In this document: positions 1 through 64,000 of the stretch, piece after piece | Numbering within the stretch: the stretch's first letter is position 1 | Layout: every line of letters begins with the position of its first letter | Assembly: GCA_001800245.1 (NCBI GenBank) | Contig: MGVA01000028.1 | Location: forward strand, 22,678-86,677 | DNA length: 64,000 bases | Direction of reading: 5' to 3' | Source of the DNA: Elusimicrobia bacterium RIFOXYA12_FULL_51_18 | Lineage (GTDB): Bacteria > Elusimicrobiota > Elusimicrobia > Elusimicrobiales > UBA9959 | Program-made: the position numbers and the translations under genes | Notes under the pieces: model-generated | Seen by the model: the letters and a program-made list of their open reading frames with translations, nothing else | The model's database searches: none | Told to the model about the DNA's origin: nothing

Positions 1-77
1 AGCTGGGGAAATGGGTGTTTATTAAAACCCCGCCCGCCATCTACCAACTAGATAATTCTTAGAAGGAGATAATACTT

Positions 78-371
78 ATGTCAGAACCGAAACAAGCGTT
101 AGGGATGATAGAGACAAAGGGTTTTATCGGAATGATAGAATCTTCGGACGCTATGGCTAAAGCGGCCAATGTCCGGCTCATCGGTTATGAGAAGATCGGC
201 TCCGGCTATGTGACCACGCTGTGCGTCGGTGAGGTGGGCGCGGTGCGCGCGGCCGTGGAAGCGGGCGCCGCGGCGGCCCAGAAGGCCGGCGAACTGGTAG
301 GCATGCATGTCATTCCCCGGCCCCACGACGACCTGGATAAATACATCGCCAAGATCTCGGTAAAGGCGTAA
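78..371 (+). CDS. Bacterial microcompartment hexameric shell protein (BMC-H, PduA/EutM/CcmK type)
   Basis: A 97-residue single BMC domain, the normal length for a shell hexamer subunit. Family hallmarks are visible: '[10 protein letters not shown]' at residues 7-16, the pore loop 'KIGSGYVT' at 39-46, and the conserved end '[14 protein letters not shown]'. Members tile into the protein facets of microcompartments, and the loop at the six-fold axis forms the metabolite pore; a Gly-Ser-Gly loop predicts a small, uncharged pore. A good Shine-Dalgarno (AAGGAG at 63-68) fixes the start. No other shell protein or encapsulated enzyme lies to the right, so the rest of the locus, if present, is left of the window. 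The enclosed pathway cannot be inferred from this gene. Confidence 0.96.
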
Positions 372-429
372 GTTCGGTTCAGGCATGAGTTTCTTATGCC
401 GGCGGTTGCAAGTTCGGGGTCCTGTCGGG

Positions 430-481
430 GTCAGTCTTTTTCGCGTTCCGTCGGCCGCCTGCCGGGTCGAAAAAGACTGAC
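430..481. repeat. 14-bp perfect inverted repeat between the shell gene and the next ORF
   Basis: GTCAGTCTTTTTCG at 430-443 is mirrored exactly by CGAAAAAGACTGAC at 468-481, with a GC-rich 24-nt spacer. As RNA it would form a stable hairpin. There is no T-run directly after it, so it is not a classical intrinsic terminator. It could be a dispersed REP/MITE-like element or an intercistronic processing structure. The structure is seen directly; the role is open. Confidence 0.7.
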
Positions 482-574
482 ACCCGCCACCCCAGCGATA
501 CCCGCCGGCAGAACTCAGTGCCTGGCCCCCCAGCAGTATTGTTTAAGGTCGCGGCCAGTCTGATAACGAACTTT

Positions 575-823
575 ATGCTTACGAAAGGCGATATTGCCGA
601 CGTTATTTCCGAATACCTTTTACGGGGTCCTAGGTCGTGCGCGGGCGCCGTGACCGCCAAAGCTTCAAGGCCTTTGCCGAAACGGGTTTTCATTTCCGAC
701 TGGGAACTGAAGAAGCTGGTTAAGCCCGGCCAGAAGGCGGTAAAAGTTTCAGCCGCCGACATAATCAGTCCGCTTTCCATGGATTGGCTCGATTATAACG
801 GTATCGAAGTTATCAGAGAATAA
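575..823 (+). CDS. Small conserved-looking protein of unknown function next to the BMC gene
   Basis: An 82-residue product if translation starts at the ATG at 575; a GTG at 518 in the same frame would add 19 residues rich in Pro and hydrophobic residues. Neither start has a clear Shine-Dalgarno. No signal peptide or membrane segment. The C-terminal part reads 'AADIISPLSMDWLDYNGIEV', resembling the short 'L(T/S)P-x-A-x-(D/E)-(W/F/Y)-L-x-x-x-x-I' tail seen in small regions of EutT/EutQ-type microcompartment proteins; this is a memory-based similarity and weak. The TAA stop overlaps the nadC ATG by one base (TAATG), so it is probably translationally coupled to nadC. A link to microcompartment function or NAD supply is an inference from position only. 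Confidence 0.6.
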   Translation: MLTKGDIADVISEYLLRGPRSCAGAVTAKASRPLPKRVFISDWELKKLVKPGQKAVKVSAADIISPLSMDWLDYNGIEVIRE

Positions 824-1680
824 TGATGATGCGTGAATTGGATCCTCTTATCAGGGCGGCTCTAAAGGAAGACATCGGCCCCGGCGATGCGACTACTGAA
901 GTGTTTATCCCGAAGGGCCTTAAGTTCGAGGGCCGGATGTTCGCAAAGACGGAGGGCGTCCTTTCGGGCGGGGCCGTGGCTAAACGGGTGTTCGAACTGG
1001 CGGATCCGGGTTCCAAGACCCGCCTGATGCTTAAAGACGGCGCCCGCTTTAAACAAGGCGCCGTTATCCTCACGGTGCGCGGTTCAAGGCGTCTTTTAAC
1101 GGCGGAACGCACGGCTTTGAATTTTATCCAGCATCTTTCGGGCGTGGCCACCGGCGCGGCTCGCTTCGCCAAAGAGATGGGAAACCGTCGCTCCAAAATT
1201 TATGACACCCGCAAAACCATCCCCGGCTTCAGGGAGTTGGATAAATACGCGGTCAAATGCGGCGGGGGGGCCAATCACCGCCGCGGCCTGTACGACGCTT
1301 TTCTTATAAAAGACAACCATATAGCCATGCTGGGCGGTTCGCTTGCGAGGCTTAAAGAAAGACTGGCATACGCCCGCAGAAAATACCGCGGGCTCAAGAT
1401 AGAGATAGAAGCCCAGGACCTCGGGCAGGTGGCGGACTTTTTGCCGCTGGGTTTTGACATTATCATGCTGGATAATATGAGCCGCGCGGATATGAAAAAA
1501 GCCATAGCTCTGATCCGCGCTGAAAACGGAAAAACGGAGATAGAGATCTCGGGCGGAGTAAGGTTTGAAGATCTTTCCAGGCTTTCAAAGCTTGGCGCCG
1601 ACCGGATATCGGTCGGTTCTATAACCAACTCGGCCGGGGCGCTTGATATCGCTTTCGATGTGCGGCCGGTAAAAAAGTGA
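823..1680 (+). CDS. nadC: Nicotinate-nucleotide pyrophosphorylase (quinolinate phosphoribosyltransferase)
   Basis: A 285-residue protein of normal family length. NadC converts quinolinate and PRPP to nicotinate mononucleotide, CO2 and PPi in de novo NAD synthesis, in the cytosol. Visible signatures: 'RTALNFIQHLSGVATG' near 96-111, the substrate-binding 'DTRKTIPG' at 128-135, 'HRRGLYD' at 152-158, 'KDNH' at 163-166, 'IEIEAQ', 'IMLDNM' and the phosphate-binding C-terminal 'EISGGV' and 'SVGSIT' loops. Three in-frame ATGs occur at 823, 826 and 829; the first overlaps the upstream stop, consistent with translational coupling. No nadA or nadB is present in the window. It is followed 18 bp later by the biotin ligase gene with a strong Shine-Dalgarno, so the two are likely co-transcribed. 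Confidence 0.97.
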   Translation: MMMRELDPLIRAALKEDIGPGDATTEVFIPKGLKFEGRMFAKTEGVLSGGAVAKRVFELADPGSKTRLMLKDGARFKQGAVILTVRGSRRLLTAERTALNFIQHLSGVATGAARFAKEMGNRRSKIYDTRKTIPGFRELDKYAVKCGGGANHRRGLYDAFLIKDNHIAMLGGSLARLKERLAYARRKYRGLKIEIEAQDLGQVADFLPLGFDIIMLDNMSRADMKKAIALIRAENGKTEIEISGGVRFEDLSRLSKLGADRISVGSITNSAGALDIAFDVRPVKK

Positions 1681-1698
1681 AGTTTTAAGGAGATCTGT

Positions 1699-2310
1699 AT
1701 GAACGATTTGAATGTAAAAGATACGCTTGCGCTGGACACTCTGCCTGGGATAAAAAAGATCGTACTGCTGGAAAGGACCACCTCCACCCAGGAGGTGGCC
1801 AGGGAACTGGCGTTCCAGGGTGGTATGGAAGGCACCCTTGTTCTGGCGCTCACGCAGGAGGCCGGGAAAGGGCGTATGGGCAGGACCTGGGAATCGGGCC
1901 GCGGCGGTATCTATATGACGCTTATCCTTGAGCCCAGCATCGGTTTAAAGTTCCTCACCGAACTGAGTCTCCTGGCCGGCCGGGTGGCCGCCGACACTCT
2001 TAAACAGCTTTACGGCCTTACCACCCGCGTGAAGCTTCCCAACGACGTGTACGCCCTGCATCCCCAAAAAAACAAATATTTCAAGATCGCCGGCATCCTG
2101 ACCGAAACCTCCTCCATCAATAAGACGCCGAACTGGATACTTCTGGGCGTCGGCGTGAATCTGAATAACGCCGTATCCCTGGATACCGGGATCAGCGTTT
2201 CCGGCATCCTGAAGAAGGAAGTTCCCAGGGAAGAATTCCTGCAGGCTTTTTTCGAGAATTTCTGGCATATATATTCCGCTTGGGAATATTCCTCCGAATC
2301 AAAATCCTGA
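1699..2310 (+). CDS. birA: Biotin--[acetyl-CoA-carboxylase] ligase, monofunctional (BirA/BPL family)
   Basis: A 203-residue catalytic-only ligase that would attach biotin to the lysine of carrier proteins via biotinyl-AMP. The biotin/ATP-binding loop appears as 'QEAGKGRMGRTW' (about 53-64), followed by 'GGIYMTLIL', 'VKLPNDVY' (replacing the usual KWPNDI), 'GILTE' and 'LLGVGVNLNN'. The N-terminal helix-turn-helix of E. coli-type BirA is absent, as in class I ligases, so it should not act as a biotin-operon repressor. The C-terminal SH3-like domain is also reduced: the chain ends about 35 residues after the conserved VGVNLN strand. AAGGAG upstream of the ATG supports the start. No biotin-synthesis or carboxylase gene lies nearby. 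Confidence 0.9.
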   Translation: MNDLNVKDTLALDTLPGIKKIVLLERTTSTQEVARELAFQGGMEGTLVLALTQEAGKGRMGRTWESGRGGIYMTLILEPSIGLKFLTELSLLAGRVAADTLKQLYGLTTRVKLPNDVYALHPQKNKYFKIAGILTETSSINKTPNWILLGVGVNLNNAVSLDTGISVSGILKKEVPREEFLQAFFENFWHIYSAWEYSSESKS

Positions 2311-2353
2311 CATTCCGGATCGTGGAATAAGCCGGGAAAATCAGTAAGACTCA

Positions 2354-3202
2354 ATGCCTGTCCTTTCCGCTGGAATAAAAAGCATAGCCTTCAGACACGG
2401 CGCGTCCGCCTGCGGCCTCGTCCGCGCGGAGGCGCTGCCGGAGTACTCCCGTTTTATTGAAACCGCATCCGAAGGCGCTCCGCCGGGTCTCGCTTATCTG
2501 AAAAGGTCCCCTTCGCGGAGAGCCGATATAAGAAATTGGTTCGCTCCGGCCAAAATCGTTTTGGTATGCGCGTTTCAGTATTGGCATGAGTCCCGGGATT
2601 ATGCGGCCGCGTTGGAAAAAGCCGGAGAACCTCTGGAGTATCTCAAAAAGTCCGGACGCAAGCCGAGGCCTGAATTTATGGCCGGCGTAAAAGCCCTCGG
2701 ACTCCGGCCGAAGATCTCCAGGTACGCTTTGGGTCCGGATTATCACGAAGTTTTAAAGGAAAAGTTAGGGCTGATGCTGGCGGATATAAGGGCGGTCCAC
2801 GCAGGGGTCGAAGGCAAGTCGTTCGCGGACACCTCCCCGGTGCTGGAAAAAGAACTTGGACGGCTGGCCGGCCTGGGATTCAGGGGAAAAAATACTTTAC
2901 TCATCTCGGAAGAAATCGGCTCTTATTTTTTTATTGGCGGACTGGCGCTTTCTCTGGAAATACGGCGGGAAGAGTTGTCCGTTCCGGCGGTGCCGGCCAC
3001 GGGTTGCGGGGGCTGCGGGAAGTGCGCGGCAGCCTGTCCCACAGGCGCGCTTAATATTCCGGGCGCGCTGGATCCGGGGCTTTGTCTTTCTTATTGGACC
3101 ACACAGTCAAAAACAGCGGCGCCGGAAGAGATAATAAGGAGATCCGAAGGTTATATCTACGGTTGCGACATCTGCCAAGCGGTCTGTCCGTATAATCACT
3201 AA
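2354..3202 (+). CDS. queG: Epoxyqueuosine reductase, short form
   Basis: A 282-residue cobalamin- and Fe-S-dependent reductase that would convert epoxyqueuosine to queuosine at the tRNA wobble position. Support: the catalytic-region pattern 'FADTSPVLEKELG' (Asp159), 'GFRGKNTLLI', the first 4Fe-4S cluster cysteines at 218, 221, 224 and 228 ('CGGCGKCAAACPTGAL'), 'CLSYWT' with Cys244, and the second cluster at 271, 274 and 278 ('CDICQAVCPYN'). The protein stops two residues after the last cluster, so the C-terminal HEAT-repeat tRNA-binding extension of longer QueG proteins is missing. Short QueG proteins exist, so this is probably functional. No queA or tgt is in the window. The upstream ribosome site is weak. 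Confidence 0.93.
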   Translation: MPVLSAGIKSIAFRHGASACGLVRAEALPEYSRFIETASEGAPPGLAYLKRSPSRRADIRNWFAPAKIVLVCAFQYWHESRDYAAALEKAGEPLEYLKKSGRKPRPEFMAGVKALGLRPKISRYALGPDYHEVLKEKLGLMLADIRAVHAGVEGKSFADTSPVLEKELGRLAGLGFRGKNTLLISEEIGSYFFIGGLALSLEIRREELSVPAVPATGCGGCGKCAAACPTGALNIPGALDPGLCLSYWTTQSKTAAPEEIIRRSEGYIYGCDICQAVCPYNH

Positions 3203-3205
3203 CCT

Positions 3206-3227
3206 GAAAACTTCAGTTGAAGTTTTC
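3206..3227 (+). terminator. Hairpin just after queG; candidate terminator
   Basis: GAAAACTTC (3206-3214) and GAAGTTTTC (3219-3227) form a 9-bp perfect stem with a 4-nt loop, four bases after the queG stop. No T-run follows, so termination efficiency is uncertain. The remaining non-coding stretch to 3491 is GC-rich with short palindromes (GCCCGC...GCGGGC at about 3229-3245) and shows no recognisable gene. Confidence 0.5.
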
Positions 3228-3491
3228 CGCCCGCATTGCGGGCGCCCTTCGGGAGGCATACACCTCCTCGGGCACGGCGCGCATAGCGCTTGGCCCTCGG
3301 CCCGCTTCGCGGGGAATCCTGCAGAATAATTCTGTCCGCCTGATTTATCTATGGAAACCACTTCTAACTGCAGGATTCAGGCTAACTTACAGTAAAAGGA
3401 AAAGGAGCGTAAGCCGCGGCGTTGATCGTAAACGGCAACAGCTTTGCCGCTCTCCGGGCATGATCGCTGTCGCTTATGGATTTTGCCGGTT

Positions 3492-3863
3492 TTACGGTTT
3501 TTTGGTCAGCGCGGTTTTAATGGCTTCCAATAAATCGTCGGTGTTGAAAGGTTTGGTGAGGAAAGCCGACACCTGCGAGAATCTTTGGAACATGGTCCGG
3601 GAGGGCTCAAGCGCCGAGAGTACGATGATGGGGGTTTCTTTAGTGGTCGCGTCCTCGGTTATCTGGCTGGCAAGGGAGTAGCCGTCTATGCCCGGAAGCA
3701 TTACATCGAGGAGGAGCAGATCGGGTTTATATGAATGCAGGGCTTCCACAACTTCCCGGCCGTTATCGCAGACCTGAACCTGATACCCCGCGGATTCAAG
3801 CGCGTACTGAACAAGGCTCGAGATTTCGGGATCGTCATCTACCAGAAGTATTTTGTGCCCCAT
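3492..3863 (-). CDS. Single-domain response regulator (CheY-like receiver)
   Basis: A 123-residue stand-alone receiver domain with no output domain. Residues of the phospho-acceptor site are in place: acidic cluster 'DDD' at 9-11, phospho-acceptor Asp53 in 'LLLLDVMLPG', Ser83 in 'VLSA', and Lys104 in 'LTKPF'. It would be phosphorylated by a histidine kinase and act through protein-protein contact. No kinase is encoded in the window, so its partner is elsewhere. A TTGACC/TTAAAT promoter lies directly upstream, positioned so that the transcript would begin at or next to the ATG; no Shine-Dalgarno is visible. The genes on both sides are unrelated, so it is probably monocistronic. Confidence 0.93.
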   Translation of the reverse strand: MGHKILLVDDDPEISSLVQYALESAGYQVQVCDNGREVVEALHSYKPDLLLLDVMLPGIDGYSLASQITEDATTKETPIIVLSALEPSRTMFQRFSQVSAFLTKPFNTDDLLEAIKTALTKKP

Positions 3864-3870
3864 AAGTTAA

Positions 3871-3899
3871 ATTTAACACATATTTAGTTTGCCGGTCAA
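3871..3899 (-). promoter_or_regulatory. Sigma70-type promoter for the receiver gene, with a palindrome over the -10
   Basis: On the minus strand: TTGACC (complement of 3894-3899), a 17-bp spacer and TTAAAT (complement of 3871-3876). The -10 lies within the perfect 12-bp palindrome GTTAAATTTAAC (3866-3877), a possible operator. The predicted start is within a base or two of the ATG at 3863, implying a leaderless mRNA. A second AT palindrome, AATAATATTATT, sits at 3945-3956. Confidence 0.5.
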
Positions 3900-4017
3900 G
3901 CGGCATCAGCGGCAAGTCTCTCGTTTTTTATAACGGCGAAACGTAATAATATTATTGATCCCGCGCTTTTTAAGTTATGCCTTTGTGAAACGTGCGTCTT
4001 ACGGCGGATGGACGGGA

Positions 4018-5304
4018 TTAGTACAGCAGATATTTGAGCCGGGCGGTACGATAGGCCGCGTTATCCTTTTCAAAACCGGCTAAAATAGCTTCCGGCTTTT
4101 CTCCGGCTTCAAGCATCTCCCAAAATCTTGCATTGCCGGTCATTTTTTTTATCTCTTCGGCCCGTAAAACGAAATCTTTTTTATTGTACTTGCGCAGGTA
4201 GTAAGCCGCATAGACAAAAATATCCAGCGCCCTTACCGAGGACGGGTCCGTTACCGCTATCGCCACCCCGCGACATTTTTTGCCCTCGTAGACGTCTTTG
4301 GCCGGTGTGCGTTCTTCAAATCGGAAAGTTACGCCCTTGAGCGGGGCCCCGGCAAGCTTTTTGACGACCTTCCCGGCTTTCATCCAGGGGGCGCCGAACC
4401 ACAGGAAAGGGGTGTCGGTCCCGCGTCCCACGGAAATATTTGTCGCCTCAAAACAGCCCAGGCCGGGGTAGAGTATTTCCGCTTGCACGCTACGGATATT
4501 GGGCGAAGGGTTGGTCCAGACCACGGCGGTTTCGTCAAAGAACATCTCCCGCCGCCAGTTCTCCATTTTGACCACGGTAAGTTTCAGCTCCAGCTTTTTA
4601 TACTCCTTGTGGAAAAGAGCCATTTCCCCCGCTGTAAAGGCGTGGCGTACCGGTACGCTTAAGTAGGCGGTGAAAGCGTTAACGGAGGCATCCAGTGCCG
4701 GGCCTTCTATAACGACGCCGCCTATGGGATTTGGCCGGTCCAGAACCACGAATTCGATATTGCTTTTAGCGGCTTCTTCCATGGCGTAGCCCATAGTTGT
4801 GAGATAGGTGTAAAACCGCGCTCCGATGTCCTGGATGTCAAAGACCAGTATATCCAGCCCTTTGAACATTTCGGGTGAGGGGCGCTGGTTTTTGCCATAG
4901 AGGCTGTAGATGGGTATGCCGGTTACCGGGTCGGAAGAGTTATTTATAATTACTCCGCCTTCTTCGGAGCCTCGGAAGCCGTGTTCTGGAGAGAAAATGG
5001 CTACGAGGTTTACTTTTTCGGATTCGTATAAGGCATCTACTGCGTTTTTGCCTCGTTCGTCAACTGAGGAATGGTTGGTAATTATTCCGACCCGTTTCTC
5101 TTTGAGGATATTAAAGTCATTGCGTTCAAGTATGTCTAATCCGGTGAGGGTCAGGTTCGCGGCGCATGAAATGCCATAGCCCGTGAGGCATATTCCATAA
5201 ACCAGAAATAGAAAGGCCGCCATGTGTTTCAGGCCGTACCCCCTGGAAAAGATAGCGGCTGCCTTTTTTGCTTTCATATCAAATAAAAAGCCATTGTTTT
5301 TCAT
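4018..5304 (-). CDS. namZ: DUF1343 family exo-beta-N-acetylmuramidase (NamZ-like), exported
   Basis: A 428-residue protein with an N-terminal hydrophobic segment (about 28-48), so probably exported or lipid-anchored; a cysteine follows in 'GISCAA', but the lipobox is imperfect. The body is typical DUF1343: 'GLDILERNDF', 'KRVGIITNHSSVD', 'AIFSPEHGFRG', 'PVTGIPIYSLYGKN', 'DILVFDIQDIGARFYTYL', 'VVLDRPNPIGG', 'GEMALF'. Characterised members (NamZ, GH171) release MurNAc from the non-reducing ends of peptidoglycan fragments. It lies 51 bp downstream of mltA on the same strand, giving a plausible peptidoglycan turnover operon. Several in-frame starts are possible (Met10 or Met28); the longest is kept because none has a clear ribosome site. 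Confidence 0.88.
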   Translation of the reverse strand: MKNNGFLFDMKAKKAAAIFSRGYGLKHMAAFLFLVYGICLTGYGISCAANLTLTGLDILERNDFNILKEKRVGIITNHSSVDERGKNAVDALYESEKVNLVAIFSPEHGFRGSEEGGVIINNSSDPVTGIPIYSLYGKNQRPSPEMFKGLDILVFDIQDIGARFYTYLTTMGYAMEEAAKSNIEFVVLDRPNPIGGVVIEGPALDASVNAFTAYLSVPVRHAFTAGEMALFHKEYKKLELKLTVVKMENWRREMFFDETAVVWTNPSPNIRSVQAEILYPGLGCFEATNISVGRGTDTPFLWFGAPWMKAGKVVKKLAGAPLKGVTFRFEERTPAKDVYEGKKCRGVAIAVTDPSSVRALDIFVYAAYYLRKYNKKDFVLRAEEIKKMTGNARFWEMLEAGEKPEAILAGFEKDNAAYRTARLKYLLY

Positions 5305-5355
5305 ATATAATTCCGAAAGGCAGACTCCGCCTTTCCGGACAGCGCCTTTAAATGG

Positions 5356-6615
5356 TTAAGGCTTTGAGGGCTCTTTAAGAACAAGCAGATAAAGGGAACC
5401 GGGGTCCCAGAGTTTGAAGGCAAATGTGCGCGCTTTCTCTCCATTGCCGGCGAAGAAATCAACTCTTCCGGGACCTTTTATAGCGCCGCCTGTGTCCTGG
5501 CAGAAGACAAGACGTGTGTCTTGTTTGCGTCCCAGCAGGGTGCCTTTCTCGTCCACATTCGGGGTGGTAACGCTCATAAAGGCCAGTGCGCCCATCGGGA
5601 CCAGGGCGTTGTCTATGGCTATGGAGCGCCATCCCACCAGCGGGAAACCGTAGGTACCGTCAGGGCCGTCGGTCGGATCCGCCATTTCTTCAAGCTTGAA
5701 GAAGGTATATCGGCGGTTCTGACTCATGATCGCTCGTTCCTTGTCCGGGTTTTCCAGCAAATATTGTTTTCCTCTTTCGTGACTAAGGCCTTCGCGAGGC
5801 AGTCCGCCCATCTCCACCAGGGCGGTCAGCCAGCCTTTGAATTTGAGGCTGTTGGTGGCGGCGAAATTGGCCTTTATCTGACGGCCGTCCGGAAGCTGAA
5901 GCCTGCCGGAGCCTTCTATGTGCAGGTCCATGATGTCGGCCCTGTCTTTCAACCATGCCAGTTCCAGCCCTTTGCCTTGCAGCCCGTCTTTAAAATCTAT
6001 CTCTTCCCTGTCCATATACGGGACCAGGTCCTTCTGATTGAGGCGGCCTGTAAGTTTTTCGCCTTTAAATTTTTCGTTAAAATCCCCCAGGTTTACGGAG
6101 ATGAGATCATCCGGTTTTGCATAGATGGGGTAGGGGTATTCGGCGGTTTTGGTGAGACTGGCGGGGAGGGTGGGTTCGTAATAAGAGCTGAAGACCACGG
6201 TGCCGGTGGAGTCGCGGCCGGCCAGCTGATAGATATCGAAACTTTCTTTCAGGCGGCGGTCCAGTTCGCCGGGGTCTTTGGCTTGGGAAACTATTCTTAT
6301 GAATTCGCTGGTGCCGGCGGCCAGGTCGGCGGAGGTCACTTTCCTTGAACCGAAGGAATATGGAATGGCCGGGGTTTTGAGGGATTGGAAATATTTCAAG
6401 TTGAGCCCGGCCGCCTTCAACAGGGCTTGTTTGTCGTCGCCGTCGGAGAAATAGGGGAGATTTTCGGCGGCAACTGGAATAATAGGCATGGCTTCAACAG
6501 CCGGTTTAAGCGGGACGCAGGCGGGGGGGCAGACCGCGGCGGATTCCTGGCGGTTCTTAATGCCGGCGCAACCGGTTAAGAACAGGGCTAAAATAATTAA
6601 CTGTATTTTTTTCAT
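5356..6615 (-). CDS. mltA: Membrane-bound lytic murein transglycosylase A (MltA), lipoprotein
   Basis: A 419-residue lipoprotein starting at the ATG complementary to 6613-6615, preceded by AAGGAAGG. An in-frame start 60 bp further upstream would place a charged extension ahead of the signal peptide and is disfavoured. The signal peptide ends in 'LFLTGCAG', a good lipobox. MltA cleaves the MurNAc-GlcNAc bond with 1,6-anhydro-MurNAc formation. Visible: 'SSYYEPTLPAS', 'IEGSGRLQLPDG', and the C-terminal 3D domain 'CQDTGGAIKGPGRVDFFAG', whose first Asp (about residue 374) corresponds to the catalytic Asp of the family. Its pairing with the NamZ-like gene suggests that anhydro-muropeptides and sugar ends are trimmed together. 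It is divergent from the FecR gene at 6844. Confidence 0.95.
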   Translation of the reverse strand: MKKIQLIILALFLTGCAGIKNRQESAAVCPPACVPLKPAVEAMPIIPVAAENLPYFSDGDDKQALLKAAGLNLKYFQSLKTPAIPYSFGSRKVTSADLAAGTSEFIRIVSQAKDPGELDRRLKESFDIYQLAGRDSTGTVVFSSYYEPTLPASLTKTAEYPYPIYAKPDDLISVNLGDFNEKFKGEKLTGRLNQKDLVPYMDREEIDFKDGLQGKGLELAWLKDRADIMDLHIEGSGRLQLPDGRQIKANFAATNSLKFKGWLTALVEMGGLPREGLSHERGKQYLLENPDKERAIMSQNRRYTFFKLEEMADPTDGPDGTYGFPLVGWRSIAIDNALVPMGALAFMSVTTPNVDEKGTLLGRKQDTRLVFCQDTGGAIKGPGRVDFFAGNGEKARTFAFKLWDPGSLYLLVLKEPSKP

Positions 6616-6806
6616 GGTTCCTTCCTTGATATAAGTCGAGCCTTGCCGAAAGATTTTATTTGATTGGCTTCTCAAAAATCGGAAAGGCGATGTTGACGAT
6701 AATCTTTAGTGTATGCAAAGTTACATCCGGCTAACAAGAAACAATAAGGCCTTTTCATAGACAAAAAATATTTTATATGAACCCTAATTATCTCAAAATT
6801 GCGCTG

Positions 6807-6836
6807 TTGACACAAGCGCTGATTATCTATTAAAAT
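6807..6836 (+). promoter_or_regulatory. Promoter of FecR/barrel cassette 1, apparently leaderless
   Basis: A consensus TTGACA at 6807-6812, an 18-bp spacer and TAAAAT at 6831-6836. The ATG of the FecR gene is at 6844, so transcription would begin at or within a base or two of the start codon. No Shine-Dalgarno is visible before that ATG, which fits leaderless translation. Confidence 0.6.
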
Positions 6837-6843
6837 CACCCTT

Positions 6844-8709
6844 ATGACCAGAAAAATATTATTGTTACTGCTTTTAGCACTGCTTCCCGCTTTTGCCGCG
6901 GCCGAAGAGGCCAAAATCCTCGCCTTCAGCGGAAATGTTGAAACACGGAACACTCGCGAAGGCCAATGGGCTCCGGCAACCGTGAATATGGAGATAGCCG
7001 AGGGCGGCGCCGTACGCACCGGCGCCGATGGTTCCGCTGCGTTGCTTCTGCCTAACAAATCCAAGGTGTGGATCAAAGAATCATCCAACCTGGAACTGGA
7101 GCAGCGTCAGACCTTCGCCTCACGCCTTGCCTTGGTGTTCGGCAGGATGAAGGTGCGCGTGCCGCATCTTATGAGAAAAGAAAGATTTGAGGTCAGGACC
7201 CCGGCCGCGGTCTGCGCCGTCAGGGGCACGGAATTCACCGTGAATACCAATGAGGCGGGCGCCATGGACATCAACGTCCTATATGGAGAGGTTAAACTTA
7301 GCTTCGTGGTTCCGCCCGAAAAAGGCAAGGCCGAGCTTTATATAGCTCAGGGCCGCAACCTGACGCTGGAAGAGAAAGGCAAGCCCGGCAAATTGGCCAT
7401 GATGACCGCCGAACAGGAGAAGTCTTCGCTTGAGAGCTGGAATCCCGGCCTTTCGCCCGCGGAACGCGGGAAAGACCTGAAAGAAAAGGAAAATGACCGT
7501 GCCCAGATACGTGAATTCGCCAAAGTCACCAACGGCACCGAAAGCTCGGTGAAAAACTTTCTTAACACGGTAAAGGAATCCGATATCGAGGCCGGCAGGA
7601 CCCTCAAGGATATACACGGGAATGTGGTGCGCGTGGCCCAATTCCTGATGCGCCCTCATTCCGACGAAGTGCAGTTCGTCAATTTGGTCAAGCGGGCGTC
7701 GTATAACGCTATAAATAATAATTCGGTCAACGGCGGCTTCAATTATAACGGCGGTTCCGTGGGCAACAGGCTTGACTATGTTCAGATGATCATGAATTTC
7801 AACCAGGATCTGCCCCAGAGCATAGAGGAATGGCCCGGTTTCTTCAATGGTAATTCCGTCAAGCCGGACTGGGCTTCTTTTGTGACGGCTAATAAGACCA
7901 GGACCAGCGAGATATTCTTTATAGCGTCGCTTTATAAATACGAGGCCGCGCGGGATGAACTCATTAATAACAGCGAAGTCCTGAATCTTGCCCTGAACGC
8001 CGCTAACGGCGGTGACAGGGAAGTGCTGGTGACCGGTGTGCTGAAGAATGAAACGGGCGCCAACGGAGTATCGGCTGTGGACGGCCTGGACCGGATTTCA
8101 AGGATACAGGTAAAGGATAACGGTCTCACAGACGGCAAGCTCAAATACACCGCTGATAACAGCAATGTCAACGGCGGGCTTAGCAACGTCGTTTGGGCTA
8201 TGAGGCTGGACCAGGAAGCCATGGATGCCATGGACAATCTAGGGGCCAATTCCGCAAACGGTATTTTTACCAGCTATGAAAAGAAAGGCGACCCCAATAT
8301 CTCCAACTATTCCGCAAACGCCTTTCTTGTAGGCAATTGCGCGGGACAAGTCGGTTGCACCGGGACCAACGACGTGTTTTGGTTCGCCAACGAATCCTAT
8401 GTTATAAATAACGAGGGTTCGCTGCAGAAAGGCGATGATCTAGTCAATTCTTCATTGGACCCGTTCAGCATATTTAAGAACGTGGCCGGTGAGTCGATAA
8501 TGTCGATTAAGAGTTCCGTTAGCGGTTGGGCCGAGCGGACAGGCTGGACCTCCAATGCCGCCGTCAAGAACGATATAAGCAACACCGATTATTTCGCGTA
8601 CGGCAATCGCGGGGCGAACGGAACCAATATAGATGTGGTGTTCATCCCCGACCTGCTCATGGCCGCGGTGCAGAGAATGCTGCCGGCCATAACCAAACTA
8701 AAGGATTAA
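6844..8709 (+). CDS. Secreted FecR-domain protein, cassette 1
   Basis: A 621-residue protein with a clear signal peptide ('ILLLLLLALLPAFAAA', cleavage near 20). Residues about 24-150 form a FecR domain: 'ILAFSGNVETR', 'GGAVRTGADGSAALLL', and the hallmark 'FEVRTPAAVCAVRGTEF' (115-131). The rest is an unrecognised region rich in Asn and Gly. Classical FecR proteins relay signals to an ECF sigma factor from the inner membrane; this one has no transmembrane anchor beyond the signal peptide and no sigma gene nearby, so that role is unlikely. It resembles the protein at 44838-46517 beyond the FecR domain: 'NVVRVAQFLMRP' here matches 'ERVRLEQYIVRP' there, and 'VINNEGSL' matches 'IVNDEGQV'. It is followed after 18 bp by a small envelope protein, likely one operon. 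Confidence 0.85.
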   Translation: MTRKILLLLLLALLPAFAAAEEAKILAFSGNVETRNTREGQWAPATVNMEIAEGGAVRTGADGSAALLLPNKSKVWIKESSNLELEQRQTFASRLALVFGRMKVRVPHLMRKERFEVRTPAAVCAVRGTEFTVNTNEAGAMDINVLYGEVKLSFVVPPEKGKAELYIAQGRNLTLEEKGKPGKLAMMTAEQEKSSLESWNPGLSPAERGKDLKEKENDRAQIREFAKVTNGTESSVKNFLNTVKESDIEAGRTLKDIHGNVVRVAQFLMRPHSDEVQFVNLVKRASYNAINNNSVNGGFNYNGGSVGNRLDYVQMIMNFNQDLPQSIEEWPGFFNGNSVKPDWASFVTANKTRTSEIFFIASLYKYEAARDELINNSEVLNLALNAANGGDREVLVTGVLKNETGANGVSAVDGLDRISRIQVKDNGLTDGKLKYTADNSNVNGGLSNVVWAMRLDQEAMDAMDNLGANSANGIFTSYEKKGDPNISNYSANAFLVGNCAGQVGCTGTNDVFWFANESYVINNEGSLQKGDDLVNSSLDPFSIFKNVAGESIMSIKSSVSGWAERTGWTSNAAVKNDISNTDYFAYGNRGANGTNIDVVFIPDLLMAAVQRMLPAITKLKD

Positions 8710-8727
8710 AAGGACCAGAGGAATTTA

Positions 8728-9471
8728 ATGAAAAAACTGATATCTACGTTGACGGTTCTCTTGTGCCTGAACGGCATATCTTTCGCGGCAATAGATTGGG
8801 AATCCAAGGGGATGCAGATGGCCGGCGAAATAGTGGCTAACCCTTCCGCTTTCTTCTACGACTTCCAACAGGACCTGGAAGGCACCACCCCGCTGCCGCC
8901 CGGAAAAGCGTTCAGCGTCCAGACGGGGCTGTTCCCGACGCTTATCCCGATGACGTATCTTAACCTGTCCGGCAAATACCGCCTGCACGCCGAAGGCCGC
9001 ATAGCCCCCGGCGTGCCGCAGGTGGATCTTATCGGGGGATATTGCGACATGATGGCGGCCAAGATGGCGGTCAAGGATTCAGATACCATAGACAGCGCCA
9101 AACTCAACGGCTATTATATGGGCGCCATACTCAGTTCCTCGGTCAGCCCCAAGATCCGCACCTTCTGGGGTTACAAGCGTTCCGTGCTGGGGGCAAAAAT
9201 AGAATTCACGCCCGGCAATGAACTGGACCTTCTGGGCACCAAGATCGGAAATATCGATACGGGTTTTAAAGATGACTTCCTTATGGCCGGCATTGAGACG
9301 CCTAAAGGAACCAATAAGGTCTGGAGTATGCAATTGAATTACGGCCTCAGGACCCAGACTTTTTCAACCAAGCTCAGTTGGTCCGGTCGGTTCTTCGAAC
9401 TCGGCCTCAATATTTACCCGGAAGGCGTGTTGGTTTTCCACCCGGTGTGGAATTTCCACGTAAACTTTTAA
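8728..9471 (+). CDS. Exported protein of unknown function, possibly a small beta-barrel
   Basis: A 247-residue protein with signal peptide 'MKKLISTLTVLLCLNGISFA'. The mature part has alternating hydrophobic and polar stretches with aromatic residues ('YRLHAEGRI', 'VWSMQLNYGLRTQTFSTKL') and ends in 'VWNFHVNF', a C-terminal Phe typical of outer-membrane barrels recognised by BamA. No family is recognised. AGAGGAA lies 8-10 bases before the ATG. It is the middle gene of cassette 1 and has no counterpart in cassette 2. Outer-membrane location is inferred from pattern; a periplasmic fold cannot be excluded. Confidence 0.75.
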   Translation: MKKLISTLTVLLCLNGISFAAIDWESKGMQMAGEIVANPSAFFYDFQQDLEGTTPLPPGKAFSVQTGLFPTLIPMTYLNLSGKYRLHAEGRIAPGVPQVDLIGGYCDMMAAKMAVKDSDTIDSAKLNGYYMGAILSSSVSPKIRTFWGYKRSVLGAKIEFTPGNELDLLGTKIGNIDTGFKDDFLMAGIETPKGTNKVWSMQLNYGLRTQTFSTKLSWSGRFFELGLNIYPEGVLVFHPVWNFHVNF

Positions 9472-9510
9472 TCAGGGAAGAGATTACACGGATCATATAG
9501 AGGAAATGGA

Positions 9511-10740
9511 ATGAAAAAAATAATCTTAAGTTTGATAATGACGGCGGCGGTGAACTCATACGCGGCTGTGTCCGAGGATTCAAAGATCTTTACGCCGTAT
9601 TTCGATATGACTCTCCTTGAGGCCGCGTACGTGCCTTCCGAAGGTAATATCTTCAGCGGCGGCAATATCAATACCCAGGTGGGGCTGCTTACCAAGATAA
9701 CGGCGAAGGATTCGGTCTTCGGGCTCTATAATTTCAATTATTCAGGCCCAGCCTTCCAGCCGCAGGACTCAAAACAGTTTACCGACCGCAGTATGTCGCA
9801 CGGCTTTAACTTTGAGTATCGGCGGAGTCTGGGTGAAAAGTTCCGCGTGCGCCCCGGCGTTTCCTATATGACGGATTACGTACGTTCCGGCGCCAACGAG
9901 GCCTGGCAGAACGGTCTTTATAACATGAATTCGAAAGGCGGCCAACTGGCCGCTGATTACAACTTCGACTTCGACCGCAACGGTTTCCTTACCGCCGCCT
10001 ATATGGTAAGAAATATCGCTTTCCCCAACTACACCGACCTTCTCAGGGAATTTCAGAACGCGGATAACACGGCGGAAACTTCCGGGGGCCTTCAGGACCA
10101 GTCGCTTACGCAGTTTTCGCTCCGGCCCAACTGGAACGGGTTTTTCGCGGGATATACCGTTACCCAGCAGAATTATAAGCACCAGATGGTGGTGGACGCC
10201 CACTCGGGGATTTACGGCGCCACCAAGCAGAAGGATAAATCAACCACGTTCGACGGCGGTTTCCGCCAGAAATTGTGGATATTCGACCTGTCCCCTATGC
10301 TTTCTTATACCATGCACCGCTCAAACCAGAATTTTCTGCGCTATAAGAGCGCTTTGGCCACGGGCTTTGCAAACATGGCCGACGGTTCCAACGATATCAC
10401 TATGGTCGCTAAGAACTATGATTATAATGAGCTGACTTTCAGCGTTCCCGTGGATCTGAATGTCACCGGTAAATGGGCCATCGGCGGCTCCATAAATGTG
10501 ATCAGGCGGGCTTATACGGATCGCGGCGCCAGGGATGTGGATAATAACTACACGGTCGCCAAGCAGAAGAACCTCATGAGCACGCTCACCGGCAGTATCC
10601 GCAAGCGGATGAACGACGTCGCCACGATGCGCCTCTTCTATTCGCTGGTCGTTGCCTCTTCCAATAATAAGTTTGAAAAATATATGCCGTCCAATTACAC
10701 GGGCAACAGTATCGGCGTCGCATATCAGTTGTCGTACTAA
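9511..10740 (+). CDS. Putative outer-membrane beta-barrel protein, cassette 1
   Basis: A 409-residue protein with signal peptide 'MKKIILSLIMTAAVNSYAA'. The body consists of many amphipathic strands with paired aromatics and ends 'SIGVAYQLSY', a C-terminal Tyr in the position of the usual barrel signature. It resembles the 425-residue protein at 46553-47830: 'FTPYFDMTLL' against 'ITPYYNASLM', 'NEAWQNGLYN' against 'DEAWGDGLFD', 'NIAFPNYTDL' against 'NIRFHNYTSL'. Both follow a FecR-domain gene. No characterised porin family is recognised. GAGGAAA precedes the start, and a strong terminator follows 45 bp after the stop, ending the operon. Role unknown; a partner or exporter for the FecR protein is speculative. 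Confidence 0.8.
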   Translation: MKKIILSLIMTAAVNSYAAVSEDSKIFTPYFDMTLLEAAYVPSEGNIFSGGNINTQVGLLTKITAKDSVFGLYNFNYSGPAFQPQDSKQFTDRSMSHGFNFEYRRSLGEKFRVRPGVSYMTDYVRSGANEAWQNGLYNMNSKGGQLAADYNFDFDRNGFLTAAYMVRNIAFPNYTDLLREFQNADNTAETSGGLQDQSLTQFSLRPNWNGFFAGYTVTQQNYKHQMVVDAHSGIYGATKQKDKSTTFDGGFRQKLWIFDLSPMLSYTMHRSNQNFLRYKSALATGFANMADGSNDITMVAKNYDYNELTFSVPVDLNVTGKWAIGGSINVIRRAYTDRGARDVDNNYTVAKQKNLMSTLTGSIRKRMNDVATMRLFYSLVVASSNNKFEKYMPSNYTGNSIGVAYQLSY

Positions 10741-10784
10741 CGGCGGAAAATATACTTTAGCAACAGCGTTTTTAAGGAAAATAA

Positions 10785-10815
10785 AAAGGTCCGGGCTTCC
10801 CCCGGGCCTTTTTTT
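10785..10815 (+). terminator. Rho-independent terminator of cassette 1
   Basis: AAAGGTCCGGG (10785-10795) pairs with CCCGGGCCTTT (10801-10811), 11 bp with one G-T wobble and a 5-nt loop, followed by a run of Ts to 10815. Confidence 0.93.
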
Positions 10816-11065
10816 ATCTAGGCGTTGCCAATGCTTACGCAGGTGCCGTTTCAGGCACAAGCCTATGGCAGTGCCGTAACAGGGCCTATGGCCATTAAAC
10901 GGCCTGTGTGCCTCAGACGGCCAATGGGGCAACCAGTCAGGCACGGTATGCCGCCAATAATGATATAATTACATTAATAGGCGGAACGCTACCGGGTGGC
11001 ATGACAGAGATATAAGATTTGGCGTACATACGAAGCTGCCTGGCCTCCTATCGTCCGGCTGTCTC
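10816..11065. other. Non-coding stretch between cassette 1 and the MITE-like element
   Basis: No convincing gene. Several short hairpins occur: GTGCC/GGCAC around 10840-10855, GGCC-tat-GGCC near 10875-10890, and GGCC/GGCC near 10900-10922. No known riboswitch consensus is recognised. An extended -10 motif sits at 10961-10969. Confidence 0.4.
10961..10969 (+). promoter_or_regulatory. Extended -10 promoter element (TGATATAAT)
   Basis: A perfect TGnTATAAT extended -10; no good -35 is present 17 bp upstream. A start near 10976 would give a leader of about 290 nt before smc that runs through the MITE-like element, or a separate small RNA. Confidence 0.35.
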
Positions 11066-11234
11066 TAGGAGTCTGTCCGACATAAGGCTTTCATGACGAA
11101 ATTGCCGATTTTGAAGCCGAGCCGAAGCAACGCGAAACGAGCAGGCTCCAATGAACCTGTAAGTTGAGCGGTGCGATGGCGTAGGCAAAAAGCGGCAATT
11201 GCAGACGAAATTGCTTATGTCGGACAGGCTCCTA
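11066..11234. mobile_element. MITE-like element, 169 bp, upstream of smc
   Basis: The termini are inverted repeats of 21 bp with one mismatch (11066-11086 and 11214-11234), reading TAGGAGTCTGTCCGACATAA at the left. Both ends carry TA, which fits the TA target duplication of IS630/Tc1-mariner-type elements. Internal sub-terminal sequences also pair partly (GACGAAATTGC occurs near both ends). No ORF of useful size is inside, so it would be non-autonomous. Family assignment is an inference. Confidence 0.7.
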
Positions 11235-11263
11235 TATAAACTATATAACCTTGGGGAATCCTA

Positions 11264-14200
11264 ATGTATTTGAAGGCCATTGAGATCTACGGTTTTAAAT
11301 CATTTGCCAATAAGGTCAAGCTGCCGCTCAAGCCTGGCATCACCTGTATCGTGGGCCCCAACGGCTGCGGTAAATCGAACGTGGTGGATTCGCTTAAATG
11401 GTGCATAGGCGAAATGTCATGGAAATCGCTTAGGCTGCCTTCCATGATGGATGTCGTATTCGCCGGCACCGCAAAACGCCAACAGCTGAATATGGCCGAA
11501 GTGGCCATGACTTTCGACAACGAGTCCCGCAAACTTCCGCTGGATTTTAGCGAGGTCACGGTCACCCGCAAGATCTACCGCTCCGAAGAATCCGAATATT
11601 TTATCAACAAGGTGCAGTGCCGCCTAAAAGACATTCGTGAAATGTTCCTGGATACCGGCATAGGCACGGACGGCTACGCCATTATAGACCAGGGCGAGGT
11701 TGAATATGTCCTGTCCGCCAGCCCCGAAGAGCGAAGAGAACTTTTCGAGGAAGCGGCCGGCGTATCCAAATACAAGGCCAAGCGCGAAGAAGCGTTAAGG
11801 CGCCTTGAAAAAGTGGACGCCGACCTTGCCCGCCTGGCCGACGCCGCGGCCTTGATAGACGAGCAGATCAAAAAGTTGGACACCGAGGCTAAGCGCGCCC
11901 GCACCCAGCAGAAATACAAGGAAGAGCTCACCTCGGCCGAAGTTTCCATGCTGGTCAAGGAGATCTCGGGATTTAACTTCGAAGCGGAAAAAGAGAACGC
12001 CGCCCTTGAGCCGGTGCAGAAGGAACTTGCCGAAACCGCCGCCGCCATAACAGCACTGGAAGGCGAACTGGCGGCCATGAATTTGACCCTTACCCAGAGG
12101 CAGGAAGAGGAACGGGTCCTGAACGAGGCTATAGCGGCCATAAAATTCGAAAAGGTGCGCCTTGAAGGCACCATTGTGCATAACGGCGAACTCTCCGCGG
12201 AAGTGGCCGACCGGAGCCGGGCGCTGGAAGCCTCCGCGAAGAGGAACGAGGAAGCCATCGCCGGTTCCGCTCCGCGCATAGAAGAGGCCAAGGCGGCCCT
12301 GACCAACAGCGAAGCGGGTTTGGGCGCGCTTAAAAACGATTATGAGAGCGGTCTGGCGGAACTTGCGAAGATAGATCAGGAAATGAGCGTTGCGGACGCT
12401 TCCGCCGCCGCCATTGATAAGGATATTACCGCCGCCCTGCAGAGCGAAATGGAGCTCTCCGGAGAGATCGCTTCCACCGGTTCAAGTATAGGCCACCATA
12501 AGGAAAATATATTCAGCCTCAAAAAAGATCTGGAGGGCCTCAACGCCCGCCGTGCCGAGATAGAGGCAAGGATCTCGGCCATCCGCGCCCGTCTTGCCGA
12601 GGGGGAAGCCGCCCTGAACTCGGAAAAGACCCGCCTCACGGAGACCGTGAACGCCAGGGACGGGTTCTCCGTCCGCATGGGCGAGATAGATAAACGGCTG
12701 AGCGGCCTCAATGCCGAGAAAACCGGCGCCCGCGGGCGTCTGGAAGCTATTTTAGCCCAGGGTGAGAAAGATTCCTACTGGGTGGGCATTAATAGCGTGC
12801 TCAATTCCGGCGTTTCCGGCATCCGCGGCACCTTGCGGCATCTGTTGACCGTAAAAAAAGAGGACAGGCTGGCCGTTGACGAGGCTTTGGGCCGCTTTAT
12901 GGACGCCGTGGTATGCGATAATTCCGGGTGCGCCCAGGAAGCCATCACCTATCTTAAACACCTTGGCAAAGGCCGCTGCCGCTTCATTCTGCTGGACCGG
13001 GTCGGCGCCGCCGGAGCGCCTTCCGCCTGGGAACTGCCTAATGCCGTTAAGATAATGGAGAAGATCTCCTGCGCGCCCGAATACGAAAGCGCTATCAACT
13101 ATTTGCTGGGCGGAGTTTACGCTTACGGCGGTTCTGTTATGGGCTCTTTCTGGGTTTCGGGCGGCGTTGAGGAAGTTACCTCCAACGAACCTTACTGGGA
13201 AGAGGAAGGGGAGTTGAAGGAAAAGATACACGGCTATGAGGAAGAGGAAGCAAGGCTTGCCGCCGAAAGGATAGAAGTAGCGGCCAAACTCGCTGAAACT
13301 TCCACCCTGGCCGCCGCGCTGGAAGAGAAAATAAACGCCCTTAACCTGGATTTCCACCGCGCGCAGGTGGAGCTTGAGAACGCCGAAAGCGAGGGCGGTA
13401 TAAACTCGCAAAACATGGATTTCACCGCCGCCGAGACGGCCAAAGCCGAAAGCACGCTGGCCGAGTCTGAAAACAGGCTCTCCGGATTGAGCGCAAGGCT
13501 TGAAGAGGCCCGCAAGGCGTCCGAGGGCAAGAAAACTGAAATGGCAGCTCTGGCCGACAGGAAAGGCGCGCTGCATGCCGCTCACTCCAAAGCAAATGAA
13601 GATATCGGCGCCAGGAAAGCAAATCTTGACAATCATCAGACGAACCTGGAACTCAGGAAAGAAGAAGCCGTCCGTCTGGAAGCCGAGCTTGCCACCCGGT
13701 ACGCCGAGCGCGAACATTCCGCCATCCGCCTGAAAGAGCTGGCCGGGCGCGCCGTACAGTTAGCCGCGGAGAGTTCGGAAGCCCAAAAACGCCTTATGGA
13801 AGTCATGAGCGAATTGGCGGAGAAAGAGATACTGGAAAAGCAGATGTCCGGGGATCTCTACGCGCTCAGAAACGATTACAGCCGGCTTAACATAAATCTC
13901 AATGATTCAAAGGAATTAAGCTCCGAGGGTGAAAAGAAGCGCTACGGGATAGAATTGAAGATAAACACTCTAAAAACGCGCATCGAGGATCTTACCAAAC
14001 GACTTAACGAGGAATGGAATCTCTGCCTTGAAGACGCCAGGGAAAAATTCGGCGCGGTGGAAGTGGACGCCGAACGGGTTAAGTTCCTGCGTAAACGCCT
14101 GGAGAGCATGGGCGCGGTGAATATGACGGCGCCGGAGGAATACGACGCTCTTATCAACCGCTTCAACTTTATGAATTCCCAAGTGGAGGATCTTAACAAG

Positions 14201-14755
14201 GCCAAGGCGGACCTGCGTTCGGCCATCGCTAAAATAAACGAGACCACCCGTGAGAACTTTAAGCTGACTTTCGACAAGGTGCAGGTGCACTTCAAGCAGA
14301 TCTACGGCCTGCTTTTCAACGGCGGCGAGGCAAATCTGATATTGACGCAGCCGGAAAACATACTAGAGACCGGAGTGGAGATACTTGCCCACCCGCCCGG
14401 CAAAAAACTTGTGAGCATCTCCCAGTTGTCCGGAGGAGAAAAAGCCCTCACGGCGCTGGCGCTGTTGTTCAGCTTCTTCTGCGTCAATCCTTCTCCCTTC
14501 TGCGTGATGGATGAGGCCGACGCTCCGCTGGACGAGGCCAACGTGGAACGTTTCGTGCGCTTGCTGCGTGAATTCTCGGGCAGCACGCAGTTTATCGTCA
14601 TTACCCATAATAAGCGCACCATGGAGGCCGCGGATGTGCTTTACGGCGTGACCATGGAGGAGATGGGCGTTTCCAAGCTCATTTCCGTGGACCTTAGAAA
14701 AGCCTCGGCGATGACCGAAAATACCGGAAAAGTGAAGGCCCAGGTAGGGGCATAG
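11264..14755 (+). CDS. smc: Chromosome segregation protein SMC
   Basis: An 1163-residue protein of normal SMC length. The N-terminal ATPase half has Walker A 'GPNGCGKS' at 31-38. Two long coiled coils (about 170-490 and 650-930) flank a hinge ('GVSGIRGTLRHLL...GRCRFILLDR' region, about 510-630). The C-terminal half has the ABC signature 'LSGGEKA' at 1055-1061 and Walker B 'FCVMDEADAPLDE' around 1079-1091. SMC with ScpAB condenses and separates chromosomes; scpA and scpB are not in the window. A GGGGA motif 7 bp before the ATG supports the start. The -35/-10 nearest the gene may be formed by the right end of the adjacent MITE-like element. Confidence 0.98.
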   Translation: MYLKAIEIYGFKSFANKVKLPLKPGITCIVGPNGCGKSNVVDSLKWCIGEMSWKSLRLPSMMDVVFAGTAKRQQLNMAEVAMTFDNESRKLPLDFSEVTVTRKIYRSEESEYFINKVQCRLKDIREMFLDTGIGTDGYAIIDQGEVEYVLSASPEERRELFEEAAGVSKYKAKREEALRRLEKVDADLARLADAAALIDEQIKKLDTEAKRARTQQKYKEELTSAEVSMLVKEISGFNFEAEKENAALEPVQKELAETAAAITALEGELAAMNLTLTQRQEEERVLNEAIAAIKFEKVRLEGTIVHNGELSAEVADRSRALEASAKRNEEAIAGSAPRIEEAKAALTNSEAGLGALKNDYESGLAELAKIDQEMSVADASAAAIDKDITAALQSEMELSGEIASTGSSIGHHKENIFSLKKDLEGLNARRAEIEARISAIRARLAEGEAALNSEKTRLTETVNARDGFSVRMGEIDKRLSGLNAEKTGARGRLEAILAQGEKDSYWVGINSVLNSGVSGIRGTLRHLLTVKKEDRLAVDEALGRFMDAVVCDNSGCAQEAITYLKHLGKGRCRFILLDRVGAAGAPSAWELPNAVKIMEKISCAPEYESAINYLLGGVYAYGGSVMGSFWVSGGVEEVTSNEPYWEEEGELKEKIHGYEEEEARLAAERIEVAAKLAETSTLAAALEEKINALNLDFHRAQVELENAESEGGINSQNMDFTAAETAKAESTLAESENRLSGLSARLEEARKASEGKKTEMAALADRKGALHAAHSKANEDIGARKANLDNHQTNLELRKEEAVRLEAELATRYAEREHSAIRLKELAGRAVQLAAESSEAQKRLMEVMSELAEKEILEKQMSGDLYALRNDYSRLNINLNDSKELSSEGEKKRYGIELKINTLKTRIEDLTKRLNEEWNLCLEDAREKFGAVEVDAERVKFLRKRLESMGAVNMTAPEEYDALINRFNFMNSQVEDLNKAKADLRSAIAKINETTRENFKLTFDKVQVHFKQIYGLLFNGGEANLILTQPENILETGVEILAHPPGKKLVSISQLSGGEKALTALALLFSFFCVNPSPFCVMDEADAPLDEANVERFVRLLREFSGSTQFIVITHNKRTMEAADVLYGVTMEEMGVSKLISVDLRKASAMTENTGKVKAQVGA

Positions 14756-14853
14756 TCCGGAGAGCCTGGCAGATGTAGGAAAGGATGGCCGCGCTCAATT
14801 TCTTAAGTCGGAGATTCCTGTCGGTCTAGGTTTTATTTTCTCCCAAAAAACAT

Positions 14854-15588
14854 ATGATCTACGGAGTGTTTTCGGATGTCCATGCCAACCATGAGGCGCT
14901 TAAAGCGGTGCTGGCTTTTTTTTATAAAAATAAGGTAGAGCGGTTCATCTGCTGCGGGGATCTGGTTGGGTACGGCCCCCAGCCTTCCGAATGCGTGCGC
15001 GAAATCATGAAACTGCCGCACGTATCCATAGTTCTGGGGAACCATGACGCCGCGCTGACCGGCAAGATGGAGATGCGCTGGTTCAACTCCAACGCCTCGG
15101 CGGCTATTGAATTCGCGCGAAAGCGTCTTTCCGGCGCCGAGCTGGCTTATCTGGCGGCCCTGCCTGAAATGGTTAAGACGGAGGATTTCAGCCTGGTCCA
15201 TGGTTCCCCCAGGAAACCGCTTACCGAATATCTGCTGAGCGGCGCCCAATTTTCGGAAAATCTGGAGCATTGGGCGGCTTCGCCTTGTTTTATCGGCCAC
15301 AGCCATATGCCGGTCTATTTCCGGCAGAGTTCCGGCGTTCCGCCTGAAACCGATTTCCTCCTGCCCATGGCTAAAGTCCTCATGTCCGGAGTGCGCTATA
15401 TGATAAATCCGGGATCGGTGGGACAGCCGCGCGACGGCAACCCGCGCGCCGCCTGCGGGCTTTTTGACCAGGAGAAAAATACTTTCGAGATTTTTCGCGT
15501 GGATTATGACGTTGCAAGAGTGCAGGAACTGATGAAAACCAATGGCCTGCCGCAGATGCTGATGGAACGGCTGGCTTTCGGGTTGTAA
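14854..15588 (+). CDS. Calcineurin-like metallophosphoesterase (YfcE/MJ0936-like)
   Basis: A 244-residue cytosolic phosphoesterase. All five metal-binding blocks are visible: 'SDVHANHEAL' (Asp8, His10), 'CGDLVGYGP' (Asp36), 'LGNHDAA' (Asn63, His64), 'VHGSPR' (about 135-140) and 'IGHSHMP'. The family hydrolyses phosphodiesters or phosphoproteins with two metal ions; the substrate of this member is unknown. It lies about 100 bp after smc on the same strand, but the gap and lack of a visible Shine-Dalgarno leave operon status open. 15589-15726 downstream holds a small hairpin (CCGACA/TGTCGG) and no gene. Confidence 0.9.
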   Translation: MIYGVFSDVHANHEALKAVLAFFYKNKVERFICCGDLVGYGPQPSECVREIMKLPHVSIVLGNHDAALTGKMEMRWFNSNASAAIEFARKRLSGAELAYLAALPEMVKTEDFSLVHGSPRKPLTEYLLSGAQFSENLEHWAASPCFIGHSHMPVYFRQSSGVPPETDFLLPMAKVLMSGVRYMINPGSVGQPRDGNPRAACGLFDQEKNTFEIFRVDYDVARVQELMKTNGLPQMLMERLAFGL

Positions 15589-15726
15589 AAATAGCGAATT
15601 GCGCGGATAAGCGGCGAATGGGACTGCTAACCGACAACAGCTGATCCGTGGCTGTCGGGAACCGTTTGCGGCGGTCAATTATAAAGTCTGCGGGCCGGGA
15701 CAGAATTAAGGAATTTTTGTTTATTT

Positions 15727-16110
15727 ATGAATATACATATACTTATAGTGGACGATGATAAGAATTTTATAGACACTCTTGAGGACGGGCTCAAGCTGAA
15801 AAACGTGAACGTGGAAATAACCGTGGCTAAATCGGCGCGCGAGGCCATAGAAGAGCTTGCTAAAACCGTTCCTTCCCTGATCATTCTGGACGTGCAGCTG
15901 CCGGATATGCACGGGGTGGAGTTCATGCGCACCATCAGGGATACGGCGCGGTTTGAAAAAGTGCCGGTTATCTTTATCTCCGCCAAATATACCGAGCCGG
16001 CGGACCGCTCGGAGGCTATGCTGGCGGGCGGGGGGTCTTTCTTCTCAAAGCCGGTGGATATCGACGAGCTTTGGACCGAGATAAAATATCTGCTTGACAA
16101 AAAAAAATAA
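15727..16110 (+). CDS. Single-domain response regulator (CheY-like receiver)
   Basis: A 127-residue receiver domain without output module. Key residues: 'DDD' at 9-11, phospho-acceptor Asp55 in 'LIILDVQLPD', Ser85 in 'VIFISAK', Lys108 in 'FFSKPVD'. Related in type to the receiver at 3492-3863 but clearly divergent, so not a recent duplicate. No kinase is adjacent. The trxA promoter overlaps its 3' end. Partner and output are unknown. Confidence 0.93.
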   Translation: MNIHILIVDDDKNFIDTLEDGLKLKNVNVEITVAKSAREAIEELAKTVPSLIILDVQLPDMHGVEFMRTIRDTARFEKVPVIFISAKYTEPADRSEAMLAGGGSFFSKPVDIDELWTEIKYLLDKKK

Positions 16111-16122
16111 GTCTTATAGTAT
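16094..16122 (+). promoter_or_regulatory. Promoter for trxA overlapping the receiver gene's 3' end
   Basis: Consensus TTGACA at 16094-16099. Candidate -10s are TATAGT (16115-16120, 15-bp spacer) and TAGTAT (16117-16122, 17-bp spacer). The trxA start is about 80 bp downstream, leaving a leader with a good AGGAG. Confidence 0.55.
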
Positions 16123-16203
16123 AAAGAAATTGGGCGGCTGGGAGTGTAACGCTTTATAGCCGCCAAGCCGGCTAGCCGATGACTTCCATTACAGGAGAAT
16201 AAC

Positions 16204-16530
16204 ATGTCCAACGAGATCCAGTTAACAGACGCCACTTTTGACCAGGAAGTGATCAAGAGCGTTCTCCCGGTGCTGGTGGATTTTTGGGCGCCCTGGTGCG
16301 GCCCCTGCAAAATGATCGCGCCCGTAATAGAAGAACTTGCCAAAGAATATGAAGGCAAAGTGAAGGTCTGCAAGCTGAACACGGACGAGGGTCCGGAATC
16401 CGCATCCGCCTATAAGATCTCCGCCATTCCTACCGTCCTCTTGTTCAAAGGCGGAAAGCTGGTGCAGGAACTTGTCGGCCTGCAGCCCAAGGAAGAGCTT
16501 AAGCGTCGCCTGGATGAATTGATCAAATAA
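16204..16530 (+). CDS. trxA: Thioredoxin
   Basis: A 108-residue classical thioredoxin. The redox motif 'WCGPC' has cysteines at 32 and 35, within 'VDFWAPWCGPCKMIAPV'; the cis-proline loop 'ISAIPTVLLF' follows about 40 residues later. It reduces disulfides in cytosolic proteins with thioredoxin reductase, which is not in the window. AGGAG is 6-7 bp before the ATG, and a TTGACA promoter lies upstream. No signal peptide, so cytosolic. Confidence 0.98.
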   Translation: MSNEIQLTDATFDQEVIKSVLPVLVDFWAPWCGPCKMIAPVIEELAKEYEGKVKVCKLNTDEGPESASAYKISAIPTVLLFKGGKLVQELVGLQPKEELKRRLDELIK

Positions 16531-16625
16531 AGTATGTTGTAAGAAGCGTTTTACTTTCTCTGTTTCCTGTTCGCCGGTGTGTTTTTGTTTAATCACCTGA
16601 TTGTCTGGTCCCGCCTCCCTGAATA

Positions 16626-19190
16626 ATGTCTAAAAAGACTATCTTTATCGTAGACGCCCACGCGTTCCTGCACCGCAGTTATCACGCTTTGCCCAAGCTT
16701 ACCACCTCAAAAGGCGAGCCGGTGGGGGCCCTCTACGGTTTTTTACGCCTGCTTTTAAAAATAAAAAAAGATCATAAACCCTATTACGCGGCCGTCTGTT
16801 TTGACGCGCCGGGCGGCACTTTCCGCGACGCCATGTACGCCGGGTACAAAGCCAACCGGAAAGAGACGGAGCCCGAGCTCCTGGCACAGCTGAAAGTCTC
16901 TCCGGAACTGCCCGCATCCGTGGGGCTTAAGGCCGTAGTTCTGCCCGGCTATGAGGCGGATGATATAATAGCCGCTCTGGCGCGGAGGTTTTCGGCCGCA
17001 GGCCATGAGGTGGTGATTGTTACCGGAGATAAAGACGCCGCGCAACTGGTGGGGGAAAGCGTAAAACTTTGGGATGGCAGTTCCGCTGGTTTTTCGGGAG
17101 CGGATGAGGTGATGACCAAGTTCGGAGTTAAACCGGCTCAGATAGCCGACTATCTGGCGCTAACCGGCGACTCTTCCGACAATGTCCCCGGCGTGGCGGG
17201 GATAGGTCCGAAAGGCGCGGCCAAGCTTTTAAACACATATGGAGCGCTGGAAAATATCCTTGCCGCGGCGTCCGACCCGGCTCTGGCGGTCAAAGATAAA
17301 CTCCTGGCTAAGGTAGCGGTCTCCAGGGAAGAGGCCGCGCTTGCCAAACGGCTGGTCACGCTTGAAGGCAAGGCTCCTGTGGAGGGGGATATCGAAGAAT
17401 TCGAGGTTAAGCCTCCGGACGCGGCCTTGGCGGGGGAACTTGCCAGGCGGTTGGAGTTCAGGGAGTTGGCGGCCATTGCTCCGCAGCCTGCGCTTTTTGA
17501 CGCGCCGCTGCCTCCTGAAATGACCATTGAGGCGGTCCTGGCGCAGGGCAGGAAAGACGGTTTTATCTGCCTGGCCTGTTCGGCCGGGGGAGTTTGCGCC
17601 GGTTCAGATAAAGGCGCCGCCTGTCTCGGTTCCGGCGAATTGGGGGCTGAAGACAAAGCCGGTCTTTCAGGTTTGATCCAGGACCGGAGGATATTCAAGG
17701 TTGCGGCGGACCTCAAAGGGGCGCTGCATCTCATTGATTTCGAGCCGGCCCGGGAAATTAATAATTTTTTTGAGCTGGAGATAGCCCATTCGCTGTTAAG
17801 CGCGCGCAAGAGCGATCTCTCAAAGCTGGTTTTTGAGAAGACCGGCGCCGCGCCCCGGGAAGAAGGGTCAAAGGAAGAGCTGCTTACAGCCGCTGTGGCG
17901 ATGCCGCGCATCTATCCTGAAATAAAAAAAGAACTGGCAGAGGCCGGGCTTGATAAGGTCTATTCGGAACTGGAACTGCCCCTGTTGCCGGTAATTTATG
18001 CCATGGAATATGCCGGTTTCAGGGTGGATATAGAACTTCTTAAGTCCTTGTCCGCGGATTTTGAAGGCAAAATGGCCGCTATAGAGGCCGAAGCGGAGCG
18101 GTTGACCGGCCATAAAGTGAATCTCAATTCGCCGAAACAGGTGGCTTGGCTTTTGTATGAAAAACTGAACATTCAACTGGATGACGCGCAGAAAAAAATG
18201 TTCAAGACAAAGGACGGTTATTCCACGGCGGAGGAAGTGCTGGTGTTTTTGAAACCCGCGCACCCCGTGATAGAAAAACTGCTGGAATTCCGGGAGCTCT
18301 CCAAGCTGAAATCCTCTTTTGTGGATAATCTGCTGGTCATGGCGGATAAAGAGGGGCGCGTGCACAGCACTTTTGAACAGACCGGCACGGCCACCGGCCG
18401 CTTTTCAAGTTCAAAACCCAATCTCCAGAACATCCCGGTGCGCTCGGCCTACGGCAAACTGGTGCGCCGCGCCTTCTGCGCCCGTAACGGTTATTCGCTG
18501 CTGAGCGCCGATTATTCGCAGATAGACCTGCGGGTGCTGGCGCACGTTTCCGGAGACAAGAACCTGACGGCGGCGTTCCGCGCTGATGACGATATTCATC
18601 TGCGCACGGCTTCGGAAGTATTCAACTCCGATCCGGCTTTGGTCACTAAAGAGATGCGCAGCGCGGCCAAGGCGATTAATTTTGGCATAGTCTATGGCCA
18701 GACGGCGCAGGGTCTGGCCCGGGAGCTGGGTATCCCAAGGAATGACGCGGCTAAATATATAAAACATTATTTTGAGGTTTATTCCGGGGTCAAGGCCTGG
18801 ATAGATTCTACTATAGAGAATGCGAAGAAAAGCGGTGTTGTGACCACTTTTACCGGCCGGCGCAGGGCCGTGCCGGATATCAACGGGACCAACGGTAATA
18901 TGCGGGCTTTCGCCGAGCGCATTGCGGTAAACACTCCGATCCAGGGAGGTTCGGCCGACATTATCAAGAAGGCGATGATAGATATCCACGCGAAGATAAA
19001 AGGTTCCGACAAAATAATTTTAGTTCTGCAGGTGCACGACGAACTGGTCTTCGAGGTCGAGTCCGGCCACGAAGCCGAAGCCGCCGGATTGATAAAAGAA
19101 GGCATGGAGAATGCCTTCAAACTAGAAGTCCCCCTAAGGGCCGACATAAAAGCCGGCAAGAACTGGCAGGACATGGGGCCGGTGGGGTGA
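16626..19190 (+). CDS. polA: DNA polymerase I, proofreading domain apparently inactive
   Basis: An 854-residue family A polymerase. The N-terminal 5' nuclease has 'VDAHAFLHRSYHALP', 'CFDAPGGTFR', 'GYEADDIIAAL', 'VTGDKDAAQLV' and the helix-hairpin-helix 'GDSSDNVPGVAGIGPKGA'. The C-terminal polymerase has motif A 'LLSADYSQIDLRVLAH', motif B 'RSAAKAINFGIVYGQ' and motif C 'LQVHDELVFEV'. The central 3'-5' exonuclease-like region (about 290-410) lacks the expected Asp-x-Glu of Exo I: the corresponding strand reads 'GFICLACSAGG'. This matches the Taq/Bacillus pattern of a retained but inactive fold. It works in Okazaki fragment processing and repair. The start has no obvious Shine-Dalgarno. Confidence 0.97.
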   Translation: MSKKTIFIVDAHAFLHRSYHALPKLTTSKGEPVGALYGFLRLLLKIKKDHKPYYAAVCFDAPGGTFRDAMYAGYKANRKETEPELLAQLKVSPELPASVGLKAVVLPGYEADDIIAALARRFSAAGHEVVIVTGDKDAAQLVGESVKLWDGSSAGFSGADEVMTKFGVKPAQIADYLALTGDSSDNVPGVAGIGPKGAAKLLNTYGALENILAAASDPALAVKDKLLAKVAVSREEAALAKRLVTLEGKAPVEGDIEEFEVKPPDAALAGELARRLEFRELAAIAPQPALFDAPLPPEMTIEAVLAQGRKDGFICLACSAGGVCAGSDKGAACLGSGELGAEDKAGLSGLIQDRRIFKVAADLKGALHLIDFEPAREINNFFELEIAHSLLSARKSDLSKLVFEKTGAAPREEGSKEELLTAAVAMPRIYPEIKKELAEAGLDKVYSELELPLLPVIYAMEYAGFRVDIELLKSLSADFEGKMAAIEAEAERLTGHKVNLNSPKQVAWLLYEKLNIQLDDAQKKMFKTKDGYSTAEEVLVFLKPAHPVIEKLLEFRELSKLKSSFVDNLLVMADKEGRVHSTFEQTGTATGRFSSSKPNLQNIPVRSAYGKLVRRAFCARNGYSLLSADYSQIDLRVLAHVSGDKNLTAAFRADDDIHLRTASEVFNSDPALVTKEMRSAAKAINFGIVYGQTAQGLARELGIPRNDAAKYIKHYFEVYSGVKAWIDSTIENAKKSGVVTTFTGRRRAVPDINGTNGNMRAFAERIAVNTPIQGGSADIIKKAMIDIHAKIKGSDKIILVLQVHDELVFEVESGHEAEAAGLIKEGMENAFKLEVPLRADIKAGKNWQDMGPVG

Positions 19191-19234
19191 TTTATGTTGA
19201 GGCGATAGTATCCCCCTGTGCGCATTGAGGGTTC

Positions 19235-19347
19235 GGGCCAAGCATGGGGTTGCCCGTTCCGCCGCGTAGGAAACCCTCCCGTGGTTTCCCCCCGAAACGG
19301 GGCCCCCCATCCGCTATGCGGCTCCAGAGCAACCCCATGCTTGGCCC
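19235..19347. repeat. Long inverted repeat with nested hairpins downstream of polA
   Basis: A perfect 19-bp inverted repeat: GGGCCAAGCATGGGGTTGC at 19235-19253 and its complement at 19329-19347. The 75-nt interior has further hairpins (GGAAACC/GGTTTCC, CCCCG/CGGGG, CCGC/GCGG). It could be a structured element, a degenerate MITE or a terminator zone for polA. With the repeat at 20746-20948 it brackets dinD. Confidence 0.75.
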
Positions 19348-19736
19348 TCCAGGCGTTATTGTATTAACCGTGTTTCGAAAGAATTTACATTTAAGGGCCC
19401 ATCGGTAATTATTAAATAAATACATGTTCCCGCCCATAATATCGGTACAGCATATTTACCCGCCCAGTGGTTGCGGCCAGTCTGATTCTGGATAAATGAG
19501 GTGTTATGGCACTTGATGTCGATAGGTAAATAATGGAGCGGGTGACGGGGGTTTGGGTGGAAAAAACCCTCCGGAAGCCCAATCTTGCGTAAGCGCGAGG
19601 GCTGAGGATGGGAGGCGCGGGAACGAAAGGCTCCTGCTGCCTTTTGATTATGAACCCGACAGGATGGTGTCGGGGTGGGCTGCTAGAATATTTCTATGAT
19701 TATTAAGGTGAGTATGGGGAACGAAGGGGGAAAATA
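19348..19736. other. Non-coding stretch upstream of dinD
   Basis: No gene is recognised. It contains an AT-rich patch (about 19400-19430) and a perfect small hairpin CCCGACA-ggatgg-TGTCGGG at 19655-19674, about 60 bp before dinD. A TAGAAT (-10-like) lies at about 19683-19688 without a good -35. No LexA-type box that I can recognise is present. Confidence 0.4.
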
Positions 19737-20597
19737 ATGGCCAGGGAAATTGCGAAGACAACCGGCGGATATGCGTCGCCTTTCGAGCGGATCAAGCGCA
19801 CGAACGAGGCAGGTAACGAGTATTGGGAGAGCCGCGACCTGGCTGAGGTTCTGGAATACACACAGTACCGGAACTTCGAGGCTGTGATCGAAAAGGCTAA
19901 GCTGGCGTGTTTCAACAGCGGGCATCGTATTGAGGATCATTTTGCTGACGTCAGCAAAATGATAGAGATCGGGAAAGGCGGCAGGCGCGAGATCAAGGTT
20001 GCATTGCTTTCTCGCTACGCCTGTTACCTCGCCATCCAGAACGCCGATCCAAAGAAGGAAATAGTAGCGCATGGCCAGACCTATTTCGCCATACAGACGC
20101 GGCGGCAGGAATTGGCGGATAAGAGCATAGAGGAAGAACGACGGGTTCTATTACGTGAAGAGATACGCCGTCATAATGTCCAGTTAGCCGATGCGGCCAA
20201 GGGCGCGGGTGTCATAGAGCCCATAGACTACGCTATCTTTCAAAATCATGGATATATGGGGCTTTATGGCGGATTGAAACAAGAAGACCTTCATCGGCGT
20301 AAAGGCTTGAAAAAAAGCCAGAAGATTTTGGATCATATGGGTAGTACGGAACTGGCGGCGAACCTGTTTCGCACAACCCAGGCGGAGGAGAAACTGCGCC
20401 GGGACGCGGTCAAAGGGAAAGATGCCGCGAACCGGACACATCGTGAAGTCGGCGCGAAGGTGCGGCAAACCATCCGCGAATTGGGTGGCACGATGCCGGA
20501 AGAATTGCCGGTGGCGGAAAGCATCAAGAAAATTGAGGCCAAACAGCGTAAACAGCTAGGAAAGGCAGAGACGCCCGCAAAAAAGAAAAGTGAATAA
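19737..20597 (+). CDS. dinD: DNA-damage-inducible protein D (DinD)
   Basis: A 286-residue protein of normal DinD length with an N-terminal BRO-N-like region ('EYWESRDLAEVLEYTQYRNF') and the family blocks 'LSRYACYLAIQNADP', 'GQTYFAIQTRRQELA', 'IFQNHGYMGLYGGL', 'HRRKGLKKSQKILDHMGS', 'TELAANLF', 'KVRQTIRELGGTMPEELP'. By memory these are close to identical to blocks of E. coli DinD, an SOS-regulated protein reported to restrain RecA filaments. Such high conservation in an otherwise divergent lineage, plus long inverted repeats on both sides, suggests horizontal acquisition. An AGGGGG motif precedes the ATG. No SOS box was identified, so regulation here is unknown. Confidence 0.95.
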   Translation: MAREIAKTTGGYASPFERIKRTNEAGNEYWESRDLAEVLEYTQYRNFEAVIEKAKLACFNSGHRIEDHFADVSKMIEIGKGGRREIKVALLSRYACYLAIQNADPKKEIVAHGQTYFAIQTRRQELADKSIEEERRVLLREEIRRHNVQLADAAKGAGVIEPIDYAIFQNHGYMGLYGGLKQEDLHRRKGLKKSQKILDHMGSTELAANLFRTTQAEEKLRRDAVKGKDAANRTHREVGAKVRQTIRELGGTMPEELPVAESIKKIEAKQRKQLGKAETPAKKKSE

Positions 20598-20745
20598 CTT
20601 ATATAGCCCAGCCAAGGCACAGTGCATCCGGGACATTGTTTTAAGTCTTCATAATTCAGTGCTTTAAGGCTATACGGGTTTTAGGCGGGTGGGTAAGTAT
20701 GGATGTATCGACAATATGGGTGGGAAGATTTGTTTAGAAAATAAA

Positions 20746-20948
20746 GCGTAGTCGATGGCAGATTCCCTGGGCGATCTTTTTAGGGTTTTAAGCCCGGGGT
20801 CTGTAGCGTATCCCTCCGGGACGGTGAGGACCGTTCAAGCCCGAAAGCATTGCCTTTCGGGCGCGTTCCGGAGCCGGCGGAGGACCCCGGGCTTATTCCC
20901 CATAAAACCCGGTCTCGGATCGCCCAGGGAATCTGCCATCGACTACGC
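20746..20948. repeat. 203-bp palindromic element with 31-bp perfect arms
   Basis: Bases 20746-20776 are the exact reverse complement of 20918-20948 (arm begins GCGTAGTCGATGGCAGATTC). Pairing continues inward: AGGGTTTTA and AGCCCGGGGTC on the left match GACCCCGGGCT and TAAAACCC on the right with a bulge, and a CCCGAAAG/CTTTCGGG hairpin lies in the middle. As RNA or single-stranded DNA it would fold into one long hairpin. The rest of 20598-21003 shows no gene. Candidate MITE or a structured mobile element; no flanking duplication is obvious. Confidence 0.85.
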
Positions 20949-21003
20949 AACAGTAGAACATTAACATGCGAAACATGGAATATAATAAACGTGGCGGGCG
21001 GAC

Positions 21004-21777
21004 ATGAACTTCTCACTGCGGCCGCTTTCGTTGAATAATCTGCCGCCGGCTACACGGGGGCTGGTTTTGGCGTCGTTCTGCGGGTGGGTGCTGGAAATGG
21101 CGTTCGGGTGGAGGCTGAACTACTACTTCGGCCTGGTGCCGGCGCAAGTGACGGGCTCCGGCTGGCTCTGGCAGCCTTTTACCTATATCTTCATCCACGC
21201 CGGCTTTTTGCATTTTCTTTTCAACGCGTTCATGCTCTGGATGCTGGGCACGGTCATAGAACCGGTGCTTGGCTCCAGGAAATTTTTCGTGTATTTCCTG
21301 TTCTGCGGCGCGGCGGCGGCGCTTCTTACGGTGGCGGCGAGCCTGGGTTCTACCCGTGCCGTCATCGGGGCTTCCGGCGCAATCTACGGCCTGTTGTATG
21401 CCTTCGCCGCGCTCTATCCGGAACAGACAGTTTACGTGTATTTCCTGTTCCCTATGACCGCCCGCCAGTTCGTTATCTTCATGGCCGGGATTTCGCTGGT
21501 GTTGAGTTTCACCACCCCCAATTCCGGGGTGGCCAACTTCACCCATCTGAGCGGCCTTGCCGCCGGCTGGCTGTATTTTAATGTTCCGGGGTGGCTGAGA
21601 AAAGTTGAGGGCTTGAAATTGAAAGATGAGAACGGCGAATGGAAAAAAGCGTCCAAAGAACGGGAACGGGTGGACGCCATCCTAGAAAAAATCTCCAGTA
21701 AAGGCGAAGGAGCTCTTACGGCTGCCGAGCGCCGGGAACTGGACGCGTACGCCCGCGGCAAAGGAGGGAGAGCGTGA
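21004..21777 (+). CDS. Rhomboid family intramembrane serine protease
   Basis: A 257-residue polytopic membrane protein. The catalytic dyad is clear: Ser124 in 'GASGAIYG' and His181 in 'THLSGLAAGWLYF'. Conserved oxyanion and structural residues occur in 'FIHAGFLHFLFNAFMLW' (His65, His70, Asn74). About six transmembrane helices fit the bacterial core; a C-terminal charged tail of about 60 residues is cytosolic. It cleaves transmembrane substrates, which are unknown here. Its stop overlaps the GTG start of coaE by four bases (GTGA), so the two genes are translationally coupled. Confidence 0.93.
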   Translation: MNFSLRPLSLNNLPPATRGLVLASFCGWVLEMAFGWRLNYYFGLVPAQVTGSGWLWQPFTYIFIHAGFLHFLFNAFMLWMLGTVIEPVLGSRKFFVYFLFCGAAAALLTVAASLGSTRAVIGASGAIYGLLYAFAALYPEQTVYVYFLFPMTARQFVIFMAGISLVLSFTTPNSGVANFTHLSGLAAGWLYFNVPGWLRKVEGLKLKDENGEWKKASKERERVDAILEKISSKGEGALTAAERRELDAYARGKGGRA

Positions 21778-22424
21778 ACTCGAAAGAATTTGGCCGTGCG
21801 CTTAGAAAAATGAAAAGCAGGACCGTCATCGGTCTGACCGGAGCCGTCGCTTCGGGCAAGAGCGCCGCCCTGGACCGTTTCAGGGAATTGGGGGCCTTTT
21901 GCGTTTCTACCGACGCGATCACAAAAGAAGTGTTGACATCGGGGGCTTGTTATAATAGAATTTCCCAGAGCTTTAGTCCTGGGGTTTTCCTAAAAGACGG
22001 TTCAATAGACAGAAAAAAACTTGCTAAAGAAGTTTTTTCCGACAAATCCAAAAGAAAACGGCTTGAAAGCATACTGCATCCTGAGATTATTGACCGTACG
22101 CTTGCTTTAATCAAAAAATCCCATGAAAAGATAATTGCCGTAGAAGCCCCGCTGCTGTTCGAAGCCGGCCTTGAAAAATGCTTCGCTTTAACGGTCTGCG
22201 TGGACGCACCCTACCGCTTGCGCCTTAAGCGCGCGGCCGCCAGGGGATGGACTTGCGCAGAGTTTAAGCGCCGGAACGCGGTCCAGATCGCGGCGGAGGA
22301 GAAGGCCGCGAGGGCGGACGTGGTGATGGGAAACGACGGTTCGTTGAAAGATCTCAGGATAAAGGTGGATTGTTTATTTAAATTTTTAAGCGGAGTGGAT
22401 AAAAATGATAGAAAACGGCGCTGA
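21774..22424 (+). CDS. coaE: Dephospho-CoA kinase
   Basis: A 216-residue P-loop kinase that phosphorylates the 3'-OH of dephospho-CoA, the last step of CoA synthesis. The P-loop 'GAVASGKS' is at 23-30; 'DAITKEVL' follows, then 'ILHPEI', '[11 protein letters not shown]' and 'RLKRAAARG'. The start is GTG at 21774, overlapping the rhomboid stop; an ATG at 21810 would begin just before the P-loop strand and is also possible. The 3' end lies 44 bp before the preferred rho start. Confidence 0.92.
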
Positions 22425-22467
22425 CCGGAATTCAAAGACGGTTTTAGATACAAGGAGAAATAATAAG

Positions 22468-23775
22468 ATGGAAAATAACAATAGCCAGGCCCATGGCCCT
22501 AGCGGCAACATGCCTAAAATGGATACCGCGGTCCTCTCAAAGATGACCGTGGCTGAACTGCTCAAGATATCCGAGCAATTCAAGCTTGAGGGAGTGTCCG
22601 GCATGCGCAAGCAGGAGCTTATCGGCAAGCTTATGGAGGCCCAGGCAAAGCAGAACGGCATCGTTAAAGGCACCGGGGTGCTGGAGATCCTGCCGGACGG
22701 TTTCGGTTTCCTGCGTTCGCAGGAGTACGACTATCTTTCAAGCCACGAAGACATATATGTTTCTCCTTCCCAGATCAAGAAACTTGGGCTCCGTAAGGGC
22801 GATGAGGTCACCGGCCTGATACGGCCGCCTAAAGAAGGCGAAAGGTTCTTCGCTCTTCTGCAGGTTAAAACCGTCAACGGCGTGGAAATAGAGAAGATCA
22901 TCAACCGCGACCTGTTCGATAACCTTACCCCGCTCCACCCCAATAAACGCTTTATCCTTGAGACCACCAAGAACGAGATGACCGCGCGCGTTATCGACCT
23001 TATCTCGCCCATCGGCAAAGGCCAGCGCGCCCTTATCGTGGCCGCGCCCAAGACCGGTAAGACCATGATATTGCAGCGCATAGCCAACTCCCTTACCACG
23101 AACCATCCGGACATAGAGTTGATAGTCCTTCTTATTGACGAGCGCCCCGAAGAAGTCACGGATATGAAGCGCTCGGTGAAAGGAACGGTCATCGCTTCCA
23201 CATTCGATGAACCGGCCGACCGTCACGTGCAGGTGGCCGAGATAGTCCTGGAGAAAGCCAAACGCCTGACTGAGCTTAAGAAAGACGTGGTCATCCTGCT
23301 GGATTCGGTGACCAGGCTGGCGCGCGCCTACAACACCATCTCGCCTTCCAGCGGCAGAGTGTTGTCAGGCGGTCTTGAATCCACATCCCTCCAGCGGCCC
23401 AAGCGCTTCTTCGGAGCCGCCCGCAACATAGAGGAAGGCGGATCCCTGACCATAATCGCCACCGCGCTGGTGGAAACCGGCAGCCGGATGGACGATGTTA
23501 TATTCGAAGAGTTTAAAGGTACCGGCAATTCCGAGATTTACCTGGACAGGAAATTGTCCGACCGCAGGATCTTCCCGGCCATAGACATCAACAAGACCTC
23601 CACCAGAAAAGAAGAGCTTCTTATGAGCGAGGACGAACTCAATAAGGTGTGGATACTCAGGAAAGTCCTGGCTCCCTTGTCTCCCGTGGACGCCCTGGAA
23701 TTGCTTTACAGTAAGCTCACGGTTACCAAGTCAAATAAGGACTTCCTTAAATCCATGGAAATGGCGGGTATGTAG
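22468..23775 (+). CDS. rho: Transcription termination factor Rho
   Basis: A 435-residue protein. The ATG at 22468 has AGGAG 10 bases upstream; an in-frame ATG at 22405, inside coaE, lacks a ribosome site and is rejected. The N-terminal helix-bundle region '[20 protein letters not shown]' is followed by the cold-shock-like RNA-binding domain with 'GFGFLR' (79-84). Walker A is 'APKTGKT' (193-199), Walker B '[16 protein letters not shown]', and the R-loop/C-terminal motifs '[13 protein letters not shown]' and 'RRIFPAIDI' follow. It is a hexameric RNA-dependent helicase that ends transcription. Only a short linker precedes the RNA-binding domain. Confidence 0.98.
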
Positions 23776-23815
23776 CCCCGGATTCCTTTGCGATTTTCGG
23801 GTAAGCGGAGGACTT

Positions 23816-24742
23816 TTGCGCACGTTCAGGAAAAGCTATTTTGTGGGATTCGCTTGCATGGCTGGATTGGTCGCGATAGCTTTCGCCAGCAATCCCTCTT
23901 CGCGCGGTGTTGATTACAACAGGCTTTCCGTGCTGACGCCTGCGGGGCCTCTGGAGCCTCCGTCCGAAGCTTTCCGCAGGATCCCCCGCCTTATCCATGC
24001 CCGGCACAAGGTCCTTAAGGGTGAGAATATAAGGACAATCGCCGCCGAATATGGCACGGATGTCCGTTCACTCCAAAGCACCAATAATAACGAGTTTATA
24101 TTCCTTTCAAAAGGCGGCTACATCCGTGTGCATAACGGCCGCGGCTATCTTTACGAGGTCAGCGTTGACGGTGAGACGCTGGACGGAATAATCCGCCACT
24201 TTAAGCCGAAAGAAATGGAACTCAAAGATTTCAAGACCGCGGTGATAACGGATAACGATTTGCCGGCGGTGGCCATGCTCGCTCCGTATAAATTCATGAA
24301 AGGCGACCGTTTGCGGCTGCCGGCGGTCTATCTGAACCTGGATACCTACCGTCTTCCGCTGCCGTATTATTCAAGGATCAGTTCCAGTTTCGGCATGCGT
24401 TATCATCCCGTCCTCAAGCGCAGAATATTCCATAGCGGATGCGATATCCCGATGCCTATCGGCACGCCTGTTTATCCCTCCCGCTCGGGCGATGTTACTT
24501 TCGCCGGCTGGAAGGAAGGTTACGGCAATACCGTGGAACTGCGCCACAAAGACGGTTCCGCCACGCGTTACGGACACCTTTCGAAGGTATTGGTCGCCGT
24601 GGGCGAGACTGTGCAAAAATCTAAAAGCATGCTGGGCCGGGTGGGTTCCACCGGGGTTTCCACCGGGCCCCACCTCCATTTTGAGATCATTACTCCTGGC
24701 GGCAAGTCAATTAACCCTCTCAATAAGATCGGTAAGCGGTAA
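23816..24742 (+). CDS. M23 family metallopeptidase with LysM-like region (murein endopeptidase type)
   Basis: A 308-residue exported protein starting at a TTG (23816) preceded by GGAGG. An N-terminal hydrophobic segment (about 8-24) anchors or exports it. A LysM-like segment 'HKVLKGENIRTIAAEYGTD' is at about 64-82, with a second possible one near 112-170. The C-terminal LytM/M23 domain has the zinc ligands His206 and Asp210 in 'FHSGCDIP' and His288 in 'HLHFE', with 'YGHLS' (His254). All catalytic residues are present, so it is probably an active peptidoglycan endopeptidase rather than an inactive EnvC/NlpD-type activator. It follows rho by 40 bp. Confidence 0.93.
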   Translation: MRTFRKSYFVGFACMAGLVAIAFASNPSSRGVDYNRLSVLTPAGPLEPPSEAFRRIPRLIHARHKVLKGENIRTIAAEYGTDVRSLQSTNNNEFIFLSKGGYIRVHNGRGYLYEVSVDGETLDGIIRHFKPKEMELKDFKTAVITDNDLPAVAMLAPYKFMKGDRLRLPAVYLNLDTYRLPLPYYSRISSSFGMRYHPVLKRRIFHSGCDIPMPIGTPVYPSRSGDVTFAGWKEGYGNTVELRHKDGSATRYGHLSKVLVAVGETVQKSKSMLGRVGSTGVSTGPHLHFEIITPGGKSINPLNKIGKR

Positions 24743-24785
24743 TGCCGGGGCGGTGGCGTTAACTTTCAATATCGGGGGCTGAAAT

Positions 24786-25739
24786 ATGAAATGGATCGTT
24801 TTGTTTTCCCTGCTGGCTGCGGGAAATGTTTCTTTTGCGGAAGATTTCAGCGGTCTTTTTTTTCGGTTACAGTCTCAGGGCAAGGACGGCCTTTCCGGCG
24901 CGGCTGGTTACGCGCATTTGATGGTAACGGATCCGCTTGGCCGAAAAACCGGTTATGATCCGGCCGCCAGGGAGGAGATAAAGCAGATTCCCCGGTCCGG
25001 CTATATTCAAAAATCAGCGCCCGTCGGAAAGGCCGGGATCCCCGAAGTTAAAAATATAAATCTCAACATCTCTCCCGCTGTTTCCAGCGGGGTGTATAAT
25101 GTGGTTGTTTTCGGCGCGTCTAACTTCAGGTACAGGCTGAAAGTGACCGTGGACGGGTACAATGGGGGGGAAAGCCTTAATCAGGAGATCTCAGGCTATG
25201 TCGCGTCAGGGGCGAGGGTGGAGTATGTTCTGAAATACGATCCGGCCCCCGGGGCCCCCGGTCCGGAGATAAAAAAAACAGCGTCGTTCGAGGCTCTGTG
25301 CGACGAGGTGCTTGCGGCGCAGAAACTGGGATATATCGGAGACGCTAAGTTTTCCGGCAGCCTGGTAAAACAGATAAAACTGGCCGAAAAACTCTCTAAA
25401 AATTGCGGAGAACTCAATAACAGCGAAGGCGGCTGCGCGCCGGCGGACGCTGTTCTGGATCTGTTCCTGAAACGTTTGGAACTGGCTAACCGTAAATGCG
25501 ACGCCAAACAGCCCCGGGAATGCGACGAGGAACCTTATTGGGCGGAGTTCAGAACGAAGCGAAGCGGCGAAAGCGCTTTTAAGGATTTTTTCCGTGAATG
25601 GGACCTTTCGGATTGGCAGAAGTCGAAGAAGACAGCCAAGCGCTCGCTATCGGACGAAGCTTTGAAGATAATCAAGGCGGACTCCGGGGCGTTGCTGACG
25701 CGTAAACCCCCGGCCGTCGGCGCTCTTGCGGCGCCGTAA
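24786..25739 (+). CDS. Exported protein of unknown function
   Basis: A 317-residue protein with signal peptide 'MKWIVLFSLLAAGNVSFA'. The first half looks like a beta-rich domain ('VYNVVVFGASNFRYRLKVTV'); the second half is helical and charged with five cysteines ('ALCDEV', 'KNCGEL', 'GGCAP', 'RKCDAKQPRECDEE'), which could form disulfides in the periplasm. No family is recognised. It sits 43 bp after the M23 peptidase gene on the same strand, so envelope function is plausible. The following gene, rpmE, has its own promoter. Confidence 0.7.
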   Translation: MKWIVLFSLLAAGNVSFAEDFSGLFFRLQSQGKDGLSGAAGYAHLMVTDPLGRKTGYDPAAREEIKQIPRSGYIQKSAPVGKAGIPEVKNINLNISPAVSSGVYNVVVFGASNFRYRLKVTVDGYNGGESLNQEISGYVASGARVEYVLKYDPAPGAPGPEIKKTASFEALCDEVLAAQKLGYIGDAKFSGSLVKQIKLAEKLSKNCGELNNSEGGCAPADAVLDLFLKRLELANRKCDAKQPRECDEEPYWAEFRTKRSGESAFKDFFREWDLSDWQKSKKTAKRSLSDEALKIIKADSGALLTRKPPAVGALAAP

Positions 25740-25758
25740 CTCCTAAACATGGGTAATA

Positions 25759-25767
25759 TGCTATAAT
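25759..25767 (+). promoter_or_regulatory. Extended -10 promoter of rpmE (TGCTATAAT)
   Basis: A perfect TGnTATAAT, with TATAAT at 25762-25767. There is no good -35, as is common with an extended -10. The predicted start near 25774 leaves a leader of about 32 nt containing the AGGAAGAG ribosome site for rpmE. Confidence 0.6.
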
Positions 25768-25805
25768 CTAAACATAATATTCATCGTCAAGGAAGAGACA
25801 TAACT

Positions 25806-26171
25806 ATGAAACCCGATATTCACCCCAAATATGTAGTTTCCGAAGTCACATGCGTATGTGGAAACGCTTTTGTCACTCGTTCCACCAAGCCGGCCATAAA
25901 AGTGGAAGTCTGCTCCGCCTGCCATCCTTTATACACCGGCAAGCAGAAGATGCTGGATACCGCGGGCCGCGTGGAAAAATTCAACAAGAAATTTATTGCG
26001 ACCGGCGGTAAGACGGTGGTGCGCAAACCCAAGAAAGTTAAAACCGGATCCGTTGCGCCTAAGCACGCAAGAAAAGTGCTTTCCTCCGCGCCCAAAGCCA
26101 AAACGGCGAAAACCGTAAAGGCCGAGGCTAAAGCCAAGGCGGAAAAGAAACCGGAGAACAAGGCCGCCTGA
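25806..26171 (+). CDS. rpmE: 50S ribosomal protein L31, zinc-binding type, with basic C-terminal extension
   Basis: A 121-residue protein. Residues 1-66 are a full L31: 'MKPDIHPKY', zinc-ligand cysteines at 16, 18, 36 and 39 ('CVCGN', 'CSACHP') and 'FNKKF'. Standard L31 is about 66-90 residues; here a Lys/Ala-rich tail of about 50 residues follows (repeats of '[19 protein letters not shown]'), probably disordered and RNA-contacting. The gene has its own extended -10 promoter and is followed by a strong terminator, so it appears to be monocistronic. Confidence 0.96.
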
Positions 26172-26222
26172 TACGCGTAGCGCCTTATGCGGCACAGCCA
26201 TAGGCCAGTAGCGCTATTTTTC

Positions 26223-26264
26223 AAAGCAGGCAAATCATGATATTCATGTTTGCCTGCTTTTAAT
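26223..26264 (+). terminator. Rho-independent terminator after rpmE
   Basis: AAAGCAGGCAAA (26223-26234) and TTTGCCTGCTTT (26249-26260) form a 12-bp perfect stem with a 14-nt loop, then TAATTT. Flanking A and T tracts would allow activity in both directions. Confidence 0.88.
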
Positions 26265-26345
26265 TTATGGGTGGAGCGGCGGGGAACTGGCAGCGCGCCT
26301 GCCCTCTCTTTTCCCTATCCTCCAGCCTAATATAACTTCTGCCAG

Positions 26346-27419
26346 ATGCTTGAAAAAGAACTAAAAAAAATAGCCTCCGAATTGGCCGAAACCGAATCGC
26401 GCCTCTCTTCCGGCGGTCTCAAACCCGAAGAGATAGAGGCTCTCTCCCGTAAACATTCCCGTTTAAAAACAATGCTCGATACAAAACGGTGCCTGGACGC
26501 CGCGCGCGCAGAATTGATCCAGACCCAGAGCATGCTTACCGACACGGATCCCGCCATGGCGGAACTGGCGCAGGCCGAATTGGGACCGCTTAAGGCCAAG
26601 GCTGAAGCGCTTGAGAAAAAAATGGAACTCCTTATTTTGCCGCCGGACCCGCAGGATTCAAAGAATATTTTCATGGAAATACGCGCCGGCGTGGGAGGCG
26701 AGGAGTCCGCCCTTTTTGCGGCGGACCTGCTCAGGATTTATACCAGGTTCGCGTCCGCCATGGGCTGGAAAGCCGAATTGCGCGATCTTAGCGCCACCGG
26801 CCTTAAGGGCATAAAGAACGCTGTTTTGTTCATTGAGGGAGTGAACGCCTATGCCTGGCTGAAATACGAGGGCGGAGTGCACCGGGTGCAGAGGGTCCCT
26901 CTTACGGAAGCCTCAGGACGTATCCACACTTCCACCGTTACGGTGGCCATCATGCCTGAGCCGGAGGAAGTGGAGATAAAAATAGAAGCCAAGGACCTGA
27001 AGATAGATACCTACCGTTCCGGCGGCGCCGGCGGCCAGAACGTTAATAAAGTTGAGACGGCGGTGCGTATAACCCATATCCCCACCGGCACCATAACGCA
27101 ATGCCAGCAGGAACGTTCCCAGGGCCAGAATAAGATGAAGGCGCTTCAGCTTCTGGCGGCGAAACTTATCCTTGTGGCAGAGGAAAATCAGGCCGCGTCC
27201 CTTGCCGGAGAGCGCAATAAGCAGGTCGGGACCGGCGGCCGCACTGAAAAGATAAGGACCTACAATTTTCCGCAGAGCCGTGTAACCGATCATCGTATCC
27301 AGATGTCCTGGTATAATATGGACGAGATAATGGAAGGCGGCATAAAAGTTATGCTTGAAGACGTTAAACTTAACATGAGTAAAAAAAGAGATGCGAACCA
27401 CGAAGAACCTGCTGACTGA
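26346..27419 (+). CDS. prfA: Peptide chain release factor 1
   Basis: A 357-residue class I release factor of normal length. The hydrolysis motif 'GGQ' is at 229-231 within '[19 protein letters not shown]'. The codon-recognition tripeptide, PAT in E. coli RF1, is 'PLT' here (185-187) in '[15 protein letters not shown]'; Pro and Thr are kept and the middle residue differs. Context 'HRVQRVP' marks it as RF1 rather than RF2, so it would read UAA and UAG. Its methyltransferase gene prmC overlaps the 3' end by 29 bp. No strong Shine-Dalgarno is visible at the start. Confidence 0.97.
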
Positions 27420-28263
27420 AGGGACGGCTCTGCTTGAAGCCGCCGGAATCTCCGAAGCGGGGCTTAACTGCTCCTGGCTGCTGGCGCATCTGCTGAACAT
27501 CGACAGGCTTACCATGCTCGCCGAAGGCGGAGCCGTAGTTCCGCCGGCTAAGGTTAAAGAATTTAATAAGTTTCTGGCGCGCAAGGCGGAAGGGGAACCC
27601 CTGGCCTACATTCTCGGCTCCCAGCCTTTCTGCGGCCTGTCGCTTAAAGTGGACGCGCGAGTGCTGGTGCCCAGGCCGGAAACAGAGGAACTAGTGGGTC
27701 TGGCTATAGAATTCATACTTGGAAGCCGGTTAGGCGGCGCTCCGGATATTCTGGATTTCGGCGCCGGTTCCGGCGCGATCGCGCTGGCCCTGGCCCGCAG
27801 ATTTCCCGCGGCCAGGGTGAGCGCGGCGGAGAAGTCTAAACGGGCGCTTGCCTGCTGCATGGAAAATGCCCGCGCTCTGGGTTTCACCGGCCGGATGAAT
27901 TTCCTGGCGGTCTCCGCGGTTAAAGATTCCGGCGGACCTTTTGACCTGATAGTCTCAAACCCTCCCTATATTCCGACCGGAGTGATAGCCGGGCTGGATA
28001 AAGAAGTGTTGTCGGAACCGCGGCTCGCGCTGGATGGCGGCCCGGACGGGCTTGCCGTGGCTAAGGAGATCATAGCGCAGGCGCCCGCCGCGCTAAAACG
28101 CGGCGGCGCTCTTTTTATGGAGCTTGGCGACACCCAGGGGCCCGCGGCGGTAAAGCTTTTGGATAAAAGAATCTGGAAGACGCGCAGGGTTATAAAAGAT
28201 CTTAACGGTAAACAACGTTTTATTTGCGCGGTCAGGCAGCGATTAAGTTATGCCGGTTTTTAA
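27391..28263 (+). CDS. prmC: Release factor glutamine methyltransferase
   Basis: A 290-residue SAM-dependent enzyme that N5-methylates the Gln of the GGQ motif in release factors. Visible: N-terminal helical domain, 'VPRPETE' at 93-99, SAM-binding '[11 protein letters not shown]' at 122-132, and the catalytic 'NPPY' at 190-193. It overlaps prfA, its substrate's gene, by 29 bp, the conserved prfA-prmC arrangement. A later in-frame start is not obvious, so the overlapping start is kept. Confidence 0.96.
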
Positions 28264-28328
28264 GGAATCGGTATCCTTAAATTCCGGTGCTTGATCCGTT
28301 AATCACTTAATACTGGAGCAATTTATTT

Positions 28329-29585
28329 ATGGATAATTTTGTTATACATGGCGGCCGGACGGTAAACGGCGAAGTGAAAATAAGCGGTTCTAAAAACGCC
28401 GCTCTGCCAATACTCGCGGCCACCATGCTGACCAGGGATAAATGCGAGATAAAGAATATTCCCGAACTTATGGATATTAAGTCCGCTTTCGAGCTTTTAA
28501 ATTACCTGGGTAAGAAGTGCTTTTTCGGTTTCAATACTTTCACGGTGCATGAAGCTTCCGCCCTCAAGCATCATGCGCCCTATGATCTGGTGCGGAAGAT
28601 GCGCGCCTCCATGCTGGTTGCGGGGCCGCTGCTCGCCCGGTATAAGAAAGTCAGATTTTCCCTGCCGGGGGGCTGCATAATAGGCGTACGTCCGATAGAC
28701 ATTCACCTTGAAGCTTTTAAAAAACTCGGCGCCGAAGTTTCTTACGAAAAGGGCGATGTTATAATGACCGCCGCGCGGCTTAAACCCGCGCGTGTAAAAT
28801 TTCGTTTTCCCAGTGTCGGCGCTACCGAAAATCTGATGATGTGCGCTTCCCTGATCAAGGGGATTACGACGCTTGAGAACTGCGCCCGCGAGCCTGAGAT
28901 CTCTGATCTGGCGCGCGCGCTCAGGAAAATGGGCGCCGGTGTGGAGGGGGAAGGTTCTTCGGTCATAAAGATCTCCGGCGTTAAAATGCTGAAAGGCCTC
29001 AAATACGAAGTTATGCCGGACAGGATAGAGACCGGAACTTTTATGCTGGCGGCGGCCGCCGCCGGCGGCGCCCTAAAACTGACGAACACCAATATCGCCC
29101 TTGTGGAACCGCTGGCCCGCGCCCTTACCAGGGCCGGCGTCAGGGTTTTCGGGGAAAAAAACACTATTACAGTGATCTCTTCCGGCGCACGCCCGAAGCC
29201 CGTGGACATCATTACCGAGCCCCATCCCGGATTTCCGACCGATCTTCAGGCGCCGTGGATGGCTTTCATGGCGCGCGCCAAAGGCGTTTGCGAAGTTAAT
29301 GAGGAAATATTCGAGAACAGGTTCATGCACGCCGCCGAACTGATGCGCATGGGCGCTGATATAACGGTATTGGAACGCAAGGCCGTGATCCGGGGGGTGG
29401 AACGCCTCCTGGGCGCGCCTGTAATGGCTTCGGATATCCGTGCCGGCGCGGCGCTTATCGTGGCCGCGGCCGCGGCGAAGGGAATGACCGTCATAAGAAG
29501 GGTTTATCATATAGACCGCGGCTACCAGAAAATAGAAGACAAGCTCCGCCTGGCCGGAGTGAAAATAACGCGCGTAAAAGCGTGA
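28329..29585 (+). CDS. murA: UDP-N-acetylglucosamine 1-carboxyvinyltransferase
   Basis: A 418-residue enolpyruvyl transferase that performs the first committed step of peptidoglycan synthesis. The conserved 'GSKNAALPIL' (20-29) and the loop 'LPGGCIIGVRPIDIH' are present; the catalytic cysteine is Cys116, so the Cys-type, fosfomycin-sensitive form is predicted. Later blocks 'PDRIETGTFM' and 'PGFPTDLQAP' complete the two inside-out alpha/beta domains. It is separated from prmC by 65 bp and from folC by a repeat-containing 145-bp gap. Confidence 0.97.
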   Translation: MDNFVIHGGRTVNGEVKISGSKNAALPILAATMLTRDKCEIKNIPELMDIKSAFELLNYLGKKCFFGFNTFTVHEASALKHHAPYDLVRKMRASMLVAGPLLARYKKVRFSLPGGCIIGVRPIDIHLEAFKKLGAEVSYEKGDVIMTAARLKPARVKFRFPSVGATENLMMCASLIKGITTLENCAREPEISDLARALRKMGAGVEGEGSSVIKISGVKMLKGLKYEVMPDRIETGTFMLAAAAAGGALKLTNTNIALVEPLARALTRAGVRVFGEKNTITVISSGARPKPVDIITEPHPGFPTDLQAPWMAFMARAKGVCEVNEEIFENRFMHAAELMRMGADITVLERKAVIRGVERLLGAPVMASDIRAGAALIVAAAAAKGMTVIRRVYHIDRGYQKIEDKLRLAGVKITRVKA

Positions 29586-29606
29586 GAAGCGGCTAGACCG
29601 TGGGAC

Positions 29607-29722
29607 AGCTAGACTGCGAGACGGCTAGGCAGCTAGACTGCCCAAGAAAAGCGACAGTGTGCGCATATTCAGCAGTTTCAGTCTCTGGCCGTCCAGCCGC
29701 CTAGCGGTCCAGCTGTCTAGCA
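29607..29722. repeat. Imperfect CTAG-rich inverted repeat between murA and folC
   Basis: Bases 29607-29638 match the reverse complement of 29691-29722 at 25 of 32 positions by hand alignment. The gap holds six CTAG tetranucleotides, and the left part shows a diverged direct repeat (GGCTAG...CAGCTAGACTGC twice). The right arm ends just before the folC start. Likely an old element or recombination remnant. Confidence 0.55.
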
Positions 29723-29730
29723 GTTTAATT

Positions 29731-30999
29731 ATGACTTTTGAACAAGCTTCTAAAATACTCTCCGAGCGTCAGAACTTCATTAAGAAGGACGGTTTGGAAA
29801 GGGTTTACGCCGCCCTAAAGAACTTAGGGAACCCGCACGAGAAGATCCGGGCTGTGCATGTCACCGGCACCAACGGCAAGGGTTCGGTCTGCGCGCTGTT
29901 TGACTCCGTGTTCCGGGCGGCGGGTTATAAGACCGGCCTGTTTATCAGCCCTCACCTGGTGGATCTTACGGAGCGTATAAAGATAGACGGCTGTGAGATA
30001 AGTAAGAAAAAATTCGCCGCGTTGTTCGATGAGGTTTTAAAAGCCGGACCGGACCTAAGCTTTTTCGAACTGCTGACCTGCATGGCCTTCCTGCATTTTG
30101 AGCGCGAGAAGACCGATATTGCCGTGGCAGAAGTGGGGATAGGCGGACGCTTTGACACCACAAATGTTCTGCCCGGGCCGGAACTGTCCGTCATAACTTC
30201 GGTGGATTACGATCATGAAAAATACCTGGGCGATACTATTGCGGAGATAGCCGGCCAGAAAGCGGGGATCATCAAGCGCGGTGGAATATGCTTGGCCCCG
30301 GTTTTATCCGAAGCGGCCCGCGGGCCGGTATTGCGGGAAGCGGCGCTTAAGGAAGCGCAGGCGCATTTAATGGCGCCGACCTTTTCAGCGGCGGGTTATG
30401 ACTGGGCGCGCGGACGTATGCGTCTCAGGCATAAAAAAACCGGCGAGGAACTGGATTTGGGGCTTATGGGGACGGGGCAGGTTTCGAACGCCACTTTGGT
30501 TTATGAAGGGATAGCTATCTTAAACGGGTCCGGAAATTTTAAGATAAGTAAGGCCAGCATAGCGGAGGGGTTCGCGCGCGTGGATTGGCCGGGTCGCTTC
30601 CAGGTTCTGAACCGGGGAGGGACGGTCTATATTCTGGACGGCGCCCATAATCCCGAGGCTATAAAAGCTTTCGCTGCGACTTTCGAAAAGTCGCCGTTTA
30701 AAGATAAGGGCGTGGTATTTGTGGCCGGTTTCCTGAACGACAAGGACCATTTATCCATACTCGGGACTCTGGCGCCTTATGCCGCGAAAGTGATTTTTAC
30801 CAAGCCGCCTTCCGAACGGGCGGTTGATCCCTGCATTCTGGCGGATGAGTTCTCCAGACTCCGGCCGGCTGCGGAGATAGAAGTGCAGGACGACATAGAA
30901 GCGGCCCTTGCCTCCGGCGCGCGGACCGGGACGGCGGTAGTGCTCGGGTCATTTTATCTGGTCGGTGTGGCGTTGAAAGTATTAGGGGATAGAGGATAG
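29731..30999 (+). CDS. folC: Folylpolyglutamate synthase / dihydrofolate synthase
   Basis: A 422-residue Mur-ligase-type enzyme. The ATG at 29731 is chosen because 'MTFEQASKIL' matches the family N-terminus; an in-frame ATG at 29659 lies inside the inverted repeat. P-loop 'VTGTNGKGS' at 44-52, then 'GLFISPHLVDLTERI', 'VAEVGIGGRFDTTNV', 'SVDYDHEKYLGDTI' and 'LDGAHNPEA'. It adds glutamate to folates and may also make dihydrofolate from dihydropteroate. No other folate gene is nearby. No Shine-Dalgarno is evident. Confidence 0.94.
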   Translation: MTFEQASKILSERQNFIKKDGLERVYAALKNLGNPHEKIRAVHVTGTNGKGSVCALFDSVFRAAGYKTGLFISPHLVDLTERIKIDGCEISKKKFAALFDEVLKAGPDLSFFELLTCMAFLHFEREKTDIAVAEVGIGGRFDTTNVLPGPELSVITSVDYDHEKYLGDTIAEIAGQKAGIIKRGGICLAPVLSEAARGPVLREAALKEAQAHLMAPTFSAAGYDWARGRMRLRHKKTGEELDLGLMGTGQVSNATLVYEGIAILNGSGNFKISKASIAEGFARVDWPGRFQVLNRGGTVYILDGAHNPEAIKAFAATFEKSPFKDKGVVFVAGFLNDKDHLSILGTLAPYAAKVIFTKPPSERAVDPCILADEFSRLRPAAEIEVQDDIEAALASGARTGTAVVLGSFYLVGVALKVLGDRG

Positions 31000-31007
31000 C
31001 GGGCCTG

Positions 31008-31033
31008 GGGAGAGGCTTGAGAAAAGCTCTCCC
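31008..31033 (+). terminator. Stem-loop after folC; weak terminator candidate
   Basis: GGGAGAGGCTT (31008-31018) pairs with AAGCTCTCCC (31024-31033) with one bulged G. CTGACTTT follows rather than a T-run, so termination is uncertain. Confidence 0.4.
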
Positions 31034-31080
31034 TGACTTTCAGCCCTTAGCTTCCAGCCTCTTTAACTCAAGGAGTTAAT

Positions 31081-32040
31081 ATGAAAGGAATCGGCATAGA
31101 TATAGGCGGCACCAACACTAAAATTATAGTAATAGATTCGAATAGCAACCTTCTGCACGAGGAAAGGTTCCATACTATGGCCGAGCGCGGCCAGGTGGAT
31201 TTTATGAAGAGGCTTGGGGCGGCGGTTAAAAAGCTTAAGAGCAAATGGAATCCCGTCTCCATCGGCATAGGCGCGGCGGGCGACATAGACCCCGAAAAGG
31301 GCTTGATGCGCTTCTCTCCCAATCTGGACCGGTGGCGGAATGTTGGCCTGGTCGCCCCCCTTAAAAAACTGACGGGTCTGCCCTGCGTGCTGGAAAACGA
31401 CGCGAACATGGCCGCCTGGGGCGCCTACGAAATGGAACTTAAAAGGAAATACCGGAACGTGGTGGCCGTGACCCTGGGTACCGGTATAGGCGGCGGTATT
31501 ATATTGAACGGGAAACTTTACCATGGCGCCAGCGGATCGGCCGGAGAGCTCGGTCATAATAAACTGGAAAGAGGCGGGGAGCAATGCCACTGCGGCGCTA
31601 AAGGCTGTATGGAGGCCTATTGCGGCAGTTACGCCATTATACGCGCGGCCAGGCGGGGCATAAAGGATCCGGAGGCTTTCATCCACAAATATTCAGCCCC
31701 TGGCAGGGAGCGGCTTAACACCATTTGCCTGACCAAGGCGGCGGATCAGGGGCACGGGGCCGCGCTCAAGGTCTGGCGGGACATGGGGGAAAGTCTGGGG
31801 CGCGGACTGGCCGACATGATACTTATCTTTAACCCGGACTGCGTTGTGCTGACCGGCGGCGTGTCCAAGGCCTCCAGACATTTTCTGGGCTCGGTCAAAA
31901 AGGTGTTCGCCTCGCAGCAGATAAAGACGCCTTTTGTAAGCGTGAAATTGGTGGTGGCCGGGAACGCAGATCTGGGCGTTTACGGCGCCGCGTTGCTGGG
32001 TATGGAGAAGGTTAATGCGAAATCCCCGGCCGGGGTTTAG
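31081..32040 (+). CDS. ROK family sugar kinase (glucokinase-like)
   Basis: A 319-residue ROK kinase. The N-terminal phosphate loop 'GIDIGGTNTK' is at 5-14, the catalytic Asp107 lies in 'ENDAN', 'GTGIGGG' is at 133-139, 'GELGH' at 155-159, and the ROK zinc signature 'CHCGAKGCMEAY' at 169-180. No N-terminal winged helix, so it is an enzyme rather than a repressor. Glucose, N-acetylglucosamine or N-acetylmannosamine are possible substrates; sequence does not decide. AAGGAG precedes the ATG. It ends 27 bp before lptD. Confidence 0.92.
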   Translation: MKGIGIDIGGTNTKIIVIDSNSNLLHEERFHTMAERGQVDFMKRLGAAVKKLKSKWNPVSIGIGAAGDIDPEKGLMRFSPNLDRWRNVGLVAPLKKLTGLPCVLENDANMAAWGAYEMELKRKYRNVVAVTLGTGIGGGIILNGKLYHGASGSAGELGHNKLERGGEQCHCGAKGCMEAYCGSYAIIRAARRGIKDPEAFIHKYSAPGRERLNTICLTKAADQGHGAALKVWRDMGESLGRGLADMILIFNPDCVVLTGGVSKASRHFLGSVKKVFASQQIKTPFVSVKLVVAGNADLGVYGAALLGMEKVNAKSPAGV

Positions 32041-32067
32041 TACCGGCTGGGGGATAGTGAACGGAGA

Positions 32068-34146
32068 ATGAAAAAAGCAAAATTTATCCTAACGCTTGTC
32101 CTCCTATACGCTTCAGCGGCGCGGGCCTACGAGCTGCCCTTGTCCACGGGCGTGCACAGGGTGGTATTCTCTTCGGATCAGGGCGATTTTAACGAAAACA
32201 CGCGGGTCATAAATCTCCAGGGCAACGTCCAGTTGGACGAACTTGGGCCCGACGAAAAACTGACGAAGACCATAAAGGCCAGGCGTCTGACGGTGAATTC
32301 GTCCAGCAATACGATCTATGCCCCGGAAGATTTTGTGCTGAACGACGCGTCCGGCACCATCTACGGTAAGAGCGGCGTTTTTGATTATGCCGCGAACACC
32401 GGTTACATAAACGACGGCCGTCTCGCGTATGCGGGTTTTTTCTTTTCCGGCAAGCGGGTGGAATTGTCCCCCGGCCGGTATGTTTATAAGAAAGCCAGGC
32501 TTACCTCCTGCGACGAAACTCCGCCGCACTTTAAGATCCGGGCTTCCCGGATCTATCTTGTGCCGGGAAAGTATTTCCTGACCTATAACAATCTTTTCTA
32601 CCTGGGCCGCGTGCCGATCTTCTATTTCCCGGTGCTTTATAAACCGCTGGGCGGAGGAACGCCGTTCGTGAGTTCCTTCCATTTCGGCCACGACAACCGC
32701 AGCGGTTATTTCGCCAAGTCCACTTACGCCTACAAATTCAATCCCGAGACCAGAGGCAAACTTTATCTGGACTATTTCAGCAAGAAAAGCTTCGGCACCG
32801 GCGGAGAGGTGGACTACCAGAAAAAAGAGAAGACCAACGCGAACCTTTCCATGTACCGTATTCGGGAATCCGGGACCAGTCATGACCGCTGGGGTATGAA
32901 CGGCGGATACTGGCACAGCCTTAACCGTTTCAACGAAAGCGATCCGGTCTCCTATTATAGCCAGTCGTCTTTCCGTCTGCTTTCCGATCCGGAGTTTAAC
33001 AACGATTATTTCAGAGCCAACCCTTTTGCCGTCAGCCCCGATAAACAGGCGAGCCTGGCTTTCACGCGGGGTTCCAATACCACGGTCACCAGGGTGAGCG
33101 CGGCCACAAAATATGAACGTTCGTCCGATCTTGTGAGTTTTGACAAATCTTATGAATCCGCCCCGCGGCTGGATTTTCAAAAACTGCCGTTCACTATCGG
33201 TAAAATCCCTGGTCTTCACTCTTTCAACGGTTTTTTTGAGAACGCCAAGGAAGCCGGGACGCCTTATTTTCAGCGTAAGGGCCGGGGCGCCTGGACGGTT
33301 TCCCAAACGCTGCCGCTGGCCCGCAGCCTTACGATGCTGCCTTCTGCGTCCTATGACCAGAGCCTTGCGATAGCCACCAGCGCCGTTACCACCGATCAGT
33401 GGATAGGGCGCTACGGCGTGAATACGAATATCCGCTATGACCGGCTCTGGGGCTCGTTGGACCTTGGGTACTCCTATCTGGCCCGGATGGTTGTGAACCG
33501 GCTGGGAAAAGACCGGACCGCGGCCGACAAGGGCGAGGAGCTTAGATCGCTGTCCTCCCAGCTTTTTATCACTCCCGTTTACACTACCTATTTCAAGGCC
33601 GGCGCTTCTTATGATATGCGCGACGGCATGGGGGGCAGTTTCAGCCGCCGGCTTTCGACCATGACCGTTGAGTTCTATCATGCCCCGCGCAAAAATCTGG
33701 ACATCTACCTGCAGGATTCCTACCGCTTTGGGGACGGGAACAAGAGTTTTGTGGCCCAGGTGTATTCCGGGGATGAAAAGAACTATCTGGGAGTGGGTCT
33801 GGCCCATTACAGCAGCCAGCCGCATGATTATGTCCTGAACCAGATGATGGGGTTCAGGGTGCCCTGGGCGCAGTCGTGGCGGGCGGAAGGCGTTCTGCGC
33901 TACAAGCTGGTGCGGTTCACCGCGCCCGGAGATAAAAGCGTCAATTTTTTTGAAAAGGGCCTCGTCCTGTATAAAGATTTTCACGATTTCCATACGAGCT
34001 GGCATTTTATGGTGCGACGTGGCGTAAACGAGTTTCATTTCCTGGTGAGCCTTAAGATGAACGATTCAAACAAACGTGATCCGCTTGAAGATTCTTCCAG
34101 GAATTATTGGCACCCCTGGCGCAAGGACGGGGAGCTCCGGGACTGA
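32068..34146 (+). CDS. lptD: LPS-assembly protein LptD-like (OstA) outer-membrane protein
   Basis: A 692-residue protein with signal peptide 'ILTLVLLYASAARA'. An N-terminal OstA/LptA-like jelly-roll (about 28-150: 'VINLQGNV', 'TIYGKSGVFDY') is followed by the LptD transition 'ARLTSCDETPPHFKIRASRI' and 'LGRVPIFYFPVLYKPLG', then a beta-barrel. LptD with LptE inserts lipopolysaccharide into the outer leaflet, so the organism probably makes LPS or a related glycolipid. Only one Cys is seen in this region, so the disulfide network of E. coli LptD is not conserved. A long antisense reading frame across the gene is a composition artefact. Confidence 0.9.
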   Translation: MKKAKFILTLVLLYASAARAYELPLSTGVHRVVFSSDQGDFNENTRVINLQGNVQLDELGPDEKLTKTIKARRLTVNSSSNTIYAPEDFVLNDASGTIYGKSGVFDYAANTGYINDGRLAYAGFFFSGKRVELSPGRYVYKKARLTSCDETPPHFKIRASRIYLVPGKYFLTYNNLFYLGRVPIFYFPVLYKPLGGGTPFVSSFHFGHDNRSGYFAKSTYAYKFNPETRGKLYLDYFSKKSFGTGGEVDYQKKEKTNANLSMYRIRESGTSHDRWGMNGGYWHSLNRFNESDPVSYYSQSSFRLLSDPEFNNDYFRANPFAVSPDKQASLAFTRGSNTTVTRVSAATKYERSSDLVSFDKSYESAPRLDFQKLPFTIGKIPGLHSFNGFFENAKEAGTPYFQRKGRGAWTVSQTLPLARSLTMLPSASYDQSLAIATSAVTTDQWIGRYGVNTNIRYDRLWGSLDLGYSYLARMVVNRLGKDRTAADKGEELRSLSSQLFITPVYTTYFKAGASYDMRDGMGGSFSRRLSTMTVEFYHAPRKNLDIYLQDSYRFGDGNKSFVAQVYSGDEKNYLGVGLAHYSSQPHDYVLNQMMGFRVPWAQSWRAEGVLRYKLVRFTAPGDKSVNFFEKGLVLYKDFHDFHTSWHFMVRRGVNEFHFLVSLKMNDSNKRDPLEDSSRNYWHPWRKDGELRD

Positions 34147-34233
34147 TACTGAGCTTTTTTTGATTTTTTAAAAAATGGTAAACTATCCCTGTCCGCCGAA
34201 ACGGACAAGATTTTATCGTAATCAAGGATGAGT

Positions 34234-35181
34234 ATGAAAAAACCTGTTTGGCTGGTTACTGGCGGAGCCGGGTTCATCGGCTCCAATATTACGGAAGAAC
34301 TTGTGCGCCGGGGAGAGACCGTGCGCGTTCTTGATAATTTTTCGACCGGCAGAAAAGAGAACCTTGCCCCTTTCCTCGGCCGGATCAAGCTTTTTAAAGG
34401 CGATATCCGCAATCCCGAACATCTGAAAAAAGCGATGAAAGGCGTTACCTATGTGCTGCATCAGGCGGCTTTCCGTTCCGTGCCGAAGTCGGTTGATAAC
34501 CCGCGCGCCGCCAACGATAATAACGCCACCGGAACCCTGAACGCCCTTATGGCGGCTAAAGAGGCTGGGATCAAACGCTTTGTTTACGCGGCCACCAGTT
34601 CGGCTTACGGGGAATGCCGGATTTTTCCGCAAAAAGAAAGCCTACCCACGGCTCCGGTTTCTCCGTACGCCGTAAGCAAGCTGGCCGGCGAACATTACTG
34701 CCGGGTTTTCGCCAGAACCTACGGGCTGGAGACCGTCGCTCTCCGCTATTTCAATGTTTTCGGGCCGCGGCAGAATCCCGAGTCCGTTTATTCGGCGGTT
34801 ATTCCCAGGTTTATGGAACTGGTCATTCAGGGCAAACCCCTTGAAATTCACTGGGACGGCCTCCAGTCCCGCGACTTCACTTTTGTTTCTAACGTGGTGG
34901 ACGGCAACATCCGCGCCGCTCTGGCCCCGAGCCGCGTTTCCGGTCTTACCATAAACGTGGCCACCGGCACCAATATCTCGCTGCTTGATATAGCCCGCGA
35001 GCTTGAAAAAATAACCGGTAAAAAGGTGGAGAAGGTTTTTCTGCCGAAGCGCAAGGGAGACATTCGCAAGACCTACTCCGATATCTCGCGCGCCCGCCGG
35101 GAGCTGGGGTACAAGCCGCTGGTCGGTTTTCCGGCAGGATTAAAACTTACCTGGGAATATTTCAGGAATCGTTTCAGCTGA
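34234..35181 (+). CDS. NAD-dependent sugar epimerase/dehydratase (GalE/WbpP-like)
   Basis: A 315-residue extended short-chain dehydrogenase. The NAD loop 'TGGAGFIGSN' lies near the start; the catalytic Tyr and Lys are in 'SPYAVSKLAGEHY', with the Ser of 'ATSSAYGE' before them. 'RYFNVFGPRQNP' is typical of UDP-GlcNAc/UDP-glucose 4-epimerases such as WbpP. Two ATGs (34228 and 34234) are in frame; AAGGA at about 34224 fits the second better. It probably makes a nucleotide sugar for LPS or glycan, fitting its place after lptD. The exact substrate is not determined. Confidence 0.88.
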   Translation: MKKPVWLVTGGAGFIGSNITEELVRRGETVRVLDNFSTGRKENLAPFLGRIKLFKGDIRNPEHLKKAMKGVTYVLHQAAFRSVPKSVDNPRAANDNNATGTLNALMAAKEAGIKRFVYAATSSAYGECRIFPQKESLPTAPVSPYAVSKLAGEHYCRVFARTYGLETVALRYFNVFGPRQNPESVYSAVIPRFMELVIQGKPLEIHWDGLQSRDFTFVSNVVDGNIRAALAPSRVSGLTINVATGTNISLLDIARELEKITGKKVEKVFLPKRKGDIRKTYSDISRARRELGYKPLVGFPAGLKLTWEYFRNRFS

Positions 35182-35243
35182 GCCGAGAAGCCGGGATTTT
35201 TGGAAGCATTTTATTCTTAATTACGGGTCTTCAGGGGAGACAT

Positions 35244-35810
35244 ATGATTCCTAATATATATTCTTCTTCCGCGGGATGGATAGAGGTTGTCTGCGGAAGC
35301 ATGTTTTCCGGCAAGACCCAGGAGCTTATACGCCGTCTGAAGCTGGCCAGCATCGCCAGGCAGAAGGTACAGGTTTTTAACTCACACCTGGATGTGCGCT
35401 ATTCTAGGGAGCACCTGGTCTCGCACGACAAATCCACGCTGGCCGCCAAGCCGGTAAAGACCGCTAAAGAAATACTTAAGGAAGTGCTGCCGGAAACGCA
35501 GGTGGTGGGAATAGACGAGGCGCATTTCTTTGGCGAAGAAATAGTGGAAGTGGCACAGAAGCTGGCCGATTCCGGTAAAAGGGTTATAGTAGCCGGTCTG
35601 GACCAGGATTACCGCGGTGAGCCTTTCGTCAATATGGCAAAGCTTATGGCGGTTTCCGAGTTCGTAACCAAAAACCTGGCCATCTGCATGGTCTGCGGAA
35701 ATCCGGCGCATTTCAGTCAGCGCCTGACGGACAGTTCTAAGCGCATAGAAGTCGGTTCCGGGGACAAATACGAGGCCCGTTGCCGCAAATGTTTTACGCC
35801 GGAGAAATAA
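35244..35810 (+). CDS. tdk: Thymidine kinase
   Basis: A 188-residue type II thymidine kinase. P-loop 'GSMFSGKT' at 18-25, 'GIDEAHFF' with catalytic Glu92, lasso-loop zinc cysteines at 148, 151, 180 and 183 ('CMVCGN', 'CRKCF'), and the thymidine-binding 'GDKYEARC'. It salvages thymidine to dTMP. An AGGGGAG motif lies before the ATG. Confidence 0.97.
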   Translation: MIPNIYSSSAGWIEVVCGSMFSGKTQELIRRLKLASIARQKVQVFNSHLDVRYSREHLVSHDKSTLAAKPVKTAKEILKEVLPETQVVGIDEAHFFGEEIVEVAQKLADSGKRVIVAGLDQDYRGEPFVNMAKLMAVSEFVTKNLAICMVCGNPAHFSQRLTDSSKRIEVGSGDKYEARCRKCFTPEK

Positions 35811-35897
35811 GGATAGTCGATGGCGGGCGGTAGATAGTGGTTGGGGTAGAACACATTGTCCCCCTCATTCTGCCTCCTGACAACCAACAATTCTTCT

Positions 35898-36392
35898 ATG
35901 TACCGTTCAGACAAATCAATCAATCCGCTGCTTTTCCCTAAACTTTTCAATCTCGGGGTTCGGCTTGATTACGGCAACCGCTGGCTTAAATTGGCCGAGG
36001 TTATGCCCTGGGACAAGCTGGATGAGATCTATAGCCGTTATTTTTCACTTGGGCAGGGCCGCCCCGCCAAGGATTCCCGGCTTATTTGCGGGCTTCTGGT
36101 GGTCAAGCTGGTCAAGAACATGAGCGACGATGACGCCGTGCAGGAGTTCATGGAGAACCCTTACATCCAGGCTTTCTGCGGTTCCGAATACTTCGCCGTG
36201 GAGGATGTTATCAGTTCAAGCGTTCTATCCGAGCGCCGCAAGCGTCTCGGAGAGGATTTCTTCAATTTTTTCGATTCGGAAGTGCCCCGCGTCCTTAAAG
36301 ATTCCAAGGCTTTCCGTCTTAAATCCGCTCCCCGCGAAAAGGCCGGCTTTTTCGGCCGCCTCCTAGATACTGTAAAGAACATCTTTAATTAA
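35898..36392 (+). CDS. Transposase N-terminal (DUF772-like) domain as a stand-alone short ORF
   Basis: A 164-residue ORF (142 bp longer if read from 35856). 'YSLGQGRPAKDSRL'-type sequence ('SLGQGRPAKDSRLICGLLVV') and 'DDAVQEFMENPYIQAFCG' match the N-terminal DUF772 domain of IS5/IS1182-family transposases. The DDE catalytic domain is missing: after 'SSSVLSERRKRLGEDFF' the chain goes into a basic tail and stops before a terminator. No terminal repeats are seen. Either a truncated remnant or a retained DNA-binding gene. The intact frame with normal codon use and a terminator directly after it hint at retention; function unproven. Confidence 0.75.
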   Translation: MYRSDKSINPLLFPKLFNLGVRLDYGNRWLKLAEVMPWDKLDEIYSRYFSLGQGRPAKDSRLICGLLVVKLVKNMSDDDAVQEFMENPYIQAFCGSEYFAVEDVISSSVLSERRKRLGEDFFNFFDSEVPRVLKDSKAFRLKSAPREKAGFFGRLLDTVKNIFN

Positions 36393-36412
36393 TTTCTTAA
36401 TAATACGTAACG

Positions 36413-36450
36413 CCGGGCTTGTTGGCTTTAGCCAAAGCCAGCCAGCCCGG
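36413..36450. terminator. Bidirectional terminator between the transposase-like ORF and tolB
   Basis: CCGGGCTTGTTGGCTTT (36413-36429) pairs with AAAGCCAGCCAGCCCGG (36434-36450): 17 bp with two G-T wobbles and a 4-nt loop. It lies between convergent genes. The flanking sequence has only a short T-run (AAGTTT), so efficiency is uncertain. Confidence 0.65.
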
Positions 36451-36498
36451 TATAAAGTTTCCGGTGGGGTACGGATAAATCCGACGTTGTGCTAGTGT

Positions 36499-37791
36499 TT
36501 ACGGGCTCCAGTTGGGGGTGGAGGTCTTGCCTTTGAGGTCGGTCAGGGAATGGGGGGCCGAGCCGTCCGAGTCCATGATGAAAAGTTCCCGCCTGCCCCG
36601 CCGGGTTGAGGTGAAAGCAATAAACCTGCCGTCGGGCGACCAGGAGGGGTCTTCATTGTCGCCGCTGTTGTTCGTAAGGCGGCGGACCTGGCTGCCGGTG
36701 AGGTCGGTAATGAAAATATTGAGTTTTTCTTTAACGGTTTCCCTGCCGGAGAAGACTATCCACTCGCCGGACGGGGACCAGTTGGGAGAGTCGCACCAGT
36801 TCATGCGGGTGAGCTTGCGCGTTTTCTTCGTCTCCAGGTCCAATACGAAGATCTGCGGATTGCCGGCGCGGTCGGAGATGAAGGCTATCTGCCGCCCATC
36901 CGGGGCGTAGGTCGGTGAAGAACTGACTCCAAAACGGGTCAACAGTTTTTTTAACTCCTTCGTAACGATATTGAGGCTGAAGATATTGGGGTCGTCGCCT
37001 TTAGAGAGGGTCATGACCATGGTCGCGCCGTCGGGCGAGAAGCCGCCGGGAATGTTCAGCCCCTGGAAAGTGGTGAAAGGGCGGATCTTGCCGGCTTTCA
37101 GATCTATCTCGAACATGTCCGGGTTGCCGTAGCGGTAGGTGGTGTAATAGATCCGGGAAGCGTCCTGCGACCACCTGGGAAGGAGCGCGATAGACCGGTC
37201 GTTGGTGAGCTTGACCAGATTCTCCCCGTCATAATCTACGGTGTAGATCTCCGGGGCTCCGGAGGAGTTGTTGGAAAAAGCTATCTTTGAGTGGGCCAGG
37301 CCCTTTCTCCCGGTCACGCGCAGAATGACGTCGTCGGAGAAGAGATGCGCCGCCCTCCGCATCGCGCGCGGTTCGCCCTGGTAGAATTTTTCCAAAATGA
37401 CTTTGCCGCTTTCCAGATCGTGCAGACGCGCGTTAAAGGTCCAGACGGTTTCGCTACGGGAAGCCTTGCCGCTCACCAGCCAGGCGGCGCCGGTTGTTTT
37501 CCAAAATTTCAGGGCCTCCGGCCCGGTGGACAGGTTGGCCGGATTCAAGGGCTCTTCTTTGACCTCGAAATAGCGGGAATACATCAGATCCGCGCGGACG
37601 ATGTCGCGGAACTGTCCGGCGAGTTCAAGGTCTTCGGGTTTGTCGGGCCTGGCCGGGAGGAACATCGCCATGGCCAGCGCGGTTTTTTTATATTCTTTGC
37701 CGGCGGCCAGGCCTATATAAACATCGGTCTGGGCGGCCGCGTTCGCCCAAAAAACGGACAGCAAGAATAACACCGGCGGGATTTTTTTCAT
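36499..37791 (-). CDS. tolB: Tol-Pal system protein TolB
   Basis: A 430-residue periplasmic beta-propeller protein. The ATG complementary to 37789-37791 is chosen because it starts the signal peptide 'MKKIPPVLFLLSVFWANAAA'; an upstream in-frame TTG at 37830 is disfavoured. The N-terminal alpha/beta domain is followed by the WD40-like repeats with 'SWSPDGR', 'IAFTSTRRG', 'NWSPSGEWIVFSGRE' and similar. TolB contacts Pal and helps outer-membrane constriction at division. It is the last gene of pal-cpoB-tolB here; tolQ, tolR and tolA are not in the window. Confidence 0.94.
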   Translation of the reverse strand: MKKIPPVLFLLSVFWANAAAQTDVYIGLAAGKEYKKTALAMAMFLPARPDKPEDLELAGQFRDIVRADLMYSRYFEVKEEPLNPANLSTGPEALKFWKTTGAAWLVSGKASRSETVWTFNARLHDLESGKVILEKFYQGEPRAMRRAAHLFSDDVILRVTGRKGLAHSKIAFSNNSSGAPEIYTVDYDGENLVKLTNDRSIALLPRWSQDASRIYYTTYRYGNPDMFEIDLKAGKIRPFTTFQGLNIPGGFSPDGATMVMTLSKGDDPNIFSLNIVTKELKKLLTRFGVSSSPTYAPDGRQIAFISDRAGNPQIFVLDLETKKTRKLTRMNWCDSPNWSPSGEWIVFSGRETVKEKLNIFITDLTGSQVRRLTNNSGDNEDPSWSPDGRFIAFTSTRRGRRELFIMDSDGSAPHSLTDLKGKTSTPNWSP

Positions 37792-37855
37792 CTGGCTGTG
37801 GAGTCGTACAAAGGGAAATATGAAACGCAAATAATTAAAATTTATTTCCCACGCT

Positions 37856-38614
37856 TTATTCCGCCTTATGGGCTTTGGGTTTTGCTTCCGTCTTGGCGGG
37901 TTGTTTTAGTTTGGAGATATAGACCTTGGCCGTGGAGGCTTCCTGCGACTTGGGATAGTCCCGCGTGATGGACTCCAGATATTTCAGGGCCTCGGCTTTC
38001 TTGTCTTCCGGGAATTTGAGTATTGACAGTGCGTATTTCAGCCTGGCCGCCGGGACCCGGGAAGATCTCGGGAATTTATCCAGGATCATGGCGTAGCTGA
38101 GCGCGGCATCCTGCCATTTTTCCTTGAGGTAAAGCGATTCTCCGAGATAGTAATAGGCGTTTTCAGCCTGATCTCCGCCCGGGAACTTGGACAGATAAGC
38201 TTTGAAGCCGGTCCCCGCGCCGTCGAAGTTATTGTTGAGAAACGCGTTGTAGGCGTCGTTATAGAGCTTGGCGGGCAACAGGGCCGATTCCACGTCTTCC
38301 TGCTGTTTTTTTATGCTGGCTCCGATGGCGTTGACGCGCTTGTTCATCATGGCGTCCAGTTCATCAAGGCGGCCCGAAAGACGGGCCATCTGAGAGGTGA
38401 TATCTTTAAGGGTTTCGGAGAAGGCATTTAAGCTGGTGGAAAGGGAATCTATCTTTACCGCCAGGTCAGCCTGGTTCTTCTGCATATTGTTTATATTGGT
38501 GTTCAGGTCGTCCATCTGGCTCTGCATCTGGAGCATGTCCTGTTGTGTGGCCACGCAGCCCCATAGCGGGGAGAACGCGGCAAAGACGGCGGCGATTTTA
38601 AAAAATTTTCTCAT
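37856..38614 (-). CDS. cpoB: Cell division coordinator CpoB (YbgF)-like lipoprotein with TPRs
   Basis: A 252-residue protein. The signal peptide ends in 'LWGC' with Cys20, so lipidation is likely, unlike the soluble CpoB of E. coli. A coiled coil (about 25-115, rich in heptads such as 'QMDDLNTNINNMQK') precedes TPR repeats ('LYNDAYNAFLNNNFDGA', 'AENAYYYLGESLYLKEKWQDA'). CpoB links peptidoglycan synthesis to Tol-Pal constriction. Six bases separate it from the pal stop, consistent with one operon. Confidence 0.9.
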   Translation of the reverse strand: MRKFFKIAAVFAAFSPLWGCVATQQDMLQMQSQMDDLNTNINNMQKNQADLAVKIDSLSTSLNAFSETLKDITSQMARLSGRLDELDAMMNKRVNAIGASIKKQQEDVESALLPAKLYNDAYNAFLNNNFDGAGTGFKAYLSKFPGGDQAENAYYYLGESLYLKEKWQDAALSYAMILDKFPRSSRVPAARLKYALSILKFPEDKKAEALKYLESITRDYPKSQEASTAKVYISKLKQPAKTEAKPKAHKAE

Positions 38615-38620
38615 ATTGTT

Positions 38621-39163
38621 TTATTTTGTCTGCGTCTTTACTTTGGTGTCGGCTTTTCTGTTTTTTGCCCAGCAGTCTTCGGTTTCATCTTCGCAGACGG
38701 GTTGTTCCTTGCCGTAGGAGATGGTGCCTATGGCGGATTCAGGCACGCCCAGGCGGGTATAATAGTCACGGACTTCCTTGGCTCTTTTTTGGCCCAGGGC
38801 TAAATTATACTCCACGGTCCCGCGGCTGTCGCAATGGCCTTCCACCAGAACGGTCCATTCCTTGTGGGTTTTTATGGTTTCCGCGTTCTTTTGCAGGGTT
38901 TTGCGGGTTTCATCGGAAAGGCCGTACATGTCAAAGTCAAAATATATTGGCTGAATGGTGTCCTGGGAGACGAACTCTCCGCCGCGGATATCTCCCTCGG
39001 TGTTCATATTGTCGGCGATGGTCAGGTCTGGGTTGGCTGAGGTGTCGGTGGTTAGGTCGATTTTTAAATCGTCTGAATTCCTTACGGTTTTTTTATTGCA
39101 GGAAACCGCGGCCAGCGCAATAAAAACGGAAAGAGAGCTTATTAGTAGTGTCTTTATCTTCAT
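38621..39163 (-). CDS. pal: Peptidoglycan-associated lipoprotein Pal
   Basis: A 180-residue lipoprotein with lipobox 'LAAVSC' (Cys22), a linker of about 45 residues, and an OmpA-like domain: 'IYFDFDMYGLSDET', 'VEGHCDSRGTVEYNLALG' (peptidoglycan-binding Asp and Arg in the family pattern) and 'WAKNRKAD'. It tethers the outer membrane to peptidoglycan and binds TolB. GGAGG is positioned before the ATG, and a promoter is predicted in the gap to menA. Confidence 0.95.
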   Translation of the reverse strand: MKIKTLLISSLSVFIALAAVSCNKKTVRNSDDLKIDLTTDTSANPDLTIADNMNTEGDIRGGEFVSQDTIQPIYFDFDMYGLSDETRKTLQKNAETIKTHKEWTVLVEGHCDSRGTVEYNLALGQKRAKEVRDYYTRLGVPESAIGTISYGKEQPVCEDETEDCWAKNRKADTKVKTQTK

Positions 39164-39191
39164 GTCGTATCCTCCAACCTTTCTAAATACC

Positions 39192-39220
39192 CCTATAATC
39201 TATAAAAAAAACAGGCTCAA
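39192..39220 (-). promoter_or_regulatory. Promoter of pal-cpoB-tolB
   Basis: On the minus strand: TTGAGC (complement of 39215-39220), a 17-bp spacer and TATAGG (complement of 39192-39197), followed by GGAGG and the pal ATG. It suggests the Tol-Pal genes can be expressed separately from menA upstream. Confidence 0.5.
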
Positions 39221-39264
39221 TACAAATGCCGGCAGCCCTAAAGTTGCGGAATGGAAGTCATATC

Positions 39265-40152
39265 TCACTGGAAAAGCGGCGCAGTTCGAAGATCTCCGCA
39301 AATAAGCGGCTGGATCCAGAGTCCGGCGGAAAAAAGTACGCCGAAGATCGTGACAAATCCGGCGGTTTTTTTGACCAGCGGCGATAAATCCGCGGCGGCG
39401 GCCATGGCATCCAACTTAAGGGCGAATGGGATGGAAGCCGCGGTGAAAACAGCCGGCCACAGCCCGCTGAGCAAAGCGAACGCGTAGGGAGTGAATAAAA
39501 TTATCCGATAAAATGTCCTTGATCTCTCCCGGCCCAGCAGTCCCGCCAGGGTTTTTATTCCCGCGCCGCGATCAGAGGAAAAGTCTCGCATATTATTGGC
39601 ATGGAGGATGGCTGTTATCAATAGTCCTACCGGTACCGAGGCCCACAGAGCTTCCGCCAGTATCCGGCCTGTCTGGATCAGCGCCGTGCCGGAGACAATG
39701 AGCGGGCCGAAGGCGAAAAAAATTCCCAGATCGCCAAGCGCCCTGTATTTGTAACTTATGTTTCCCGCGGTGTAAAACCAGGCCAGCAAAAAACCGGACG
39801 CTCCCAATGCCAACAGCAGCGGTAGGCGATGTTTCAGCGAGAGATAGACGCCTATGGCGGCCGCTGCGGCGAAAAGCGCGAAGGTGAGTCTGAGCGCGGT
39901 GAGCGGGGTCAGCAGTCCGTCCACCAAAGCCCGGTCGTCGGAAAAGCCGGGTTTATCCACTCCGTTCCTGAAATCAAAATAAGTATTGGCGAGATTGGCG
40001 GCGGAATGGACGGCCAGAGCGGCCGTAAGGGTAAGAGCGAAATCAGCCCAGGAAAAAGCCACGTAATTATGCGAAACCACCGAACCGATTATTACCGGCA
40101 CTATCGAAGCCGGCCAGGAATAAGCCCTGAAAATTATAAAAAAATTTTTCAT
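39265..40152 (-). CDS. menA: UbiA-type prenyltransferase, probably MenA (dihydroxynaphthoate polyprenyltransferase)
   Basis: A 295-residue polytopic membrane protein with about eight helices. The first Asp-rich motif is 'NLANTYFDFRNGVDKP' and the second 'NNMRDFSSDRGAGIKTLA', both typical of MenA-like UbiA enzymes. It attaches a polyprenyl chain to 1,4-dihydroxy-2-naphthoate in menaquinone synthesis. Directly upstream on the same strand lies the polyprenyl diphosphate synthase that would supply its substrate. No other men or mqn gene is in the window; an alternative quinone substrate cannot be excluded. Confidence 0.9.
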   Translation of the reverse strand: MKNFFIIFRAYSWPASIVPVIIGSVVSHNYVAFSWADFALTLTAALAVHSAANLANTYFDFRNGVDKPGFSDDRALVDGLLTPLTALRLTFALFAAAAAIGVYLSLKHRLPLLLALGASGFLLAWFYTAGNISYKYRALGDLGIFFAFGPLIVSGTALIQTGRILAEALWASVPVGLLITAILHANNMRDFSSDRGAGIKTLAGLLGRERSRTFYRIILFTPYAFALLSGLWPAVFTAASIPFALKLDAMAAAADLSPLVKKTAGFVTIFGVLFSAGLWIQPLICGDLRTAPLFQ

Positions 40153-40205
40153 GATCGTCCGCTTTCCCCGGTATGGAGGCTTCCGAACTTGATTTTCTTC
40201 CAGCT

Positions 40206-41168
40206 TTATTTTGTTCTGGAGGACAGGGCGTAGATATAGTTTTTAAATGTGCCGGCTGCCGCCCGCTCCGGCAGGCGCGCGATTTCCTTTTCAAGGGAAC
40301 GCATCTTTTCCGCGGCGATCGCGCGGGCGCCGGCGCAGAAGCCGTTCTTTTTTACAAGGTCGGCTATGCGCAGCGCGGGCGCCAGGTTCCCGCTTAAGTC
40401 GGTTTTTAATGACGTCAGCTCCGCTTTTATCTCCACGGCGAAGCGAGGGTCGTTCAAGGCGAGTATCAGGGGCAGGGTTGTTCTGCCTTCGGTGATGTCC
40501 TTTAGCGCGTCTTTGCCCGTTTGGCCGGCTTCGCCCTCAAAATCCAGCACATCGTCCGTGATCTGGAAAATAACTCCGGTTTCCCTGCCGATCGTCCCGC
40601 AGACCTCGTAGAGTTCCGGTTTTTTGGCCATATGGCAGGCGGTAAGAGCGCACCAGCGGAAAAGTTCCCCGGTCTTAAGCTGCAGAATGCGCTCCGCCTC
40701 CGCGGCCGAGGTGTTTTTATAACGGAGATTCTCTTCTAGGAGCGCCCCCTCGGTCATTCTGCGCACCGCCCTTACCAGGCTGCCGGGCGTGTCGGGGGTT
40801 ATTTTTACGGCGTAATCAAAAGCGAAAGATACCACCATGTCTCCCACCAGAATGGCGGTATTGATCCCCAGGCTTTCATTCAGGGTGGGGAGGCCGCGCC
40901 TGAGCGCCGCCCGGTCTATACAATCGTCGTGCAGCAGCGAGGCGGTGTGGATCAGCTCGGCCGCGGCGCTTATGCGTTCAGCCGTGCCGCGTTCAAGGCC
41001 CAGAGCGTCTCCGAATAAAAGCGTGAAACGCGATCTTACGGCTTTCCCCATGAAATTAAAACTGGTTTTTTCGTGGTCGTAAACCGCTTTATCCACGCCG
41101 TCCAAAAGCGCGTTTATGTCCCGGTTTATGCGGGCTAGAGATTCGTCAAGGGAGCGGAGTTTGTCCAT
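40206..41168 (-). CDS. Polyprenyl (octaprenyl/heptaprenyl-type) diphosphate synthase
   Basis: A 320-residue trans-prenyltransferase. The ATG complementary to 41166-41168 is used; the frame stays open for another 255 bp upstream but that extension has no family similarity and overlaps the divergent gene. The first Asp-rich motif 'DDCID' is at 81-85 and the second 'DDVLD' at 205-209. 'GKAVRSRF' replaces the usual GKRLRP. It elongates farnesyl or geranylgeranyl diphosphate to make the quinone side chain, fitting its position before menA. Chain length cannot be read reliably. Confidence 0.92.
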   Translation of the reverse strand: MDKLRSLDESLARINRDINALLDGVDKAVYDHEKTSFNFMGKAVRSRFTLLFGDALGLERGTAERISAAAELIHTASLLHDDCIDRAALRRGLPTLNESLGINTAILVGDMVVSFAFDYAVKITPDTPGSLVRAVRRMTEGALLEENLRYKNTSAAEAERILQLKTGELFRWCALTACHMAKKPELYEVCGTIGRETGVIFQITDDVLDFEGEAGQTGKDALKDITEGRTTLPLILALNDPRFAVEIKAELTSLKTDLSGNLAPALRIADLVKKNGFCAGARAIAAEKMRSLEKEIARLPERAAAGTFKNYIYALSSRTK

Positions 41169-41195
41169 AGCAAAAACATATTTTAGCATAAATGA

Positions 41196-41210
41196 ATTAT
41201 TATATAATTG
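41196..41210. promoter_or_regulatory. AT-rich -10-like region between divergent genes
   Basis: The near-palindromic ATTATATAAT offers TATAAT-type -10 boxes on both strands, midway between the prenyl synthase start and the DUF4175-like gene. No good -35 is seen on either strand. The rest of 41169-41392 is non-coding, with a small GCGG-aa-CCGC hairpin. Confidence 0.3.
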
Positions 41211-41392
41211 GCCTTGCGGAACCGCGTGATTATTGAGGGGCGGATGTAAAAAATGCGGATATCGTGCGATAAATTGTAAATCGCGCTTATGGTTTAACCT
41301 TAAATTCCGTGCGCACAAAATAGCGCTGAACTTGGCGAGTAACGTGCTTAAAGCGTATTTAAAAACATGTCCCAATCGGTTTGAGCGTTGAA

Positions 41393-44300
41393 ATGAGAGA
41401 ATATTCCACACTTCATAATCCACTCGCTCCTGGGTTGAAAAAATTGAACGCCTGGCGCGCCGTATGGTTCTGCCTGCGGTCCGCCGGTGTTCTGCTTGAG
41501 TGCCTGACCGCCGCTTTGTGGCTGGCCTCCGCCACGGCGGGGGCGGTTCTCCTGTTCGGTATGACGCGGGAGCAGCGGCTCCTGTTTACGGCTTTTTCCG
41601 CCGCCTGGCTGCTCTGGAGATTGTCCGCCGGCCTTGCCGATTTTCTGCCGGATCTGCGATTAAGGCGCTTTTCCGTCCTCGCAGAGGCCGCCCTTCCAAA
41701 GTTAAAAGGCCGTCTGTTGTCCGCCCTGGATTTGTCTGCGGGCGCTCTTTGCGCCGGAGCCTCCCCGGCCTTCGCGCGGCGCCATCTTGAGGATGCCGCG
41801 GAGCTGCTTAAAGAAGCGCCGTTCCCCGGTTTTATCTCCTTTAAAAGCGTTTTTACTCCGGCGCGTCTGGCCGGGCTGGCATCGGGTCTTTGCGCCGCCG
41901 CCGTGATCGCCTGGAGCGATCCGCAGACGTTCTACTGGTCTCTGCGCCCGTTGTCCCTGCGTCCCTTGGAGGATGTGATGGACATAAAACCCGGAGACGC
42001 CGGGATCATGCGGGGCCGCCCTTTCAGGATAGAAGCGGTTTTTAAAAACGGCGGCGAAGGCGAGCCTGAATTGTTCCTTAGTGCGGGGGAAAACGTTGCT
42101 GCGGTTCCCAACCGCGGTCCACTCTCCAGGAAAGCGGGTTATCCCGGCGCCGCCTGGAGCAGGGGTTTCATGACCGGGGCAGGTTCCGGACACTTCGTTT
42201 ACGCGGGCGTTTCCCTGGAGTCGGATCTGGCCTACCGCCTGAAATATAAAGAACTGCAAAGTTCGGTTTATCGTCTGAGGGTGGTAGAACCTCCGGCGCT
42301 CAAAGATATCCTTTTTTCGGTGATGCCTCCGGTCTATACCGGTGAAAAGAGTTCAAGTTTCCAGTATCTGCCTTTCGAAAGCGCGGTTCTTGCGGGGAGC
42401 CTTATCACTGTTTCCGGCGCCGCGGCCGGGAAGCCGTTTTCGGCGGCCTTAATATTCGACGGCGCGGGGGAAATGCCTCTTCGGGCCGCCGGCGGGCGGT
42501 TAAAGGCGGAGTTTACCGCCGCTGAGAACGTATCGTACAGGCTTTCGCTTAAAACGGCGGATGGGGAAACCGAACCGGACGATCCGCATTTTATCCGGGT
42601 TCTGGCGGACCAGGCGCCGGTAGTGGCGGTGCTTTCTCCGGCGTTTGGCGCCCTGGAGTCCGCGCCGGAGGAAGAAGTGACGGCCGTATATGAAGCCTCC
42701 GACGATATAGGTCTCAGGGAGATACGTCTTCGGAGGAAAGTTCAGTCCGGGGGCAGGCCGGTTGCGGACCTTTCTTTTGACAAAAGCGTTAAGGTCTTTG
42801 CCGAGCTTTCGATGCGGCGCTTTTCCGGAGAGGACGCGCTTGAGCTTTATGACCTGCCCGACGGGGCGGAAGCCGAGTTTGATTTCTCGGCCTGCGACCG
42901 TTCTCCGGCCGCGGTCTGCTCCGTAAGCGGTATCGTCAAGGTCAAGGTCACTGATTTTTCCGCCCGGCACGCTTCGGCCTATGCCGGGCTCGACGCGCTG
43001 AAGAAAGAAGTCGGGGAACTTAAAAACCGGGAGAACGGGATCATCTCGGATCTTGGCGGAAACCGGGTATTTACCGCGGCGGAAATGGCGGCCTATAATA
43101 ATGCCTGGAGGAAAACCGCCGTTTCCGCGGAAAAACTGGGCAAAGAACTTGATCATGACCCTTATCTGGGTTCTGGTACGCTGGCGCGCTTCGAGCTATT
43201 CAAGGAGGATCTGGCTTACGGCGCAAAAACCGCGCAGGAAAAGGCCGTTCCTGAAACTCTCTCGGGCCGGACCGCCCAGGCGGTAAAGACCCATGTGTCT
43301 TTAAGGAATTCGCTGGAGGCCGGTGAGCGCGGCCTTGAGGCCGCCTTGCGTTTTGAAAGCGCCCGCTCCTCAGCGTTCGGTTTTGAAGGGATGGCCAGGA
43401 GCGCTTCGGACATGGCCGGCGAACTTTCCTCCTTCGCCAACGGCTCACAGGACGCATCCGGCGGAGCCCCAGGCGGCGGTAAGGACTGGCGTAAGCTTGA
43501 AAGGACGCTTGAGAAGATAAGCGCCGAGCTTTCACGCATACAGGCCTTGATTAAAGACCGTCCTCCGCGCAAGACTGATGGTAAAACCTTCGTCCTGCCG
43601 GCTGAGAGCGCCCTTGAGGCGGCCGGCGAACTGGCCGCCGCCATAAAAGGCAGAGACGCGGCAAAGGCCTCGGCTCTGGCCGCGAAACTGGCGGAAAAAC
43701 TTTCACAGATGCGGCGGGTGATGGAGGAGTATGCGGCCTATCAGGCTTCCGCGGACGAGGGGCGGGGAGAAGCGGACAAGGCCGCCGAACTGTCCGGCCG
43801 CTGGAAAGCTCTTTATGACGCGCAGAGTGCGGAAACCGCGGCGGGCAGAGAGCTTACTGAAACCTTGCTGGTTAAAATCGAACGGGCGCGTACCAGTCTC
43901 CTCGCGGAATTGTCAAATACCCCGGTGTTGACGGCTAAAAGCCTGGCCGCTGTAAAACAGGAGACGCCGGGCGTTTATCCGGCGGTACAGCGGGCCGAAG
44001 AGAGGTTGAAAGCAAAGGATATGGCGGGCGCGCGCGCGGTTCTTGAGGGCGCGCGCGTAGAACTTATGAAGAGCACCTGCGTTCCCTGCGCCCCGGCTTT
44101 GCGCGCGGCCGAGGCGGAGATCCAAGGCGGGGTTGACCGTATCACCCGGCTGGAATCTGACGCCGCCCTGCTTGAGCCCGCCGCCCTGGCCCCGTTCCTT
44201 TCAGCCGCCGAAAAACAGGAAAGGGTCAGGCAGGAAAGCGCCGCCCTGGCGGCTTTGATAACCGGGAATTATTCAGGCGCGATGGCCGCAAGCCTGATAG

Positions 44301-44668
44301 AGAAGCTTGAAAAAGCCGGGGGTTACATGGCGAAGGCGGTGGAAGCTTTCGCCGCTAAAAATATAAGGCCTGCCGGGGAAGAGCAATTGAAAGCTTTGAA
44401 CGAACTTGAACTGGGGAACAAAACCCTTGATGATATGCTTGAAAAAATGAAATCTGCCGCCGCCGGGATGGACTCTTCTCCTAAACCTTCCGGAGTATTC
44501 ACGCGGCCGGCCTCCGGCCTGGATTCTTCTCCGGTTAAACTGCCGAAAGCGGGGGATTATATCCCGCCGGCCGAACTGCGCAAAAAGGTCATGGAGTCGC
44601 TTCAGGAGCGTTACCCTTCCTCCCAAAAGGATATTGTGGAAAGTTACCTTAAAAATGTGGCGAAGTAA
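41393..44668 (+). CDS. Large DUF4175-like membrane protein
   Basis: A 1091-residue protein. Two to three transmembrane helices lie in the first 180 residues ('LTAALWLASATAGAVLLF', 'LFTAFSAAWLLWRL', 'LAGLASGLCAAAVIAW'), followed by a large extracytoplasmic part. 'LKDILFSVMPPVYTGEKSS' near residue 300 resembles the Ig-like region of DUF4175 proteins ('PxYTG'). The C-terminal 500 residues are mostly long coiled coils rich in Ala, Glu and Lys ('KEDLAYGAKTAQEKA'). Such proteins often occur with MoxR/VWA genes, absent here. The function is unknown; a scaffold of the envelope is a guess. Start: ATG at 41393, no Shine-Dalgarno seen; a TTG at 41381 is in frame. Confidence 0.8.
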   Translation: MREYSTLHNPLAPGLKKLNAWRAVWFCLRSAGVLLECLTAALWLASATAGAVLLFGMTREQRLLFTAFSAAWLLWRLSAGLADFLPDLRLRRFSVLAEAALPKLKGRLLSALDLSAGALCAGASPAFARRHLEDAAELLKEAPFPGFISFKSVFTPARLAGLASGLCAAAVIAWSDPQTFYWSLRPLSLRPLEDVMDIKPGDAGIMRGRPFRIEAVFKNGGEGEPELFLSAGENVAAVPNRGPLSRKAGYPGAAWSRGFMTGAGSGHFVYAGVSLESDLAYRLKYKELQSSVYRLRVVEPPALKDILFSVMPPVYTGEKSSSFQYLPFESAVLAGSLITVSGAAAGKPFSAALIFDGAGEMPLRAAGGRLKAEFTAAENVSYRLSLKTADGETEPDDPHFIRVLADQAPVVAVLSPAFGALESAPEEEVTAVYEASDDIGLREIRLRRKVQSGGRPVADLSFDKSVKVFAELSMRRFSGEDALELYDLPDGAEAEFDFSACDRSPAAVCSVSGIVKVKVTDFSARHASAYAGLDALKKEVGELKNRENGIISDLGGNRVFTAAEMAAYNNAWRKTAVSAEKLGKELDHDPYLGSGTLARFELFKEDLAYGAKTAQEKAVPETLSGRTAQAVKTHVSLRNSLEAGERGLEAALRFESARSSAFGFEGMARSASDMAGELSSFANGSQDASGGAPGGGKDWRKLERTLEKISAELSRIQALIKDRPPRKTDGKTFVLPAESALEAAGELAAAIKGRDAAKASALAAKLAEKLSQMRRVMEEYAAYQASADEGRGEADKAAELSGRWKALYDAQSAETAAGRELTETLLVKIERARTSLLAELSNTPVLTAKSLAAVKQETPGVYPAVQRAEERLKAKDMAGARAVLEGARVELMKSTCVPCAPALRAAEAEIQGGVDRITRLESDAALLEPAALAPFLSAAEKQERVRQESAALAALITGNYSGAMAASLIEKLEKAGGYMAKAVEAFAAKNIRPAGEEQLKALNELELGNKTLDDMLEKMKSAAAGMDSSPKPSGVFTRPASGLDSSPVKLPKAGDYIPPAELRKKVMESLQERYPSSQKDIVESYLKNVAK

Positions 44669-44729
44669 GCAGCGGCCCCTTTTTCTCTTCCCCTTTTGAG
44701 TGTGTATCCTAAATCACATGACAAGGCTC

Positions 44730-44759
44730 TTGAACATCGCCCAGTAGCCGATGTATAAT
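44730..44759 (+). promoter_or_regulatory. Promoter of FecR/barrel cassette 2
   Basis: TTGAAC at 44730-44735, an 18-bp spacer and a perfect TATAAT at 44754-44759. The predicted start is near 44766, giving a leader of about 70 nt before the ATG at 44838 that contains a terminator-like hairpin. Confidence 0.7.
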
Positions 44760-44782
44760 AGTAACGGTGTTTAGGAGCGTGC

Positions 44783-44815
44783 CGGGACGCAATTTGAGCG
44801 CGTCGCGATTTTTTT
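44783..44815 (+). terminator. Terminator-like hairpin in the leader of cassette 2 (possible attenuator)
   Basis: CGGGACGC (44783-44790) pairs with GCGTCGCG (44800-44807), 7 of 8 bp, and is followed directly by ATTTTTTT (44808-44815). It lies between the cassette 2 promoter and the ATG at 44838, so any transcript from that promoter must read through it. An anti-terminator fold was not resolved by hand. Confidence 0.6.
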
Positions 44816-44837
44816 GATATTCAATGGGGGATTTTCC

Positions 44838-46517
44838 ATGACCTGTCAAACTATAGCGGATATGGGTCCGTTCCGGGGAGCGGTTGGCCGTCCGGGGGCC
44901 ATAGGCCCCGCCGAACCCGGCGGGCGCCGTTTTAGCCGCGGCGCTTACGCGAATATCGTTCCCGGATCCCCGTCGGTTTTTCATCGTTTTTTTTCCGTTT
45001 CAATTTCATTGTTCCTGCTTTTGGGCCTGGAAGTTTTTTCCGATGCGGCCAAGATCACAGATACCTGGGGTAAAGTGGAGGTCAAACGCCAGGGCGCCGG
45101 AGAGTGGCAGAGAGTGGAAGGTTCCGGCACGCTGAAAGCCGGGGATTCCATAAAAACCAATTGGCGCGGCAAACTTCGGATGTATCTGGAAGACGGCTCG
45201 CGTGTGGACATGGGCTCTTCCTCTTCCGTCACGCTTGACGCCGACGGAGCCGCGACTACGACTACGGTTAAGCTCGGAATGGGGTGGCTCAAGGCCTGGG
45301 TAAAAAAGGCCCAAAGAAAATTCGAGGTGCGCACCCCCAGCGCGGTCTGCGCCGTGCGCGGAACCGAATTTGAGGTGGAAACGGACGGGCGTAAAACTTC
45401 GGTAGATCTTGTAACCGGGCTGCTGGCCGTCAGTGATAACGCCGGCAACGAGTCCCTGCTTAATGCCGGACAGCATGTGAACGTGGACGAGCGGGGTATC
45501 GGTTCCGTTCAGTCTATTGAGGAAGGCCGTACCCAGCGCAGAGAGGAAAACCAGGTGGGGCTGAAGAACGAGGTCGCCCTGGATATGACTAAAGAACAGG
45601 TAATGGCCGCGGCTTCAGAGGAAATGAAGCTTGCCGAGTACCAGCAGGGCAAGAGCATGATAGACGTCTTCGGCGAGAGGGTGCGTCTGGAGCAGTATAT
45701 CGTGCGTCCCAGGGATAACCAGTTCAAGCTGGTGGTGCTGAACGACCGGAACGGCAGGTTCGACTATTTTTTCTATAAAGGCACTTTTAATACTTCCCTT
45801 CCCACCGACCTGAGCGTGGCTCTTGGACAGCTCGGGGGCTGCGCGGGCGCTCCGTGCCAATACTACATGACCTCCTACGAAACCGCCAGGTCCAATCTGA
45901 CGGACAAGGTTGAAGAGCTGGCTTCGGGCGGCCATCAGGTTAATGTGAACGCAAACGCTGTGGCCAACGACGACGTGTCCTCATATTTTGATTCTTCCCT
46001 CAACAGTTATGCTGGAGTTTCCGGCGCGTATTGGAAGACGCTCTTTGATAATTATTACATTAAATATAACGGCGTGACCTTCAATACCTGGGAACCCAAT
46101 ACGGGCGTTACCGCATACAACGGTACCCTCGGAACCGGCATACAAGCGTATTTTAAAGATGACGGCACCGAGCAGGATGCCTTGCACAAATACATAGGGG
46201 ATAACGGCGCTTTGGGCACCGCCCTTCCCGGGCAGAACTCCGACAGGAGTCCGGACGGGACGGTTTTGCACGATAAAATCAGGCTTACCTACGGTACCGG
46301 CGGCTACTGGGAACAGTACGATAACTACATCGTGAACGACGAGGGGCAGGTCGCGTCGCTGGGTGATTTCGACGGCAATCGCACGGGGGTTTCTTATAAG
46401 GAAACTCTCCTGAAATGGAATTTCGAGCAGGTGGTGACATGCAGTTTGTTCGGGGGAAGGAAGATCGATCTGGTCATTGAACCCAAGACCCTGATACAGT
46501 CGGGGCTTATAAGATAA
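44838..46517 (+). CDS. Secreted FecR-domain protein, cassette 2
   Basis: A 559-residue protein starting at the ATG at 44838, which has GGGGGA 7 bp upstream; a TTG at 44814 is in frame but sits in the T-run of the leader hairpin. The N-terminus is unusual: about 50 charged and Gly/Pro-rich residues precede the hydrophobic signal segment 'FFSVSISLFLLLGLEVFS', an extended signal peptide. The FecR domain spans about 72-200, with 'KFEVRTPSAVCAVRGTEFEV' at 161-180. Similarity to the protein at 6844-8709 extends past the FecR domain ('RVRLEQYIVRP', 'YIVNDEGQV'). No sigma factor or anti-sigma partner is close. It lies 35 bp before the barrel gene. Confidence 0.85.
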   Translation: MTCQTIADMGPFRGAVGRPGAIGPAEPGGRRFSRGAYANIVPGSPSVFHRFFSVSISLFLLLGLEVFSDAAKITDTWGKVEVKRQGAGEWQRVEGSGTLKAGDSIKTNWRGKLRMYLEDGSRVDMGSSSSVTLDADGAATTTTVKLGMGWLKAWVKKAQRKFEVRTPSAVCAVRGTEFEVETDGRKTSVDLVTGLLAVSDNAGNESLLNAGQHVNVDERGIGSVQSIEEGRTQRREENQVGLKNEVALDMTKEQVMAAASEEMKLAEYQQGKSMIDVFGERVRLEQYIVRPRDNQFKLVVLNDRNGRFDYFFYKGTFNTSLPTDLSVALGQLGGCAGAPCQYYMTSYETARSNLTDKVEELASGGHQVNVNANAVANDDVSSYFDSSLNSYAGVSGAYWKTLFDNYYIKYNGVTFNTWEPNTGVTAYNGTLGTGIQAYFKDDGTEQDALHKYIGDNGALGTALPGQNSDRSPDGTVLHDKIRLTYGTGGYWEQYDNYIVNDEGQVASLGDFDGNRTGVSYKETLLKWNFEQVVTCSLFGGRKIDLVIEPKTLIQSGLIR

Positions 46518-46552
46518 ACCCAAACAGATTTGCGGATTCAGAGGAGGCGGGA

Positions 46553-47830
46553 ATGACATTTAGCGGTACTACGGAATTTATAAGCCGGAAGAACAACAGG
46601 TTTGTTCAAAAAGCGGCCTATCTTATTGTTCTGCTGCTGGCCGCCTGCCGCCTGCCGCTTACCGCGTACGATATTACCCCTTACTACAATGCGTCCCTGA
46701 TGGGCGGGCAGTATTTTTATGAAACCAACGCAGGGGCTCTGGCCGGCAACGCTTCTTTGCTTGCCTCCGCCTCCATGAAATTATCTCCGGTGTTTACTCT
46801 TATCCCGCTCTATAGCGGCCGGTATCAGGGCGCTAAACAGGTGTCGGACCTAGCGGGCGGCGGGACGCTCTTTCAGGCGCTGATGGATCACAAAGCGGCC
46901 GTTAAAGGCGTCTATTCCGTCAGCCCTCTTTTAAAAATTAAGCCCGAGCTGGCCTTTAAGCGGGAGTACCTGAAAGAAACAAAAGATGAAGCCTGGGGCG
47001 ACGGTCTTTTTGACTATAAACGCCCCGGTTTTTCCATTGAAGGGGAATATAAATACAGCGATCCTTTCACTCTTCGCGTCGGCTACGATATTTATAATAT
47101 AAGATTCCACAATTACACATCGCTGGAGTCCCAGATCGGAGCCGTTGACGGAAGTCTTGCCAGGGAAATGGCCGGCGATCATACCCTGAATTCGATGAAT
47201 AATAATTTCTATATCGCAGGCAACGCTAAAATGCCCTGGGAGTCCCTGGGGGATGCGTCTGTCAGTTATACTATGCGTTCTTATGCCCATCAGCATGTAG
47301 TGAATGAGGCGGGGCAATTCAAGTCCGATACCAGAAGCGACAATGTGATCTCAGCCGAATTGGGCTGGCGGTTCCCCAGGAAGCTGGCAAACGGGAAAAT
47401 GATGACGCCGGGTCTGAGCCTTGCCTACGTTATGAACGGTTCGAACCAGAATAGTTATGATGCGCAGAATACCAAATTTATAAAGGACTATTACGCTTAC
47501 GGCAAGGTCAGGACCGGCCTGGACGCGTCCCTGCGGACGCCCCTGGCGGGAGAAAAGCGGTTCTGGGAAACACGGCTTGGCGTGGGGTGGGTCCGGACCG
47601 GCTATGCTGAAAGACTTGTGCAGGACGCCGCCGGACTTTATAAATCCGCCAAGATCTATATCGACGAGCTTACGGCGGCTGGTGATGTCTCTTACGACAT
47701 TGTGAAGAATTTCAAGTTGAAGGCCTCCATGCAGTACGGGCGCCAGAGTTCCAATATGAAATATGAGAAGCTTTATAAATATAGTTACGCGATGTTCAGT
47801 TATCTGATGGGGGTTACATACGAGTATTAG
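46553..47830 (+). CDS. Putative outer-membrane beta-barrel protein, cassette 2
   Basis: A 425-residue protein with an N-terminal extension before the signal segment 'AAYLIVLLLAACRLPLTA'. The body is made of amphipathic strands and ends 'YLMGVTYEY', an aromatic C-terminus typical of barrels. It is a paralogue of the protein at 9511-10740 ('TPYYNASLM', 'DEAWGDGLFDY', 'IRFHNYTSL' align with its counterparts). AGGAGG precedes the ATG. A hairpin and 93 bp separate it from the giant gene. Whether it exports or anchors the giant protein is untested. Confidence 0.8.
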   Translation: MTFSGTTEFISRKNNRFVQKAAYLIVLLLAACRLPLTAYDITPYYNASLMGGQYFYETNAGALAGNASLLASASMKLSPVFTLIPLYSGRYQGAKQVSDLAGGGTLFQALMDHKAAVKGVYSVSPLLKIKPELAFKREYLKETKDEAWGDGLFDYKRPGFSIEGEYKYSDPFTLRVGYDIYNIRFHNYTSLESQIGAVDGSLAREMAGDHTLNSMNNNFYIAGNAKMPWESLGDASVSYTMRSYAHQHVVNEAGQFKSDTRSDNVISAELGWRFPRKLANGKMMTPGLSLAYVMNGSNQNSYDAQNTKFIKDYYAYGKVRTGLDASLRTPLAGEKRFWETRLGVGWVRTGYAERLVQDAAGLYKSAKIYIDELTAAGDVSYDIVKNFKLKASMQYGRQSSNMKYEKLYKYSYAMFSYLMGVTYEY

Positions 47831-47831
47831 G

Positions 47832-47857
47832 CCGGAAATAGCATCGGCTATTTTCGG
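47832..47857 (+). terminator. Intercistronic hairpin between the barrel gene and the giant gene
   Basis: CCGGAAATAGC (47832-47842) and GCTATTTTCGG (47847-47857) form an 11-bp stem with one G-T wobble and a 4-nt loop, right after the barrel stop. There is no T-run behind it, so it may stabilise or process the mRNA, or only partly terminate, rather than end the operon. Confidence 0.5.
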
Positions 47858-47923
47858 AGGGATGAAGGCTGAATGATTCGGGATTGATTTTTTATGAGCG
47901 TTAAAAACAAGGGTGAAATTATT

Positions 47924-50900
47924 ATGACGAAAACACGCATAAATTTGTTCAGAAAATTCCTATTGGCGGCTGTTTTGGCCTTTATCCCGATACGCGCGAT
48001 GGGCGTTTGGCCCGGCAGCGCGGTAAATTATCTTCCGGGAGCCGCCGGGCAGGGCCCTGTTGATAGTTTTTATTCTATCCAGGATGAGACTGGCGGGATA
48101 TATAATGTCTGGACGGCCACCGCTCCGGCGCATCCGAACTATCATCAGGTATATGTGCAGCATATAAATATGAACGGCGTTCCGGATTGGTTTACAAGGG
48201 TTAGTACTTCGGCCAATTATCAGGATTTATATGTGGATCCTAAATTAAGCTACGATGGTCAGACTGCCCTTAACGTGGCCTGGGGAGAACACGTGGATTC
48301 AACCGCCGGATCTGCCAAGGTTATGAAAGTAAAGCGTTTTATTTCTTCCGGCAGCATAGTGTGGGGCGGTGTGGGCGGCATACAGGTATCTTCCGGTATC
48401 ATTGACGGTGGCACGATGGAGATCTCTTCCGACGGCGGACCGGTTTTTATGATGGGGTATCCGGTTGGATCGGGTCTAAAGATGGTGGTTCAGAAATTGC
48501 AGAACTCCGGAGGCGGTTGCGCCTGGCCTGGCATTGGCGATTGCGTTACCGGAGCCTCCGGAACAGAGCTGTACTCCGCGGCCAACACCGATTCTATCGG
48601 TAATGTGGCTTTAGTCCCGTCCTCTTCAGGCATGCTGATAGTAGTCTCAACGGGAGTGGTTTCCGGAGACTGGGCTATTTATGCGCATAGGTTAAACGAA
48701 ACCAACGGTTCCCCTGTATGGTCATCCACTTTGGTCTCCGGTACAGGGGCCCGTGGAGGGATCGTGAACGGTATTTCCGACGGTTCCAACGGAGCTTATA
48801 TTGTTTGGGATGATGCAAGGAGCGGTTATAAAAATGTTTACGCCACAAGAATAGACAATGACGGAGCCGTTGTAACCGGCGGCGCCTGGTCCCTGGGCGC
48901 TAATGCGGGCGTGCAGTTCACAAATTTCACCGACGATATAAATAATATGCATGTAGTCCCGACCGCAGACGGTTTCGCTCTGACATGTTCCACCGTAACA
49001 GGGCAGGACCAGCGATTCCTCTTCGGTACAATGTCCGCGTCCGGGGTTATCCTCTCCTCCGGAGTGACCGCCGGGTTGGAGCCTCTCTACTCCCAAGCGG
49101 TTTGCAGGGATAGCGCCTGTTTTGTCGCGGGTTATAAGGGCGTGCCGGAGTTTACGGCCTATGTGGCCAGGATTACTCCGGGGAACTCCGTCAGTCTGTA
49201 CCCAATGTTTGCGGGCGGGGATTTTCCGTACAATATAGCGCTGTCCTCCGTAGCCGGCGGCATCGCGGCTTCCTGGACCAGCAGCGCCGGCGCGCAATGG
49301 GCGAGGTATGCCCCCGCTACGGTTTTTGACCGGCGCCAGGTTTCGGGCTTAGTCACTTTCAGCGGCGTTTATGAGCCGAATACGGTTCTCACAGTGTGGC
49401 TCAGCACCTCGGCTGATTTTAGAGGAGTCACCGCTTCCACCCATATCCCCAACCCTTCTACTACACAGTCCTATACCATATCCGATATCCCCTCCGGGAT
49501 ATATTATATGGCCCTGACGGCGTCGTTCGACTGGCAAGTGGTTGCCTCCACCCATCCCTGGGGAGTCCTGGGCCAGCTTGGTACGCCTACGGCGGTCGAT
49601 GTCACGATCGGCGACGTTTCGGGTAATAATGTGGCGATGACCGACGGCCATGTCCAGCCGAACCCCTGGTCTCCGGAATCACAGGCGCCTTCCATAGTTT
49701 CCTGCGTGGAGAACTTCGCTAACGGCGGTTCCTGCAGGATAAACGGCAACAGCACTTACGGCAACGCTATCGCCGTGGACGGCTCCGATAATAGTTATAT
49801 CATAGGCACCAATCTGACTGACTCGGCTATTGTGAAGTATGACGCTTCGGGCGTTATCGTTTCTTCAATTACGGCTAAATACGCGGTTTTCAACGATATA
49901 AAAATAAGCCCCGTCAACGGCGATCTTTATGTGGCGGCCCAGGGCCTGGTTTCCGGGATACGCGTATTCCGTTACGCCGCTTCCAATCTTTCTTTTGTTT
50001 CCTCTATAACCGTGTCAGGATACCAGGGAGCGCGCCAGTTGGATTTCGGCGCGGACGGCGAGGTTTATGTGGTTTCCGCGGTGGATAACGGGGGTTCCTA
50101 CGGTAACGATATAAGAGTGGTCAGGCTGTCGGCTAACCTGTCTTCCGTTACCGGAGATTGGAGCGATACGTCCAACGGTCCCGATCAGGGGATCGGCATA
50201 CATGTAAGCGGGGGAGACGTTTTTGTGACGGGGTTTCAGCATCCAGTTTCAACTGATCAGGTTGTTGTCATCAGGCTGAGTACCGCTACCACCATGTCCA
50301 AGCTGGATACAGGGACGGCTGGTACGTCCCCCGTCGTTTTTGCCGAGGGGGAAGGTTTCAACCATTTCCGCGTCACTTCCGACGCCACAGGCGTTTATGC
50401 GGCTTATAGTTATCTTCTTAATACCAGCACCCAGACCGCTATATACCGCTTTGACAGGTCGAATATGTCGGCCGGATATTCGTCGGCCACCATGGCGGGC
50501 GCCGCCGCTTTCGGCGATCTTAAATCTTCCGGTTCCAAGTTTTTTGTTGTTGCGCAGTCGGATGGCAACCAGGCCCGTGTAACGCGGTACGATGCCGCAA
50601 CTTTTGCGGCGGAGGCCTCCACCCGCGCTTCGGTACCTGCCGCCTACGGCATGGCTCCCGGCGGTATGGCCTTTGGCACCGGTGGAGAGGTTTATCTGTC
50701 GGGTGCGCTGCCCGATGCCGGTGATTCTGCGAGTATCGGTATAACCAAACTTGATTCTGTTGCCGGTCCGGTTCCGGGGGAAGAGGAGCTTATTACGGTA
50801 TATGTCTCTACCGCAGACGCTTCGCCGGCCGCTTTTACAACCGGGGTGGAAGCCGCCGCCTTGAGGATGGATATCTATACCGTTTCGTCCTCAACTTCTA

Positions 50901-53900
50901 TTTCCAATGTCAGGGTAAGCGTCAATCCGAATGGCCCCTATACGCGGGCGGCCTATGTGGGTTTTTATGTGGATAGCAACCGAAACGATATCTGGGAGCC
51001 GGGAACCGACGCGCTTATTTCAAGCGCCGCCGTTACCTCGGCTTTTGTGGACCTGCCTGTGGCCGCGGGAATAATAAATAACGATCCGTACGGTTCGTTC
51101 ATTACCCTTACTCCCTCCGCTTCAGCTCTAGGTTCCAGTATAAATCTTGGCATAGATTCAACCGCCTCATTCACCGTGGGAGGCGTTATGGCGGAGCAGG
51201 CTGTGTATCCCATAAGGTCGGACGCGAGATTGGTTCAGCCCCCGGTGTCCTTCAGCGGGGGAGGGCTTAACGGGCCGAGCGCTTCGATTTTGAACGGCAC
51301 GGCTATGGATCAGGGTGTAGATGTAAAAGCCTATGGTTCAAGCGTTTATGCCATAGGTATAGCGTATCCTAACTCCGTGTTGATAAAATACAGCACTTCC
51401 ACAGGCCAGGTGGCCGCTTTGACCGGCCTTTCGGGAGTGGATTTCACGGCTTTAGCCGTGAATGCGAACGGGATTTATGTAACCGGTAAGGGCTACTATG
51501 CGCCCGGGTTCGTGACTATAAAATACGCGCATGATCTAACGATTGTTTCTTCGGTCACGCTCGCGGGGGCTTCCAGCGCCTACGGTATAACTCTGGATGG
51601 CGCCGGCAGGGTATATGTTATCGGGGACAATGCCGGAGAGGGCGGGAGCAATAACGATTACAAAATAGTCGAATACAATTCCGATCTGGTCCAGCAGGGC
51701 GCGGCTCATATCTGGAACGCGGGCGGAGTTGACTATGGCAAGGGTATAGCCGTATCCGACGACGGTTCTCTTATTTATGCGACCGGCCTTTCGCTTATGG
51801 GCGGAGCCACATATTACGCCACCGCTAAATTCGACGGAGCTTTTGTATTCGTTTCTTCAACCGCTTATCCGGGTTATGCGGACGATCATATTGATACGGT
51901 CGACATAGTGCAGAATAGCACCAGCGGCGCCGTTTATTTGGCCGGTTCCGCTAACCACGAGGCGATGCTGCTTGCCAAATATAATTCCAATCTGGTGCTG
52001 CAGTCCACCGCCGGGGTCTACAGCCCGGCTTACGCTGTGGGCGCCGGTATCGCGCAGGATAGCGTCGGCAACGTATATATAGCCGGCGGCTATAATGCCG
52101 GCGGCGCGGCGCATGATGAGAATACGGTGGTCAAATTCAGTCCCGCCTTGGTCAGGCAGTCCAGTGCTACGACCTTTTCGGCATACGGATTTGAACCCGG
52201 TGGTCTCGCGCTGGACGGTTACGGGTATCCGTATGTGACCGGCGTGCTGTTGGTTTCCGGTTCTTCTTCCACCTGGGATATGAAAACCGTCCGGCTGGCC
52301 CAGCTTGCCGATGTGGTAGCCGCAAAGCCTTATATAACGGTAACGGTTCCTTACGGTGGGGCGGTGGATGTTTCAAGCGGCATAAGGTATATCGACATTA
52401 CATTCAGTGAGCCTGTGACCCCGGCCTCGCTTAATGCCGGCGGCGATGGTTTGTCTCCTTATCTTATGTTCAGCAAGCCGGGCGGGTATCATAACCCGAG
52501 ATTTACCGGTTTTAGCAATCTCTACGGCAATACTTACCGGATAGCTATGGTGGATGTGGATCTTGACTCCAACACCGTGTACACGGTAGAGGCCGCTAAT
52601 TTTGAAAGCGGTTCGGCAGTAGTAATGGATCCGGCTTCTTTCTCCTTCACTACAACAGGCTCCGCTCCCGCGGGGAAACCGTCCATCACCGCCACCAATC
52701 CGACCGCCGGCGCAACCGGGGTTTCCCTTGGGTTGACGGCTATAGATATAACTTTCAGCGAACCTATAGTTCTGGACGCGGGAGATATAGGCGGTAAGAT
52801 AAATCTGTTTGTCGGGGCGGAAGATCGGTACAACCTTCTCTCCACATTTACATATGTTTCAGGCAATACTTACAGGCTTGAACTTAAAAACGGGCCTCTT
52901 GCGGCCGGGACGGTTTACAGGGTTGAACTGTCTAATTTCGCTAATGAAAGCGCGGCGGTTATTGACCCGGATTCATTCAGCTTTACCACCGAAGCCGGCG
53001 CGACGACGGTGAACCTGCTGGTGCAAAATGCCGCTTCCCCTTACATGAGGTATTACAGTACCAACTCCGCTCTGAAGCTTTCCCTTTGGACGGATTCCGG
53101 CTCCTCTCAATGGTCGGCAATGACCGTCAATCTTGGAGGCACGGTCGTGCCCTGTTCCGACGTGGATGCTTTGTATGTGTACAGGGACAGCGGGGACGGG
53201 GCATATTCCGACACAAACGATTCCTATGTCGGTTATGCGTCGCCCTGTAACGGCGGTACGTTCAACTTCTATACCCCGGAGACTATAGGCGTTTCCACCA
53301 GTGTTTACTTTGTGACCGTGAGTCCCAGATCCAGCGCTATCGGCAAAACCGCGCGTCTCACTATTACAAGCACGGCCGCGTTCACTATAGGCGGTTCGGA
53401 CGTTATGCATTCGCTTACCGGCATGCCGGCTAATTCGGCCATAGCCACTGTGATGAACTATATATATGCCAGCGAAATGGGATCATATAATTACGACACC
53501 AATATTTCGGTGATAGCGGGACAGGCTTTGCAGATAAATGCGACCGGCTATTGGAATTATGACGCCACACATCAGGTGAACGCGGACGGTTCTGGCGAGT
53601 GTTCCAGTACTTGTCCTTTGCCTTCGGCCTACCGCGGAGCGCTTATAGCCCGCGGCGATTCGACTCCCTGGTTCGTGGTAGGCCGGTCCACCACTATCGT
53701 GCTCGGCTACAGCGATACGCTGCGCCTTGCGATGAACGACGACGACTATAACGATAATACCGGCATAATGATGTTTGAAAAAGCCGCCCAGGCCGTCACC
53801 AAGATCTGGACCGGAGCCGCTTGCGGAGGCGTAGGCTGCAACGAGGCCGGGAATCCCATGAACTGGCAGGGCGGAGTCCTGCCCGCCTACGGAGATAACG

Positions 53901-56900
53901 TGGTCTTCGGCGGCACCGGCGCAAAGGATTGTTTGTGGAATCTTAACATAACCGTGAACAGCCTGTATGTCTATCCGGAATACAACGGCCGTATCAGCCT
54001 GATAAATCCTCCGGGCATGAATATCAACAGGCTTGAGATAACGGACTATCTCTATATACGCGGCGGCACTTTTGACATAGCGGGCAATATCCTGGCCGCT
54101 TCTTCAATAACCGTTTCCGGCGGCGTCCTTGACCTGGGCGCCGGGCTGGGCGACTTGCAGGTAGGCCCGGGCGGCTTGAACGTTACCGGCACGGGAACGC
54201 TCGCCTTTACCGGTAATACATCCGCATCTATTGATCCGATGGCGGAGGGATATTACCCGATATCTATATTCGGCGGCACCGTGACAGTGAACGGCGCCGG
54301 CCTTCTTAATATACGTGGTTCCAACGGCATCGCAATATCCAACTCTCCGGCGCTTACGTTCAACAATGTCAGGATAATGAATCTGGCGTCCGGCGCCACC
54401 GCTCTCAGCATTACCGCGGCTTCGGGCGATTACACATTCGATAATTGGGGTTTTGATGCGTCGGTCACCAATAATGTTGGCCTGACCGGTTCCGCCATGA
54501 TTTATATGAACAACGCTTCCGGAGCTCAGATGGGGACCCCGCATGAACTTTCGGACCCGGATAACAGGATAATCTGGAATCCGGACGGCGGCGGGACCGG
54601 CAGTATCGGAGGCAACCTTAGTTATTCCGGAAATAAGACCGGAAACTATATAGTTTTTGTTACCACGAATATGACCAGTTCCAGCTTTGCCGCCATTAGC
54701 ACTTCCGCGTCAACCGGCTATTCGTTCGGAAGTCTGAAAGCTCCCGCCACTTACTATCTGTGGGCCACCAGGGACTCAAATTCTGACTATGATTATACGG
54801 CTTCCATCATGGAACCAATCGGCTGGCTGAATGCGCCGGTGTATTTATCCACTGGTGCGGCTCTTACGCGAAACATGACGCTTTTGGATACGGGGAAGAT
54901 CACAGGAACTATAGACAAGAGCGCCACTAACCAGGCCGGCATGACCATAGTGGAATTGCATACTCAGCCGCTTTCCGCCACTTCGTTGTTCGATTGGCAG
55001 GTCCTGGACCAATGGGAGTATCAATATCTGGTCGCCGCTCCGTCCGCCACCTATACCGTGCTGGCTTATATAGACGTCAACCAGAATGAACGCTTCGATC
55101 CGGCTTTTGAAAGCTCCGGTACCGCGACCGATGTGCTTATTTCAACAGGCGGGACGGTTACGAATAATATAGCCCTTAATTCCGGTTCCGTGGAGGCCGG
55201 TGGAATTGTGGGAATTTCCACCACCGCTTTCTTTGCCGGAAGTTTTATAGGCAAGACAAATTCCGCGGCTGTGATGAAGTTAGGCCTTGTTTCAAACGGC
55301 GGAGAGGCCACGGTTGGAAGTCTGAGGTTCAGCTCCATTGGAACGGCCGAAGCCGGCAAGTTCAGTCTTTCCGTTTACAAGGATGACGGCAACGGACTGT
55401 TCGATAATGATCCTTCCATACCGAATTCAACGTACAATGATATGTTGCTGGGAAACGGCTATTTCGGAGGAGTTTCTTCACAGGCCGCTATCTCATTCAC
55501 GAACGAAGTCGGACTGCTCAGCAGCGGCGCTACGCAGTATTTCTTTGTTATGCTGACGGCCACCAACCCGGTTTCAGGCTCCACCATAGGGGCCGTGCTG
55601 CTTTCTTCGGACAGCGTGGGCTTGTTGAAGGGGACTATGGCCGGTCAAGCCATATACCCGGTTTCCACGCCTCTCAGGACCGTCAGTGATTCCATAGATG
55701 TCTGGTCAACCCTTTATACGGGTGTTGACGTATATTCCGGTCAGACCATAAATATTTCCGCTTCCGGCCAGTGGCAGGTTAATGGCGTTTATGTTTATGC
55801 CACCGGCTCCGGCAGCAATATGTACAACGGCGTGTATCCGAACGCTCCCGTGGGAGCCCTGATCGCCCAGGTCGGTTATAACTCGCCTTGGTTCTATGTA
55901 GGCACTTCCACAAGTTTCGTTTATTCCGGCATGACAGGGCCTCTTATGCTGCATATGAACACCAATTATGACTTCGGTACCATGATGTGGAATTATCCCA
56001 ACGGGGTGAGCGGCCAGCTTTACGTGAATTATTCGGTGGAGGGTGACACGCACGCCGTGATTTCCGGCTTAGTCACCTACGCCGGAGGCACAAACGGCAC
56101 CATTATTGTAAATGCCGGCAGCCGCAGGCCCGATCTTAGCAGGTATGAGTGCCGGGTCATGACTCCCTCGGAAAGCTGTATGGTCGACGTTATCGTCGGG
56201 ACCCATACTATACCCAGTCCGCTTGCCGGCGGTACCAGTTATTACACTATGGGCGGCATTGAGATACCACAGGGAGATTCCGACAACGTAATTATTTCCG
56301 CTTACATTCAGGAAGATCCTTCCCAACGCGGGATCGCTCCCACGCAAGTCGGGATACGGATAGGCCAGGCTGCGACAGGCGGGGATGTTACGGTCTATTC
56401 CGGCGCGGGCACGCTGAACGGTAACATCAGCTATTCAGGCGCTCAGCAGTTCGGGAATACCGTGGTGGCTTTGTTCACCAACCTGGAAGGCGGGAACCCC
56501 GTAGTTTCCACTACGCTGGCGGAAGGAGTTTCGGCTTTCAGTATAGCTGATATACCCGGGCCGGCCCTTTATTATGTGGTCGCTTTCAGGGACTTGGATT
56601 ATGACAATAAACCCAGCGGTCCCGAACCGTTCGGATATTACGGGTCAACCGGTCCTATTTCTCTGATGAGTTCCAACGCAGTCCAGTTGAATGTGGCTTC
56701 AAACGTCGTTACAAATGTGCCGGCCACGATTAACCTGCTGGATATGGGACAGATCAACGGACGCATCGACCTTGGCAGCCTTCAATTCGGAATAAGGGTT
56801 TTGGTGCAGGCCGGTCACGGCATTCCCGGAAGTTCGTTCGTGAAAGAGAACCAGTCGGAGTACTTCGCCCAGCCTTGCTGGTGGTACGGCTGTATTAACG

Positions 56901-59900
56901 AGGTCTATTACAATGTCGGAACTTTGTCTCCGGCCGAGGATTACACGGTCGTCGCTTTCCTGGATAAAAACGGAAACAATCAGTGGGATTGCGACGCGGA
57001 AAATTGTGAAAGATTCGCTTCCAGCCGCAATAATATATCTGTGACCGCTAACGGCATGGCCCAGGCGGATATAGCGCTGACCGCCGCTCCGGTTCCCGAT
57101 ACGCCGCAATCGTTCAGCGGCACGGTCCTGAGCACGGACGTTATACTTTGGGCGTGGAACGATGTGCCGACCGAGACCAGTTACTATCTGACCACTTCCA
57201 CAGGCGGTATATTGCATGTCCTGGATGCGAACACCACCCAATACAGCGAAACAGTGGCCGGCGGGGCTAATACTATAAGTTCCGTGCGCGCCGTCAGGGC
57301 GCATAACTATGCCGGAGACAGCCCGCTTTCATCCATGATCGCGCTTTATACGAAAGCCGCCGCTCCCGAGCTTGTTGTCAACGGAGTTAGCGCCTCTGAA
57401 GTGAATCTTGGCGTTTCCAGCGCTACTAACCGTTTCGTTTTGCAAAGAAGCACCGCTATTGCCGGTGGCTATATCGTCGTTTACAGCACTTATACGGGGA
57501 CTTCTGTCACTTCACGCGTTGACGCGGGATTGACCCCCGGCACCACCTATTACTACAGGGCCTTGAACTTCAACGCCCAGAGCGTGGCAAGCGCTTATTC
57601 CGCGGTTGCGATCGCGACCACCACCGCTCCCACCGGTTATTTTATAAGGGGCACGGTCAATTATCCCGGCCTTATGACGGGCAATATAACCCTGCTGGCG
57701 TCCACGCAGGAGTTCCTGTCCAATCCCATCACGGTGGCCTTATCCGGCAATACCACGCAGGCCTATTATCTGACCGGGCTAGCCAGCAATACGTCTTATT
57801 ACATACGGGCGTTCGTGGATTATAACGCCGACAACGCCAGACAGATATACGAAGACGCCAGCGCTATTGCCGGCCCCATTTACCTTGCAGCCTCCGGTCT
57901 TTCCGGCCAGGACATAAACATTGTACGCAGCACCGCTATTCCGGCTTCTCCATCCGGACTGGTCGCTACGCCCGGCTTCCAGCGGGTGAGTCTGCAGTGG
58001 ATAGCTTCCGCCGCCTCCAATCTGATCGGTTATGAGGTTTTTAGGAGCACAAATGCGTCCTTCTCTTCGGCGGTAACAAGGGTTTCCGGAGATAGTTTTG
58101 TCACCGGCGCCTCTTTCACGGACTTTAACCCCCTGGCGGGAGTTCCGTTGTACTACAGGGTCAAGGCCGCGGATTGGGGGCGGAACCGCAGTTTGCCCGC
58201 CGCGCTTTCCTCTCCGGTCAATGTGTCCGCCGGCGGCAGTATAACCGGCACGGTCTATGCCGTGGATACCTCCACGCAGGGGCTTTATCATGTGCGCGTT
58301 TCAACCACGCCGGACGCCAATGTGCCCAGCCTTATGGATATTATGGTTTCCACCGCGCCCGCTACGTATACCGTTTCGGGTCTGCCGGACGGTTCCTATT
58401 ACGTTCGCGGATATCGCGACTTTAACAATGATTTTAAACAGGACCGCAGGCAGGAGCCTTCCGGCACTCATGGGGGCATAGCCAGGCCTTTTGATATTTA
58501 TATGACCCAGGGCAATAGTCTTACCGGCATAGATGTTAAGGTCTGCAACAGGTTGCCGCTGGCGGTGGGGGTTTCCACAAGAGTTACGATTTCAGCCACC
58601 GGCTGCGAGGCCCTGGACCGGGGTCCCGGTTATTATACCAGGGTCTACACGCTGGAGGCCGGTTACGGCGCGGGCAAGGTGCCTACAGGCTCGCAGATCA
58701 CCGTGTACGCGAACAAGACCGATCCGTTGGACGGCATAAACGACGCTTATCTGTATCTGGTGGGTCCTACCGGAGATGTCGTAGCAAGGGATGACGATAG
58801 CGGCGGGGATATGAACTCCAGGATACAATATACCCTGGACACTCCCGGAGTTTATCTTATAGAACCCACTTCCTACGCTTCCGGCCTGTCCGGAGCCCTG
58901 AACGTGGGCTTTGATGTGACAGGCGGATTCGCCGGCAGGATCTCCGGCACGCTCAGTTACTCCGGTTCTATGACCGGGCCTTCGGTCGTGCAGATTTACG
59001 AAACTCTGACGGCTAATTCATGGCCGGTAATGATGTCCTCCACCTCGGTTTCGGATTTTGAGATCATAGGGCTCAGGGACGGGAATTTCTATCTCAAGGC
59101 GTTCAAGGACGTCAACGGTAACGGGGTCCAGGACTCCTTCGAACCGTACGGCGTTTACGGCGGCACTACGGCCGTTCAGTTTTCTGTAAGCGGCGGCGTG
59201 ACAAGCGCGTCGCTTGCCATAACGCTGGCGGAGCCTGCGGTCGGTTCGGTGTCCGGAAATCTATTTTATAACGGCGGGCGGACCGGTAATATCAGAATAG
59301 AGGCGGCAAGGCAGCGCGGCAGCGACCAGTACGATCTGGAAGTGGTGAAATTCTCCACTGTGACGCGCGGAAATGAAACCGTGGATCAGGCATATATTCT
59401 TGACCTGCTGGCGCCCGCTACCGATTACACTATCAGGGCTTTCGTTGACGAGAACAGCAATAACCAGAAAGATGTGATGGAGCCGTTCATTTCCGCGCGT
59501 TCTATCACAGTTACCGCCAGCACCCAAACTACCGGGGTTAACCTGAACATCGTAAATCCGGGCAGTGGAGGAGTCGGCAACTCTATCCTGAGCGGCGCGA
59601 TCACCTACACTCCGATTCCTGGCCAGAACTATATTTCAACCGGCAATATCTGGGTAGGCTGGGCAAGCGACCAGAGCTTTGAGAACATCTTGTATTCGCA
59701 GGTGGTTTCAACGTTTACCCAATATGCTTCCTCCACCGCGTGGACCTATTCCAAGAGCGATGTAATGGGCGGGGCCACCTATTATATGGCTTCGTTCCTG
59801 GATCTCAACGGCAACGGTCAGCCGGATGATAGGAACGGCGAACCGATGGCTATGTATTCGATCGATGGGGAGATGGCTCCTGTATCTGTGCCTACCTCAT

Positions 59901-62900
59901 CGACCGTGGTCAGGAATCTAGCTCTTACCCCTCCTTCAACCGGCTATCTCAGCGGTGTTGTGCATTATTACGGCGCTATGACGGGGTCCGCTAAAGTCAG
60001 CGCGTGGAACCAATCCTGCGAGAACACTTCCGAACAGAAGGATTGTTCCGCTGAAAACTACTTCGCTATTATCAACGGAGTTACGGATTACCCTTTCACG
60101 CTGCGTTTCCTGAATCCGACCACAAGCTACCAGTTGTCGTCCGTTATCGATCTGAACGGTAATCAGATGACGGATCCGGGCGAGCCGAACGCTTATCTTC
60201 CCGGCTACATTGTGAGCGGTTCCACTACCGCAGCGCTCACTATCATGGATCCGGGCCAGATGGCCGGCGGGAATATAGGCGAGATCCGCGGCATCGTCAC
60301 TTACGGCGGACATCAGGGCGGGGATAAGATAGTAAGGCTGTTCCGCGGCGGTTTCTACGGGGCTCCGGTTCAGACCATGAATATAAACGCCGGCTGCCTC
60401 GGCAATTCCTGCAGCTTCGCTATCAGCGGCTTGTCTTACGCCGCCGATTACTATGTGGACGCTTTTGTGGACTCCAGCTTCAACGGGATGTTTGAGCCGG
60501 CTTTTGAGCCGCACGGCGGCATAACATCGGCTATAAGTGTATCCCAGGCCGTGCCGCAGTCGCGCAATAATTACATGACCCTGGAAGATCCGGGAACGGG
60601 CGCCGATATTCCGACCGGCAGCAATCTGCTTTCCGGAATGGTTAGCGTACAGGGCGGCACTCCGTCCGGCACCGTGCGCGTACAGCTGTTCAGGTTCGTA
60701 AGCACGGTAAGCGTGATGGAAGTACCTATAAGGGTGGCAACCTACCCGTATGTATCCTCCGCGAATCAAACCCCGATAAGTTATTCGTTCGATAATCTGC
60801 CCAGCGACGGCGGCGCCAGGTATATCGCGCAGGCTTATGTGGATTCCAACTCCAACTTCACTCCGGACAGGAACGAGGCCTGGGGGCAGACCAAAGCCCT
60901 GAACCAGGGAATTTCAACCTCGGATCCGGCGGAGCAGAAGAACTTCTCCGTCTGCGCCAGGACTTCCATTGACCAGGGACAGAACCTGAACGGATCGCTG
61001 GAAACTTCCGATTGCGTGAGCTCGGACAGGGGCCAGGCGTCGGCTTTCGTGGACTACTATTCCTTCGGCGGCCGCGCCGGAGACATAGTCACGCTGGAAA
61101 TGACAGGGACCGGGTTCTCGGACACCTATCTTTATCTGTACGGCCCGTCCATGCGTAGTACCGAGGCTTTTACCAGTTATAATCTGGCCGCTTTTGATGA
61201 CGATGGCGGCGGTAATTACAATTCCAAGATAAACGGCTATACGCTTACCGCCGACGGCATATATACTATAGGCGCCGCTTCGTACGGCAATAACATAACC
61301 GGCGCTTATACTTTGTCTATGCGCGTTTCCGGCGGGACCAACGGTTCGATAGCCGGAACCGTCCGTTACAACGGCACACAGGGCGGCAATATCAACGTGG
61401 GCCTGTTCAACTCTAATCCCATGGAAGCGCAGAACGTGAACTCTATCATGGGTGCATCCATGCAGGTTCCGGGTGCGTTCCTGTTCGGCGATCTGCCCAG
61501 CGGAACCAGTTATTACATAGCCGGTTTCGTGGATGTCAATGGGAACAACTCCCCCGATCAGGGAGAGGACTTCGGGATGTATCCCAATATTATCACGCTC
61601 AGAGCCGGCCAGAACGTCACCGGGACGCTGCTGGAAATAAATCATAGCACCGACGTGGTCTTCGTGGGCGGGGCCGGCCAGGGAACCATTTCCGGCGCCA
61701 TAAGTTATACCGGTATCTCCACCGCGACATCTCTGGTCATAGAGATGTGGAATACCGCCACGTTCAGGGGCACTCCCATCGGTATACGGACCATGCAGCT
61801 CACCGGCGAATGGCCGGTAAATTATGATCTTCAGGTGCCCGGAGACCAGACCTATTATCTTAAGGCGTTCCTTGACGCCAATAATAACAGGATGCCCGAA
61901 CCCAGCGAAGCTAAAGGCGCTTATACTCCTAACAATGAGGGGCCTGAACCTATCTATGTCGGTTCGGCGGCTTATATCACGGATCGTAACTTCACGCTGT
62001 ATGACCCCGGTCAGACATTAGCGGGCGGCGCCCAGGGCGTGTCCGGAGAAGGCTGGGCCTCGGTTCTTCCTTCGTTGGTTGCGGCCGGCAGCCAGTTCAC
62101 GTCCACTGTGACCGTGCGCGTAACCGGTCTTGGTGAAGGCGGGGTAGTCATGGTCGGTATGCCCAACAATCTTTATAGTTCCCTGCAGACGGGCTGCTCC
62201 GGGTGTCCCGGATATGTTCAGGTCAGTTCGGACGGGACGCATTATAGCGCGGCGCAGCTTATCTCAAATAACGCGCAATATCGTGTGCCGATGGGCCAGA
62301 GCCTGGCGGCCGGCGCTTCCGTATACTTTGCGATAAATAATCTGTACGCGCCGTGCCAGGGAGGCATGACCGGCCAGCAGTCCGATAACAGGCTTGTGTT
62401 CCACGTAGGCACTTCCAGCAACGCTTTCACAGGGCCCCAGCCGCTAGTCAGCGGCGAGCCTACGGCCGTGCTGGGGGCGGGCGCTCCCCAGAATCTGAGT
62501 TTCCGTCTGGCCGATAATATGAACGGCGCCAATATGGCCGTTCCCAACGGCGAGGTTACCCCCATGCTGGCCGAAGCGAGGGATAATTGTTGGAATCTCG
62601 CTCCGATGTCCTCGGTTTATATCGCGACCGTAAGCGCCTATTTTTACAACATGGCCACCTACGGTTATGATAACGACGCGACGGTCAAATTCTCGACATG
62701 GAATGCCGAAGCGGATTCTGTTACAGCTACGAGCGCGACCGTGCGTTTTGAGGCTGACAGTTCCACCGGGGTCTTCTATGTTAAGCCGACGGCCCAGGGC
62801 TATAGGAACATAGGTCTGTCGTACGATCTCGCTTGGTCCAACACGTTCTATATGGGCGTGCAGGTTATGGCCGGAGGGGGTATCAGCGGCGCGAACGTTT

Positions 62901-64000
62901 CCACCGGCGCCTATAACAACCTGTCGGCCAGTTCCATGACCGTGACCATAACCCCCAACGGCGACGGAAATGCGGACAGGGCGTATGTCAACTTTATCAT
63001 GGGCGACGCGAATATGGGCTGGCATGTGCTGGTTTCCTCCAGGCCTTTCAGAACGGGCGTGTCCCCGACTCCGGTCTGGGAGACCTGGGGCTGGGGCCAG
63101 CCGAATCCGGGCCAGATATTCTGGGAAGGCAGATATAATCCGTGGATGAACTTCGGCGGCGTGGTTCCGACAGGGGCCTACTTCGTCAGAATAGAGGCCG
63201 GCAGTCTTAGGAACGATACCCTCAGGATAAATGTAGTGGTTCCCCAGGTTTCAGGCCAGGTCACCGACGCCGGAACCAGTCCTCAGAGGCCGCTTGAAGG
63301 TGTGATGGTGAATACGTTCGGCGCTTTCGGCTGGGGCCAGGCCACCACCGATTCCAACGGTAATTTCTCCATCCCCGGTCTCGCGGCAGGCCAGTATAAC
63401 TTCCAGTTCAGCAAGGAAGAGTACGGCATGGTGAGCTCTCAAACGGTAGTCGGAGTAAACGGCGCCACGGTTAACGCCAGCATGCGGCGCGCGCCCGCGC
63501 TTGTGATTATTCCTTCGCTGGGCAACGGCACTACCCAGCAATATGACCAATGGGGCTGGATAAACGTTCATACCTCGGATTGGAGCCGCGTCTATAACGG
63601 CAGCCTCAGAGTGCAGGCCGGTACCACCACTATCGACGACGGCGGAAGATGGGACGCGTCCACGAACCAGTTCGTTACCCGCAGGAGGATAAGGTTCGAT
63701 GTCGAAGCGGCGACGTATACGGTGGAGGCTGAGTTGACCGGTTACGGCCGGGTAAGTTCCACGGTTTATGTCGGTTCTTCAGGACTTGAATTGACTCTTC
63801 CTTCTTTCGTCCGCAAAGCCAATTTGTCCGGCCTTGTGAGACTGCCGGTCGGCGCGCCTAACACGACCGGCGTCTGGATCTCCGTCAACGCCCTGCCCGT
63901 GGTTCTTTCCAGTTCCATAGCGGGCGGCTGGGGCGGCATCTGGCTTAACCAGGGAGTGACTTCCGGTACTTACAATATATTCGGCGTTGACTCCGGGAGT
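47924..64000 (+). CDS. Giant secreted multidomain repeat protein (5' part; continues beyond the window)
   Basis: One reading frame without a stop from 47924 to the window edge, at least 5,359 codons. A start at 47894 is also possible; 47924 has an AGGGTGA site and begins the signal peptide 'FLLAAVLAFIPIRAMG'. By nucleotide position: propeller-like repeats 48060-49320; carboxypeptidase-regulatory-like 49340-49660; propellers 49680-50760 and 51240-52310; two Big_5-type Ig-like domains 52320-53000; PA-IL-lectin-like domains about 53490-53790 and 55690-56040; beta-helix-like stretch 53800-54600; about fifteen modules with Asp/Asn loops 54600-62010; fibronectin III-like 57076-57620 and 57940-58230; PPC-like 58590-58935 and 60945-61330; FlgD-Ig-like 62890-63240; carboxypeptidase-regulatory-like 63240-63495. 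Probably cell-surface or extracellular. No enzyme domain seen so far; the C-terminus and any anchor lie outside. Confidence 0.93.
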   Translation, partial: MTKTRINLFRKFLLAAVLAFIPIRAMGVWPGSAVNYLPGAAGQGPVDSFYSIQDETGGIYNVWTATAPAHPNYHQVYVQHINMNGVPDWFTRVSTSANYQDLYVDPKLSYDGQTALNVAWGEHVDSTAGSAKVMKVKRFISSGSIVWGGVGGIQVSSGIIDGGTMEISSDGGPVFMMGYPVGSGLKMVVQKLQNSGGGCAWPGIGDCVTGASGTELYSAANTDSIGNVALVPSSSGMLIVVSTGVVSGDWAIYAHRLNETNGSPVWSSTLVSGTGARGGIVNGISDGSNGAYIVWDDARSGYKNVYATRIDNDGAVVTGGAWSLGANAGVQFTNFTDDINNMHVVPTADGFALTCSTVTGQDQRFLFGTMSASGVILSSGVTAGLEPLYSQAVCRDSACFVAGYKGVPEFTAYVARITPGNSVSLYPMFAGGDFPYNIALSSVAGGIAASWTSSAGAQWARYAPATVFDRRQVSGLVTFSGVYEPNTVLTVWLSTSADFRGVTASTHIPNPSTTQSYTISDIPSGIYYMALTASFDWQVVASTHPWGVLGQLGTPTAVDVTIGDVSGNNVAMTDGHVQPNPWSPESQAPSIVSCVENFANGGSCRINGNSTYGNAIAVDGSDNSYIIGTNLTDSAIVKYDASGVIVSSITAKYAVFNDIKISPVNGDLYVAAQGLVSGIRVFRYAASNLSFVSSITVSGYQGARQLDFGADGEVYVVSAVDNGGSYGNDIRVVRLSANLSSVTGDWSDTSNGPDQGIGIHVSGGDVFVTGFQHPVSTDQVVVIRLSTATTMSKLDTGTAGTSPVVFAEGEGFNHFRVTSDATGVYAAYSYLLNTSTQTAIYRFDRSNMSAGYSSATMAGAAAFGDLKSSGSKFFVVAQSDGNQARVTRYDAATFAAEASTRASVPAAYGMAPGGMAFGTGGEVYLSGALPDAGDSASIGITKLDSVAGPVPGEEELITVYVSTADASPAAFTTGVEAAALRMDIYTVSSSTSISNVRVSVNPNGPYTRAAYVGFYVDSNRNDIWEPGTDALISSAAVTSAFVDLPVAAGIINNDPYGSFITLTPSASALGSSINLGIDSTASFTVGGVMAEQAVYPIRSDARLVQPPVSFSGGGLNGPSASILNGTAMDQGVDVKAYGSSVYAIGIAYPNSVLIKYSTSTGQVAALTGLSGVDFTALAVNANGIYVTGKGYYAPGFVTIKYAHDLTIVSSVTLAGASSAYGITLDGAGRVYVIGDNAGEGGSNNDYKIVEYNSDLVQQGAAHIWNAGGVDYGKGIAVSDDGSLIYATGLSLMGGATYYATAKFDGAFVFVSSTAYPGYADDHIDTVDIVQNSTSGAVYLAGSANHEAMLLAKYNSNLVLQSTAGVYSPAYAVGAGIAQDSVGNVYIAGGYNAGGAAHDENTVVKFSPALVRQSSATTFSAYGFEPGGLALDGYGYPYVTGVLLVSGSSSTWDMKTVRLAQLADVVAAKPYITVTVPYGGAVDVSSGIRYIDITFSEPVTPASLNAGGDGLSPYLMFSKPGGYHNPRFTGFSNLYGNTYRIAMVDVDLDSNTVYTVEAANFESGSAVVMDPASFSFTTTGSAPAGKPSITATNPTAGATGVSLGLTAIDITFSEPIVLDAGDIGGKINLFVGAEDRYNLLSTFTYVSGNTYRLELKNGPLAAGTVYRVELSNFANESAAVIDPDSFSFTTEAGATTVNLLVQNAASPYMRYYSTNSALKLSLWTDSGSSQWSAMTVNLGGTVVPCSDVDALYVYRDSGDGAYSDTNDSYVGYASPCNGGTFNFYTPETIGVSTSVYFVTVSPRSSAIGKTARLTITSTAAFTIGGSDVMHSLTGMPANSAIATVMNYIYASEMGSYNYDTNISVIAGQALQINATGYWNYDATHQVNADGSGECSSTCPLPSAYRGALIARGDSTPWFVVGRSTTIVLGYSDTLRLAMNDDDYNDNTGIMMFEKAAQAVTKIWTGAACGGVGCNEAGNPMNWQGGVLPAYGDNVVFGGTGAKDCLWNLNITVNSLYVYPEYNGRISLINPPGMNINRLEITDYLYIRGGTFDIAGNILAASSITVSGGVLDLGAGLGDLQVGPGGLNVTGTGTLAFTGNTSASIDPMAEGYYPISIFGGTVTVNGAGLLNIRGSNGIAISNSPALTFNNVRIMNLASGATALSITAASGDYTFDNWGFDASVTNNVGLTGSAMIYMNNASGAQMGTPHELSDPDNRIIWNPDGGGTGSIGGNLSYSGNKTGNYIVFVTTNMTSSSFAAISTSASTGYSFGSLKAPATYYLWATRDSNSDYDYTASIMEPIGWLNAPVYLSTGAALTRNMTLLDTGKITGTIDKSATNQAGMTIVELHTQPLSATSLFDWQVLDQWEYQYLVAAPSATYTVLAYIDVNQNERFDPAFESSGTATDVLISTGGTVTNNIALNSGSVEAGGIVGISTTAFFAGSFIGKTNSAAVMKLGLVSNGGEATVGSLRFSSIGTAEAGKFSLSVYKDDGNGLFDNDPSIPNSTYNDMLLGNGYFGGVSSQAAISFTNEVGLLSSGATQYFFVMLTATNPVSGSTIGAVLLSSDSVGLLKGTMAGQAIYPVSTPLRTVSDSIDVWSTLYTGVDVYSGQTINISASGQWQVNGVYVYATGSGSNMYNGVYPNAPVGALIAQVGYNSPWFYVGTSTSFVYSGMTGPLMLHMNTNYDFGTMMWNYPNGVSGQLYVNYSVEGDTHAVISGLVTYAGGTNGTIIVNAGSRRPDLSRYECRVMTPSESCMVDVIVGTHTIPSPLAGGTSYYTMGGIEIPQGDSDNVIISAYIQEDPSQRGIAPTQVGIRIGQAATGGDVTVYSGAGTLNGNISYSGAQQFGNTVVALFTNLEGGNPVVSTTLAEGVSAFSIADIPGPALYYVVAFRDLDYDNKPSGPEPFGYYGSTGPISLMSSNAVQLNVASNVVTNVPATINLLDMGQINGRIDLGSLQFGIRVLVQAGHGIPGSSFVKENQSEYFAQPCWWYGCINEVYYNVGTLSPAEDYTVVAFLDKNGNNQWDCDAENCERFASSRNNISVTANGMAQADIALTAAPVPDTPQSFSGTVLSTDVILWAWNDVPTETSYYLTTSTGGILHVLDANTTQYSETVAGGANTISSVRAVRAHNYAGDSPLSSMIALYTKAAAPELVVNGVSASEVNLGVSSATNRFVLQRSTAIAGGYIVVYSTYTGTSVTSRVDAGLTPGTTYYYRALNFNAQSVASAYSAVAIATTTAPTGYFIRGTVNYPGLMTGNITLLASTQEFLSNPITVALSGNTTQAYYLTGLASNTSYYIRAFVDYNADNARQIYEDASAIAGPIYLAASGLSGQDINIVRSTAIPASPSGLVATPGFQRVSLQWIASAASNLIGYEVFRSTNASFSSAVTRVSGDSFVTGASFTDFNPLAGVPLYYRVKAADWGRNRSLPAALSSPVNVSAGGSITGTVYAVDTSTQGLYHVRVSTTPDANVPSLMDIMVSTAPATYTVSGLPDGSYYVRGYRDFNNDFKQDRRQEPSGTHGGIARPFDIYMTQGNSLTGIDVKVCNRLPLAVGVSTRVTISATGCEALDRGPGYYTRVYTLEAGYGAGKVPTGSQITVYANKTDPLDGINDAYLYLVGPTGDVVARDDDSGGDMNSRIQYTLDTPGVYLIEPTSYASGLSGALNVGFDVTGGFAGRISGTLSYSGSMTGPSVVQIYETLTANSWPVMMSSTSVSDFEIIGLRDGNFYLKAFKDVNGNGVQDSFEPYGVYGGTTAVQFSVSGGVTSASLAITLAEPAVGSVSGNLFYNGGRTGNIRIEAARQRGSDQYDLEVVKFSTVTRGNETVDQAYILDLLAPATDYTIRAFVDENSNNQKDVMEPFISARSITVTASTQTTGVNLNIVNPGSGGVGNSILSGAITYTPIPGQNYISTGNIWVGWASDQSFENILYSQVVSTFTQYASSTAWTYSKSDVMGGATYYMASFLDLNGNGQPDDRNGEPMAMYSIDGEMAPVSVPTSSTVVRNLALTPPSTGYLSGVVHYYGAMTGSAKVSAWNQSCENTSEQKDCSAENYFAIINGVTDYPFTLRFLNPTTSYQLSSVIDLNGNQMTDPGEPNAYLPGYIVSGSTTAALTIMDPGQMAGGNIGEIRGIVTYGGHQGGDKIVRLFRGGFYGAPVQTMNINAGCLGNSCSFAISGLSYAADYYVDAFVDSSFNGMFEPAFEPHGGITSAISVSQAVPQSRNNYMTLEDPGTGADIPTGSNLLSGMVSVQGGTPSGTVRVQLFRFVSTVSVMEVPIRVATYPYVSSANQTPISYSFDNLPSDGGARYIAQAYVDSNSNFTPDRNEAWGQTKALNQGISTSDPAEQKNFSVCARTSIDQGQNLNGSLETSDCVSSDRGQASAFVDYYSFGGRAGDIVTLEMTGTGFSDTYLYLYGPSMRSTEAFTSYNLAAFDDDGGGNYNSKINGYTLTADGIYTIGAASYGNNITGAYTLSMRVSGGTNGSIAGTVRYNGTQGGNINVGLFNSNPMEAQNVNSIMGASMQVPGAFLFGDLPSGTSYYIAGFVDVNGNNSPDQGEDFGMYPNIITLRAGQNVTGTLLEINHSTDVVFVGGAGQGTISGAISYTGISTATSLVIEMWNTATFRGTPIGIRTMQLTGEWPVNYDLQVPGDQTYYLKAFLDANNNRMPEPSEAKGAYTPNNEGPEPIYVGSAAYITDRNFTLYDPGQTLAGGAQGVSGEGWASVLPSLVAAGSQFTSTVTVRVTGLGEGGVVMVGMPNNLYSSLQTGCSGCPGYVQVSSDGTHYSAAQLISNNAQYRVPMGQSLAAGASVYFAINNLYAPCQGGMTGQQSDNRLVFHVGTSSNAFTGPQPLVSGEPTAVLGAGAPQNLSFRLADNMNGANMAVPNGEVTPMLAEARDNCWNLAPMSSVYIATVSAYFYNMATYGYDNDATVKFSTWNAEADSVTATSATVRFEADSSTGVFYVKPTAQGYRNIGLSYDLAWSNTFYMGVQVMAGGGISGANVSTGAYNNLSASSMTVTITPNGDGNADRAYVNFIMGDANMGWHVLVSSRPFRTGVSPTPVWETWGWGQPNPGQIFWEGRYNPWMNFGGVVPTGAYFVRIEAGSLRNDTLRINVVVPQVSGQVTDAGTSPQRPLEGVMVNTFGAFGWGQATTDSNGNFSIPGLAAGQYNFQFSKEEYGMVSSQTVVGVNGATVNASMRRAPALVIIPSLGNGTTQQYDQWGWINVHTSDWSRVYNGSLRVQAGTTTIDDGGRWDASTNQFVTRRRIRFDVEAATYTVEAELTGYGRVSSTVYVGSSGLELTLPSFVRKANLSGLVRLPVGAPNTTGVWISVNALPVVLSSSIAGGWGGIWLNQGVTSGTYNIFGVDSGS
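54600..62010 (+). repeat. About fifteen diverged ~110-residue beta modules within the giant gene
   Basis: Each module opens with a pattern like 'ISGTLSYSGSMTGP' and closes with 'YYV-x-AF-x-D-x-N-x-N-x-x-x-D-x-x-EP'. Openings are seen near 54604, 54899, 56058, 56411, 56756, 57650, 58245, 58943, 59250, 59590, 59948, 60290, 60630, 61351 and 61690, with a typical spacing of 300-350 bp. Example loops: 'DVNGNGVQDSFEP' (about 59107), 'DLNGNGQPDDRNGEP' (about 59800), 'DVNGNNSPDQGED' (about 61533). The copies are diverged in DNA and recognisable only as protein. Confidence 0.8.

Follow-up and report, generated by a model that had tools for sequence, protein, structure and literature searches.

Promoter-proximal sequence elements of a FecR and giant-protein cassette in an Elusimicrobia genome: a recurrent palindromic box and a genus-level leader stem-loop

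Results

The cassette 2 locus

The window analysed here, 64,000 nucleotides of a single contig, carries two FecR gene cassettes. Cassette 2 lies in its second half, on the forward strand, behind a gene with which FecR is syntenic in several genera:

41381-44668, + strand: upstream gene, 1,095 aa, membrane-anchored as judged by eye, no Pfam match
44838-46517, + strand: FecR-domain exported protein, 559 aa (Pfam FecR, 2.6e-16)
46553-47830, + strand: putative outer-membrane barrel protein, 425 aa, no Pfam match; the barrel is the reading of the first-pass annotation
47894-64000, + strand, running past the end of the window: giant exported protein, 6,774 aa in the contig

Of the 61 genomes searched, 34 have FecR homologs. 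In the same-genus genome G003, which holds the sole close ortholog of the cassette 2 leader, FecR is followed by a protein 70% identical to the putative barrel. A scan of genome contigs for a third close ortholog returned the G003 locus only. A literature search on the regulation of such giant-protein cassettes found no paper.

The coding sequence has features of its own. The FecR N-terminal stretch that precedes the signal segment (44838-44960) is longer than in G003 and contains a very GC-rich palindromic stretch, GGGGCCATAGGCCCC (44895-44909), apparently an in-frame insertion. Within the same N-terminal stretch, TGGCCGTC...GGCCATAGGCCC is similar to a portion of a dispersed repeat. A dispersed repeat with GACCCGCTGCTGCGGGGAATCCTGGCCGTCTGATGGCCATAGGCCC (L003-L008) is present in at least 11 copies in the same genome, several of them at contig ends; it may be a mobile element at which the assembly breaks off. 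A MITE-like element, an inverted repeat of GGAGCCTGTCCGACATAAG and CTTATGTCGGACAGGCTCC about 200 bp apart with no obvious gene, was observed in L093 (320-532).

A sigma-70-type promoter and a short leader precede FecR

The interval between the upstream gene and the FecR start codon holds the following elements:

44703-44718, + strand: palindromic box TGTATCCTAAATCACA, a candidate operator for a regulator, 11 bp ahead of the -35 hexamer
44730-44735, + strand: -35 hexamer TTGAAC; its positional counterpart in G003 is TTGCCT
44754-44759, + strand: -10 hexamer TATAAT, likewise TATAAT in G003
44782-44791, + strand: conserved block CCGGGACGCA with the 5' stem arm (44783-44790), identical in G003
44799-44807, + strand: conserved block CGCGTCGCG with the 3' stem arm (44800-44807), identical in G003
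44808-44815, + strand: ATTTTTTT run directly after the stem; CTTTTTT in G003
44826-44831, + strand: ribosome site GGGGGA; GGGGGATTTT(C/A)C-ATG is kept in G003

The promoter TTGAAC-18-TATAAT matches the consensus at 10 of 12 positions, where 0.8 such sites are expected per 2 kb, and G003 carries TTGCCT-17-TATAAT at the same position. The two hexamers, their spacing within 16-18 and their conserved position are those of a sigma-70 promoter. Both the promoter and the ribosome site proposed in the first-pass annotation thus have counterparts in G003. Transcription is predicted to start at about 44766, leaving only some 17 nt of leader ahead of the stem. FecR begins with ATG at 44838; an in-frame TTG at 44814 is out of frame in G003, so the ATG is preferred.

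The leader stem-loop is marginal by sequence and conserved in a sister species

The stem pairs the 5' arm CGGGACGC (CGgGACGC, 44783-44790) with the 3' arm GCGTCGCG (GCGTCgCG, 44800-44807). The hairpin has seven Watson-Crick pairs, one G.G mismatch and a 9-nt loop (-10.1 kcal/mol). The T-run adjoins it, as in an intrinsic terminator: an A and seven T's in the window (44808-44815) and a C and six T's in G003, with the stem one base from the T's in both. A standard terminator scan did not report this hairpin, because its loop and mismatch exceed the limits of the scan, and the leader folded no better than shuffled sequences (z +0.73; +0.43 in a second computation). Random sequence yields 12-24 stems (one mismatch or fewer) beside six or more T's per 0.44 Mb on both strands, a chance of about 0.2% per 72-nt leader strand. 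On sequence alone the coincidence of stem and T-run is mildly unusual, and the element is no more than marginal. A GC hairpin followed by a T-run had been described in the first-pass annotation; the hairpin and the T7 exist, and to call it a clear hairpin would overstate one that the scan misses and that folds at the level of shuffles.

Comparison with G003 gives the element more weight. In the sister leader the two arms are intact (19/19 bases), six of the T's remain, and promoter and ribosome site are kept. Its 5' end and loop have changed, the loop being 7 nt longer in G003, and the leader has diverged wherever it is not arm, T-run or ribosome site. Conservation reaches a base or two past the paired positions and also takes in the ribosome site. 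Four-fold synonymous identity to G003 is 0.47 in FecR, 0.43 in the upstream gene and 0.34 in the barrel gene, near saturation for these flanking genes. Retention of 19/19 arm bases by drift at such identities has p below 1e-6, a value to be read as a guide and not as a formal test, since the blocks were chosen after the alignment was seen. Because the leader element is conserved despite these near-saturated sites, it goes beyond chance, and the stem-loop and U-run are very probably under selection. This comparison covers two orthologs in draft genomes, with predicted start sites.

The element probably acts as RNA. The distance between the core arms changes by 7 nt, from 14 to 21, which is no helical turn; an RNA hairpin tolerates such a shift, which suits it better than a DNA operator. 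The arms themselves are invariant and offer no covariation, and only two orthologs among the 59 family genomes carry the element.

The hairpin would be a weak terminator at best

Intrinsic terminators are in use in this genome. Over the 0.44 Mb scanned, out of 2.75 Mb in the genome, 12 of the 13 strongest candidates were intergenic (two of the 12 being opposite strands of a single site); the 13 scored 21-29, most with perfect 8-13-bp stems flush with T6-T8. The leader hairpin scored on a par with hairpins inside genes. By a d'Aubenton-Carafa-type formula, which combines hairpin and tail, the d-score was negative for both the leader hairpin (-23) and its G003 ortholog (-31); ten strong terminators of the genome, computed with A entered for the last three tail bases, ranged from +20 to +64. 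When folding of the nascent RNA was predicted as far as the U-run, the terminator stem was a minor fold, at a probability of 0.12 in the window and 0.008 in G003, because other folds compete. These models suggest that the leader hairpin is at best a weak, partial terminator or pause. It resembles intrinsic promoter-proximal attenuators in having a stem one base before T7, between promoter and ribosome site, and in being kept in a sister species. It differs from them in its mismatched 8-position stem, its 9- to 16-nt loop and its negative score, and searches of the leader for an antiterminator, a leader peptide or a ligand domain found none.

Competing folds are available in each leader. When the window and G003 leaders were folded in search of a conserved antiterminator, none was found: the alternatives to the stem lack homology between the two orthologs and so provide no evidence of one. 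A search of both leaders for a conserved open reading frame was likewise negative. One candidate peptide, GTG-CCG-GGA... (start 44779), was rejected, as its start codon is too near AGGAG and is lost in G003. The G003 fold sequesters the ribosome site; the window leader shows no such sequestration, and this idea was also set aside. The leader matched no Rfam family at strict or permissive thresholds. Its one likeness to the GEMM (c-di-GMP-I) riboswitch is the string GGGACGCA; there is no Rfam match even at the permissive threshold, and no second helix.

The stem and U-run are absent from syntenic relatives in other genera

Besides G003, seven genomes from other genera (G007, G016, G018, G022, G025, G027 and G030) show the same order of upstream gene and FecR. 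By inspection, none of the leaders in those seven has a stem followed by a U-run. Leaders of genus g12 (L030, L033 and L034) carry GC-rich inverted repeats at the same position with no U-run, and their minimum-energy folds share no common hairpin; in none of the relatives tested was leader folding energy clearly better than that of shuffles. Among the 59 family genomes, the exact two-arm pattern occurs at the cassette 2 locus only in G003 and the genome of the window (G000), with two further matches in other genomes. No second copy of the leader was found in the window's own genome, where GACGC...GCGTC is no more frequent than its reversed control.

Cassette 1 also differs. Its FecR gene (ATG at 6844; window 6807-6846) is preceded by TTGACA-18-TAAAAT, which ends 7 bp before the ATG, and its mRNA is apparently leaderless. 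Together with the seven relatives that have no U-run, this indicates that read-through control is no class-wide property of FecR cassettes; the leader stem-loop and U-run appear, as far as seen, confined to one genus. A different arrangement was observed just upstream of FecR in L024, L025 and L026 (G032:C48, G006:C44 and G036:C23), where a promoter lies inside a stem resembling a terminator, TTGACACTACCCCCTCATTATATTATGATGAGGGGGTAGTTTTTTT. This stem would form in incoming transcripts, while those of the nested promoter would start in its 3' arm and escape.

A palindromic box recurs upstream of the -35 hexamer across the family

Many of the promoters compared here carry, upstream of the -35, a box with a consensus of about TGTAWC-NNAA-GTYACA. 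The window box matches the consensus drawn from relatives at 12 of 12 positions, and G003 has TGTATCGTAAGTCACC 10 bp before its -35. Allowing one mismatch or fewer, the pattern TGTATCNAAAGTYACA gave 80 sites in 36 of the 59 genomes, against about 25 for the reversed control. Eleven of 49 box matches have a FecR homolog less than 500 bp downstream (0.03 expected), a count that is partly circular in that several of those loci had suggested the pattern. Loci independent of the choice of pattern include cassette-1-type genes in G000, G001 and G007, as well as G005:C133 and G026:C26. The core TTGAC of the -35 begins 8-11 bp downstream of the box at 11 of 31 sites (0.1 expected) and 21 bp downstream at one of the 31. 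Behind the box we observed FecR cassettes, exported proteins and, as identified by eye, a glutamate dehydrogenase-like protein and response regulators.

Crp/Fnr operators are dyad-symmetric, with the geometry TGTGA-N6-TCACA, and stand in helical phase with their promoters. TGTATCCTAAATCACA shares the TGTnn-N6-nnACA layout and the phased position above the -35. Two HTH proteins of Crp/Fnr type are encoded in the genome, and the recognition helix of one contains E-T-V-V-R. The half-sites differ, TGTAW/TYACA in place of TGTGA/TCACA. We infer that a Crp/Fnr-type protein is the best candidate to bind the box. The phased box, at 44703-44718 in the window and in L096-L123, marks a candidate global regulon of Crp/Fnr type across the family. 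The family-wide control feature seems to be this palindromic box and not the stem-loop, and transcription initiation at the box appears to be the best-supported control point.

Discussion

We tentatively favor a model in which the box sets initiation and the genus-level stem-loop adds a weak, constitutive terminator or pause, though we hold it with less than even confidence. Cassette 2 would be transcribed from its sigma-70-type promoter, with initiation probably set by a regulator, for which a Crp/Fnr-type protein is the best candidate, on the box 11 bp above the -35. Lying no more than about 50 nt past the predicted start, the stem-loop and U-run would form in the RNA and most likely act as a promoter-proximal terminator or pause that most polymerases pass; such partial termination may trim expression of a costly operon. 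Regulated antitermination is neither needed for this model nor seen. The initiation half is favored because the box is a 12/12 match, recurs before FecR genes and is phased with the -35. The terminator half draws support from the conserved arms and T's, a loop length that varies and a stem one base from the T-run; it is weakened by negative d-scores, a stem that is minor before the U-run and the lack of covariation.

The negative terminator score also fits a somewhat less probable, indeed unlikely, reading in which nothing terminates: the stem-loop would be a post-transcriptional element at the mRNA 5' end (protecting the end, setting the context of the ribosome site, or binding a small RNA or an RNA-binding protein), with the U-run a single-stranded linker or binding site. 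Conservation past the paired bases and in the ribosome site, and the inverted repeats of the g12 leaders, which have no U-run, point the same way. This reading leaves the conservation of the T-run directly after the stem to be accounted for, and sits poorly with leaders that fold no better than shuffles in any relative tested and with g12 minimum-energy folds that share no hairpin. That the hairpin is merely a chance neighbor of the T-run in a slowly changing leader is suggested by a score at the level of hairpins within genes and a fold z-score of about zero; the divergence of the leader outside the arms, T-run and ribosome site, beside near-saturated synonymous sites, makes it very doubtful. 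An operator for a repressor just past the start site, formed by the inverted repeat GACGC...GCGTC as DNA, would explain the identical arms, and a position of about +20 to +42 would suit a roadblock repressor. We give this even less credence: the arm-to-arm distance differs between the species (14 versus 21 bp, no helical turn), and the paired motif is at such a locus in only those two genomes.

The first-pass annotation had read the leader as controlled by read-through or antitermination. In such a regulated attenuator an antiterminator, a protein or a ligand would switch read-through. The order of promoter, stem, U-run and ribosome site, conserved in two species, and a competing fold in each leader are consistent with this. 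Set against them are the non-homology of those folds, the roughly 17 nt of leader before the stem, the absence of a conserved leader peptide or an Rfam match, a weak hairpin, and a stem and U-run common neither to cassette 1 nor to other genera. We consider such an attenuator improbable. Regulated read-through or antitermination of cassette 2 is unsupported, since the hairpin is weak, folding revealed no conserved antiterminator, seven syntenic relatives of other genera have no U-run and cassette 1 looks leaderless. What stands of that annotation is the promoter and the stem-loop and U-run before the ribosome site, the latter observation partly confirmed; its proposed folding of an alternative antiterminator yielded nothing shared by the two orthologs, and its comparison of relatives recovered the element in G003 and no U-run in seven relatives of other genera. 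More specifically, a dedicated RNA-binding protein or ligand might recognize the CCGGGACGCA...CGCGTCGCG-U7 leader, switch a weak terminator and so gate an operon for a 6,774-aa surface protein. This proposal is a long shot; if true, it would add a new class of attenuator from an uncultured lineage.

If the leader acts as a weak terminator, it would illustrate how production of a secreted giant protein, at very high cost to the bacterium, is kept in check. A stronger outcome is that the same phased box stands before FecR cassettes, exported proteins and other genes in one uncultured family, which makes for a testable regulon. Given this shared box, expression of the giant-protein cassettes may answer to one global regulator.

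What the first reader, a model, noticed from the sequence alone, without database searches (positions are those of the whole stretch)
47924..64000. Giant uninterrupted gene of more than 5,350 codons, running off the window
I read the frame line by line from its start to the last base and found no stop. The product would exceed 550 kDa before its C-terminus is reached. It combines propellers, Ig-like, lectin-like, PPC-like and calcium-loop modules in one chain, an architecture I do not recognise as a named family. Giant surface proteins of this kind are candidates for adhesion, predation or sheath formation.
Basis: partly seen in the sequence, partly recalled or inferred. Interest (0 to 1): 0.9.

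Follow-up and report, generated by a model that had tools for sequence, protein, structure and literature searches.

The report
Giant type-IX-like surface protein, Elusimicrobiota
This is a real gene for a 6,764-amino-acid, 710-kDa protein of an uncultured Elusimicrobiota bacterium; [quoted passage not shown]

Summary
The giant open frame is real. It continues past the window and stops at extended coordinate 68218: 6,764 aa, 710 kDa, signal-peptide-like N-terminus. Purifying selection (dN/dS 0.11) and collinear giant orthologs in independently assembled Elusimicrobiota MAGs (5,045 aa aligned at 32-34% identity) exclude a chimera. Huge proteins are already reported as frequent in Elusimicrobiota, so size alone is not new. 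New here is how it is probably exported. The last ~100 residues belong to the T9SS-CTD/FlgD Ig-like family. The next gene encodes a PorV/PorQ-family barrel (162 bits, cut-off 90). All ten complete orthologous loci keep this pair, and every locus long enough to show it adds a FecR-domain gene and an outer-membrane barrel gene. In this genome 8 of 8 such C-terminal domains have a PorV-family gene directly downstream (five genomes: 29 of 35; chance about 0.4% each). A divergent SprA/Sov translocon homolog occurs in 80 of 81 related genomes, this one included. PorU catalytic and GldM homologs were not found, but those searches had no positive control. Best reading: a type-IX-like route with one shuttle/anchor per cargo, displaying a giant mosaic adhesin or scaffold. 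Export is strongly inferred; adhesion is inference.

The parts
47924..64000 (+). Giant gene (in-window part; continues to extended coordinate 68218, 6,764 aa). C-terminal domain at about extended 67841-68215; PorV/PorQ-family gene directly downstream at extended 68328-69287 (+), outside the window
47924..48007 (+). Sec-type signal peptide (aa 1-28, judged by eye)
48035..48994 (+). N-terminal repetitive beta domain (aa 38-357); three similar copies in a giant paralog of a relative (L035)
49721..52306 (+). Two propeller-like regions with SBBP repeats (about aa 600-1050 and 1100-1461)
   Evidence: Pfam PF06739; paralog matches
52325..52993 (+). Two bacterial Ig-like domains Big_5 (aa 1468-1577, 1585-1690)
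   Evidence: PF13205 E=3.6e-17
53444..53803 (+).
   Evidence: no Pfam match
53807..54481 (+). Module aa 1962-2186, also found fused to the upstream-barrel homolog in related genomes
54611..61924 (+). Array region with 14 of about 15 DUF2141-like repeats of ~80 aa (aa 2230-4667)
   Evidence: internal HMM; PF09912
55709..55993 (+). Duplicated beta domain, copy 2 (aa 2596-2690)
58646..58900 (+). PPC-like domain 1 (aa 3575-3659)
   Evidence: below Pfam cut-off
61109..61306 (+). PPC-like domain 2 (aa 4396-4461)
   Evidence: below Pfam cut-off
61346..64000 (+). Start of the conserved C-terminal core (aa 4475-6764), present alone as a ~2,450-aa gene in several sister genera
63251..63505 (+). Carboxypeptidase-regulatory/TTR-like domain (aa 5110-5194)
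   Evidence: PF13620 E=1.1e-12
44814..46517 (+). FecR-domain protein; conserved member of the gene module
   Evidence: PF04773 E=2.6e-16; synteny
46553..47830 (+). Outer-membrane beta-barrel protein; conserved member of the gene module
   Evidence: AlphaFold2 model pLDDT 79.5 and barrel matches; synteny

Best explanation
A giant surface-displayed beta-mosaic protein (adhesin or scaffold) exported by a divergent type-IX-like route. Proposed steps: (1) Sec export to the periplasm through the N-terminal signal peptide (by eye); (2) recognition of the C-terminal Ig-like domain (T9SS type A CTD relative) and passage through the SprA/Sov-like outer-membrane translocon encoded elsewhere in the genome (inferred from homology); (3) capture of the CTD by the PorV/PorQ-family barrel encoded directly downstream, which stays as a dedicated stoichiometric anchor, as PorQ holds the beta-propeller protein PorZ through an uncleaved CTD in Porphyromonas (inferred); (4) the FecR-domain protein and the second outer-membrane barrel, kept in the same gene module, assist assembly, anchoring or signalling (inferred from conserved neighbourhood only); (5) the several-thousand-residue repeat chain extends outward and binds a surface or other cells (speculative). 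Shown here: gene integrity, orthology, CTD homology, PorV adjacency, conserved module, SprA homolog. Not shown: secretion, anchoring, binding.
For: Stop, length and selection. CTD: PF13860 39.8 bits, cut-off 27; the twelve CTDs of this genome all match TIGR04183 (T9SS type A) and the PorU CTD at E<=0.01, nine match PF18962; their profile's best solved structures are the CTDs of PorZ (1.4e-10) and PorU (9.6e-9), ahead of FlgD (1.5e-6); predicted fold of an ortholog's CTD (pLDDT 85) matches PorZ first, TM 0.50. PorV gene: NF033709 162 bits, cut-off 90; PDB PorV from the SprA complex 1e-9. PorV follows the CTD in all ten complete orthologous loci, 8/8 own CTDs, 29/35 over five genomes against ~0.4% chance. 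SprA-like ~1,800-aa protein in 80/81 relatives including this genome, all 14 aligned members match TIGR04189 Sov/SprA (best 2.1e-44), profile matches PDB SprA 9.5e-22 in collinear blocks. FecR + barrel + giant + PorV kept even when the order is rearranged. PorZ-PorQ and PorU-PorV precedent: PMC5562754, PMC8545088.
Against: The giant's own CTD misses the TIGR04183 cut-off (20.3 of 23 bits) and FlgD_ig is also a flagellar domain. SprA-like proteins miss the TIGR04189 cut-off (151 of 200 bits). No PorU catalytic domain (Peptidase_C25) and no GldM motor found, though no positive control rang. The SprA-like gene is also universal in the sister family that has few CTD and PorV genes, so it may serve another purpose. 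UPF0164/PorV-family barrels are not exclusive to T9SS (own knowledge). No expression data.
Confidence: 0.72

Rival explanations
1. The giant is a surface protein, but the C-terminal FlgD-type Ig domain is just another structural module and export is by an unrelated path; the adjacent PorV-family barrel is a fatty-acid/porin-type channel.
For: FlgD_ig is widespread and rings in non-T9SS genomes; the PorV family overlaps UPF0164 and FadL-like barrels; no PorU or GldM found.
Against: The domain sits at the extreme C-terminus, its genome-wide profile fits PorZ and PorU CTDs better than FlgD, and the CTD-PorV pairing is far above chance; a SprA homolog is present.
Confidence: 0.2
2. Canonical T9SS: CTD cleaved and cargo covalently attached to lipopolysaccharide by a divergent sortase not detected here, with PorV recycling as a shuttle.
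For: CTD, PorV and SprA homologs present.
Against: No Peptidase_C25/PorU catalytic match in 51-61 genomes (no positive control); about 20 PorV-family copies, many physically paired with single cargos, argue for stoichiometric partners rather than one recycled shuttle.
Confidence: 0.2
3. Assembly chimera or fused neighbouring genes.
For: Sister genera carry only a ~2,450-aa version of the C-terminal core; the first ~1,716 aa have no match in the genomes holding the giant orthologs.
Against: Collinear giant orthologs over aa 1717-6761 in independently assembled MAGs; even composition and raised GC3 across the gene.
Confidence: 0.03

Closest known systems
SprB-SprF of Flavobacterium johnsoniae (T9SS type B giant adhesin with its downstream cognate barrel)
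   Same: Giant repetitive adhesin of ~6,500 aa (size from own knowledge) exported by T9SS, cognate outer-membrane shuttle encoded directly downstream (PMC12618676, PMC12635249).
   Different: The CTD here is type-A/FlgD-like, the partner is PorV/PorQ family rather than PorP/SprF; GldM was not found here; relation by overall sequence was not tested.
PorZ-PorQ and PorU-PorV of the Porphyromonas gingivalis attachment complex
   Same: PorZ has beta-propellers plus a CTD that is not cleaved, held at the surface by a PorV/PorQ-family barrel (PMC5562754, PMC8545088); these CTDs are the best structural relatives.
   Different: Here many cargos, most with their own barrel; open frames up to more than 10,000 aa; different phylum.
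Huge proteins (>5,000 aa) of Elusimicrobiota and Omnitrophota
   Same: Same phylum (or another phylum rich in them) and same size class (PMC11573180; PMC10066038).
   Different: Those surveys assign no function or secretion route to the Elusimicrobiota ones; this work links one family to a type-IX-like route.

Membership tests
Type IX secretion cargo (type A CTD) | N-terminal Sec signal peptide | tested here: inconclusive
   Typical n/h/c regions by eye; no predictor available
Type IX secretion cargo (type A CTD) | C-terminal domain matching TIGR04183/PF18962 | tested here: inconclusive
   The giant: TIGR04183 20.3 bits, cut-off 23; PF13860 above cut-off; 12/12 CTDs of the genome match TIGR04183 at E<=0.01 and 9/12 PF18962
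Type IX secretion cargo (type A CTD) | Ig-like all-beta CTD fold | tested here: met
   AlphaFold2 model of an ortholog CTD, pLDDT 85, nearly all beta; top PDB match PorZ, TMq 0.50, modest
Type IX secretion system | SprA/Sov translocon | tested here: met
   Homology clear (E=2.1e-44 to TIGR04189; PDB SprA 9.5e-22) but below the curated cut-off
Type IX secretion system | PorV shuttle | tested here: met
   NF033709 subfamily above cut-off, equivalog PorV and PorQ models below theirs; PDB PorV 1e-9
Type IX secretion system | PorU sortase (Peptidase_C25) | tested here: inconclusive
   No catalytic-domain match but no positive control
Type IX secretion system | PorL/M (GldL/M) motor and PorK/N ring | tested here: inconclusive
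   GldM not found, no positive control; GldL, K, N not tested
SprB-type gliding adhesin | Type B CTD and PorP/SprF partner, gliding machinery | tested here: not met
   The giant's CTD has no TIGR04131 match at E<=0.01; four of the genome's twelve CTDs do; its partner is PorV family

The most novel reading that the evidence does not exclude
Elusimicrobiota possess a branch of type IX secretion in which many cargos, including giants of 5,000-16,000 aa, have their own PorV/PorQ-family barrel as permanent anchor, working without the PorU sortase and GldLM motor known from Bacteroidota.
Probability: 0.4. Interest if true: 0.85.

Novelty: new variant of a known kind. Interest (0 to 1): 0.68.

Why it matters
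Huge proteins of Elusimicrobiota were known only as unexplained outliers. Tying them to a SprA/PorV-type export route gives a testable mechanism, extends type IX secretion beyond the phylum in which the reviews held here place it (e.g. PMC7463736 calls it specific to Bacteroidetes), and suggests a cargo-specific anchoring logic different from the single recycled PorV of Bacteroidota. It would also help to date the origin of T9SS.

Tried and rejected
A fusion or chimera created in this genus: first suggested by the 2,450-aa form in sister genera, rejected when giant collinear orthologs were found. Canonical SprA by Pfam SprA_N: only weak hits in 2 of 81 genomes, which led to the real ~1,800-aa homolog; a single-sequence PDB search missed SprA, the profile found it. 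PorU full-length model: its hits were only the CTD part. Peptidase_C25 and GldM: nothing, without control. N-terminal 1,716 aa in the genomes that hold the giant orthologs: no match. Tandem repeats in DNA: none in the gene. Rfam: nothing. Promoter/terminator scan around the giant-PorV junction: no excess over shuffles.

Full report
Observation. The open frame is real and longer than reported. It is open in the window from 47894; the start at 47924 is preferred. The window is G000:C28:22678-86677. With the right-hand contig the stop ends at extended coordinate 68218: 6,764 aa, 710 kDa. Chance of such a run is about 10^-117, GC3 is raised along the whole gene, and dN/dS is 0.11 against a congener over 1,091 codons.

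Identity of the organism. All eleven phylum-labelled orthologs in the named genome collection are Elusimicrobia/Elusimicrobiota MAGs (the twelfth is labelled only 'bacterium'). Hence the genome is most likely an Elusimicrobiota MAG of about 2.75 Mb.

Anatomy. Signal-peptide-like N-terminus (by eye); an N-terminal beta domain; two propeller-like regions with SBBP repeats; two Big_5 Ig-like domains; a duplicated unmatched beta domain; about 15 DUF2141-like repeats; two weak PPC-like domains; CarboxypepD_reg/TTR-like domains; a long beta region; and a C-terminal FlgD_ig/T9SS-CTD-like domain.

Orthologs. The C-terminal 2,290 aa are conserved as a ~2,450-aa gene in several sister genera (about 40% identity) and as a partial contig at 78% in one congener. 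More distant groundwater Elusimicrobiota carry giants collinear over aa 1717-6761 at 32-34% identity. The first ~1,716 aa have no match in those genomes but resemble modules of a paralog with an 8,028-aa frame in another relative. So the gene is old, with a variable N-terminal end and a shortened form in some genera.

Neighbourhood. Downstream by ~110 bp is a PorV/PorQ-family gene (162 bits, cut-off 90; PDB PorV 1e-9). Upstream are a FecR-domain gene and an outer-membrane barrel gene. Of the twelve loci, ten contain the complete CTD end and downstream gene and all ten have PorV next; L068 also has it but its PorV frame runs off the contig, and L075 ends before the CTD. All four genes occur together in the loci long enough to show it, although in three of them the order is giant-PorV-FecR-barrel instead of FecR-barrel-giant-PorV. 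This argues for joint function.

Genome-wide rule. In this genome 8 of 8 proteins ending in FlgD_ig are followed on the same strand by a PorV-family gene; over five genomes 29 of 35 above the cut-off (37 of 50 in all) against about 0.4% expected. The family carries 5-34 PorV-family genes per genome, the sister family of small genomes 2-6. The CTDs of this genome all match the T9SS type A model at E<=0.01 and, as a profile, fit PorZ and PorU CTDs better than FlgD. Most of these CTDs were located by PF13860 or the PorU model and confirmed with a model seeded from the giant, so they are not an independent sample. In Bacteroidota all type A CTDs use one PorV, while type B CTDs have cognate SprF-like partners encoded next door (PMC12618676). 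The pairing here therefore joins a type-A-like signal with type-B-like genetics.

Translocon. A ~1,800-aa protein in 80 of 81 relatives, including this genome (C31:35056-40197), is a divergent SprA/Sov homolog. PorU catalytic and GldM homologs were not found, without positive control.

Mechanism. Most likely: Sec export, SprA-like translocation, and retention of the uncleaved CTD by the cognate PorV-family barrel, as PorZ is held by PorQ (PMC5562754, PMC8545088). The chain outside is probably an adhesin or scaffold; this last step is inference from module types only.

Novelty. Huge proteins are a known feature of Elusimicrobiota (PMC11573180). No paper found in the held library links the phylum to type IX secretion; subscription journals are largely not covered, and from my own knowledge T9SS genes have been reported in a few relatives of Bacteroidota such as Fibrobacterota. 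I rate it a new variant of a known kind.

Noticed in passing
G014:C54:24898 (16,223-aa frame), G013:C10:32156 (10,805), G012:C6:189680 (13,077), G002:C11:39408 (17,613): Even larger open frames with FlgD_ig/CTD-like domains in relatives; the first two have a PorV-family gene directly downstream.
   Followed up: partly
G049-G080 (sister family, ~1.3-1.8 Mb genomes): The SprA-like gene is universal in this family although it has few CTD proteins and only 2-6 PorV-family genes in those searched; its cargo there is unknown.
   Followed up: no
L031:7201-10116 and 10065-14771: In one relative the core gene is split into two overlapping frames (possible frameshift); in L030 the split coincides with a run of N.
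   Followed up: partly
G000:C19 (L083) and G000:C3 (L084): CTD proteins of this genome without an adjacent PorV-family gene: possible users of a shared barrel.
   Followed up: no
window 41381-44668: A 1,095-aa predicted membrane/coiled-coil protein upstream of the module with no Pfam match.
   Followed up: no
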